NCBI GenBank assembly: GCA_021739645.1
Contig: JAIPBL010000059.1
Span: 1-38,646, forward strand
Origin: Saprospiraceae bacterium
Lineage (GTDB): Bacteria; Bacteroidota; Bacteroidia; Chitinophagales; Saprospiraceae
Length of the DNA stretch: 38,646 nt
Reading direction: 5' to 3'
The position numbers and the translations under genes were made by a program. This document shows positions 1 through 38,646 of this stretch, piece by piece; position 1 is the stretch's first letter; each line of letters starts with the position of its first letter. Below the pieces are notes generated by a model, which was given only the letters and a program-made list of their open reading frames with translations, was not told the DNA's origin and searched no databases.

Positions 1-327
1 AGATTGACAACATCAATCATCAACCGTGCCGCCGACGCCGTTCCGAACCCCATTGCCATCGTGGGCATACCGGCGGGACTGAGCGTACAGCCCTGGCAGT
101 TGAAGGAGATGTCGGATAGGAAGCTGTTCGATTTTTATGAAATCAAGGACAGCTACGTGGTATTCTACTTCCGGGGCATGGGCGCTGGGGAAGTGAAAAA
201 CCTGAACCTCGACCTGAAAGCGGACGTACCGGGCGAGTACGAAGCACCTGCCTCAGCGGCTTGGCTCTACTATTCTAACGATGCGGTGGTGTGGAGCAAG
301 CCGGAGCGGGTGGTGATTGGGAATTAG
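1..327 (+). CDS. Alpha-2-macroglobulin-like protein, C-terminal fragment
   Basis: This is the 3' end of a gene that enters the window already in frame, so only about the last 108 residues are visible. The residues match the C-terminal receptor-binding-like domain of bacterial alpha-2-macroglobulin (MG/TED) proteins: an N-terminal PNPIAIVGIPAGL strand, then DFYEIKDSYVVFYFRGM, then YEAPASAAWLYYSND, close to the family's APASRAYLYY signature. Such proteins are large periplasmic or surface protease traps, often lipid-anchored, and in some bacteria they are linked to penicillin-binding protein 1C. The thioester region and any signal peptide lie upstream of the window. The stop codon TAG lies inside a GGGAATTGG-type tandem repeat, and a strong terminator follows. 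The family call is fairly firm; whether a PBP1C partner exists cannot be seen. Confidence 0.75.
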   Translation, partial: RLTTSIINRAADAVPNPIAIVGIPAGLSVQPWQLKEMSDRKLFDFYEIKDSYVVFYFRGMGAGEVKNLNLDLKADVPGEYEAPASAAWLYYSNDAVVWSKPERVVIGN

Positions 328-362
328 GGAATTGGGGAATTGGGGAATTGGGGAATTGGGGA
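318..362. repeat. Iterated 8-bp tandem repeat at a stop codon
   Basis: About five near-perfect copies of a GGGGAATT-type unit lie head to tail. The first copy contains the TAG stop of the preceding gene. No inverted partner is seen here, unlike the repeats near 10,200 and 13,500. The array sits between the stop codon and the terminator at 406-450. Confidence 0.8.
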
Positions 363-405
363 AGAGACAGTTTTTATTCTCAAATTCAAATTTTTTTCTG
401 ATAGA

Positions 406-450
406 AAAAGGGCTTTGTTGGGCTGATTTTGCCAACGAAGTCCTTTTTTT
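406..450 (+). terminator. Rho-independent terminator
   Basis: The 16-nt arms at 406-421 (AAAAGGGCTTTGTTGG) and 432-447 (CCAACGAAGTCCTTTT) pair with two wobble positions around a 10-nt loop, and the right arm runs into a T tract. It terminates the alpha-2-macroglobulin-like gene about 80 bp upstream. Confidence 0.8.
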
Positions 451-594
451 ATTGGGGTTTACGAAGAAAAGCTGTGACGTGGCAAAACGAGAAGCGGAAC
501 AGTTTTTGGAAATGATGATATCTCCTCCATAAAAGAAAATCAGATTGAAGGCACGACTCTACTAAGCTATCTAAACCCAAAATTTGACAGGTAA

Positions 595-2100
595 ATGAAG
601 AACCTACTGGAAGTATCCAAGATAATTTCGAAGAAGAAGATACGGAAAATTGAGATTTTTGACAGCGCCGCCATTGACAACAAAGGAAGCAAGTTCACGG
701 AGTTTTACGAGGCGCTGATGGCAGACCGATTCAAGAATGACCGGGATGCCGCCTCCTTGCTGTACAACTGCAGCCCTACCCACGACAAGTACCGCCAGCT
801 AAAGTCCCGTTTCCGCAAAAGGCTGATGAACACCCTGTTCTTCATTGACCAAGCCCAGCCAAATGTGACAGGCTACGACCGGGCGCATTTTTCTTGCCAC
901 CGTGACTGGACCTTGGTGAAAATACTGATGTCCAATGGCGCGACTACCTCTGCCGAGGAATTGGCACGGCAGGTGTTGCTGGTCGGGCTGCGTTTTAAAT
1001 TTTCGGACATCATCCTCAATTGCAGCCGGATTCTAAGGCAGTCTGCAGCAGCGGCTGGCGATGAAAAATCCTTTGTGGAATACGACGGCTATATCAAGGA
1101 ATTTACAGAAATTTTTCTCGCAGAAATACGCTCGGAAGAGCTGCACCAAAGGGTACTGATGGCTTACGGGCAGCCCGTTGAGGAGTTAGAAGGCATCCGG
1201 GAAACGATACAGGGTTATTGTGACGCCTTGGTGAGTTTATCTGAAATACACGACTCTCCCGTGGTTTTTTACAACATGTTTCTGGTTTGGACCTACCAAT
1301 ACGAACTGCTTTCCGACTACGAGAACATGCTGTTGATTTGCGCACAGGCAGAGCAGTACATCGACCGAAATCCCAATTACCTTCAAGAGGACAATCTGGC
1401 CACTTTTCAGCTTAAAAAAATGGCCGCCAACCTGCACTTGCGTGATTTCAAGAATGGCAAAATCACTGCCGAACGCAGCTTGCAAATTTTTGAGGAGGGC
1501 AGCGAAGTTTGGTTCAACTTCATGGAATATTACCTGCTGACGGCCCTGCACACCGACAATTTCATTCATGGTGCGGCGGTGTTCATCCGAGCCAGGTCTC
1601 AGAGCAAGTTCAAAAAACTGGACTCACAAACCCGGGAAAAATGGCGCATCTACGAGGCATACCTCAATTATTTTATTGAAAAACAATTGGGGCAAATGGA
1701 GGGTTTGAAGGAGCAGTTGGATAAAACGTTTCGCCTCCAGCGTTTTTTGAAGGACGACCTCATCATGCCCAAAGAACTGCGCGTGCTCACCGTTCACCTG
1801 CTGGTGGGGCAGATTTTGTTCCTCTTGGATAGAAAATCACTGCCCGAAGCAGCCGAGGCGATTGACAACCTAAGGAGCATCGGAAAGTATTTTGGTGAAA
1901 TGGAAAACTACCGAATGCTGCAATTCATCAAATTGATGCAACTGGTGCTGAAGGCTAATTTTAGGCTGCATGAAGTCGCCAACACAGAAAAATACTACGA
2001 GAACCTGGTGAACCATCCGTTTTCATACCGTGGCAAGCTGAACGAGTTGGAGGTGATTCCCTTTGAAAAGTTGTGGAACCATGTTTTGACGAAATTGTAG
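595..2100 (+). CDS. Uncharacterised helical (TPR-like) 501-aa protein
   Basis: I do not recognise a named family. The protein has no signal peptide or membrane segment, so it should be cytosolic. The sequence is almost entirely predicted helix with regularly spaced aromatic and leucine residues; segments such as FYNMFLVWTYQYELL, FNFMEYYLLTALH and EKWRIYEAYLNYF resemble degenerate tetratricopeptide or other alpha-solenoid repeats. The N-terminal 100 residues are basic (ISKKKIRKIEIF, KYRQLKSRFRKRLMN). The ATG at 595 is the first in frame and is preceded by an A-rich leader with no clear ribosome binding site, which is usual in Bacteroidota. The gene stands alone between a terminator and a convergent gene. 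A scaffold role is a guess from architecture only. It is surely a real gene, given its length, codon use and lack of any competing frame. Confidence 0.8.
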   Translation: MKNLLEVSKIISKKKIRKIEIFDSAAIDNKGSKFTEFYEALMADRFKNDRDAASLLYNCSPTHDKYRQLKSRFRKRLMNTLFFIDQAQPNVTGYDRAHFSCHRDWTLVKILMSNGATTSAEELARQVLLVGLRFKFSDIILNCSRILRQSAAAAGDEKSFVEYDGYIKEFTEIFLAEIRSEELHQRVLMAYGQPVEELEGIRETIQGYCDALVSLSEIHDSPVVFYNMFLVWTYQYELLSDYENMLLICAQAEQYIDRNPNYLQEDNLATFQLKKMAANLHLRDFKNGKITAERSLQIFEEGSEVWFNFMEYYLLTALHTDNFIHGAAVFIRARSQSKFKKLDSQTREKWRIYEAYLNYFIEKQLGQMEGLKEQLDKTFRLQRFLKDDLIMPKELRVLTVHLLVGQILFLLDRKSLPEAAEAIDNLRSIGKYFGEMENYRMLQFIKLMQLVLKANFRLHEVANTEKYYENLVNHPFSYRGKLNELEVIPFEKLWNHVLTKL

Positions 2101-2150
2101 AAGTAATTTTTTAGTTTCTGCTGTCAAGTTGATGTAATGGAAAGCTGGCC

Positions 2151-2606
2151 TCAAACCTCCATGCCATATTGCTCCGCAACATACGCCTTCGAAGGCCGAG
2201 CAAGAAAAAGAAAGGCCAAACCCACTGCTGCGATGGAAAATCCAGCGGGGTTTTGTTCCAAAAAAGACAGTACCACACAGATGAGGACGCCGCCCTCCAA
2301 ACAAGCCCACCTAATAATGCAGGAGCTTCGATAGTGCGTCCATTTTTCCGATTGTTCATCGGTAGTTGGAATACTGGATTGGCTGTTTCGCCACAGCACG
2401 AAAGACAGCGCTATTTCAACGGTCATCACGATGATGGCTATCTGGAGCATTCCGCTTGTCAAGCCCGTGAAATCTGCAACTGCTCCATCTCCCGACATGA
2501 TAAACCCGAGCATAATACTAACCAATACTGCTCCCGCCATCAATGCGCCGTGCAGCACTTGAAGCTGCTGAAAATCGTTGGTTTTTGGGTTTGACAAATT
2601 TTTCAT
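2151..2606 (-). CDS. Small four-helix membrane protein, hypothetical
   Basis: This is a 151-aa protein with four hydrophobic segments: LHGALMAGAVLVSIMLGFIM, LQIAIIVMTVEIALSFVLW, ACLEGGVLICVVLSFL and FSIAAVGLAFLFLA. A short soluble N-terminus and a linker (RNSQSSIPTTDEQSEKW) complete it. I do not recognise a family. The open frame extends back to an ATG at 2669, but that extension would translate through the terminator hairpin at 2621-2655, so I chose the ATG at 2606, which follows the hairpin. The gene lies downstream of the peptide transporter gene on the same strand but is separated from it by that terminator. It is probably an inner-membrane protein; no function can be assigned. Confidence 0.65.
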   Translation of the reverse strand: MKNLSNPKTNDFQQLQVLHGALMAGAVLVSIMLGFIMSGDGAVADFTGLTSGMLQIAIIVMTVEIALSFVLWRNSQSSIPTTDEQSEKWTHYRSSCIIRWACLEGGVLICVVLSFLEQNPAGFSIAAVGLAFLFLARPSKAYVAEQYGMEV

Positions 2607-2620
2607 TTCAAAATATTTAT

Positions 2621-2655
2621 GAAAAGCCCCCCACCTTTTCAACGGGTGGAGGGCT
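2621..2655 (-). terminator. Rho-independent terminator of the POT transporter gene
   Basis: On the minus strand an 11-bp stem (arms 645-655 and 625-635 of the 2,000 block; AGCCCTCCACC with GGTGGGGGGCT, one G-U pair) closes a 9-nt loop and is followed by TTTTC. It lies about 65 bp past the transporter stop codon. Its position also argues against the longer start of the next gene. Confidence 0.75.
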
Positions 2656-2718
2656 ATTATTTTGTTCAAAAAGTCAGGCCAATTGCCAAAATTTTTGACT
2701 TTTCTTTTTTTCCTTCAA

Positions 2719-4284
2719 TTACTGTATTCCGTGCATCCATTTCTTCAAAATGGGTGAGAGGAAAAGCAAAACTACCGCTGCACTAAGTGTGACGTAAACG
2801 CCCCAGGTCATGTAAACATCAGCGAAAGAACCAAGCGCAGCGGCCGCATCGCCGCCCTCTGTGGGTTGTGCAATGGCTTTGCCAAGCTCTCCGGCTATCT
2901 TGTGTGCAAAGGCGATGGACAGAAACCAAGCGCCCATCACGAAGCCTACCATCTTTGCGGGTGCCAATTTGGTAACAACAGAGAGGCCCACGGGCGAAAT
3001 GCTCAACTCACCAGTAGTGTGCAACAAGTACATGATAACGAGGTAGATTACTGGAATCAATGCCCCTGCGTTCACGCCACCCATTACGCTCTTCGCACCG
3101 ATGACCATGACCCAAAAGCCCAAGGCTATCTGCACCAAACCGTAAAAGAACTTGATGGGTGTGCGGGGTTCTTTGCCAGCTTTGGATAGCTTTATCCAAA
3201 TCCAGGCGAATACTGGCGCCAAAAGCATGATGAACAAGGCATTCAAAGACTGGAACTGGCCAGCGGGTATGCCGTGCCTGTTCACGAACCGGTCCGCCAA
3301 AATGGTCAACGACCCCCCCGCCTGCTCGAACAAGGTCCAAAAAATCATGTGAAAAAAGAACAAGGCCAAGAACACCAGCATCCGTTGGCCGTCCTCCCGG
3401 TTGTTGTCTTTCAAGGCATTGATAAGCACGTAGCCAAGCACTGCGATGCCGCTCACAATGAGGAGGATATCCGTAATCCGCTCATAATCGATGAGTAATG
3501 CAAAAAGTGGAATCGAAAGCAGCGCACACAAAAGGATAATGGATTGCTTGGTCATGCCAGCGAAAATGACATCCTTAAGCGATTCAGGATTGGGCGCGTT
3601 GCCTTTGTCCTCGTACTTCGACATGTTTTTCCAGAAAACAGCAATCCCAAGCACCATGCCCAAGCCTGCTGCAAAAAAACCAAGTGACCAGTGAATGGTC
3701 TGCGCAAGGTAAGCACAGGTAAGTGGCGAGAGGAAGGCGCCGATGTTGATGCCCATGTAAAATATGGTGTATGCCCCATCCTTTCGGGAGTCATTTTTGT
3801 CATAAAAAGTGCCCAAGAAACTGGAAATATTGGGTTTGAAGAAACCGTTCCCTACAGCCAACAGGCCCAATCCCGTAAAAAACAGGGTTTCGCTGTGCAC
3901 TTGCCATGCATTGAAGGCAAGGATGAACTGTGCAGCTGCCATGCTGATGCCCCCAATCAAAATCGTCCGGCGGAAGCCCAAAATCTTGTCGGCTATCATT
4001 CCACCTACTACTGGGGCGGCGTACAGCAAGGCGTTGAACGCCCCATAAATGCCATAGGCTCGTGCGTCAGCTTCGCCCTGAATCATGTCCACGAAAAGCA
4101 CGCCGGTCATGTAAAGCACCAAGAATGACCGCATGCCATAGAACGAAAAGCGCTCCCACAACTCCGCAAAAAACAGGGTAAATAAGGCTTTCGGGTGCAT
4201 TTTGCGTTGCGACAGCACCACCAATGGCACCCAAATCAGCACGAACGCCCACCCGATGATCAGGGAAATAAGTCCAATACTCAT
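2719..4284 (-). CDS. POT/PTR-family proton-coupled peptide transporter
   Basis: This 521-aa polytopic inner-membrane protein belongs to the proton-dependent oligopeptide transporter family (a branch of the major facilitator superfamily), which imports di- and tripeptides using the proton gradient. The family signature ExxERFxYYG appears as ELWERFSFYG near residue 45, with the conserved glutamates and arginine, and is followed by the usual run of about twelve hydrophobic helices. GFFKPNISSFLGTFY matches the family's conserved helix 4-5 motif. An extra hydrophobic helix (SIGLISLIIGWAFVLIWVPL) precedes the canonical first helix. A GTG at 4314 would add ten residues; I prefer the ATG at 4284. The family is certain; substrate range is inferred from the family. 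Confidence 0.92.
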   Translation of the reverse strand: MSIGLISLIIGWAFVLIWVPLVVLSQRKMHPKALFTLFFAELWERFSFYGMRSFLVLYMTGVLFVDMIQGEADARAYGIYGAFNALLYAAPVVGGMIADKILGFRRTILIGGISMAAAQFILAFNAWQVHSETLFFTGLGLLAVGNGFFKPNISSFLGTFYDKNDSRKDGAYTIFYMGINIGAFLSPLTCAYLAQTIHWSLGFFAAGLGMVLGIAVFWKNMSKYEDKGNAPNPESLKDVIFAGMTKQSIILLCALLSIPLFALLIDYERITDILLIVSGIAVLGYVLINALKDNNREDGQRMLVFLALFFFHMIFWTLFEQAGGSLTILADRFVNRHGIPAGQFQSLNALFIMLLAPVFAWIWIKLSKAGKEPRTPIKFFYGLVQIALGFWVMVIGAKSVMGGVNAGALIPVIYLVIMYLLHTTGELSISPVGLSVVTKLAPAKMVGFVMGAWFLSIAFAHKIAGELGKAIAQPTEGGDAAAALGSFADVYMTWGVYVTLSAAVVLLFLSPILKKWMHGIQ

Positions 4285-4469
4285 ACTCAAATTTTTAGTT
4301 GGCAGGCCCGCCACTGAAACACGTAGGCATCAAAAAGTCCGGCTGCCGTGGTTTTGTTTGATAAAAAAGTGGTTTTTGAAAAAACACTCCAAAAACCAAA
4401 ATCCGGCTAAATGTAGCGGAATTTTGAAATGGTTTACTTCAAATACACAATTTTGTTCCGCCTTGGCAT

Positions 4470-5105
4470 TTATTTGGGAAAATCATTAGGTGCTGGCCCC
4501 ATCTGCGGCGTTTCCATTTCTAGTTTCCAGCCTGTGCTCTCTGCCATGAACTTGATGGTCTCCAGCACCGTTTTGCGCTGCGCCGCTGCCGTGTTCATCA
4601 GGTCGCTCTCCAGTGCTTTTTTTCGGATAAACTCCTTGGCGTTGGCATTCAGCTTGTTGTAGTCCGCCGAGGAGAACTCGTTGAAAAGCCCTTCCTGTAT
4701 GTCGTAGTAGTCGAGGTCATGTTCAATGGACAGAATTTGGGCAGGCGGGATGCCACTGATTCGGATGGTTTTTGTCTCCGGGCTGGCAGTCATCTGAATT
4801 TTCTCCAAATCATAGCCCACCGACACTTTTGCCTTCACCCGTATCAGGGCTTTTTTTCTGAAAAAACTGAGGTCGTAACCGTAGTAGTCTTGGTAGTCGT
4901 AAATCTCGGAGAAATAGCCCTCGACTGTCACCAACTTCGCCACTTGTTTGATGCGCTCCAACAGCACGACGCCGTTTTCCGTCACCTGTGCCTCCGTTCG
5001 TTTAGCGTACCAGCGGGTCACAAATATTCCCGTAACAAACACTGCTAAGAGCAAAATGACCAGGAGGATACTATTGAAAGAAAAACGTCGGTTGGGCTGT
5101 TGCAT
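4470..5105 (-). CDS. DUF4230 domain protein
   Basis: This 211-aa protein has an N-terminal membrane anchor (SILLVILLLAVFVTGIFVTRW) and a soluble domain that fits the DUF4230 family: a helical lead (LLERIKQVAKLVTVEGYFSEIYDY), strand-rich KALIRVKAKVSVGYDLEKI and a terminal helix with KALESDLMNTAAAQRKTVLETI. The function of the family is unknown; the anchor points to a protein exposed in the periplasm. The open frame runs back to 5198, but the ATG at 5105 places the anchor correctly, and the extra 31 residues look like leader sequence. It is a single gene with gene-poor sequence upstream. Confidence 0.75.
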   Translation of the reverse strand: MQQPNRRFSFNSILLVILLLAVFVTGIFVTRWYAKRTEAQVTENGVVLLERIKQVAKLVTVEGYFSEIYDYQDYYGYDLSFFRKKALIRVKAKVSVGYDLEKIQMTASPETKTIRISGIPPAQILSIEHDLDYYDIQEGLFNEFSSADYNKLNANAKEFIRKKALESDLMNTAAAQRKTVLETIKFMAESTGWKLEMETPQMGPAPNDFPK

Positions 5106-5729
5106 TGGTTCGCTGATTTTTATACGAAGGTGAGAAAAAACGGGGAATTGTGGATGGCGAACTTCTAACAGTTTTGGGTTACATCTCAAAATGGCCAAGG
5201 AATCTAAGCCATGGCGGGCATGAAATATTTTGAGTGGGAATTTTTTGTGGTATTGTTAGACTTGGGAGAGATTGCATAGAAGGGTGAGTTGTAACTGCCA
5301 ATTCAATTGACATCTGCGCATTTTTCATTGTACGAGCAATGGGAATCAATTATTCTAATTTGCAAGGCGCTGAATTGCAAAATTCTAAAAACTTTAGTGT
5401 CTTGAAAAGCAGATTTCAGGGGGCTTTGCTATTTTTGTGGGGAACTGATGGGAGGTTCGCATATTATCACGTTAGCGGTATTGGTATTGCGACAGCGCAA
5501 AACATCAGCGACAGTGGTAAAAACGGACGACAAAATTCCAACCCTTCGCAAAATAAAAAGCGCTGCAAGCCAACGCACAAGCCTATCCAATTGCAGCACA
5601 TTTTATTTTGCCCAACCGCACCACTGCGACCGTTCAGGCTGTTAATAAATCGGTGACACTTCTGGACAATTTTTAAACTGTAAAACCGTAACTTGCAACC
5701 AATAACATTGACAATAACTAAAAAGAGAA
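5106..5729. other. Gene-poor left flank of the restriction-modification island
   Basis: About 620 bp without a convincing gene. An open frame at 5339-5656 (105 codons) has no recognisable domain or plausible composition and I treat it as chance. The stretch becomes AT-rich towards 5730 and holds the inverted repeat at 5548-5611. The last 75 bp are the leader of the methyltransferase gene, ending in an A-rich ribosome binding region (AAAAAGAGAA). Confidence 0.5.
5548..5611. repeat. 21-bp imperfect inverted repeat, stem-loop
   Basis: Arms at 5548-5568 and 5591-5611 (beginning GCAAAATAAAA and ending TTTTATTTTGC) match at 19 of 21 positions, around a 22-nt loop that contains GCCAACGCACAAGCC. It lies about 120 bp upstream of the methyltransferase gene, at the edge of the AT-rich island. 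It could be an attachment-like or recombination structure, or the terminator of a lost gene; the sequence does not decide this. Confidence 0.6.
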
Positions 5730-6938
5730 ATGGTTAAGTATTCCACAGTAAAAAAGAGACTTAAAATTGAGGTAGAACGAACCACAGCCAACGGTTTGGC
5801 TCACCTTACCCATTATTTTCAGAACCACGTTAACGGAGTTTCACAACATTACATAAAGCCTGCAACAGAGTATTTAAGCCAACTTTCAGACGAGTTGCAA
5901 CTTGTGGAAGAACCACAAATGCAACAACTTCTGCCAATGAAGTTTGATGTTCCATTTCCACCACCAACAGAATACGACTTTACATTTCTTGACTTGTTTG
6001 CTGGAATAGGAGGTTTTAGAATTCCATTACAGGAATTGAAAGGAAAATGTGTGTTCACTTCTGAATTTAACTACCAAGCACAAAGGACTTATGAGCATAA
6101 TTTTGGTGAGGTTCCGTTTGGCGACATTACAAAACTTGACTTAAATATTGTTCCCAAACACGATATTTTGACAGCAGGTTTTCCTTGCCAACCTTTCAGT
6201 ATTTCGGGCAAAATGAAAGGCTTTGAAGACACAAGAGGAACATTGATTTATAATGTTTTTCAAATCATCGAAAAAAGACAACCAAAGGTTGTTTTTCTTG
6301 AAAATGTGAAACATTTAATTCATCACGACAAAGGCAACACACTCAAAACAATCGTCAAAGATTTGGAAGCATTAGATTACAAAGTTTCGTGGAAACTTTT
6401 AAATGCTTCTGATTTTGGTGTTCCTCAAAACCGTGAACGTGTTATCATCATTGGGCATAAGGACATAAAATTTGACTTCACAAAACTAAAAACGAAGCCA
6501 AAGACGAATTTAAAACGCATCTTGGACAAAGACGTTAAATTTGAATATTTAGACGAGCCTTATACAATTTTGGATGATTATAGAATTCAAGAAAGTGGTT
6601 TAATTTTCATCGGGCACCGAAATAAATCTATCCGTATTGCTGGTGTTAGACCAGGGACAGAACACCTTTCAAGGGTTCACAAACAACCTAATAGAATTTA
6701 CTCATCGGAAGGTTTGCATCCTGCATTACCCTCACAAGAAAGCTCTGGACGATTTTGGATTTATGACGAAGGAAAGGTTCGAAAACTCACTATTAACGAA
6801 TGTTACAAGATTATGGGCTTCCCCGAAAAATTTATAAAAAATTCAAGTCTTAGCGACAGTTACAGACAAATAGGGAATTCGGTTTGCGTTCCAATGATTA
6901 AAGAAATAGCAACTCAAATAAAAGCTCAACTACTATAA
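5730..6938 (+). CDS. DNA (cytosine-5-)-methyltransferase of a type II R-M system
   Basis: This 402-aa enzyme transfers a methyl group from S-adenosylmethionine to C5 of cytosine in its target, protecting host DNA from the partner nuclease. The C5 methyltransferase motifs occur in order: motif I DLFAGIGGF (residues 88-96), motif IV GFPCQPFS (150-157, catalytic Cys153), motif VI ENVKHL (191-196), motif VIII QNRERVIIIG (233-242) and motif X QIGNSVCVPMI (380-390). The target recognition region lies at about 270-345. An 82-residue N-terminal extension before motif I is unusual for this family. The gene is much richer in A and T than its neighbours, which suggests transfer, and it overlaps the nuclease gene by one base (TAATG). 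Confidence 0.95.
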   Translation: MVKYSTVKKRLKIEVERTTANGLAHLTHYFQNHVNGVSQHYIKPATEYLSQLSDELQLVEEPQMQQLLPMKFDVPFPPPTEYDFTFLDLFAGIGGFRIPLQELKGKCVFTSEFNYQAQRTYEHNFGEVPFGDITKLDLNIVPKHDILTAGFPCQPFSISGKMKGFEDTRGTLIYNVFQIIEKRQPKVVFLENVKHLIHHDKGNTLKTIVKDLEALDYKVSWKLLNASDFGVPQNRERVIIIGHKDIKFDFTKLKTKPKTNLKRILDKDVKFEYLDEPYTILDDYRIQESGLIFIGHRNKSIRIAGVRPGTEHLSRVHKQPNRIYSSEGLHPALPSQESSGRFWIYDEGKVRKLTINECYKIMGFPEKFIKNSSLSDSYRQIGNSVCVPMIKEIATQIKAQLL

Positions 6939-8050
6939 TGGCAAATAAAACACCGACAGAATTTCTAACTGATTTATACAACGATGCAATGTCGGTTGTT
7001 GGTTCAAAAGAGCAAATTACTTCAGACTTAAAACCAAAAGAACAAGAACATTTAAATCTTGTATTGCACTATTCGGAACAAGCAAAAGCAGTATTGACTG
7101 TTTTAATAACCAGTTTGGTTTACAAAGCACTTAATCCCGAGCAAGACATCAGAAACCACCAAGCAAGTATTGAGGGCGGTTACTCAGGAAGAACTTATGA
7201 CACCAAGCATATTACGCCATTTATGAAATCTTGCAAGTTTCCTGCAATGTCAGACAGTGGTTGGCTTACAAGAGCATTGGAACAGAAAGTTCCTTACGAC
7301 AAAAATTATTCGGGAGCAATCAACCCAAAAGAATTAAAACCTGTATTCATTGCTTTACTCGACAGCGTTCAAAAAGGTGCAGAGTGTGAAAAATACTTGA
7401 GTTTCATTTTACAAGGATTAATCATCAAACGCAACAAACAGACTATTGATTTAGCCAAGCCAACAACCCTTGCGATAAACACGATTTTAGACTTATTGGA
7501 CAATCATTTCAATGGTGCTTATAAAGCAGAAGGTGCTTCTCGACTTCCAGTAATAGCAATTTATGCAGCTTATCAATGTTTAATCTACGAAGCCAAAAGA
7601 TTTGAAAATAAAGAACTTTTGCCAATTGAAAGCCATACTTCATCAGATAAAAGTAGCGGTAGAATTGGCGATATAGACATTATTGACGAAAAGAAAAGAG
7701 CATTTGAAGCAGTAGAAGTTAAACACGGAATTCAAATCAAATTAGGGCTTGTGCAAGACGCATATACAAAGTTTCAAACTACTCCAGTTGACCGTTATTA
7801 CATTCTTTCAACCGCCTATCCCGACAAGGACGAACTTGTAAAAATTGATGCAGAAATTCAACGTATTAAAAATGTCCACGGTTGTCAACTTATTGTAAAC
7901 GGCATTATGCCGACCTTGAAATATTATTTACGGTTACTCGACAACACTTTTGAGTTTATTGAGAATTATGTAAACCTTTTAGAGGCTGATAACGCTTTGA
8001 AATTTGAACATAAAGAAAGATGGAACAAACTCATTAGCGAAATGAAATAG
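6938..8050 (+). CDS. Type II restriction endonuclease, probably SacI family
   Basis: This 370-aa protein starts at an ATG that overlaps the methyltransferase stop (TAATG), so the two genes are translationally coupled. A PD-(D/E)XK nuclease core is visible: GDIDIID at residues 244-250 followed by EAVEVKHG at 257-264, giving Asp247, Glu260 and Lys262 as likely metal-binding and catalytic residues. The segment ITPFMKSCKFPAMSDSGWLT (92-111), followed by RALEQ, resembles the conserved N-terminal region I recall for the SacI restriction enzyme family (RE_SacI), which would imply GAGCTC as target. That family name comes from memory, not a search. The AT-rich composition matches the methyltransferase. 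No controller protein or specificity subunit is present, which fits a simple type II system. Confidence 0.8.
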   Translation: MANKTPTEFLTDLYNDAMSVVGSKEQITSDLKPKEQEHLNLVLHYSEQAKAVLTVLITSLVYKALNPEQDIRNHQASIEGGYSGRTYDTKHITPFMKSCKFPAMSDSGWLTRALEQKVPYDKNYSGAINPKELKPVFIALLDSVQKGAECEKYLSFILQGLIIKRNKQTIDLAKPTTLAINTILDLLDNHFNGAYKAEGASRLPVIAIYAAYQCLIYEAKRFENKELLPIESHTSSDKSSGRIGDIDIIDEKKRAFEAVEVKHGIQIKLGLVQDAYTKFQTTPVDRYYILSTAYPDKDELVKIDAEIQRIKNVHGCQLIVNGIMPTLKYYLRLLDNTFEFIENYVNLLEADNALKFEHKERWNKLISEMK

Positions 8051-8322
8051 CCCACGCATTTGTTGGCACATTTGCATTTCTACAAATGAAGAAGTTTTAG
8101 GCTAATAATCCCCACCATCGCAAACCCCCACACGTTGGCTCAAGTCTCCCTCTTTTCAAACTTAGCATATCCTAAATATCGTAAAAGAAGCACAAGCTCG
8201 AACAATTGTTGACCGAAGCGGCACTTGCGGCCATCACTCCCACAATGGCAAATCAAGCAACACCAGAATGAACCACTAGCAAATCCAAAATTTGAATTCC
8301 AAGCACTACCCAACTCAAAACC

Positions 8323-9216
8323 TCACAACTTCGCCTTCACCGGCCACCGCAGCCCTTTGTGTTGGTGCAGTACCGCCTTCACCGAACCAACGCTCAACGG
8401 CGAGTCAATCATCAGTGGCAAGCGGTTTTCGTCGTCCGTCACCCAGACATTGATGCTGGCCCCATCGGGGAACACCCGGCCCGGAATCACCTCTGGCGAG
8501 AATTTTTGGGTGTTGTACTTGCCTAAGTCCCTAATTTTTTTGGCAGCCTCACGGCCATTGTAGCGCACCTTGAGCGGCCACATCTCCTTGTCCATGAAAA
8601 TCTGGATAGGGAAGGTCTCGTCCTTTTTCATCTTCGAGAAGTCCACGTTTCTGGCATGGTAGAGGATGCTCACGATGTCGTGCATACAGCCATCAATCTT
8701 GAAATCATGGTGCTCCCGTATGTCGGTGGTGGACTTGCCCCGGTCGTTGTGCACCTTGCCCCTGCTCTGGTCGTAGGTCAGGTAGTCGTAGAGGCGGTAC
8801 TTCCCCTCCTCGATGTTGCGGATGCCCATGATGGGAAGCCCGGTCTCTTTTTGCACCCAAGTATCGTAGTAGTCCCGCACTTTGAAGAACCAGTCGTAGC
8901 TGTCGTAGGTCTTGCCGACCACTTGGAAGTGCCACTGGTCGTCCTCGTCAATGACTTTGAAAGTCATCTCGCCCGCCGAGAGCCAGACAAAATTCCAGTT
9001 GTAGTAAAGCTTGTAGGTAAGTTCTTCGCCTGCGGTGAAGGTGGTGTTTTTGGTGAGGCAGGGGGAGATGTGGTCGCCCTCCCGATAACTATCGGGATTA
9101 TTGGACTGACCAAAGTTCAAATCGGTTGTATCCTCGGTTTTTGCGAAGCTAAAGAAAAGAAAAACCAAGGCCAACGAACTGAAGATGAGCGATTTATGAA
9201 GATTTTTTGTTTTCAT
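8323..9216 (-). CDS. DUF3108 domain exported protein
   Basis: This 297-aa protein has an N-terminal signal sequence (SLIFSSLALVFLFFSFA) and a DUF3108-type domain: FTAGEELTYKLYYNWNFVWL, then a strand-rich stretch through VVGKTYDSYDWFFKVRDYYD and PGRVFPDGASINVWVTDDEN, ending LPLMIDSPLSVGSVKAVL. DUF3108 proteins are exported beta-rich proteins of unknown function. The ATG at 9216 overlaps the end of the upstream membrane-protein gene (stop at 9194) by 23 bp, so translation is probably coupled; a TTG at 9222 is a weaker start. Residues around QSNNPDSYREGDH are encoded by a copy of a repeat also found upstream of ruvC, suggesting an insertion between the signal peptide and the domain. Confidence 0.82.
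   Translation of the reverse strand: MKTKNLHKSLIFSSLALVFLFFSFAKTEDTTDLNFGQSNNPDSYREGDHISPCLTKNTTFTAGEELTYKLYYNWNFVWLSAGEMTFKVIDEDDQWHFQVVGKTYDSYDWFFKVRDYYDTWVQKETGLPIMGIRNIEEGKYRLYDYLTYDQSRGKVHNDRGKSTTDIREHHDFKIDGCMHDIVSILYHARNVDFSKMKKDETFPIQIFMDKEMWPLKVRYNGREAAKKIRDLGKYNTQKFSPEVIPGRVFPDGASINVWVTDDENRLPLMIDSPLSVGSVKAVLHQHKGLRWPVKAKL
9073..9115. repeat. Dispersed repeat copy 1, inside a coding region
   Basis: A segment of about 43 bp running from GTGGTCGCCCTCC through a CCCGATAACTATCGGGA palindrome to ATTATTGG and CTGACC is nearly repeated at 10357-10400. Here it is read in frame and contributes QSNNPDSYREGDH to the exported DUF3108 protein, in the variable stretch after the signal peptide. 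Confidence 0.65.
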
Positions 9217-10195
9217 AGCCAATAGATTTTAGAATATTCACTTGGACGATAAACACCAGCCCCAGTAACGCCGGCACGGCGATGTTTATTACGAACAAAG
9301 AGAAGGTGGCAGCCAGGATATCCACATGGTCTTGGGTAAAAAAGCCCCAGACGAACAAAGCGATTTCGCCACGGGCCAACAGCCCCATGGCTGGAGGCAG
9401 CGGCACACTGGCCTGCACCAGGAAGATGGTCGCAATGCCCGCCATGCCCAGCAGCCACGGCGCTGGCACCCCGTAAAATTGCAGCAGCAGGTAGTATTGG
9501 GTGGCGTAGGTGAAGTACCGCAAAAAGGCCAATCCCAGCGCCCGCCCAAGTTCCTCACGGTGATAATGTCGCAGCACGGTCAAGTGCCTCAGCGGCTTCT
9601 TGAAGCGGTCAATGTAGGGGATTCGCTTCGCCAGCGGCACCACCACGTCAATGTTGAAATAAGTGAAAAACAACAGGCCAAGGAACGCCGCCCCCAAACT
9701 CACCGACACTGGCACGAGGTACGGCTCTGGCCCCAGAAATTTCAGTGAAAAATAAACTGCACCCAAAAGCCCTACCGACAGCAGCGCCAGCAACTGCGCC
9801 AAGCTTCCCACCATCGTCGCAATGACGGCTTTCCAGCCCTGCCCCTTCTCCACGAACAGCACCCGCCCGCCATACTCTCCCACCCTGTTCGGGGTGAAAA
9901 TGGCGATGGTCGTTCCAGCCAGCACTGCTTTGAAGGTCTGCCAACTGTTCAATTTGGAGAAACCACCGATGAGCTGCCGCCATTTGAGTGCTTCGAGGGC
10001 GACATTGAGCGGGGCGAGTAGCAGCACGGCCACCATCCAGAGCAGGTTCGGGTAGGTGAAATGCCGCACTAGTGCTCCCCACAATTCTGCTGCTTCTTGC
10101 TTCGCAAACACCTGGTGATAGATAGCCCAGCCTAGCAGTGCAGCGATGAGCAGCTTGAGGCAGAAGTTGAGGGTTTTCTTTGAAATGGTTGGCAA
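9194..10195 (-). CDS. Lysylphosphatidylglycerol synthase-like (UPF0104/flippase-like) membrane protein
   Basis: This 333-aa polytopic inner-membrane protein has about eight hydrophobic segments and fits the transmembrane-domain family of lysylphosphatidylglycerol synthases and AglD-like proteins. The recognisable core is ALKWRQLI near residue 69, then TIAIFTPNRVGEYGGRVLFV near 95-115 (the family's typical TPGRxGE motif, here TPNRVGEYGGR) and VPLPPAMGLLARGEIALFVWG near the C-terminus. Family members flip or modify lipids or handle polyprenyl-linked substrates; the cytoplasmic aminoacyl-transferase domain of MprF is absent, so this is the membrane part only. It is coupled by overlap to the DUF3108 gene downstream, and a 16-bp iterated repeat begins within a few bases of the start codon. 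Confidence 0.8.
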   Translation of the reverse strand: MPTISKKTLNFCLKLLIAALLGWAIYHQVFAKQEAAELWGALVRHFTYPNLLWMVAVLLLAPLNVALEALKWRQLIGGFSKLNSWQTFKAVLAGTTIAIFTPNRVGEYGGRVLFVEKGQGWKAVIATMVGSLAQLLALLSVGLLGAVYFSLKFLGPEPYLVPVSVSLGAAFLGLLFFTYFNIDVVVPLAKRIPYIDRFKKPLRHLTVLRHYHREELGRALGLAFLRYFTYATQYYLLLQFYGVPAPWLLGMAGIATIFLVQASVPLPPAMGLLARGEIALFVWGFFTQDHVDILAATFSLFVINIAVPALLGLVFIVQVNILKSIGYENKKSS

Positions 10196-10198
10196 GGT

Positions 10199-10313
10199 GA
10201 GATATTGGGTGATTGAGATATTGGGTGATTGTGTTATTGGGTGATTGTGTTATTGGGTATTCATTAATCACCCAATATCTCAATAGCCCAATAACTTAAT
10301 CACCCAATTACCG
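10199..10313. repeat. 16-bp iterated repeat forming a hairpin
   Basis: Four direct copies of a unit like GATATTGGGTGATTGA are followed, after a short ATTCATTA turn, by about three inverted copies (AATCACCCAATATCTCAA, AGCCCAATAACTTAATCACC). The whole can fold into one long hairpin. It lies just upstream of the LPG-synthase-like gene start and between two divergent genes. Confidence 0.85.
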
Positions 10314-10356
10314 TCCGGCAAAGTTAGCTTTACGCTTCGAATTTGTGTGAACCTTG

Positions 10357-10446
10357 TGGTCGCCCTCCTGCTAGCTATCGGGATTATTGGGCAGACCGAT
10401 TGCAACGTTAGGAAAAACGGTCTGCCCAATAAATTGGGCGACCACA
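10357..10446. repeat. Dispersed repeat copy 2 with inverted partner, upstream of ruvC
   Basis: The left part (TGGTCGCCCTCC, a CTATCGGGATTATTGGGCAGACCG segment) resembles the repeat at 9073-9115. The right part, CGGTCTGCCCAATAA then TTGGGCGACCAC, is its inverted complement across a loop of about 20 nt, so the unit folds into a long imperfect stem. It ends about 10 bp before the ruvC start codon, so it may lie in the ruvC leader transcript. Confidence 0.65.
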
Positions 10447-10455
10447 AAAAGTCCA

Positions 10456-11016
10456 ATGACAGCAACAAAAAAATACCGCCTACTCGGCATTGACCCCGGT
10501 ACCAACGTGCTGGGCTATGGCATCGTGGAGGTCGAGAACCGCCAGTTGAGCCTTGTGGCACTCGGCGTCATCACGATGCAACACCTTGAAGAACAGCAAC
10601 TTAAGCTGAAAAAAATCTTCGAGGAGGTGCAGGCGCTGGTGCGGCGGTACGAGCCGAGTGAGATAGCCATTGAAGCGCCGTTTTATGCCAAAAACGTCCA
10701 GTCCATGCTCAAGCTGGGGCGGGCGCAGGGTGTGGCCATTGCCGCAGGCATCACGATGGGCGTCGAGATAACGGAGTACTCGCCAAAGAAAATAAAGCAA
10801 TCCGTCACTGGCAATGGCAACGCTTCCAAAGAACAGGTGGCAGCCATGCTGGACACGATTTTCAAGACCAAACTGGAGGAAAAATACCTGGATGCCACGG
10901 ATGCGCTGGCCACAGCGGTCTGCCATTTTTACCAATCCAAATCACTGCCGGGCGGCGGGAAGAAGGTGAAGGACTGGGCGGCGTTTGTGAAGGAAAACCC
11001 ACAGAAGAAGGTATGA
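10456..11016 (+). CDS. ruvC: Crossover junction endodeoxyribonuclease RuvC
   Basis: This 186-aa enzyme resolves Holliday junctions by making paired nicks across the four-way junction, working with RuvAB at the end of homologous recombination. The four acidic active-site residues are all visible: Asp13 in GIDPGTNVLGYG, Glu73 in IAIEAPFYAKN, and Asp146 and Asp149 in YLDATDALATAVCH. EYSPKKIKQSVTGNGNASKEQV is the family's conserved DNA-binding segment. The frame is open back to 10387, but that region is the inverted repeat, and the ATG at 10456 gives the normal family length. The stop codon is embedded in a GGTATGG iterated repeat. The gene converges with the HIT gene. Confidence 0.96.
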   Translation: MTATKKYRLLGIDPGTNVLGYGIVEVENRQLSLVALGVITMQHLEEQQLKLKKIFEEVQALVRRYEPSEIAIEAPFYAKNVQSMLKLGRAQGVAIAAGITMGVEITEYSPKKIKQSVTGNGNASKEQVAAMLDTIFKTKLEEKYLDATDALATAVCHFYQSKSLPGGGKKVKDWAAFVKENPQKKV

Positions 11017-11037
11017 GGTATGGGGTATGGGGTATGG
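11010..11037. repeat. 7-bp iterated repeat containing the ruvC stop codon
   Basis: Four head-to-tail copies of GGTATGG (the first reads GGTATGA and supplies the TGA stop of ruvC) fill the short gap between the convergent ruvC and HIT genes. Confidence 0.8.
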
Positions 11038-11051
11038 CCAAGCGGTTGACC

Positions 11052-11450
11052 TTAATCCACAAAATTTCCACTCACCGTTTTGGCTATTTCTGCCAATTCC
11101 TCGTTCGAAAATTTGAGCTTCGGAGCGGTCACGCTCACCTGGCTTTCCCGCTGAAAGGGGATGAGGTGTACGTGCGCATGTGGCACTTCGGTGCCAATGA
11201 CCATCACACCGACCCGCTTGCAGGCAATAGACTTGTCGAGTGCTCGGGCCACCTTTTTTGCGAAGAGCATCAGGCCAGCGAGGGTGCCGCCGTCCAAATC
11301 AAAGAGGTAGTCCACTTCTTCCTTCGGTACGATGAGGGTATGACCCTTGGCCACCGGGTTGATGTCGAGAAAGGCAATAAAATACTCGGACTCTGCCACT
11401 TTGTGGCAGGGAATTTCTCCGTTGATGATGCGGGTAAAAATGGTGGGCAT
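11052..11450 (-). CDS. HIT family nucleotide hydrolase
   Basis: This 132-aa cytosolic protein belongs to the histidine triad family, whose bacterial Hint-like members hydrolyse adenosine phosphoramidates and related purine nucleotides. The triad is complete: HAHVHLIPF places His91, His93 and His95, with His95 expected to be the nucleophile. The N-terminal TIFTRIINGEIPCHKVAE and the GHTLIVPKEEVDYLFDL segment are typical of this family. It is the last gene after greA on the minus strand, but a hairpin at 11477-11518 separates the two. The ATG at 11450 gives the usual family length. Confidence 0.93.
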   Translation of the reverse strand: MPTIFTRIINGEIPCHKVAESEYFIAFLDINPVAKGHTLIVPKEEVDYLFDLDGGTLAGLMLFAKKVARALDKSIACKRVGVMVIGTEVPHAHVHLIPFQRESQVSVTAPKLKFSNEELAEIAKTVSGNFVD

Positions 11451-11476
11451 GACTTTGAAGGAAAAAGATTAAAGTG

Positions 11477-11518
11477 AAAAGGCAAAAGTAGCAGCATCGC
11501 CGCCCCCTTTTGCCTTTT
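11477..11518 (-). terminator. Hairpin terminator between greA and the HIT gene
   Basis: Perfect 12-nt arms AAAAGGCAAAAG (11477-11488) and CTTTTGCCTTTT (11507-11518) close an 18-nt loop. T-rich sequence on both sides makes it potentially bidirectional. On the minus strand it lies just past the greA stop at 11539. Confidence 0.7.
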
Positions 11519-11538
11519 TAGCTTGGGCCTTTTTTGGC

Positions 11539-12009
11539 TCAAATAAAAATCTTCTTGATTTTGAATTCTACTTGCCCTGCAGGGGTGGTAATGGTGGCGG
11601 TTTCACCGACTTTCTTACCCAAAAGGCCCTTGCCAATGGGAGAGCTGGCAGATATTTTTTTATCCTTTAAGCTGGATTCCGACTCGGAGACGAGCTTGTA
11701 GGTATCTTCTTTTTTGGTTTTTTTGTTGAGTATGGTGACGCTGGTGAGAAGGCGCACCTCGGAGGTGTCCATGTCGTCCGTGCTGAGGATTCGGGCGTTA
11801 GCCATCACCTTCTCCAGTTCGTTGATTTTCAGCTCCAACATGCCTTGGGCATCTTTGGCAGCGGAGTATTCAGCGTTTTCGGAAAGGTCGCCTTTGTCAC
11901 GAGCTTCGGCGATGGCTCGCGAGACCTCTAGGCGTCCGGTGGTCTTCAGTTCTTCCAATTCGGCCTTGAGCCTGTCGTGGCCTTCCTGCGTGAGATATGT
12001 AACGTTCAT
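11539..12009 (-). CDS. greA: Transcription elongation factor GreA
   Basis: This 156-aa protein binds the secondary channel of RNA polymerase and stimulates cleavage of the 3' end of backtracked transcripts. The N-terminal coiled coil carries the tip motif ARDKGDLSENAEYSAAKD (residues 37-54) with the catalytic acidic residues Asp41 and Glu44 at their standard positions. The C-terminal FKBP-like domain includes ISASSPIGKGLLGKKVGE. The start at 12009 gives the normal family length. It is apparently a single-gene unit ending in the hairpin at 11477-11518. Confidence 0.96.
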   Translation of the reverse strand: MNVTYLTQEGHDRLKAELEELKTTGRLEVSRAIAEARDKGDLSENAEYSAAKDAQGMLELKINELEKVMANARILSTDDMDTSEVRLLTSVTILNKKTKKEDTYKLVSESESSLKDKKISASSPIGKGLLGKKVGETATITTPAGQVEFKIKKIFI

Positions 12010-12214
12010 AACAGTTAATTTTTATTGATAAAAATGGTTTCCCGATTACAACAGTGACGAAAGCCGTGCTTTCCAGGGTTGTCTCTGAAAAAGGCGGTAT
12101 TTCATCAAAAATCGGGAAAATAAATTGCGACAAGCCCAACACTGTTAGTGTTTTAGTGGACAGGTTTCTTGGGTGGCTCCTTCAAAATTATTGGTCGCTG
12201 GACATCAAACCTAA

Positions 12215-12260
12215 AAGGCAAGAACGTTTCCGACACACTTGCCGGAAACGTTCTTGCCTT
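12215..12260. repeat. Perfect 18-bp inverted repeat
   Basis: AAGGCAAGAACGTTTCCG at 12215-12232 and CGGAAACGTTCTTGCCTT at 12243-12260 are exact complements around a 10-nt loop. A four-base T run follows on the minus strand, but another, better terminator lies upstream of it in that direction, so its role is unclear. Confidence 0.85.
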
Positions 12261-12330
12261 CGCTTGATTCACAAAAGTACGCAATGCCCGCTACTGAAAG
12301 TTAGTTTTCGTTAAATTTTTTCTTTATGCT

Positions 12331-12367
12331 AAAAAAGTAGCCCCACCTCGTCTTTACGAGGGGGGCC
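12331..12367 (-). terminator. Probable terminator of the surface-protein gene run
   Basis: On the minus strand a 12-bp stem with two mismatches (arms 12356-12367 and 12340-12351, loop CTTT on the plus strand) is followed by ACTTTTTT. It lies about 190 bp beyond the PorP/SprF stop codon and probably ends the transcript of the four-gene run. Confidence 0.6.
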
Positions 12368-12498
12368 ATCCCAAAAACCAATTGTTAAAGGACATCTATA
12401 GTCTTGCAACGGATTTCATAAACAAAACCCGTTTTTCATCTTCTTTTTTTCAAAACCCGTGTGTGCGGGTGGTTTCAAATTCGGTGTTCTCATGTACA

Positions 12499-12547
12499 GC
12501 CAAGCTCCTGCTTGGCTATCTTTTTACTTCACCAAGCAGGAGCTTGG
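12499..12547. repeat. Double palindrome just past the PorP/SprF stop codon
   Basis: GCCAAGCTCCTGCTTGGC (12499-12516) and ACCAAGCAGGAGCTTGGT (12531-12547 region) are each self-complementary and also complementary to each other over 16 bp, so either two small hairpins or one long one can form. It begins 8 bp beyond the stop codon of the PorP/SprF gene. There is no T tract directly after it. Confidence 0.75.
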
Positions 12548-12554
12548 TGATACT

Positions 12555-13490
12555 TTAGTTTACGCTGCGGTCGTAACGCTTCTTGCCACTACCAAAGCTG
12601 AACAAGATGGTCAATTCATGCGAGCCACTGTTGTACTTCTGGAACTTCTGGAACGTCAGGTCATAGCTGTAGTACAGCTTAAAAACATCCACATTCGTGC
12701 CAAGCAGGATGCCAGTGGCGCCGCCTGTACCGCCTCGAACGGATACGCCTGCGATAAGCTTGTCGTCGATGAACGAGCCAAGCATATTGAAGTCTATCTG
12801 GAGTGGCCTGTCCTTGATGTTGTACACCAGGACGGAAGGTTTCAGCTTGAAATTGTAAGGCTCCACCTCGAACTCATGACCGAAGGTGATGATGGAATAC
12901 TTGAACAGTGAGCCTTCATTTTGGCCAGTTTCAATCTCTCCGATTTTGGCCACCACGAGGTTTGGGAAAGTAACACCAACGAAGGTGTTTTTCTTGAAAG
13001 TGGCAAACGCACCAAGAGAGGCGTCGAAAATCTTGTTGCCGTCCACCGCATTTTCGATGATGTTGTCATCCTGGTCGTAGAGTGGGCTGCTGAGCACCGA
13101 ATTGGCAACTTTTTTAGTCAAAAACTCCGTTGAAAATCCAGCGGCGAACTTGACATTTTTGACCTCGTACCGGAAGGCATAGTTCAACTGCAACCGAGTG
13201 TTGGTCATGTTGCCAAGGTTCTCGTTCATCACCCCAAGGCCGATGCCCAACGTTTTGCCGATCGGTCCATTGTATCCAATGCCGTAGGACTTTGGAGAAT
13301 CCGGAAAGCCTGTCCACTGGCTGCGGACACCCATGTAAATCTGATGATTTTCATAAAAACCAGCCACCGCCGGTGAGATGAGGATTGGATTGATGGTATA
13401 GTGGGAAAACACGGAAGATTGCTCCTGCGACCAAGCAGTTTGAAGGGCAAAAGCAACAGTTATGAGTAAAATAAGCTTTTTCATGCTCAT
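12555..13490 (-). CDS. PorP/SprF family type IX secretion outer-membrane protein
   Basis: This 311-aa outer-membrane beta-barrel protein belongs to the PorP/SprF family. A signal peptide (KKLILLITVAFALQTAWSQ) leads into the family's conserved start FSHYTINPILISPAVAGFYENH and then YMGVRSQWTGFPDSPKSY; the rest is alternating strands ending in SHELTILFSFG. In Flavobacterium johnsoniae, proteins of this family are needed for secretion and attachment of T9SS cargo with type B C-terminal domains. The gene directly upstream (91 bp away) encodes exactly such a cargo, so this is very probably its dedicated partner. The frame extends to 13556, but that part lies in an iterated repeat; ATG codons at 13490 or 13484 fit the signal peptide. 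Confidence 0.92.
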   Translation of the reverse strand: MSMKKLILLITVAFALQTAWSQEQSSVFSHYTINPILISPAVAGFYENHQIYMGVRSQWTGFPDSPKSYGIGYNGPIGKTLGIGLGVMNENLGNMTNTRLQLNYAFRYEVKNVKFAAGFSTEFLTKKVANSVLSSPLYDQDDNIIENAVDGNKIFDASLGAFATFKKNTFVGVTFPNLVVAKIGEIETGQNEGSLFKYSIITFGHEFEVEPYNFKLKPSVLVYNIKDRPLQIDFNMLGSFIDDKLIAGVSVRGGTGGATGILLGTNVDVFKLYYSYDLTFQKFQKYNSGSHELTILFSFGSGKKRYDRSVN

Positions 13491-13498
13491 GGATTTAA

Positions 13499-13580
13499 TC
13501 GGTGATTGGTTTGGTGACTGGTGACTGGTGATTGGTGACTGGGTTCCCCCAATCATTACTCACCAGTTACCAGTCACTAA
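13499..13580. repeat. Iterated GGTGACT repeat with inverted half
   Basis: Several copies of a GGTGACT/GGTGATT unit are followed by an inverted stretch (ACTCACCAGTTACCAGTCACTAA), giving a long imperfect hairpin. It fills the 91-bp gap between the stop of the 1699-aa protein and the start of the PorP/SprF gene. It could tune expression of the second gene relative to the first. Confidence 0.8.
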
Positions 13581-13581
13581 T

Positions 13582-16500
13582 TTATTTGCGCAGCACGGTT
13601 ACACTTCCTTTTTTGGTGACAAAGGCATTTGTACCCGGATCGAAATAGTTGAAGACATAAAAGTAAACGCCGTCCGGCACGTCGTCTCCACCGACAGTAG
13701 TGCCACGCCAGAGGTTGTCGTCGTTGTAGTCTTCAGTACGGTAAACCAATTGCCCCCAACGGTTGTAAATTTCGAGGGTGTTGTCGTTGAAGCGGCTGAG
13801 GCATTTGATGAGGAACGTCTCGTTCTTGCCATCACCTTCCGGAGTTATTATCGTCCGAACTTCGCCGCACTCTGTATCATCGTCAACTTTAATAATTTTA
13901 GATACCTGGCAACCATTAGCATCAGTCACTCGCACGAGGTATTCGCCGGGAAAAAGTTCCGTCAAAACACTATCTGTTACCTCTGGGTATTTGGGCCAAA
14001 AGAAAGTGTAAGGCCATGTTCCACCAGTGACGATAACGCCAGCTACACCATTTGGCCCGCCACTATCGGACTCAGAAAAACCCATAGCCGAAAGTGGCAC
14101 GATGTCAGGTACCTCCACATTCTCAATCATCGTGCATCCATTGAAGTCGGTAACAGTGACTGAATAGTTATTGCCCGGCGTAAGATTATCAGCAGTTGGA
14201 TCTTTGTCGCCATTGCTCCATGAGTAGATATAAGGCTGCACACCGCCACCTACCGTGACCGAAGCTTGGCCCGAATCGCCAGGGGTACAACCACTGGCCG
14301 AAGCATTTGCCTCAGCGGAGATTTGGGTAGGCCCTTTTAATTCTAGCATGGCCGACATGGTACAGCCTTGCTGGTCTTCAATGGTTACGGTATAATTTAT
14401 TCCTGCGGACAGATCGTTCACAGCTTGGGTAGTTTTGTTGTTGCTCCACGTATAAGTATATGGGGCAAGGCCATTCAATGGTACCGCAATGGCTGCGCCA
14501 CCATTTCCACCGAAGCAGCGGATGTCGAAACCGTTATAGTTAGTGGTCACATTAGCTGTTACGCTAAGATTTGATACGGCTTTCAGCTCGTGGCTCTGCG
14601 TGATGCTGATGCCGCTGCCATTGTTATCCGTGATTGACACGGTATAAACGCCCGGTAATACCGGAGTTAGCGTTTGCTGGTTACCAACTGATGTTCCTTG
14701 GGCATTTGTCCATTTGTAGGTATAGCTCAAATTCGGAACAGCGCAGCTTGGCGACAATGACGGCGTTGCCGTGATAGAACCAGTTTCCTGCGGGCAATCC
14801 GGTTTATCATCTGTAAAGGTGGCCGTGAGTAGGCCAACACCTATGTCATTGAAGGCTGCGGCACAACCACTGGATGGGTCGGTAACTGTGACCGAATAAC
14901 AACCCTGCCCTATATTGAACAAATCCTGCGAGGTTGCTCCATTGTTCCATTGATAGGTGTATCCGACAGATTGACCTCCAGTAACTTCAATGTTCACATG
15001 CCCTAACTGGCCTATTTGAGTACCTGTAGCATGTGTAATTACAGGTGCTGGTGACAATGTGAGTGTTGTCTCATCTACCGTCACCGTTCCAGTTTTCGAC
15101 TGTTGGTCAACACCAGTACCACCGTCTGTAATGGAAAAGGTATGAATGCCACCTGCCAAGTTAGAAAAAGTATGAGTGGTCTCACTGGTGGTAAATACCT
15201 GTGTAGGTGTCCCTGAAATTTGATATTTGTAAGGCGGCGTACCACCTGAAATTGACAGCGTAACCTTACCATTGTTTTGCAAAGCACAAGCGTTGATTGT
15301 GCTAACTTGTGGTGAATCAAGTGGAACAGGCACATAATCCAAACAATAAGGCCCAGCTGTACCCGTGCAGCCATTACCATCGGTAATGGTTGTTGAATAG
15401 CAGCCTTCGCCAAGGCCGAAGATTGGGTTGGTAGTTTGTGTCGTTCCACTCCATTGATAAGTGTAGCCAGATCCAGAGCCGCCTTGGGTACTCAAAGTGA
15501 TAGAACCGTTGATTGATGCGGAACTTGTTGGCACTTCCAAGTTTGTGGCCACAACACTTGGTGGTTGTGTAGGCTGCGCAATAGTAAAGGTTTGGACGAA
15601 AGTCTGTCCAATGGATGGGCTAGTCACCGTCACCGTGTAGGTGCCTGGGCAAAGTCCAGTAGGATTGCGGATAGGTGGAACGGTGGAAGGCGTCCAAGCA
15701 TAAGTGTATGGCGGCGTAGTGACCCCACCAATAACATTGACTTCAATCAAACCATTGCATACCCCAGCGCAAGCATTTTTGAATTTGCTTGGGTTGGCTG
15801 GGTCTTCACCCATTGGCGCATATACTGGACCACATTTGGCCTTGGTACACATATTTGCGTCAGTCACCGTCACACAGTAGGTGCCGGCGCCTAAGCCAGT
15901 TGGGTTACAGCCTTGTATTTGCCCATTGGGGCCTGACCAAGCACAGGAAAATGGAGCCGTTCCACCCGTAATGGTCGTGGCTATTGCACCGTTGTTTTGT
16001 CCCTGAGTTGGGTTGGTTGTTGCAAAAATAATTACGATTGGCGACGGCTCAGTGATGGTCACGGAGCTCGTTTTCACACAACCAAAATTGTCACGAGCTT
16101 GTGCACTGTAAGTGCCGGGTACGAGGTTGTTGAACACGTTGGTCGCAACCCAAGTGCCTGTATTCAATCGGTATTCTTTGGTGTTGCCACCGCCCGTAGC
16201 GGTGATGGTGATACTTCCGTTAGCACCGCCATTGCATAGGATATTGGTGGAAGTCGCCGTAGCAGCAAGCGCACTTGTTGGTGCTGAAATGGTGTAGGCC
16301 GGAGACGAAACGATGGTGCAAGCTTTACAATCCGTGACGGTCACGGTGTAGTTGCCTGCGGCAAGGCCGGTGATGTCCTGCGTGGTAGCACCGTTGCTCC
16401 AAGCGTAGGTGTATCCCGTACAGCCAGTTCCGGTGTTTGTTCCGCCAGTGACGGTGATATCCACTGCTCCATTTGTTTCACCAAAACATGCAATGTCTTG

Positions 16501-18681
16501 GGAGGTAAAATTGAGGCTGAGTGCAGTTGGCTGTGTCACCGTGTGAGGGCCACTGGTCGCTGTTTGCACACCACCACAGCTCGTGACGGTAACGGAATAA
16601 GCGCCAGCCGGTACACCAGTCAGGTTTTGCGAGGTGCCGACGGTAGTGCCAGCCGCATTTTTCCAAACATAGGTTTTGGTGGCGCTGCCACCTGCCACTG
16701 TGATGGCCACGCCGCCATTGCTTTGGCCAGCGCAAGCCACGTTCGTGATGGTAGGAGGGGTGGCAATCGTGACAGGCCCGGTGCAGGTAATGCCAACCGT
16801 TACGCTGCCAGGGTCAAATGTAGGAATGACGTTTGGACTGTTACAACTCCCCACCTCGACTAATAACGGATCGCCATTGAAGGTAATGTTACCCACGCTT
16901 CCGTTGGCACCAATTACATTAAAACATACCTGAAAAATAACGGTGCCGTCGGCGACCGTGCTGCCGTTTACGGGGTCAGGTGATGCCCACGAAAACCTGA
17001 GTATGCCGTTGGCCGTTTCCGCGGGTGGGCCAAAATTAGCCGATGTCAAATCAGGCAAGCCAAAAGCTTGGACTGAAGCAAATTGACTGATGGCTTGATT
17101 GAAGTGGATGGTATATTGTGCACTTACGATACAGTCGAAGTTTTCGACTGTGAAGTCAACACATATCTGAGAGCCAGTAGGCGATTCCACCTCGCCGGCA
17201 ATGAATGTTAGGTCAGTGTTTCCACCACCACCACCGCCACCATCACAAATTTCGAGGTCGCCAGTGATGCCTTGAAAGGTGACTTGTTGGCTGTTGCCAT
17301 TGTAAACTTCCACTGGCGTTACGGCACTATTAAACTGGAAAGGTGTCGTAGCACCACAATTGTTGGGACCGATGGCATTTAGGCAAACCTGGTAAATGAC
17401 AGTTCCATTTGGTACGGTGACTCCCGTGGCGTTGGGGTCCGACCAAGAGAAAGTAATCAACCCTTGGCCACCTTGGTTAGTACCGAAGCTGCCAGCGGTT
17501 AGGCCCGGTAGCCCATAACTCCCTGCTGGAATGTTGGCAAGCAGCCATTTCGACTCGTTGAACTCCATCGTGTATTGCATGGACAAGATGTTGGTAAAAT
17601 CATTTACCGTAACATCCACGCAAATCTGGGCGCCCGAAGCAGCAGTTTCATCCGAGGCTATTACGGCGAAACCATTTACCGGCCCACCGCCACCGCCACC
17701 GCCACCGCAGATTTCAAGGTCTCCTGGAACACCTTGAAAAGTGACTTGTTGGCTATTGCCATTATAAACTTCCACTGGAGTTACAGCGCTATTAAAATCA
17801 AACAGCGTAGTGGAACCACAGTTGGCAGCACCGATTGCATCTAAGCAAACTTGATAAATAACCGTCCCATTTGGTACGGTGACTCCCGAAGCATTGGGAT
17901 CCGACCACGAGAAAGTAATCAATCCTTGGCCACCTTGGTTGGTACCGAAGCTGCCTGCGGTTAGGCCAGGGAGTCCATAACTGCCTGCTGGAATGTTGGC
18001 AAGCTGCCAATTTGATTCATTGAACTCCATCGTGTACTGCATGGATAAGATGTTGGTAAAATCATTTACCGTAACATCCACGCAAATCTGGGCGCCGGGA
18101 GCAGCAGTTTCATCTGAGGCAATTACTGCGAAGCCGTTGGTTGGCCCGCCGCCACCGCCGCCGCCGCCGCCGCCACCTGAACCTCCATTTACGGAAGCTC
18201 CTATGAACGTAGTACCCGCAGTTAGGTTAACGCCATCTCCATCATAAACCTCTTGTGGAGTGGGGGCATTCCCAAAATTGATAACTGCTGGTTGTGAGGA
18301 AAGTACATGAAAGGTGAGGCTGTACAGCACCGTGCCGTCAGCAGCTGTCACACCCGACGCATTCGGGTCGGACCAAGAGACTCCCAAAAAGCCGTTGCCT
18401 GTCCCGGTTAGCCCGAAACTGGAACCATTTATACCCGGCAATTGAGAAGGGGTAATGTTGCCGACAGGTGACACGAACTCCAGCACCGCAGAATTCCAGT
18501 TCATAGAATATTGGAAACTAAGGATGTTGTCGAAGTCGGACACAACAATGTCAACGGTAAAATTGTCACCCACATTGGCTGTAATAGTTTGTGGATTGAC
18601 AGAGAAAGTAGGCTGGGCGGCCAGATGCGTAGCAAAAAGCGCAAACAACCCAATGGCGAGGTTGGTAATCGGTCTTTTCAT
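13582..18681 (-). CDS. Giant T9SS surface protein: cohesin-like modules, SprB repeats, type B sorting domain
   Basis: This 1699-aa secreted protein starts with a signal peptide (PITNLAIGLFALFATHLAAQ). Next come four cohesin-like modules (about residues 24-165, 180-322, 334-478 and 488-632), each with a FDNILSFQYSM-type core and an LPGxxxxSFG..GxxxFSWSDP region. Glycine-rich linkers separate them, the first with an unbroken run of eleven glycines. About twelve SprB-type repeats follow (to about residue 1600), each with an NGxxxxxVTGG..PYTYxWSNG..T..LxxLxxGxYxVTVTD pattern. The last 90 residues are a gliding-motility-associated type B T9SS domain (ITPEGDGKNETFLI, YNRWGQLVYRTEDY, DGVYFYVFNY). 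A PorP/SprF partner follows. The role is probably surface adhesion or assembly. The ATG at 18681 is chosen because it directly precedes the signal peptide. Confidence 0.9.
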   Translation of the reverse strand: MKRPITNLAIGLFALFATHLAAQPTFSVNPQTITANVGDNFTVDIVVSDFDNILSFQYSMNWNSAVLEFVSPVGNITPSQLPGINGSSFGLTGTGNGFLGVSWSDPNASGVTAADGTVLYSLTFHVLSSQPAVINFGNAPTPQEVYDGDGVNLTAGTTFIGASVNGGSGGGGGGGGGGGPTNGFAVIASDETAAPGAQICVDVTVNDFTNILSMQYTMEFNESNWQLANIPAGSYGLPGLTAGSFGTNQGGQGLITFSWSDPNASGVTVPNGTVIYQVCLDAIGAANCGSTTLFDFNSAVTPVEVYNGNSQQVTFQGVPGDLEICGGGGGGGGPVNGFAVIASDETAASGAQICVDVTVNDFTNILSMQYTMEFNESKWLLANIPAGSYGLPGLTAGSFGTNQGGQGLITFSWSDPNATGVTVPNGTVIYQVCLNAIGPNNCGATTPFQFNSAVTPVEVYNGNSQQVTFQGITGDLEICDGGGGGGGNTDLTFIAGEVESPTGSQICVDFTVENFDCIVSAQYTIHFNQAISQFASVQAFGLPDLTSANFGPPAETANGILRFSWASPDPVNGSTVADGTVIFQVCFNVIGANGSVGNITFNGDPLLVEVGSCNSPNVIPTFDPGSVTVGITCTGPVTIATPPTITNVACAGQSNGGVAITVAGGSATKTYVWKNAAGTTVGTSQNLTGVPAGAYSVTVTSCGGVQTATSGPHTVTQPTALSLNFTSQDIACFGETNGAVDITVTGGTNTGTGCTGYTYAWSNGATTQDITGLAAGNYTVTVTDCKACTIVSSPAYTISAPTSALAATATSTNILCNGGANGSITITATGGGNTKEYRLNTGTWVATNVFNNLVPGTYSAQARDNFGCVKTSSVTITEPSPIVIIFATTNPTQGQNNGAIATTITGGTAPFSCAWSGPNGQIQGCNPTGLGAGTYCVTVTDANMCTKAKCGPVYAPMGEDPANPSKFKNACAGVCNGLIEVNVIGGVTTPPYTYAWTPSTVPPIRNPTGLCPGTYTVTVTSPSIGQTFVQTFTIAQPTQPPSVVATNLEVPTSSASINGSITLSTQGGSGSGYTYQWSGTTQTTNPIFGLGEGCYSTTITDGNGCTGTAGPYCLDYVPVPLDSPQVSTINACALQNNGKVTLSISGGTPPYKYQISGTPTQVFTTSETTHTFSNLAGGIHTFSITDGGTGVDQQSKTGTVTVDETTLTLSPAPVITHATGTQIGQLGHVNIEVTGGQSVGYTYQWNNGATSQDLFNIGQGCYSVTVTDPSSGCAAAFNDIGVGLLTATFTDDKPDCPQETGSITATPSLSPSCAVPNLSYTYKWTNAQGTSVGNQQTLTPVLPGVYTVSITDNNGSGISITQSHELKAVSNLSVTANVTTNYNGFDIRCFGGNGGAAIAVPLNGLAPYTYTWSNNKTTQAVNDLSAGINYTVTIEDQQGCTMSAMLELKGPTQISAEANASASGCTPGDSGQASVTVGGGVQPYIYSWSNGDKDPTADNLTPGNNYSVTVTDFNGCTMIENVEVPDIVPLSAMGFSESDSGGPNGVAGVIVTGGTWPYTFFWPKYPEVTDSVLTELFPGEYLVRVTDANGCQVSKIIKVDDDTECGEVRTIITPEGDGKNETFLIKCLSRFNDNTLEIYNRWGQLVYRTEDYNDDNLWRGTTVGGDDVPDGVYFYVFNYFDPGTNAFVTKKGSVTVLRK
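17246..18145. repeat. Tandem duplication of a 465-bp cohesin-like module
   Basis: The second and third cohesin-like modules of the giant gene (17711-18145 and 17246-17680) are nearly identical over most of their length, for example across the stretch encoding MQYTMEFNES and the one encoding GLTAGSFGTNQGGQGLITFS. They are bounded by GGC/GGT-rich glycine linkers (18146-18186, 17683-17709, 17219-17245). This is a recent internal duplication and a likely site of copy-number change. Confidence 0.8.
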
Positions 18682-18777
18682 ATGTTCGGAACTGGGACGA
18701 TAATTGTGAAAAAATGTAATCGGAAAACAATTGGCAAACCCTGTAATTCCACCATGGGCAGCCAACTTGATTAGGCA

Positions 18778-19581
18778 TTACTGCATAATCAACTGCCTCG
18801 TGGCAGTGGCTCTTGCGGTTTCAAGGGTGTAAAAGTACGACCCTGCATTCGAAAGCATATCCCGACTAATGGGTATTCTGCTAATTCCGGCAGGAAATTT
18901 CTTGTTTTGGGTAAAAACAGCTTTCCCGCTGTTGTCAAAAATAGTCAATTTAGCATCAACTCCTGTATTCAGATTGAAAGAGATGTACGTAATTTCGGAA
19001 AAAGGGTTCGGGCTATTTTGAAATAAAGTAAAATCTTCCGTCAAAGTCTCCTTACTGGCATTAACGCCAGAGATAGTCACCTTGCCGTTGTCAATATCCA
19101 CGCTAACCACCTGGTCGAAATTGCCAATTTCAACTACGAATGGCGGATCAACAGTTGTGTCGTCAGCGATTTCAAGCATCGTGTTGGTCCCCATTTGACC
19201 TACGGCCTTGAAGTTGAGGTTGAACAGCGTGGAATTGTCATCCAGCGAAACGCCAGAGTTGGTCATTGGGTCGAACCAATACCAGCTAACCCTGAGTCGG
19301 CCTTCGGTTGCAAACGCACTATTGAAACTGTTTATCGCTGTAAAATCAGGCATATTGACGTTCAATCCGGTTACAGACTGAAACTCAATGATGTTGGGAT
19401 TCCAAATGATGGCATATTGCATGGAAGCAATATTGTCAAAATCGGAAGCTTTGATACCAATGGTAAACCATTCCCCAGGATTAACGAGCTTGTCGGGTAC
19501 TGTGAGGGAAACCGTTTGTGCATTCAAACTGAATGCTGTAAAAGCTGCAAGAAGGAATGAAAAAATATTTCGCATTTTCAT
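18778..19581 (-). CDS. Secreted cohesin-like protein with type A T9SS sorting domain
   Basis: This 267-aa protein has a signal peptide (NIFSFLLAAFTAFSLNAQ), one cohesin-like module (residues about 22-170) and a type A T9SS C-terminal domain. The module has the same pattern as those in the next gene: PGEWFTIGIKASDFDNIASMQYAIIWN, then LPDF-like and RLRVSWYWFDP stretches. The sorting domain runs from FTLFQNSPNPFSEITYISF to GSYFYTLETARATATRQLIMQ. Such domains direct export across the outer membrane and are cleaved on secretion. It lies 96 bp upstream of the giant gene on the same strand. A small secreted cohesin-like protein could bind a dockerin-like partner, and one is encoded just upstream. 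ATG codons at 19581 and 19575 are both possible starts. Confidence 0.88.
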   Translation of the reverse strand: MKMRNIFSFLLAAFTAFSLNAQTVSLTVPDKLVNPGEWFTIGIKASDFDNIASMQYAIIWNPNIIEFQSVTGLNVNMPDFTAINSFNSAFATEGRLRVSWYWFDPMTNSGVSLDDNSTLFNLNFKAVGQMGTNTMLEIADDTTVDPPFVVEIGNFDQVVSVDIDNGKVTISGVNASKETLTEDFTLFQNSPNPFSEITYISFNLNTGVDAKLTIFDNSGKAVFTQNKKFPAGISRIPISRDMLSNAGSYFYTLETARATATRQLIMQ

Positions 19582-19631
19582 GTTAATCGGTATTACAAGT
19601 AGTTTGCCAAAACTTAATATGACGAAATAAA

Positions 19632-19669
19632 GGTGACCGGGCTTTAGAAAAATTCCTCAACCGGTCACC
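19632..19669 (-). terminator. Possible attenuating hairpin between surface genes
   Basis: Perfect 9-bp arms GGTGACCGG (19632-19640) and CCGGTCACC (19661-19669) enclose a 20-nt loop; on the minus strand TTTATTT follows. It lies in the 111-bp gap after the 1402-aa gene and could partly terminate transcription before the 267-aa gene. Confidence 0.45.
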
Positions 19670-19692
19670 GTTTCTATTTGATTTCAAATTGA

Positions 19693-22600
19693 TTACTCTA
19701 AAATCACCATGCGCTTCGTGGCAGTGCCAGCCCCGGTATTTAGAGAATAGTACACTATGCCCGTTGCTGGGAGTTCGCTGCTGTTCAACTGAACTTCGTT
19801 GTAGCCTGCGGCAAATTCACGCTCAATGGTTTTCAAAACCTTGCCCGAAACGTCCGTGATTTTCAGGTTTGCACTGCCAGCTTTCGGCAGGTTGAAGCCA
19901 ATGGTCGTCATACCTTTAAATGGGTTCGGTGTATTTTGGTAAAGTGCAAATTGCTGTTCTGCCTTGTTGTTAAATGTCAGCTGCACATTGAGCAGGTCAC
20001 TGTTGGTACGGTATGCCTCCGCTTTCGTGAAACGAGAGTTCAGGGAAACCATTTCACTCAACTTCCCGCTTTCCTTCGCAAGGAACACCACACTGAACAT
20101 TGAATTTTCGTTAGCCGTGCCGTTCCAGCTCGCCGTCAGGGCGCCTTCTTTCAGCAATGAAAAGCCGAAATTCTCCTCACTGGCAACACCAGATTTGACA
20201 TCCAGTACTTTAAGTGCATTGACATCAAAATTCAGGGTAAACTGAAAGCCCATCACGTCCAGCTCTTTGGCCGAAAACTCAACGGTCACTTCTTCGCCCT
20301 TGGTCACACTGCGGTCATCGGCATTCAGCTCGAAAGTGCCTTTGCTGCGCTCTTCGTTGCTGCCCGTCAGGTTGACGGCGGCGCTGCCGTTTACGTCGCC
20401 GATTTTGATAGCCACGAAATTGAGATTGTTTATGGTTGCACCGAAATCATTGATATTGATAATTTCTGGGAAGCCGTTCTCAAATGGATTGTCGGGATTT
20501 TGGAACACAAAGTCTTTATCCACGAACCTCCACGAGGTATTGCTAGGAAAAGTAGTGTTGATATTTAGAATCAACTTGCGAATTTCAACAATATCAAACG
20601 TAGTCACGCTGTTCGACTTGTTTGCGTCAGCGGCGATAACCTTATATGGTGAACCAAGCAAGGTCGAACCCAAAACATGTTTGCTAATTAATACCAAGTC
20701 AAAGGTGGAGACACCGTTTAAAGGGTCTATGTCATGAGTTGGTGTTATCGTATAGTCGTTGCCCATCAATGGAAGGAAAGAATACATGCCTCCTGGGCTT
20801 GTCGTGCTGGTTTGGTCAAATCCATTTGGGCTGTTTACACTAACAGAAACGCCCTCAACAGTTTGACTTGCTTCATTGCTAATTACGCCTGCAAGCAGCG
20901 GGTCATTGCTGCCACACGTCCCCATGTTATCCTGAATGATGATGAAGGTTTCACAAAAATCTTGGTTATTAGCAGCATCAGTCACCCAAAGCTGTACTAT
21001 TTGTTGTCCTACCTCATCGCAGGTGTAAGTGTTTCCAATATCGTTGACATCGGCGGAGAAGGAAAATTTCAGTGTACCGGGACAATTGTCAAAACTGCCA
21101 GCATTCAGGTCGGATGCCCAAACGTCCACCATGCCAGTCTGCATCAGCTCGATTACGAGGCCGTTTTTGCAGTATGGCGTTGGCTTTTTGCAGTCCTTGA
21201 CGGTCAGGGTGGTGTTGCAAGCTGTCTGGTTGTTGCAGTTGTCTTTTGCCACATAGCGCACTACATAGGTGCCTGGCCCTACGTTGTTGAACGGGCCGAA
21301 TCCGGACACCCAAACACCGCCAAAGTTGATTTGAGCAGTTACATCAATATTAGGGCTACAGTCCTCGATTTCAGGCAATGGCAATTGCAGAGCAACACCA
21401 CAAGTGGTGCCATTAATACAGACATCAGGCAAGATGCAGTTATTCACAAACACTGGGTCAACCGTGTCATTTACCTTAATTATTTGCTGGTAAACAATGT
21501 AACCGTCCCATGGGTCAGAGTCCGGATCGGTATCTGGGCCAAGGGCACGTGTAGCATCGAGCAGTGTTGGCCGGTTTGGATTTGAGTTGCCACTGCGCCA
21601 GGAATCCCGGAAGGTGCGACCATCACAATCGCCGTCGCTATCAATATCGCACTGCGGGAAAGGAAGGCCAAGCTGGTTCTCTGGTTTTTCCACCACTTCT
21701 TGGTCCACGTTAGCACCCACCACGCACCAGTTGATGATAGTCCAGTCCCGAACGATTTTATAACAGGCATCATTCACTGCGTAAACAACGTCATCGTAAG
21801 AGATGGCCACCAACTCGCAGTTTTCGTAAAATATTTTGGGGTCACCAAAGTCAGGCACGGTCGAACCACAGTTCACAGTAATGTCCGCCGGGAATTCAAC
21901 TGCCCAGTCGGAGACGTGATCAACGAAGATGGTTTGGTTACAAGCCTGAGGCGTTGTGTTATTGCTAGCATCTTTGGCCGTGAACGACCGAGTTATGGTG
22001 CCTTCTAAACACTGGTTGAGGCTAACATTTGTGTTGCAAGTAATCGAAACACCGCAGTTGTCGGAGTAAGTTGGTGAGCCAAAAAAGCCGGACAGTGTGG
22101 TACACTGTTGCTGGTTGTTTTGGCCACTAAGTTGTGTTTCAAGGTTATCGGCGTACCAGTTGCAAGTGATGCGCTGGTTGGGTGGGCAGCTTACCAATGT
22201 TGGGTTAAGCTTGTCGTTTACCTTCACTTCCACCATACAATCGTTGTAGTTGCCAAAGCAGTCAAAGGCACGGAACACGACCATCACTGGACTGTTGGCT
22301 ACATCTTCGCAGCAGAAAACCACCGAAGGTCCAAATATGGTGTCGATATGATTGTCATCACAAAGGTCTGTCATGCGGCGCACCTCGAAGTGGTCGAGAC
22401 AGCAGTTGTCATAAGTAGCACTGTTGAATGCACTGGCAAAAACTGTTGAGCCATTGCCCGTTGTTAAGTTTACATCCGTATATGAAAGACAAATGGTTGC
22501 AGGAGCAATGTCGTCAATGACGGTAATTGGCACTGCCAAACTTGTTACGTTGCCGCACGCATCCGTCACTTGGTAAGTGATGATGTGTGGGCCTAAAGGC

Positions 22601-23901
22601 AGACCAGGCGCAGGAATCGTACCGCCATTGGCAGGGTTGCCACCAAGGTAAACGGCCTCACCAATTGGTGTATTTATTTTGATAGTCCAAGTGCCATTGC
22701 AATTGTCTGTTACTGTGGGCGGGGGCAAGAACCCGACTGACTTACATGGTTGCGGATGCTGGCCTGGTACGTTTGCACTGGCCGTAAACGGAGGGCGAGT
22801 AACCACTGGCGCTTTCGTGTCCATCACTTTTATCACTTGGATATTGTCTTCTCCGCCAACACCGACTGTTACCACAAGTCCCGTACACCAGTTCAGTACC
22901 GTCCAAGTGCGCACCACCTTAAAGCTGGAACCACAAATAGTAATGACTTGATCGCTTTTTGATTGTTGGTAATTGCAATACTGGCCAACAATATTAGCGA
23001 CTACCCCCGAACCAGTTAGGGCAAGCACATCAGCATCGTCGAGGCCGTTGCCGGGGCAACCAGTGCCGCCATTTAGCAAATTGGTACTGTTAACGCTGGC
23101 ATTGTCGCCAAGCGGGTCGTCATTGTCATCGCAGTCTGGGTTTAGGTTTACGTCAATCACCAAGTTGGTGGCTGGGTTCGAATCTCCAACGTAACGGTGC
23201 TTTGCCGCAGCAGTGATGATATTTGGGAAAGCGTTGTACTGCTCACAAGTCCAAATAATGTCATTTGGAAAATCAACAACTATGGGCCGATTTACGGTAA
23301 TCACCTGGCTACAGAAGTTTGATGTGTTGCCAGAAGCATCGATGGCTACATAGTTGCGGGTTATGGTGACATAACCATTTGCACAAAGACCAACTGTATT
23401 TATCTGCTCACCTGTCAAGTTGATGGTAGGGTCCGAATCGCAGTTGTCCACCGCAGTAGGGCCGGCGACCAAACTAAGGTCGTCAGAGCAATTGACAGCA
23501 ATATTTGTGCAAGTGAGAACAGGCGGAAGCTTGTCTTCGATATGTATTTGACCCCAGCAGGAGTTGCCCCCGCCGGTCTGGTCTGTGATTTTGACAGTTA
23601 AATTGGTGTTGAACCATTGGCTGGAGTTGGTGATGGTCACCTGGTTCAAGCCTGAAACAACTGGAGTCCAGTTATGAGTAATTTCAATTAAATAGTCGTG
23701 GCCTGGTATTGGGTTGCCTTCGAGGATTTGGTCTGCGTTTACACCACCTTGGCAAGCGTTGGGCGTGTTGTCAACTGAAACTTGGACGAGATTGTTGCAG
23801 ACCATTACTTGGGCTTGCAGGAGATTGGAACTGCCTACCAGCAGTAGGGAGAGAAACGCCCAAGAGAATACCGGAATCCTAGAGAAATTCGTTCTGATCA
23901 T
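19693..23901 (-). CDS. Large T9SS surface protein with HYR-like, dockerin-like and cohesin-like modules
   Basis: This 1402-aa secreted protein begins with a signal peptide (PVFSWAFLSLLLVGSSNLLQAQ). Residues about 30-1000 hold a series of cysteine-rich HYR-like/adhesion repeats with recurring DNC, VNCSDD and ACGN motifs (for example PPVLTCTNIAVNCSDD and LPLGPHIITYQVTDACGN). At about 1055-1110 two calcium-loop helices resemble a type I dockerin (DPLNGVSTFDLVLISKHVLG and DANKSNSVTTFDIVEIRKLI), with a GDVNGS loop near 1170. A cohesin-like module follows (about 1190-1310), and then a type A T9SS sorting domain (FALYQNTPNPFKGMTTIGF to KRMVILE). It is the first gene of the four-gene surface run. The ATG at 23901 precedes the signal peptide; the open frame upstream to 23961 is leader. 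Confidence 0.88.
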   Translation of the reverse strand: MIRTNFSRIPVFSWAFLSLLLVGSSNLLQAQVMVCNNLVQVSVDNTPNACQGGVNADQILEGNPIPGHDYLIEITHNWTPVVSGLNQVTITNSSQWFNTNLTVKITDQTGGGNSCWGQIHIEDKLPPVLTCTNIAVNCSDDLSLVAGPTAVDNCDSDPTINLTGEQINTVGLCANGYVTITRNYVAIDASGNTSNFCSQVITVNRPIVVDFPNDIIWTCEQYNAFPNIITAAAKHRYVGDSNPATNLVIDVNLNPDCDDNDDPLGDNASVNSTNLLNGGTGCPGNGLDDADVLALTGSGVVANIVGQYCNYQQSKSDQVITICGSSFKVVRTWTVLNWCTGLVVTVGVGGEDNIQVIKVMDTKAPVVTRPPFTASANVPGQHPQPCKSVGFLPPPTVTDNCNGTWTIKINTPIGEAVYLGGNPANGGTIPAPGLPLGPHIITYQVTDACGNVTSLAVPITVIDDIAPATICLSYTDVNLTTGNGSTVFASAFNSATYDNCCLDHFEVRRMTDLCDDNHIDTIFGPSVVFCCEDVANSPVMVVFRAFDCFGNYNDCMVEVKVNDKLNPTLVSCPPNQRITCNWYADNLETQLSGQNNQQQCTTLSGFFGSPTYSDNCGVSITCNTNVSLNQCLEGTITRSFTAKDASNNTTPQACNQTIFVDHVSDWAVEFPADITVNCGSTVPDFGDPKIFYENCELVAISYDDVVYAVNDACYKIVRDWTIINWCVVGANVDQEVVEKPENQLGLPFPQCDIDSDGDCDGRTFRDSWRSGNSNPNRPTLLDATRALGPDTDPDSDPWDGYIVYQQIIKVNDTVDPVFVNNCILPDVCINGTTCGVALQLPLPEIEDCSPNIDVTAQINFGGVWVSGFGPFNNVGPGTYVVRYVAKDNCNNQTACNTTLTVKDCKKPTPYCKNGLVIELMQTGMVDVWASDLNAGSFDNCPGTLKFSFSADVNDIGNTYTCDEVGQQIVQLWVTDAANNQDFCETFIIIQDNMGTCGSNDPLLAGVISNEASQTVEGVSVSVNSPNGFDQTSTTSPGGMYSFLPLMGNDYTITPTHDIDPLNGVSTFDLVLISKHVLGSTLLGSPYKVIAADANKSNSVTTFDIVEIRKLILNINTTFPSNTSWRFVDKDFVFQNPDNPFENGFPEIININDFGATINNLNFVAIKIGDVNGSAAVNLTGSNEERSKGTFELNADDRSVTKGEEVTVEFSAKELDVMGFQFTLNFDVNALKVLDVKSGVASEENFGFSLLKEGALTASWNGTANENSMFSVVFLAKESGKLSEMVSLNSRFTKAEAYRTNSDLLNVQLTFNNKAEQQFALYQNTPNPFKGMTTIGFNLPKAGSANLKITDVSGKVLKTIEREFAAGYNEVQLNSSELPATGIVYYSLNTGAGTATKRMVILE

Positions 23902-24379
23902 GGATGATAATTTGTTAAGACACAATCGAAAACCATAAACAACGCAAGACCTAAGGCTCACATTGGCTTAGTTTTTCAGTGCAAGTGATGGCTACATCGG
24001 GTAACCTGAACTAGGAACTTGTTTGAAAAACTGCTTAATTGCGAACTTGACCAAAATCGTAACACTGCTTTGAAATGACTCTCAAAGACTACTACAGTAC
24101 AGGCTAAACCCCATCAAAAGGAAATTGAAAACGAATAAAGGAAAGGCGATAAAAAAATGGGAACACTTTGTAATGCTGTAGTTCATGGGAAATCAGTTTA
24201 AATCAGTCTTGCCGCAAAATTAAGCACTTTATTTCAAAATAGGAAATAACAGACAAAATTTGAACCAATGAAATAGTCGTAAGGGAAAGGAGGCAGTGAA
24301 ATGGGTTTTTTCAGCATGTTTTTAAGCCCACAAGTGATAGTTGGCAATCGTTATGCCAATCTACCCAAAAAACAAGTTT
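23902..24379. other. Intergenic region upstream of the surface-protein run
   Basis: About 480 bp without a gene. It must carry the promoter of the four-gene run on the minus strand and the 3' end of the response-regulator gene. A CAAAATTA sequence at 24214-24221 reads TAATTTTG on the minus strand and matches the Bacteroidota -7 element TAnnTTTG, but no properly spaced -33 element is seen. Otherwise I see nothing definite in it. Confidence 0.4.
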
Positions 24380-25066
24380 TTAGAATAAATTATTTTCGTA
24401 AGCGATTTTTATCAGCCCAGCAGAGCTGGTAGCGCCCATTTTTCGCATAATATTTTTTCGGTGCACGCTTACAGTTTGGTCACTGATGTAAAGTTCGCCA
24501 GCGATTTCCTTGTTCGTCAGTGCCTGGCCAACCAGTTTAAGCACTTCCAATTCTCGCTTGGTCAGGTTGAATTTTTTTACAATTCTGTCGTCATAACTAG
24601 GAGCCAGTTTGCCATTTTGCATGAAGCGGGAGTTCATTCCACTCTGGTTGGTCAATGACAAACCTACACTCAGGTAGGTATCGCCTTCCATGACCTTATC
24701 TATAGCGTGGTAAAGTTCCGTGGCTGGGCTGTTCTTTAGCACATAGCCATCCGCTCCGGCCTTAAAAGCTGCCCGTATCACCTTCGGTTCATCGTACATG
24801 CTTAACACAAGGATGCGAAAATCAACCCCTAATGTTTTTAGATGACTCAGGACCTCTATACCGTCTATGTCTGGCAAGCTTAGGTCAAGCAACAATAGGT
24901 CAGGTTGAAGTTCTCCTATCATTTTCAACAGACTGTTGCCTGTATTTGCTTCGGCAATGATACTGAACTTTATCTTTTCGCTTCTACCAAGGACCACTTT
25001 TAGGCCTTCAATAAAAATATGGTGGTCGTCAGTAATGACCAACTTCAATTCTGTGTGATTCATCAT
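24380..25066 (-). CDS. NarL/LuxR-type response regulator, orphan
   Basis: This 228-aa two-domain transcription regulator has an N-terminal receiver domain with acidic residues Asp13 and Asp14 (ITDDHH), a phospho-acceptor Asp61 (LLLLDLSLPDIDG) and conserved Lys111 (GYVLKNSPATELYHAI). The C-terminal LuxR-type helix-turn-helix runs from LTKRELEVLKLVGQALTNKE to SVHRKNIMRKMGATSSAGLI (about residues 168-220). No histidine kinase gene is nearby, so its partner is unknown. It lies upstream of, and on the same strand as, the surface-protein run, separated by 478 bp, so it might control that run, but the sequence does not show it. ATG codons at 25066 and 25063 are adjacent alternatives. Confidence 0.93.
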   Translation of the reverse strand: MMNHTELKLVITDDHHIFIEGLKVVLGRSEKIKFSIIAEANTGNSLLKMIGELQPDLLLLDLSLPDIDGIEVLSHLKTLGVDFRILVLSMYDEPKVIRAAFKAGADGYVLKNSPATELYHAIDKVMEGDTYLSVGLSLTNQSGMNSRFMQNGKLAPSYDDRIVKKFNLTKRELEVLKLVGQALTNKEIAGELYISDQTVSVHRKNIMRKMGATSSAGLIKIAYENNLF

Positions 25067-25222
25067 AATATGTTGGGATAGTTCTCTTTTTCGAGAAACA
25101 ACTGTTATGATGACTATGGAAAATATAGTGCCAGTCCCTGCTAAATCGGGAAGAAAGTAAAAAAAATATATTGGTAGGAATCTCTATTTACGAAATAACT
25201 CAAACTCAAGGGTCTTATCTAT

Positions 25223-26218
25223 CTATTCAATCAGGTATGTACCCTCTTTCACCTCATTTTTTCCATTTGAAAAAACGGCATAGCTAAATCCTTTATGAAT
25301 GCTGAACCCACCCGTTTCCCCATCTTTGTTCACGGCAATGAATCCGACTTGAATGTTTTTGTAATCTTTATACTTCTTAACCACCCGTGCTACGGCTTCT
25401 TCGCAAGCCGCTTGCGGACTTCGCCCGTTGCGCATTAGCTCCACCACCAAAAAACTGCCCACGGCTCGTATCACTGCCTCCCCAAGGCCAGTTGCCGCTG
25501 CACCCCCCACCTCGTTGTCCACGTACATGCCAGCACCGATGATTGGCGAGTCGCCTACCCTACCTTGCATTTTGTAAGCTAGACCACTTGTTGTGCAAGC
25601 ACCGGCGATATCGCCGTTTTTGTCAATGGTAATCATTCCAATAGTATCGTGCATTTCCACATTAATTACAGGCTCGTACTTCGAGGTCTTTTTCCATTCT
25701 TCCCAAGCTTTCTTCGACTCCTCAGTGAGCAGGTTTTCCTTTTTGAAACCTTGTGAAAGTGCAAATTCCAAAGCCCCATCCCCCACCAATATCACGTGTG
25801 GTGTTTTCTCCATCACCCGCCTTGCCACCGAAATCGGATGGGCGATATGTTCCAATGCACAGACTGAACCGCAGCTCCCATCTGGCGCCATGATGCAAGC
25901 GTCCAAAGTCACTCGGCCATCCCTGTCGGGTGCACCACCAATCCCGACCGAGGTGTTCTTCTCATCCGCCTCAATGACCATCACCCCAGCCTCGACAGCA
26001 TCAAGCGCACTACCGCCACTGTCAAGAATTTTCATCGCTGCATCGTTGGCTTTTGTCCCAAAATCCCAAGTAGAAATGGCCAACGGCCTTACGGAAGCTT
26101 TTGCTGAAACGGGTGTTTCGGTATTTGCTTCGGCACAAGATATTAGGGCCGAACTGCTCATTGTAGCAGCAACTGAACCCAAGGCTGTTTGGTGGAGAAA
26201 TTTTCTGCGAGTGACCAT
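25223..26218 (-). CDS. N4-(beta-N-acetylglucosaminyl)-L-asparaginase family Ntn hydrolase
   Basis: This 331-aa enzyme belongs to the glycosylasparaginase/isoaspartyl peptidase family, which self-cleaves to expose a catalytic threonine and hydrolyses asparagine-linked amides. The cleavage site HDTIGM places Thr192 as the nucleophile after a precursor alpha part ending EPVINVEMHD; GDSPIIGAGMYVDNEVGGAAATGLGE carries the downstream substrate-binding glycines. The N-terminus is a twin-arginine signal (VTRRKFLHQTALG), and ALISC at residues 24-28 is a plausible lipobox with Cys28, so the protein may be a Tat-exported lipoprotein. The longer frame back to 26407 overlaps the divergent acyltransferase gene, so the ATG at 26218 is preferred. 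It may work on glycan-linked asparagine scavenged outside the cytoplasm. Confidence 0.9.
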   Translation of the reverse strand: MVTRRKFLHQTALGSVAATMSSSALISCAEANTETPVSAKASVRPLAISTWDFGTKANDAAMKILDSGGSALDAVEAGVMVIEADEKNTSVGIGGAPDRDGRVTLDACIMAPDGSCGSVCALEHIAHPISVARRVMEKTPHVILVGDGALEFALSQGFKKENLLTEESKKAWEEWKKTSKYEPVINVEMHDTIGMITIDKNGDIAGACTTSGLAYKMQGRVGDSPIIGAGMYVDNEVGGAAATGLGEAVIRAVGSFLVVELMRNGRSPQAACEEAVARVVKKYKDYKNIQVGFIAVNKDGETGGFSIHKGFSYAVFSNGKNEVKEGTYLIE

Positions 26219-26288
26219 GTTTATTACTTTTGTTGGGCAAAGCACAAACATAATAAATCTACCGTCACCATTTTCCTCATTATACAAT

Positions 26289-27185
26289 ATGGATAGGATA
26301 GGGGCATTTTTCATAAAAATCCTTGTCGAACTTGTCGGGCAACTGCCATTTAGGGTGACCCGGCTGCTCTCGGACCTGTCCTGTTTTTTACTGCTGAACG
26401 TGTTCAACTACCGCAAAAGGATAGTACACGGAAACCTCAGAAAGTCGTTTCCAGAAAAAAATGAAGAAGAAATCAAGGTGCTGTCTTCCCAGTTTTATAG
26501 GCACTTTTCCGATATGCTACTCGAAAGTGTGAAAGGACTTACAATGTCAAAAGCAGAACTTCAACAACGATTCGTTTATCGCAACCCTGAGATTTTCCAA
26601 CCGCTTTTCGAAAAAAAACAAAGCGCCATTCTCCTTGGTAGTCATTACGGAAATTGGGAGTGGGGAGTTCTCTCCTTCCCCCTCAGCGTCCAGCACACGG
26701 TAGTTGGCACCTACAAGCCATTGAAAAACAAGGCTTTAGAAGAATACCTGAATTCGCTTCGCAAACAGTGGGGCCTGCACCTAGCTGACATGGCACACAC
26801 TGGCCGAGCGATTGTCAGCTATAAAAATCAGCCTAGCATCTTCGTCCTCATCGCTGACCAAACCCCATCGGACATGCGCAATGCCCACTGGACCGATTTC
26901 CTGCACCAGGATACGCCCTTCCTGCACGGCATGGACAAACTTGCCCGAAAAACTGGCTATCCTGTATTTTACTTTGAAATTGAACGGGTGAAGCGAGGGT
27001 TTTACGAAGTGACTTTTTCCCTCCTTTGCGAAGCACCAAAAAACCTTCCTGAAGGTGAAATCACCCGGCTTTATGCCAACCACTTAGTAGCTACCATCCG
27101 CAAATCGCCCGCCAACTGGCTTTGGTCCCATCGGCGCTGGAAAAGAAAACGACCTGTTCCCAGCTCTGCAGAATTGAAGAATTAG
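26289..27185 (+). CDS. LpxL/HtrB-like lipid A acyltransferase
   Basis: This 298-aa protein belongs to the lysophospholipid/lipid A acyltransferase family that adds secondary acyl chains to lipid A at the inner membrane. An N-terminal amphipathic or membrane helix ([13 protein letters not shown]) precedes the catalytic HX4E motif in [10 protein letters not shown] (His119, Glu124). [12 protein letters not shown] near residue 45 and [10 protein letters not shown] further on are other typical family stretches, and [19 protein letters not shown] fits the acceptor region. The open frame extends far upstream, but that part is antisense to the asparaginase gene; the ATG at 26289 lies 70 bp from the divergent gene start. 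Its stop overlaps the convergent pgi stop by three bases. Confidence 0.88.
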
Positions 27186-28486
27186 GGCTTCCCCAACAAC
27201 CTAAACATGTTTTTCTTGTACGCCTCCACGCCTGGCTGGTCGAATGGGTTCACCCCAAGCAAGTAGCCACTAACGGCGCAAGCTTTTTCAAAAAAGAAAA
27301 ACAGGTACCCCAAATGAAAGGCAGATGCCTCCGGCAGATTGATGCGAAGGTTGGGAACACCGCCCTCGGTATGCGCTTGTAGGGTGCCTTCCGCCGCTTT
27401 TTTGTTCACAAAATCCATGGTCTTGCCAGCGAGGTAGTTCAGGCCGTCGAGGTCGGACACCGCAGCCTCCAACGTTACGTCACATTCGGGCTGCTCGATG
27501 TTGAGCAATGTTTCAAAAATGTGCCGTCGGCCATCTTGGATGTACTGCCCAAGTGAGTGTAGGTCAGTCGTAAAATCGGCGCTGGCAGTGAACAAGCCCT
27601 TGCCATCCTTACCCTCCGACTCGCCGTAGAGCTGCTTCCACCACTCTGCCACGAAGTGCAGGCGAGGCTCATAGTTGATTAGCATTTCAATGGCCTTGCC
27701 TTTGTTGTATAAAATATTACGCAGCGCAGCATATTGCAGACAAGCATTTTTTTCAAATGGTGCTTTGCAATCGACCGCCGCATCTGCCGCACCTTTCATC
27801 AGGTCATCCATGGAAATGCCCGCAACGGCGATGGGCAACAGGCCGACTGCCGTCAGCACGGAGAACCGTCCGCCCACGTCATCGGGTACGATGAAAGTCT
27901 CGTAGCCTTCTCCAACGGCCAGCTTTTTCAATGCCCCCTTTTCTTTGTCGGTGGTAGCGTAAATGCGCTCTTGGGCACCTTCCCGACCGTATTTTTCTTC
28001 CAATTTTTGTTTTAAAATTCGGAACGCAATTGCTGGTTCGGTCGTCGTGCCTGATTTTGAAATCACATTGACCGAAAAATGACGGTCGCCAATAAGTTCG
28101 AGCAGGTGCGTGAGGTAAACTGGCGAGATGTTCGTCCCGGCAAAGTAGATTTCTGGGGTCTTTCGCTGTTTTTTAGGCAAGTTGTTGTAAAAACTGTGGG
28201 ACAGCATTTCAATGGCGGCCTTCGCCCCAAGGTATGATCCCCCGATGCCGATGACAACCAGCACCTCCGACTGTTGTTGGATGCGCTTAGCTGCTGCTTT
28301 GATACGCTTGAACTCCGTGCGGTCATATCCTTTGGGCAGGTCAAGCCAGCCTAGAAAGTCATTGCCAGGTCCTTTGCGGCTATCCAAAAGTTTAGCGGCG
28401 GTCTCCGTTGGAGCGGCCATTTGGCTGATTTCGTGCGGAAGCACATAAGGTTGTGCGGAACTGTAGTCGAAACTTAGTTTTTTCAT
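27182..28486 (-). CDS. pgi: Glucose-6-phosphate isomerase
   Basis: This 434-aa cytosolic enzyme interconverts glucose-6-phosphate and fructose-6-phosphate in glycolysis and gluconeogenesis. Its length and sequence fit the short bacterial type of Pgi rather than the roughly 550-aa type. The sugar-phosphate binding loop [13 protein letters not shown] (143-155), [18 protein letters not shown] (78-95) and the segment [18 protein letters not shown] match the SIS fold of the family. The C-terminal [16 protein letters not shown] holds the conserved lysine expected near the active site. The ATG at 28486 is only 44 bp from the divergent yraN start, so their promoters must overlap. Confidence 0.96.
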
Positions 28487-28530
28487 GATTAATATTGTCG
28501 TTTAAAAAACGGCGAAAGTTATAAAAATTC

Positions 28531-28896
28531 ATGGCGAAGCACCTCGAAACTGGGAAACTTGGGGAAGAAATTGCAGTTGCGCATTTGCGACAACAGGGCT
28601 TTGAAATATTGGAAACAAACTGGCGATACCGAAGATGTGAGGTGGACATCATCGCCAAGGAAGGCAATTTGATGGTTTTCGTGGAGGTGAAGACCCGAAG
28701 CTACGACTACTTTGGCCGACCGGAGGAGTTCGTTTCGCCCGCTCAGGAGCGACGGCTAGCACAGGCAGCCGCTGCTTTCATGGAGAAAACTGGTCACGAA
28801 TGGGCGATACGATTCGACGTAATTGCTGTTTTGAAAAAAAAGGAAGGAGATTTCGAAGTAGAACTTATTCGAGACGCTTTTTTTCCCGGCTTATAA
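28531..28896 (+). CDS. yraN: YraN family (UPF0102) nuclease-like protein
   Basis: This 121-aa small protein has the UPF0102 layout: an N-terminal helix (TGKLGEEIAVAHLRQQGFEIL), then NWRYRRCEVDIIAKEGNLMVFVEVKTR. The last stretch contains a PD-(D/E)XK-like core with Asp39, Glu52 and Lys54, so a nuclease fold with an intact active site is expected, although the biological substrate is unknown. It is transcribed away from pgi with a 44-bp gap, and converges with the biotin carrier gene (20 bp between ends). No regulatory feature is visible. Confidence 0.93.
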   Translation: MAKHLETGKLGEEIAVAHLRQQGFEILETNWRYRRCEVDIIAKEGNLMVFVEVKTRSYDYFGRPEEFVSPAQERRLAQAAAAFMEKTGHEWAIRFDVIAVLKKKEGDFEVELIRDAFFPGL

Positions 28897-28915
28897 CAAG
28901 AATGGGGTTACCCGG

Positions 28916-29404
28916 TCAAACCATCTCAATCAAAACCTCACCCTTTTCAACTGGTTTGCCCTTCGCTACAACGATGCGCTTTACCGTACCCTCTCCCGGC
29001 GATTTGATGATATTTTCCATTTTCATAGCTTCGAGAATGACCATCGGCTCTCCGTGCACTACTTCCTGCCCCGGCTCCACCAAAATGCTCAGCACAAGCC
29101 CCGGCATTGGCGCTTTGATGGCACTTATCTTGTGAACGATGTTTGCACTCAACCCCATTTTCTCCACCAATTGGTCATACCCGTCCTGAAGTTTAATGGT
29201 TTGGGGCTTGCCGTTCAGTTTTAGCCGAACTTCTTTGGACTGTTTGTCAACAGAAATCACTTCGGCTAGGTAGGATTTTCCGTTGTGCAGCACATGAAAA
29301 TGCCCTTTATCAGTTTGAACGGCATCCAATTCCGAGGCTACGACAGCGGTGAGTTGGAGTGTTGCTTTTTCGTTGATGGTAGCGATGTATTTTTCAGTTT
29401 GCAT
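28916..29404 (-). CDS. Biotin carboxyl carrier protein (acyl-CoA carboxylase biotin carrier subunit)
   Basis: This 162-aa protein carries biotin for a carboxylase. The biotinyl domain is at the C-terminus: ISAIKAPMPGLVLSILVEPG, then VVHGEPMVILEAMKMENIIK with Lys128 of the EAMKMEN motif as the biotinylation site, and KPVEKGEVLIEM at the end. The N-terminal half (about residues 1-90) is a separate small domain of the kind seen in stand-alone carriers of acetyl- or propionyl-CoA carboxylases in Bacteroidota. The carboxylase and carboxyltransferase genes are not in the window, so the substrate cannot be fixed. The start at 29404 is the first ATG in frame. Confidence 0.92.
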   Translation of the reverse strand: MQTEKYIATINEKATLQLTAVVASELDAVQTDKGHFHVLHNGKSYLAEVISVDKQSKEVRLKLNGKPQTIKLQDGYDQLVEKMGLSANIVHKISAIKAPMPGLVLSILVEPGQEVVHGEPMVILEAMKMENIIKSPGEGTVKRIVVAKGKPVEKGEVLIEMV

Positions 29405-29442
29405 ATTTCACAATGGCTTTATAATCAGTACTTTGTCAAAAA

Positions 29443-29829
29443 TCACCTTGCTTTTACCTTTCCTAATTTCGACATAAAAATCGTTTCAAAAGAAGTGAAC
29501 ACAATATAAGTCAGAAAAAAAGGAATGAGAAACAGGTTATTGGCTGGTTGAAAAATCCGGTGGTAGCCAATAACCAACGCTCCGGTGAGGAACATTTTCA
29601 CAAAAGTAAAAAGCATAACCAATCGGGTGAATGCATTTCTATCCTTGCTGAGGGCGGCCTTTGCTGCCGGGAGGTAGATACCGGCTGTCAGTGTCGCAAA
29701 AAAAAGTAATCCTGCAAGCGACAACATCCGGTACGGCTCAAATGGCTGGAAAATATGGATAAAAACAAGGACGATTCCAGTGAGCAGGGTCAGCAGTAAG
29801 AGCTGTGAAAAAAAACGACGGTTACTCAT
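29443..29829 (-). CDS. Small four-helix membrane protein, hypothetical
   Basis: This 128-aa protein has four hydrophobic segments: SQLLLLTLLTGIVLVFIHIF, MLSLAGLLFFATLTAGIYL, LVMLFTFVKMFLTGALVIGY and LFLIPFFLTYIVFTSFETIF. I do not recognise a firm family. Proteins of this size and topology commonly lie between a bactofilin gene and atpI/atpB in Bacteroidota ATP synthase clusters. Here the bactofilin gene is immediately upstream on the same strand, but no ATP synthase gene is present in the window. The link to ATP synthase is therefore an inference from position only. The frame's start at 29829 precedes the first helix correctly. Confidence 0.65.
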   Translation of the reverse strand: MSNRRFFSQLLLLTLLTGIVLVFIHIFQPFEPYRMLSLAGLLFFATLTAGIYLPAAKAALSKDRNAFTRLVMLFTFVKMFLTGALVIGYHRIFQPANNLFLIPFFLTYIVFTSFETIFMSKLGKVKAR

Positions 29830-29895
29830 AAACAGCCAGGAAAAAGGGTTGTTGGTGAATTAATGACTAAAATTAGGATGGCGCGTAAATAACAA

Positions 29896-29960
29896 GGACG
29901 TATTTCATCGAAAGTTGTGGACATTAATAATGCTCACAAATCATGCGATGAAATACGTCC
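29896..29960. repeat. Perfect 15-bp inverted repeat between genes
   Basis: GGACGTATTTCATCG at 29896-29910 is the exact complement of CGATGAAATACGTCC at 29946-29960, with a 35-nt loop. It lies between the bactofilin gene and the small membrane-protein gene. There is no T tract, so it does not look like a simple terminator. Confidence 0.75.
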
Positions 29961-30010
29961 CTAAGGACCATAGCTTGGCCTATTGAAACGCTTTTCCAGT
30001 ATTAACGCAA

Positions 30011-30514
30011 TTAGTTTGCCTTAGCAAACTCACCTGCCTTACCGGAGATAGCTTTCGATTCTGTTTCTGTAGCGACCGCCTTCTTAGCTTCTGCCGAAGA
30101 TTTGAAAGCGCCGTTGCCGTTGGTATGGGCAGTGTCGCCAGCTACTTTATAAGACCCGCTGATGACAGCGCCTGATTGAACAATCAGCTTACCATAGCTA
30201 ACCTCACCAACTACTTTGGCAGTTTCACGGATGTTGAGCAGTTCCGCAACATGCAGAATGCCGTTGAAACTGCCTTCAATCACAGCATTTTGGCATTTAA
30301 CGGTACCTTCAATTTCCCCAGTTGGGCCAATGATGACCTTCGAAGCGCAAACCAAATCCCCTTTGATGGTTCCGTCAATGCGGATATCAGTGGTTGCATT
30401 CACTTTGCCTTCAATGACTGTGCCTTGAACCAAACTGTTGAGTGAATGGGAAGAAGCAGAAGGAATGATACTGCCTGCTTTTGCTGTGTCTTTACTTTTA
30501 TTACTTCCAAACAT
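30011..30514 (-). CDS. Bactofilin (polymer-forming cytoskeletal protein)
   Basis: This 167-aa protein has the bactofilin domain, a right-handed beta-helix that self-polymerises without nucleotide into filaments used for cell shape and for localising envelope enzymes. The diagnostic run is IEGKVNATTDIRIDGTIKGD, then LVCASKVIIGPTGEIEGTV, QNAVIEGSFNGIL and LLNIRETAKVVGEVSYGKLI, covering about residues 30-130. The N-terminal flank is disordered (SGSIIPSASS-like) and the C-terminal tail (about 130-167) is rich in Ala, Lys and Glu. It precedes the small membrane-protein gene on the same strand. No membrane segment is present. Confidence 0.94.
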   Translation of the reverse strand: MFGSNKSKDTAKAGSIIPSASSHSLNSLVQGTVIEGKVNATTDIRIDGTIKGDLVCASKVIIGPTGEIEGTVKCQNAVIEGSFNGILHVAELLNIRETAKVVGEVSYGKLIVQSGAVISGSYKVAGDTAHTNGNGAFKSSAEAKKAVATETESKAISGKAGEFAKAN

Positions 30515-30829
30515 AGGTCTGAGTTTTGAAAATTCAATAGAAAAAAAATAAAAATGCCTTTAAGTTCTGAATATGAGGCTTGAAAGCATTTTAGCAAAAA
30601 AAATGTGTCGTTGGATACTTTTCTCAAAGGCTGTTCAGAAACTCGAAGATAGCATTTTTTTATTTTTCTGTAAAAAAATGCACCAAAATTTAAAGTTGTC
30701 ATTTCGAGAACCTTCTGAGGTAACAGCCCTTCTTCTTTTGGTAGCTATAAAACAAATCTACCCGTCGGTACTATGTCCCGACGGGTAGATTTGTTCAAAA
30801 AGCGAGCAGTTTTAGCTGCAAAGGTCGTA
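30515..30829. other. Intergenic region with a strong terminator
   Basis: About 315 bp between the bactofilin and PorP/SprF genes. The stretch 30751-30795 is the terminator of the PorP/SprF gene; the rest, AT-rich, should hold the bactofilin promoter. I see no gene in it. Confidence 0.5.
30751..30795 (-). terminator. Rho-independent terminator of the second PorP/SprF gene
   Basis: Perfect 18-bp arms AACAAATCTACCCGTCGG (30751-30768) and CCGACGGGTAGATTTGTT (30778-30795) enclose a 9-nt loop, and on the minus strand the stem ends in TTTGTTTTATAG. It lies 35 bp beyond the PorP/SprF stop. Confidence 0.8.
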
Positions 30830-31888
30830 TTAGAAGTTCGGGCAATAAACGCCACGGCGCTGGTCGCCACAGAATTTGTATGCAAGTGCGAACTCGAATG
30901 CACCGTTATTGTTGCTTGCGGGTTTCAGTGCAGAAACGTTAACGTCATAGCTGAACCCGAGCGTGAACTGGTTGTAGTCGAAACGGGTAGATAGAATCAC
31001 GGCATCGGTCAAGACTCCAGTTTCCACTTTGTTCGACACACGCACCCAAGCACCGAAATGCACCGCTTGATAGTTGCTGAAATTGCCACGACCACTGCCA
31101 AGGAGGAACTTCAAGCTGGTACCAGAGTTCACTTGGAACGATGGGCCTTGCTTCATTACAATCACACCCGGCACCAAGCCAAGGCGAGGAGCAACCTCGA
31201 ATTCACCGCCAGCATGGACGGTAAAGCGGCTGTAAAGGAAGTCTTTATTACCTGAGCTGAAAGATTGATCGGCCCTGTTCAAGTGGTGATAAGCACCACC
31301 TGCATAAAAATTGTTGTTCTCATCGAAAACAGAGAACCAAAGCAAGCCTGCTCCTGCATCGGCAAAAAGAAAATTGTCATCGTCGAAATTGGAATCTTCG
31401 AGCGATGGGCAACCATTGCAGAAGCCACCTTGGCCATCATGTTGGGTACCCCAGCGCAATTTCAGAAATTCAATACTCCGCTGTGCAAGACCCGCCTCGG
31501 CACCAAACACCAAATAGTGAGCTTCCTTGCGGCTACCAGCCATCCGTTTGCTGTACGAAAAGGAAAGTTTGCCTGTCGTAGTTGCAAAATTGGCCTCGCC
31601 AGCTTGGTCACCCCAAAAAGTGCCGCCAATGCCGAAGTTGTCGTAACGGCCAACTGGAATCTTTTGGTCGTAGCTGACATTGTACGTGGAGTAAGCATTG
31701 CTTTTAAGCACACTTGCCCACTGATTGCGATAGTTGGCTGTCAAGCGAATGTTACAATTCATCAAACCAGTCATGGCTGGATTGAGATTGAGGGGGGACA
31801 TGTAAAACTGGGAGAAGTGGATATCTTGCGCAGAAGCAGTGAATCCAGTTCCGATGAGAAGGACAAGTAGTAAATGTTTGAAATTCAT
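30830..31888 (-). CDS. PorP/SprF family type IX secretion outer-membrane protein
   Basis: This 352-aa beta-barrel protein has a signal peptide (KHLLLVLLIGTGFTASAQ) and the family start DIHFSQFYMSPLNLNPAMTG followed by NYRNQWASV. The strands continue to FDYNQFTLGFSYDVNVSALK and FEFALAYKF at the C-terminus. It is longer than the copy at 12555-13490 and carries an unusual FCNGCPSLEDSNFDDDNF insertion with two cysteines. Unlike the first copy, it has no type B cargo gene beside it. It may serve a distant cargo or be the general copy. It appears to be a single-gene unit with its own terminator. Confidence 0.93.
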   Translation of the reverse strand: MNFKHLLLVLLIGTGFTASAQDIHFSQFYMSPLNLNPAMTGLMNCNIRLTANYRNQWASVLKSNAYSTYNVSYDQKIPVGRYDNFGIGGTFWGDQAGEANFATTTGKLSFSYSKRMAGSRKEAHYLVFGAEAGLAQRSIEFLKLRWGTQHDGQGGFCNGCPSLEDSNFDDDNFLFADAGAGLLWFSVFDENNNFYAGGAYHHLNRADQSFSSGNKDFLYSRFTVHAGGEFEVAPRLGLVPGVIVMKQGPSFQVNSGTSLKFLLGSGRGNFSNYQAVHFGAWVRVSNKVETGVLTDAVILSTRFDYNQFTLGFSYDVNVSALKPASNNNGAFEFALAYKFCGDQRRGVYCPNF

Positions 31889-32223
31889 TATGTAACTGTT
31901 TAAAATTCCTGAAAAACGAGGGAATATTTTTTAACCGTCAGGACTTACGAAATGCAATGATAGTGATTCCTGAAAACTGGGAGGGATTTTGGTTGTTAAA
32001 ATCAAAAAAATTATTGCCGAATTGTCACAACCGAATTTCCTTTTACAAAATTAGCTCCAATTTTCTTCCCATTGTTATATCTGCTTCAAAACGTGCTTCA
32101 AATGTCAGATATTTTACACCAATAGATTCTGCTGGATTTGTAGGCAATAGAACGTTGAGCTTTCGTTTTTCCATAAAATGTCAACAAAATCAACCCTTTT
32201 TATCGATCCAAAGCCAAATATCC
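31889..32223. other. AT-rich intergenic region
   Basis: About 335 bp with no gene. It contains the promoter region of the PorP/SprF gene and the 3' flank of the GbsR gene. CAAAATTA at 32046-32053 reads TAATTTTG on the minus strand, a match to the Bacteroidota -7 element, without an obvious -33 element at the usual spacing. I see nothing else. Confidence 0.4.
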
Positions 32224-32724
32224 TTATTTGACCATTTTCAAAAATGATTTGACAAACCAATCGGAATCGGCCTTCAAAAGTGTTTCGAGCAGTGAGTCGG
32301 CTTTGCTGGAAAATAGGCGGATTTCATGCACAACCATTAAAAACTCCTTTATTTCCGCAGATTCGCCCTGCACGGCTGAGACCTCATCGAGTACCCTAAG
32401 CACAGGTTCTAGTTCCCGCCGTTTCCGTTGAGTAATAATCTTCCGCACCACTTCCCACATGTTCTTCTCTGCAACGAAAAACTCTTTCCGCTCGCCGGGT
32501 TTCAGCTCCTTGAACACAAGCCCCCAGTCCATCAGCGCACGCAAGTTCATGTTCGTGTTGCCTATCGAAATTTGCAACTCTTCCATGATATCCTTTACGC
32601 AAAGTGGCTCAGGCGCAATGAGCAACAGGGCATGAATCTGTGCCATTGTTCGGCTGATTCCCCAATCGCTACCGGCAGTGCCCCATGCTTGGAGGAATTT
32701 TTCTTTTGCTAATTGATACTCCAT
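32224..32724 (-). CDS. GbsR/MarR family transcriptional regulator
   Basis: This 166-aa cytosolic regulator has a winged helix-turn-helix near the N-terminus (GISRTMAQIHALLLIAPEP, then LCVKDIMEELQISIGNTNMN and LRALMDWGLV) and a helical C-terminal part (about 90-166), as in the GbsR group of MarR-like repressors. The beta wing follows at FKELKPGERKEFFVAE. The open frame runs to 32856, but the ATG at 32724 is preceded by an AAGAAGGC ribosome-binding-like sequence and gives the normal family length. The cognate target is unknown; the next gene downstream on its strand is the PorP/SprF gene, and the divergent gene on the other side is a large secreted protein. Confidence 0.85.
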   Translation of the reverse strand: MEYQLAKEKFLQAWGTAGSDWGISRTMAQIHALLLIAPEPLCVKDIMEELQISIGNTNMNLRALMDWGLVFKELKPGERKEFFVAEKNMWEVVRKIITQRKRRELEPVLRVLDEVSAVQGESAEIKEFLMVVHEIRLFSSKADSLLETLLKADSDWFVKSFLKMVK

Positions 32725-32993
32725 GCCTTCTTTTAAAGTTCGATTGTGTAGCTTATCAAAAAATATTTTCCCAACCGATTGATTACCAATTAGTTGGCGC
32801 TCATTTATTATCAAAATATCAGGCCATTTGGGCAAGATTCCTACAAAGAAAGGCAAATGAATTCAAATAATTGCCAATAGCAAAACCACTATCGGGGTTC
32901 TTATTCGGCCAAATGGCACGACCCTTGCGTTCTTGTAGCACTACTTCCCCGCTTTTATTCCCCCGTAATTTATTTTAATTCACTCATCCTATT

Positions 32994-35900
32994 ATGAAAA
33001 CACTACGTTTACTACTGCTGCTGCTAGGCAGCTTTTCCGCTTTTTCCCTTTCTGCACAACTCGACTTCAAAATCCAACTGATGCCCGATGGCACGAAATG
33101 GGGCATTTATATTGCGCCGCAGACTGGAACAGCTCCTACGGCCAATACAATTACTGGTTCTGGCCAAATCACCTTGGTTGCTCCGCTCAACTTTGCCATT
33201 GTGGACTTCAATCCCGTGAGTGGTTTTTGGGCAAGCAATGCCGTCATCAATGGGCCAGACGAAAACCCCACCAAGTCGTACATTTCGTTCGGCCTGATGA
33301 ACGACATCCCGCAAATTGTCTATTCCGCTACGGCTCCTACCCTGCTTTTCACGTTCAGAAAAGCCAACAATTACTGCCCCGATGAATTTTACCTCATCGA
33401 AAACGGCATAGACCCTTTTGACCAATTGCCCAACTCGGAAAACAGCAATCCCGGCAACGAAATCACGGTGCTCGATTTTGGCACCGCCCCATTTTCTACC
33501 TATAATTATGGGAAAAACATCGCCCCATTTGCCTGGGACTGCCACGACTGCGACGGTGATGGCATCCCGAACGCCTTCGAAGACACCAACGGCAACGGCG
33601 TCTATGACCCGACAATTGACGTTTCCGACCTCTGCAACAACTCCGCCCCAAGTTGCCTCGAAATAACGGGCGCACAACTCCACTGCCAAGGCGGTGGCAC
33701 TGCCTGCGGCAACAACCCGTCCGGCCAGCTTTCGCTCGTCGTGGACATTGCGGGCGGACAAGCACCATTTACAGTAGAATACACGGACGGCAGTGTCACT
33801 TCCACGCTCCAAAACTACCAGAGCGGCACACCGTTCAACGTGGACGCTGCCAACGGCGCTGTTTTCAAAATTATCGCCGTGACCGGCAACGACGGTTGCG
33901 AAGCAGCAGCCAACGGCCTCAACGGCGAAGTGCCAGTCACCATTTTGGGAGCGCTCCAGTTCACGACGCAACCCGTGGGCGCACTGATTTGCCCTTCGGA
34001 AAGCGCCTTGTTTGAAGCGTGTGCCACAGCCACCAACAGCAGCTTCGACATCCGGTGGGAATATTCCCCCAACCAAACAGCAGCTTGGCAGCCCATCAAC
34101 ACCACGACGGGGCTTTTCGAAGTAAACAGTTCAAGCGATGGCTGCAGCACCTTGCACGTCAACGAAGGAACTGGCTTGAACGGCTACCGCTTCAGGGCCG
34201 TGGCAGAAGGTCAAAATGCAGCAGCGGTCAACTCGCAAACCGCCACTTTGAACTTGAAAGGCCCACTGGTAGTGAGCGCCAATCCTACTGATACAAAAAT
34301 TTGCGATGGTGAAACCGTCACGTTCAGCGCCGCTTTTGCAAACCTTGGCGCAGGCGACATCAATTACACCTGGGAACTCAGCCACAACGATGGCCTCACT
34401 TGGTGGGACGGTATGCCGGGAATGGGCATTTCCGGCATTGACTCGCCGACATTGACCATGCAAGCCATTCACTTCAACGCCAATGGCGACATCTATCGGC
34501 TCCGGGCGCAGGTGGACGGTTGCGATTTCTTTTACACGCAGCCAGCCTCCATCACGGTGGAAGGCCCGATTGAAATACTGTCCATCGTCAGCCCAATGGC
34601 AGTTTGCCGTGGCGAGGATGCCTGCTTCGAAGTGCAGGCCGAACTGTTCGGCACTGGCCAACTAAGCTACCAGTGGCAGGAGCGCCCAAGTGGCAGCGCC
34701 ACCTGGACGAACGTGCCCGGCGCTTCGGCTCCGATTTTCTGCCTGGCAAACACCGAAGGCCGCAACGGCTACTGCTACCGGGCGCTGGTGCGCACGGCAA
34801 GCTGCCCGGCTGTCACTTCCGCAGAGGCTTGCCTCGTCGTGGAAGACAAGGCCGTTTTTGCGCAGCAACCACAAAACGCTGCGATATGCGCTGGTGAAAT
34901 TGCAACGCTGACTGCCAGTGCCGCCATTGATGCCGACTACGCTGGGCAAGTGAGCTACCGCTGGCAAACATCTGCCGATGGCGGCCAAAGCTGGCAAGAC
35001 CTCGACAACGACTCGAACTTTGACGGCGCCAACGGCAACATCCTGACTATCAGCGACTTGTCCGCATTGGGCAACCTACAATACCGCCTCAGCGCCTCAA
35101 CGGGCATTTGCGAAGCAGCCAACTCCGATGCCGCCACTGTGACGGTGGAAGGCCCGGTCGCCTTCAGCGAACAGCCTGCGGGAATGACGATTTGCCCCGG
35201 TTCTGGCGCCAGCTTCTCGGCTGCGGCAAACGTGCTGGGTGCTGGCAATATTCAACTCCAGTGGCAGTCCAGCACCAACGGCTTTGACTGGGCAAACGTT
35301 GCCGAAGGCAACAACTACGCTGGCACACAAACGGGCACGCTGACCGTGCAAAACGCCACCGCTGGCCGCTTGTTCCGCCTCGGCGCTTCGACGGGCATTT
35401 GCGGAGCAAAATACTCCGAGCCAGCTGTGCTGACCGTGGAAGCACCGATTTTGTTTAGCCAACAGCCGGAGAGCGCAACGGTCTGCCCGGATGAGGCGGC
35501 ATCGTTCTCCATCGCAGTGGACGGTGGTAGCGGCACATTGTCGCTGCAATGGCAGTCAAGCCCAACTGGTCAAGTCTGGACGGACATTGCCGAAGGCAAC
35601 ACCTTCATTGGCACACAAACTTCCACACTGACCGTGGCCGAAGCGACAGGCTTGGACGGCACACAGTTCCGTTTGGTGGCTGCTTCGCAAAACTGTACGG
35701 CCTACTCGGCTTCGGCGGTGCTGACGCTGGAGGACGATGCCGTCTGCAACCCAATTCCAGCCTACAACGACTGCGTTTCGCTGGCCGTGAAAAAGCTCGA
35801 CGGCAACATCGGTTGGAGCGTGTGGGCAAAGACGGACAGCAGCTTCACGGAGACGCCCTACCAATTGCCGACAGGCGGAAAAGTCACGTTGGTGGTACCC

Positions 35901-36605
35901 GTCGGCTTCACAATCCAGGGAGTGACGAGCTTCAACGGTGGCAAGTGGAACCCCGGCAAAGTGATTTTCAACCCAGCGCAAGACCCCGGCAAAATCTACT
36001 TCGAATACAACCTGACGCCCAACCTGAACTTCTTGGAACTGACGCCCAATTCCGAACGGCTTTTGTTCAGTTTCTCGGTGGTGGGCGGCTGCCCCGAGTC
36101 GCTGTCGCTGATGGACAACATCGTGCCACCGGGCTTCTCCCAGAACCTGTTCACTGGTTTTGGTGCGGGCAACGGGCCGGACGTGCCTTTCCGCTTCTGC
36201 GGCAACGCCCCCCAAGATGCGTGGGTATGCCCTCCGACATCGAACATGATGGCCCCGACGAGTGGCAGCACCGTGGCCACTGGCCAGCAGCTTGACCTCG
36301 ACCCAAGCGCCGTGCAGGTTGATTTTGGAAAAATGGCAAACGTGGACCTAGAGCCTACCAGCTTCTTCGGCGTGGCACCGAACCCCGTTCGGGACGAACT
36401 GAAGGTGGCTTTCAAAGAAAATATTTTGGAAAAAACGTCCTCGCTCCGCCTCTGGAACCTGCAAGGCCAAGTGCTTTACCAAACCGCCATCGAGGGCGAA
36501 GCCGTTCGCCGCCTCGACCTCGGCCAGACCATTCCGGGCATCTACTTCCTCACCCTCGAAGTGGACGGCAAGCTGGTGCAGCGGGAGAAGATTATCGTCC
36601 AATAA
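32994..36605 (+). CDS. Large secreted protein: LQLMPDG modules, calcium loop, six Ig-like repeats, type A T9SS domain
   Basis: This 1203-aa protein begins with a signal peptide (TLRLLLLLLGSFSAFSLSAQ). Residues about 23-180 form a module with core LDFKIQLMPDGTKWGIYIAP, ending in AWDCHD. A thrombospondin type 3-like calcium loop follows (DCDGDGIPNAFEDTNGNGVYD, here about 182-202). After a SprB-like stretch there are six Ig-like repeats (about 319-913), each with an xxQPxxxxICxGExxxF start and a YxWQxSxxGxxW centre. A second, divergent copy of the N-terminal module lies at 921-1080 (SLAVKKLDGNIGWSVWAK). The last 80 residues are a type A T9SS sorting domain (FGVAPNPVRDEL to KLVQREKIIV). It probably displays ligand-binding modules at the cell surface. 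No enzyme domain is visible. Confidence 0.88.
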   Translation: MKTLRLLLLLLGSFSAFSLSAQLDFKIQLMPDGTKWGIYIAPQTGTAPTANTITGSGQITLVAPLNFAIVDFNPVSGFWASNAVINGPDENPTKSYISFGLMNDIPQIVYSATAPTLLFTFRKANNYCPDEFYLIENGIDPFDQLPNSENSNPGNEITVLDFGTAPFSTYNYGKNIAPFAWDCHDCDGDGIPNAFEDTNGNGVYDPTIDVSDLCNNSAPSCLEITGAQLHCQGGGTACGNNPSGQLSLVVDIAGGQAPFTVEYTDGSVTSTLQNYQSGTPFNVDAANGAVFKIIAVTGNDGCEAAANGLNGEVPVTILGALQFTTQPVGALICPSESALFEACATATNSSFDIRWEYSPNQTAAWQPINTTTGLFEVNSSSDGCSTLHVNEGTGLNGYRFRAVAEGQNAAAVNSQTATLNLKGPLVVSANPTDTKICDGETVTFSAAFANLGAGDINYTWELSHNDGLTWWDGMPGMGISGIDSPTLTMQAIHFNANGDIYRLRAQVDGCDFFYTQPASITVEGPIEILSIVSPMAVCRGEDACFEVQAELFGTGQLSYQWQERPSGSATWTNVPGASAPIFCLANTEGRNGYCYRALVRTASCPAVTSAEACLVVEDKAVFAQQPQNAAICAGEIATLTASAAIDADYAGQVSYRWQTSADGGQSWQDLDNDSNFDGANGNILTISDLSALGNLQYRLSASTGICEAANSDAATVTVEGPVAFSEQPAGMTICPGSGASFSAAANVLGAGNIQLQWQSSTNGFDWANVAEGNNYAGTQTGTLTVQNATAGRLFRLGASTGICGAKYSEPAVLTVEAPILFSQQPESATVCPDEAASFSIAVDGGSGTLSLQWQSSPTGQVWTDIAEGNTFIGTQTSTLTVAEATGLDGTQFRLVAASQNCTAYSASAVLTLEDDAVCNPIPAYNDCVSLAVKKLDGNIGWSVWAKTDSSFTETPYQLPTGGKVTLVVPVGFTIQGVTSFNGGKWNPGKVIFNPAQDPGKIYFEYNLTPNLNFLELTPNSERLLFSFSVVGGCPESLSLMDNIVPPGFSQNLFTGFGAGNGPDVPFRFCGNAPQDAWVCPPTSNMMAPTSGSTVATGQQLDLDPSAVQVDFGKMANVDLEPTSFFGVAPNPVRDELKVAFKENILEKTSSLRLWNLQGQVLYQTAIEGEAVRRLDLGQTIPGIYFLTLEVDGKLVQREKIIVQ

Positions 36606-36690
36606 AGTTCGACAGTTCGACAGTGGGCAGTCAGGTGGTACTTCCACGTCCCTGACTGCAAACTGCCAACTGTCGGACTGCCAACTTAAT
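36606..36690. repeat. Iterated GTTCGACA repeat with inverted half
   Basis: Two copies of GTTCGACA followed by GTGGGCAGTCAGG are mirrored by CCTGACTGC and GCCAACTGTCGGACTGCC, forming a long imperfect hairpin. It starts right after the stop codon of the preceding gene and ends before the leader of the next one. Confidence 0.75.
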
Positions 36691-36716
36691 AACCACCCCC
36701 CTCAAAACCATTTTTT

Positions 36717-38646
36717 ATGAAAATTGCTACTCAATTTCGTTGGCTCCTCGTCTTGAGCCTCTTTCCTACCTTTCTTTTTTCACAAAATGGGATGAACCTA
36801 AAACTCCAACTCATGCCGGACGGGCAAACTTGGGGCGTGTACGTGAAGCCGGATGATTCTATTTCACCGAGCAATTTGACCATAACAAGTTGGGCACAAG
36901 TCACTTTGGTGATGCCTATTGGTTATCAATGGTCATCGTTAGTAAGTGTTAGTGGAAATTGGGCGGCTCAATACCCTTACGATGGAGTTGAAGAGCTTCC
37001 AGAAAATAGAATTCAGTATTTCACCCTTTTGGATGAATCAATTCCTGTTATTTATGCAACTAGTAGTGAAACACTTCTATTCACATTTAAGGGTGATGGG
37101 AATTGCCCAAATGAAATTTCACTTTGGGATGAAAACACTCAACTAATTCTTTACCCCAATGATAGTTGGTGGTCATTCAACCCTCCAGGGAATATTTTTG
37201 AAGTATTCGACATGATGACTGCCAGCTTTTACACTTATGGTCATGATTACGCCCCCGCCGCCTGGGACTGTCACGACAACGACAACGACGGCATCCTCAA
37301 CGCCCACGAAGACACCAACGGTAATGGCATTTTCGATGCGGGCGATGCCTCCGACCTAAACACCCCAGACTTTGCAAGCTCGGCTGGTGGCTTTAATTTC
37401 AAACTGCAACTCATGCCCGATGGAGATAACTGGGGCGTGTATGTCAAGCCTGAAGATGGGCTTTTCCCAAGTGTAAATACCATCACTGGCACAAGCCAAG
37501 TAACGGTGGTGATGCCCAAAGACTATGCTTGGTCACAGTTGGAAAGCGTGAGCGGTACTTGGTCGGCAGATGCTGGGGTCAATGGCCCAGTAGAGAACCC
37601 CACCAAAAAATACGTGATGTTCGGACTGGTATCAGACCAGCCGCAAATCAACTACCAGAACGGGCATGAAACCCTGCTTTTCACTTTCCGAAAAGCCGCT
37701 GATTGTCCCAATGACCTGCACCTGTACAGCCAACAAACCGACCCAATGCCAAGTCCAGGTGGCTACAACCTCGGAAATGATATTGCCGTAATTGACATCG
37801 GCCTACCGCAATTCCCGTTCTATACCTATTCGGGCAACTACGCCCTGGCCGCCTGGGACTGCCACGACAACGACGGCGATGGCATTCCCAACGCCCTCGA
37901 AGACACCAACGGCAACGGCATTTTCGACCTGGGCTTGGATGCTTCTGACCTCAACAGCGCAGACTCCGCCCTTGGCACTGGCTGCATGAAACTCAAACTA
38001 CAACTCCTGCCCGATTCCTCCGGCTGGGGCGTGTTCGCCAAGCCGTTCGATGGGTATTTGCCTTCGGCAAACGCCGTGGCCACTGGCGGACGGGTGACCG
38101 TTGTCGCACCGGAAAACTTCGATTTCGGAGGCATGGAAAACGCCACGGGCGAGTGGTTGCTGGTCAGCACGCTGTACGGTCTGCCCAGCAATCCCAGCCG
38201 CAAGTTCCTGACTTTCGAGCTGACGCCCAACGCCACCAACCTCGGCCTGAGCGCCACGGAAGCCACCCTGCTTTTCCAGTTCGACAAGCTGGGCGATTGC
38301 CCCGACTCGTTGTACCTCCTCGAAAACTACCAGTCCATGGGACTTGAGCCAAACGAATTCAGTGGCTTCGACCCGAACAGTTTCACGTCCAGCAGCTTCG
38401 AGTACTGCGGCGTCTATGCCCGAAAATCCTGGCGCTGCAAAGCCGCATCCACGCCCGGCGGCACCATCATCATCGTGGCGACGGAAGACAGCCTCTCAGC
38501 TCCGCAGACGGAGGCCGTTGACCGGGATGCCGAATTTTCCGAAGGGCAAACATTGGCCGAAGGCCAAAGCTTCACCCTCGCCCCGAACCCGGCGGGCAGT
38601 TTCGTGAACATCACAGTTTCGGAAAATTTGGCCGAAGGCCAAACGA
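36717..38646 (+). CDS. Large secreted protein with three LQLMPDG modules and calcium loops, 3' truncated by window end
   Basis: I translated this frame in full: it is open for 643 codons from the ATG at 36717 to the window edge. A signal peptide (WLLVLSLFPTFLFSQ) is followed by three copies of the module seen in the preceding gene, with cores LKLQLMPDGQTWGVYVKP (about 26-180), FKLQLMPDGDNWGVYVKP (about 224-380) and LKLQLLPDSSGWGVFAKP (about 423-575). The first two end in AAWDCHDND and are joined to the next by calcium loops (DNDGDGIPNALEDTNGNG type). The last ends in a WRC and has no calcium loop. SFTLAPNPAGSFVNITVSEN starts a type A T9SS domain, so only a short C-terminal piece is missing. 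It is a paralogue of its upstream neighbour but has no Ig-like repeats in the visible part. Confidence 0.85.
   Translation, partial: MKIATQFRWLLVLSLFPTFLFSQNGMNLKLQLMPDGQTWGVYVKPDDSISPSNLTITSWAQVTLVMPIGYQWSSLVSVSGNWAAQYPYDGVEELPENRIQYFTLLDESIPVIYATSSETLLFTFKGDGNCPNEISLWDENTQLILYPNDSWWSFNPPGNIFEVFDMMTASFYTYGHDYAPAAWDCHDNDNDGILNAHEDTNGNGIFDAGDASDLNTPDFASSAGGFNFKLQLMPDGDNWGVYVKPEDGLFPSVNTITGTSQVTVVMPKDYAWSQLESVSGTWSADAGVNGPVENPTKKYVMFGLVSDQPQINYQNGHETLLFTFRKAADCPNDLHLYSQQTDPMPSPGGYNLGNDIAVIDIGLPQFPFYTYSGNYALAAWDCHDNDGDGIPNALEDTNGNGIFDLGLDASDLNSADSALGTGCMKLKLQLLPDSSGWGVFAKPFDGYLPSANAVATGGRVTVVAPENFDFGGMENATGEWLLVSTLYGLPSNPSRKFLTFELTPNATNLGLSATEATLLFQFDKLGDCPDSLYLLENYQSMGLEPNEFSGFDPNSFTSSSFEYCGVYARKSWRCKAASTPGGTIIIVATEDSLSAPQTEAVDRDAEFSEGQTLAEGQSFTLAPNPAGSFVNITVSENLAEGQT

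Follow-up and report, generated by a model that had tools for sequence, protein, structure and literature searches.

The window analysed here, a stretch of 38,646 nucleotides from a Saprospiraceae bacterium (contig JAIPBL010000059.1, assembly GCA_021739645.1), carries at its end two adjacent genes, P0001 and P0002, that share a repeated module referred to here as MOD (Table 1). From its N terminus, P0001 consists of a MOD, a calcium loop, a stretch that by eye is SprB-like, six Ig-like repeats (one of which scores above the Pfam I-set cut-off, with 24.5 bits), a second MOD of a cap type, and a C-terminal T9SS type A sorting domain. The latter matched Por_Secre_tail above the cut-offs of both Pfam (35.8 bits, cut-off 27) and NCBIfam (35.3, cut-off 23), which makes P0001 like T9SS type A cargo (Por_Secre_tail, TIGR04183). 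The original prediction had described both genes as T9SS cargo; this stands for P0001, while the tail of P0002 has only begun where the contig ends. The P0002 homologue L064 carries, by eye, a full-length sorting tail. Among nine named loci compared, a PorP/SprF-like gene was syntenic with P0001 in five (85-94 % identity), and the divergent ArsR/MarR-type regulator was present in six (82-93 % identity).

Table 1. Positions of genes, modules and associated features in the window.
Feature	Position	Strand	Basis
PorP/SprF-like outer-membrane protein gene	30830..31888	-	synteny and profile match
ArsR/MarR-type regulator gene, divergent from P0001	32224..32856	-	profile match and locus comparison
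P0001, secreted protein, 1203 aa, ORF open	32994..36605	+	
MOD copy 1, standard type	33060-33548	+	profile match and alignment
EF-hand/TSP3-like calcium loop after copy 1, DCDGDGIPNAFEDTNGNGVYDP..DVSDL	33546..33632	+	sequence; weak TSP3 match
Six Ig-like repeats, ~100 residues each	33951..35732	+	by eye and alignment
MOD copy 2, cap type	35775-36236	+	profile match, alignment, cysteine count, tree
T9SS type A sorting domain (Por_Secre_tail) of P0001	36378..36599	+	Pfam match
P0002, 643 aa, ORF open over 36717-38645; three tandem MODs; contig ends within start of sorting domain	36717..38646	+	
MOD copy 3, standard type	36792-37277	+	profile match and alignment
Calcium loop after copy 3	37275..37358	+	
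MOD copy 4, standard type, used for modelling	37392-37868	+	profile, alignment, AF2
Calcium loop after copy 4	37866..37952	+	
MOD copy 5, cap type	37986-38441	+	profile, alignment, cysteine count, tree
Start of probable T9SS type A sorting domain of P0002 (SFTLAPNPAG...)	38568..38646	+	by eye; contig ends inside

That one module occurs five times in the two genes, as originally predicted, was confirmed, with coordinates agreeing within a few codons; rather than failing to align, the five copies gave an alignment of 181 columns, of which 18 are invariant and which includes the conserved elements LLFTF...CPD and AWxC. A profile trained on the five copies re-scored these same rows with E values of 1.4e-60 to 1.7e-76, and copy 1 used as a single-sequence query found the other four copies with E values of 1.6e-47 to 3.2e-7; given this alignment and these E values, the repeat is not due to chance. 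Identity to copy 1 was 23, 40, 50, and 34 % for copies 2, 3, 4, and 5, respectively, such that the C-terminal copies (23 and 34 %) are the most divergent, again as predicted. Profile searches identified 17 MOD copies in the source genome as well as MOD in all 14 listed genomes of the window's genus, with 8-21 matches per genome.

Copies 1, 3, and 4 each have a DxDxDG...ED loop behind them, whereas neither of the two C-terminal copies does. All loop and cap counts given here refer to 19 proteins with more than one copy, taken from the window and from named loci L060-L074. Among these, the loop was found after 31 of 32 non-last copies and after none of the 19 last copies, in agreement with the earlier claim that the last copy lacks it. 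The lone miss is copy 1 of L069, in the tail of which a loop is visible on reading. Copy 2 has an extra cysteine just before strand 1, the cysteine of an FCG motif, and a WxC end, and is without a calcium loop; an extra cysteine pair was found in 17 of 19 cap copies, and these lack the loop as well. In the tree, last copies of P0001/P0002-like proteins, the only ones labelled as cap, formed a separate clade of 20 rows; those of other proteins with several copies (L025, L026) were placed elsewhere. The idea of a capping copy is supported by this single clade with its own cysteine pair, and the cap copy is probably disulfide-stabilised.

MOD was assigned to no family by Pfam or NCBIfam, which upholds its description as an undescribed module. 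With E values up to 0.5, ten Pfam families weakly matched among 49 MOD members (most commonly TSP3_bac, in six members; EF-hand in two; best E value 0.0046, for RhaB_D2 in one member), and Cohesin matched none of the 49. No NCBIfam model matched above its cut-off on the MODs of P0001 or P0002, the MOD profile gave no credible match to PDB sequences, and no relatives were found in the viral collections searched, and BFVD gave weak matches. A reading of MOD as TSP3 or EF-hand repeat was rejected, since the weak TSP3 match in P0001 falls in the linker. Unlike the tail of P0001, MOD itself is included in none of the T9SS families matched here.

An AF2 model of copy 4 with its loop (37392-37973) had a pLDDT of 93.7 and forms a jelly-roll beta-sandwich as in Cohesin (PF00963). 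Cohesins were its best matches in two structure comparisons, while CBM2/CBM3 sandwiches ranked lower and occupied fewer rows. The predicted fold of MOD is thus cohesin-like, and the model and both comparisons back a guess made from the sequence to which sequence profiles lend no backing: hhalign of MOD against 17 cohesins from its own genome gave 0.2 % and thus no profile link (controls: MOD against Ig, 1.6 %; cohesins against Ig, 19 %). The 17 cohesins were from 20 loci, with L113 and L114 (stops) and L122 (by choice) left out. Sequence homology of MOD to Pfam cohesins was hence sought by hhalign and not found. MOD resembles Cohesin in its tandem copies on surface-anchored proteins and in being accompanied by a C-terminal domain that has two calcium-type loops in tandem, and differs from it in the lack of a Cohesin match among the 49 members as well as in its LLFTF...CPD and AWxC elements and its association with a T9SS sorting domain.

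The companion domain, DLD, is a dockerin-like C-terminal tail with two tandem DxNxDG repeats on other large secreted proteins of genomes that encode MOD; the source genome has DLDs as well (C62, C132, C134, and C116). In six of seven members, the half-to-half alignment scored above all 500 shuffles, with ~40-50 % identity between halves. Among DLDs with at least 50 bits in the loci analysed for architecture, 51 of 52 end within 6 residues of the stop. Like Dockerin (PF00404), DLD has a duplicated DxNxDG loop, with two tandem calcium-loop repeats, and is C-terminal on enzymes and large proteins; unlike Dockerin, it has a conserved EQLP-type end and lacks a profile match (0 of 7 members matched PF00404). 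Compared with the usual dockerin loop, the DLD loop appears by eye to be 4 residues longer (DxNxDGxxxYxGxxND). Matches to PF00404 lie at other places in the genome than DLDs, hhalign of DLD against dockerins of its own genome gave 2.7 %, searches of Pfam and PDB gave no match (PDB profiles, no credible one), and helices appear in a poor DLD model only.

MOD and DLD occur together. In a sample of 396 genomes of the order, MOD was found in 24 and DLD in 53, including all 24 with MOD and 29 others (Fisher test, P = 4e-24 by genome and P = 6e-14 by genus, with 15 of 15 genera; the samples are phylogenetically related). Of the 24 genomes with MOD, 22 also have Pfam cohesins, and the window itself encodes one (18778-19581); among cohesin-encoding genomes, DLD was present in 22 of 22 with MOD as compared to 16 of 112 without. 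For gene order, we used the first 60 DLD places listed, of which six were dropped for short flanks, leaving 54 with at least 1.5 kb downstream. At 20 of these 54 places, the gene after DLD begins with MOD, with 145-627 bp between the DLD end and the MOD; the share was 15 of 18 for the family's other genera, 5 of 29 within the genus of the window, and 0 of 7 in family f12. By comparison, an own-genome cohesin profile, built from one genome and with frames scoring higher for MOD not counted as cohesin, matched the gene after DLD at none of the 54 places; this adjacency result and the co-occurrence counts disfavour Pfam cohesins as partners of DLD. Three MOD genes were found in other orders in a phylum sample, all with a DLD 132-207 bp upstream. 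Because at most 9-12 candidates per genome were scored in the order- and phylum-level searches, MOD copy counts at these levels are lower bounds. The DLD-then-MOD rule is predictive, as it pointed to diverged MODs in genomes scored negative or weak: the gene after DLD begins with a diverged MOD in G246 (no match) and in G042 and G364 (weak matches). As a group, four diverged MODs matched the MOD profile with 94 % in hhalign (E = 1.1e-7; cohesin control, 0.2 %).

Many proteins that carry MOD are giants of adhesin-like build, with arrays of the Ig or TSP3 type. MOD is often N-terminal, and some proteins carry both MOD and DLD. P0002 and its relatives have two to four standard MODs in a row, with calcium loops between them and a cap before the sorting domain. 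The giant DLD proteins end without another sorting domain, while the MOD genes beside DLD, including small ones with type A-like tails that come after DLD genes, have ordinary sorting signals (by Pfam for L087, by eye for the others). In family f12, 20 hand-picked stretches from listed DLD places yielded 21 DLD reading frames, 20 of which were scanned with Pfam (L262, which has a masked stretch, was left out); nine had enzyme-family matches, and the f12 DLD proteins include peptidases, esterases, a haem peroxidase, and a lysyl oxidase. Three long f12 proteins have four or five MODs, one of them ending, by eye, in a type B-like tail.

Building on the computed MOD family, its architectures, the cap clade, genome co-occurrence, and DLD-MOD gene order, we consider a T9SS-linked cohesin/dockerin-like docking system, in which MOD would bind DLD, the most likely reading; since MOD often lies beside the dockerin-like tail in related genomes, the pair may represent undescribed surface docking. 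MOD would be a new cohesin-like beta-sandwich that provides the docking site on T9SS-exported and T9SS-anchored proteins, and its likeliest ligand would be the DLD that ends other large secreted proteins encoded in these genomes; we give this reading as a whole an even chance. P0001 and P0002 would then be receptors of the scaffoldin kind, proteins with MOD and a sorting domain would be anchors, and those combining MOD with DLD would serve as adaptors; we infer both MOD-DLD binding and its need for calcium. Docking of this kind would keep giant adhesins at the cell surface and, in family f12, would do so for enzymes. More tentatively, Bacteroidota may have their own cohesin-dockerin-like system, seen by neither Pfam family, of T9SS-anchored scaffolds with up to five MODs, giant adaptors with a MOD at one end and a DLD at the other, which could chain head to tail, and DLD-tagged cargo that includes the f12 enzymes; the resulting surface assembly would be cellulosome-like, with mainly adhesive and proteolytic cargo.

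MOD could instead be a cohesin-fold structural or ligand-binding adhesin domain (e.g., for carbohydrate, as in CBM2/CBM3), with DLD an unrelated feature of the same adhesin gene clusters. The CBM-type chains in the structure lists, the many giant, adhesin-like carriers with Ig or TSP3 arrays, and the frequent N-terminal place of MOD, usual for a binding tip, are consistent with this explanation, which we nonetheless consider rather unlikely, as docking better fits the succession of DLD and MOD at 20 of 54 places where own-genome-type cohesins never follow, the tandem copies, and the f12 enzymes with DLD opposite multi-MOD proteins. Another alternative takes DLD for a new C-terminal signal for T9SS sorting, and MOD for the domain at the N terminus of adjacent T9SS cargo; this would suit the position of DLD at the stop and its portability, on giants without another sorting domain and on f12 enzymes. 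This is improbable given the internal duplication with DxNxDG loops, which is not known from T9SS sorting domains, as well as the ordinary sorting signals of adjoining MOD genes, and it would leave the tie to MOD unexplained. The explanation we find hardest to credit is that a single surface domain underwent ordinary lineage-specific expansion without a specific partner, with co-occurrence and gene order reflecting the common ancestry of clusters that encode large secreted proteins. While matches are indeed concentrated in one family, mostly in genomes of 4-9 Mb, and the sampled genomes are related, the MOD-DLD pairing is seen again in a further lineage of the class, led to diverged MODs where searches had scored negative or weak, and has no parallel at the 54 places for Pfam cohesins, common as these are in MOD genomes.

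With presumed partners in adjacent genes in many genomes (e.g., G755, G074, and G336), the proposed docking of DLD on MOD is open to direct test. Even if docking were wrong, MOD, with 8-21 matches per genome throughout the listed genus genomes, merits a family entry. If docking is true, two unnamed domain families would gain a function, new docking pairs would be available, and it would be explained how Saprospiraceae and their relatives retain on the surface giant secreted proteins and enzymes that lack a recognised T9SS sorting domain.

The window, which is the whole of contig C60 of a 6.16 Mb source genome in 147 contigs, carries two adjacent secreted-protein genes, P0001 and P0002, that share a module of approximately 160 residues. 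P0001 begins with a signal peptide (recognized by eye), a module copy and an EF-hand/TSP3-like loop, continues through a SprB-like stretch (by eye) and six Ig-like repeats, one of which passed the Pfam I-set cut-off, and ends with the second module copy and a type A sorting domain of the type IX secretion system (T9SS); in P0002, the loop stands after module copies 1 and 2. The locus is conserved among relatives; among nine named loci compared, the P0001 homologue was preceded by a PorP/SprF-like gene in five (85-94 % identity) and by an ArsR/MarR-type regulator in six (82-93 % identity). In UBA6168, the P0002 homologue (L062:9875-11674; L090:11319-13118) shows no sorting domain beyond its last copy and its frame is apparently shifted, through an error or in reality.

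Module-bearing and Pfam cohesin genes in the window
Gene	Position	Strand	Content
P0001	32994-36605	+	two module copies; adjoins P0002
P0002	36717 to contig end	+	three module copies in tandem
Cohesin gene, 1727 aa	within 13582-23961	-	four cohesins, SprB repeats, type B sorting domain
Cohesin gene, 267 aa	within 13582-23961	-	single cohesin and type A sorting domain
Cohesin gene, 1422 aa	within 13582-23961	-	weak dockerin match, cohesin just below the Pfam cut-off, type A domain

The last module copy of each protein, beside the sorting domain, was originally noted to lack the calcium loop and suggested to be a capping copy; absence of the loop held in 19 multi-copy proteins from the window and the named loci, where the loop followed none of the 19 last copies vs. 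31 of the 32 others. A cysteine before the first strand together with one in a YCG/FCG-type element marked 17/19 last copies and 0/32 other copies, the exceptions being the last copies of loci L069 and L072, which lack both; the two cysteines probably form a disulfide. When 87 copies were placed in a midpoint-rooted tree, those labelled as caps (20) formed one side of a single branch (ultrafast bootstrap 100, with the bootstrap not fully settled; SH-aLRT 99), and this clade divides in two, one half mostly of the P0001 type and the other mostly of the P0002 type.

Comparison with Pfam and NCBIfam gave no curated family covering the module, in agreement with the original suggestion that it belongs to no named family. 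Profile searches identified 17 copies in the genome itself, 8-21 matches per genome in each of the 14 genomes listed for the genus, and matches in 19 of 148 relatives overall, while 24 of 396 genomes (15 of 164 genera) were module-positive in a sample of the order and 3 of 395, including the source genome, in a sample of the phylum. The 17 named module loci come from metagenome-assembled genomes (MAGs) labelled Saprospiraceae, Saprospirales, Bacteroidetes or Bacteroidota, plus one Sphingobacterium and one Emticicia. These last two (L075 and L076, labelled Sphingobacterium thalpophilum and Emticicia agri) are near-alike and share an identical isolate prefix, and one of the labels or bins, if not both, may be in error.

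A T9SS sorting domain is often not seen in giant proteins that carry the module at their N terminus; their tail is instead a region of approximately 100 residues that contains a pair of DxNxDG repeats and closes with an EQLP-type element, which we named the dockerin-like domain (DLD) because of its duplicated calcium-type loops and C-terminal position. For 6 of the 7 members compared, its halves aligned to each other better than any shuffle did, and it ended within 6 residues of the stop codon in 51 of 52. No relatives were found in Pfam, NCBIfam or PDB, and profile comparison with the dockerins of the source genome, which has nine DLD places, gave no match. The giants have another common, unnamed region upstream of the DLD (L066:15626-16405; by eye, MRDxLR ... 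AIVDWVFxELR ... RHRNHLGVMT); the final 260 aa of L066 and of L074 matched nothing in Pfam or NCBIfam.

In the order sample, every one of the 24 genomes with the module is also among the 53 with DLD; as a control, Pfam cohesins occurred in 134 genomes, 38 of which have DLD. Among the first 60 DLD places listed, 54 were usable for gene order, and the next gene began with a module in 20 of these, with a cohesin match downstream in none (0/54). By group, the module followed in 15/18 places in other genera of the family, 5/29 in the window's genus and 0/7 in family f12. Viewed from loci fetched for the module, DLD lay within 1 kb upstream of 13/19 module-first genes outside the genus and 1/9 in the source genome, and the three module genes of the phylum sample that lie outside the order each have DLD upstream, at 132-207 bp. 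Three genomes that scored negative or weak (G246, G042, G364) proved to have a diverged module after DLD, where one was predicted, G042 twice, and these, taken as one group, matched the module profile at 94 % (E 1.1e-7; cohesin control, 0.2 %). Four f20 genomes gave only a hint of similarity to the module profile (56 %) and no match to this diverged group, and in G015, G076, G307 and G392 a different large gene followed DLD at the single places inspected. DLD giants of these last four genomes stand in rows, mostly without a module directly after (L150-L153, L306-L309), and in G042 the gene behind DLD joins a diverged N-terminal module with a Pfam-type cohesin far downstream (L136:10243-15999).

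In family f12, DLD places are spread over many contigs. Enzyme families were matched in 9 of the 20 DLD proteins scanned from loci L246-L265, with DLD as the C-terminal domain: four M43 peptidases, an M64 peptidase, a haem peroxidase, a lysyl oxidase, a SASA esterase and a BD-FAE/carboxylesterase; the others were adhesive, repeat-like, inhibitor-like or unmatched. Three f12 genomes (G163, G183, G198) had 4-11 module matches each and between them encode three long proteins with four or five modules apiece, one with a type B-like tail by eye; a fourth (G193, 82 % complete) gave no module match. Multi-module proteins together with DLD-tailed enzymes resemble a scaffoldin and its cargo.

Cohesins and dockerins outside cellulosomes are already known, and the source genome has many such cohesins. 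At E ≤0.1, 28 Pfam cohesin matches were counted in it, 20 of them above the cut-off; for dockerin there were 22, with 11 above the cut-off. The layout of a giant with a small anchor among the three adjoining cohesin genes of the window mirrors that of the module. The literature covered on Bacteroidetes and Saprospiraceae cohesins, dockerins and T9SS, with few subscription papers and no preprints, described no system of this kind; one study reports cohesin-related genes in two Bacteroidetes MAGs (PMC8547425).

Given the observed architecture, gene order and co-occurrence of module and DLD, and a fold of the module that is predicted to be cohesin-like, we give an even chance to the reading that the module acts as receptor and DLD as ligand in a docking system carried by T9SS-exported proteins. 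A module on an exported protein would then receive the DLD of another protein, with binding that may depend on calcium and may retain the partner at the cell surface. In the window's genus, genes for the two are mostly not adjacent, and the ligand of P0001 and P0002 would therefore need to be encoded at another site in the genome, with candidates among its own DLD places.
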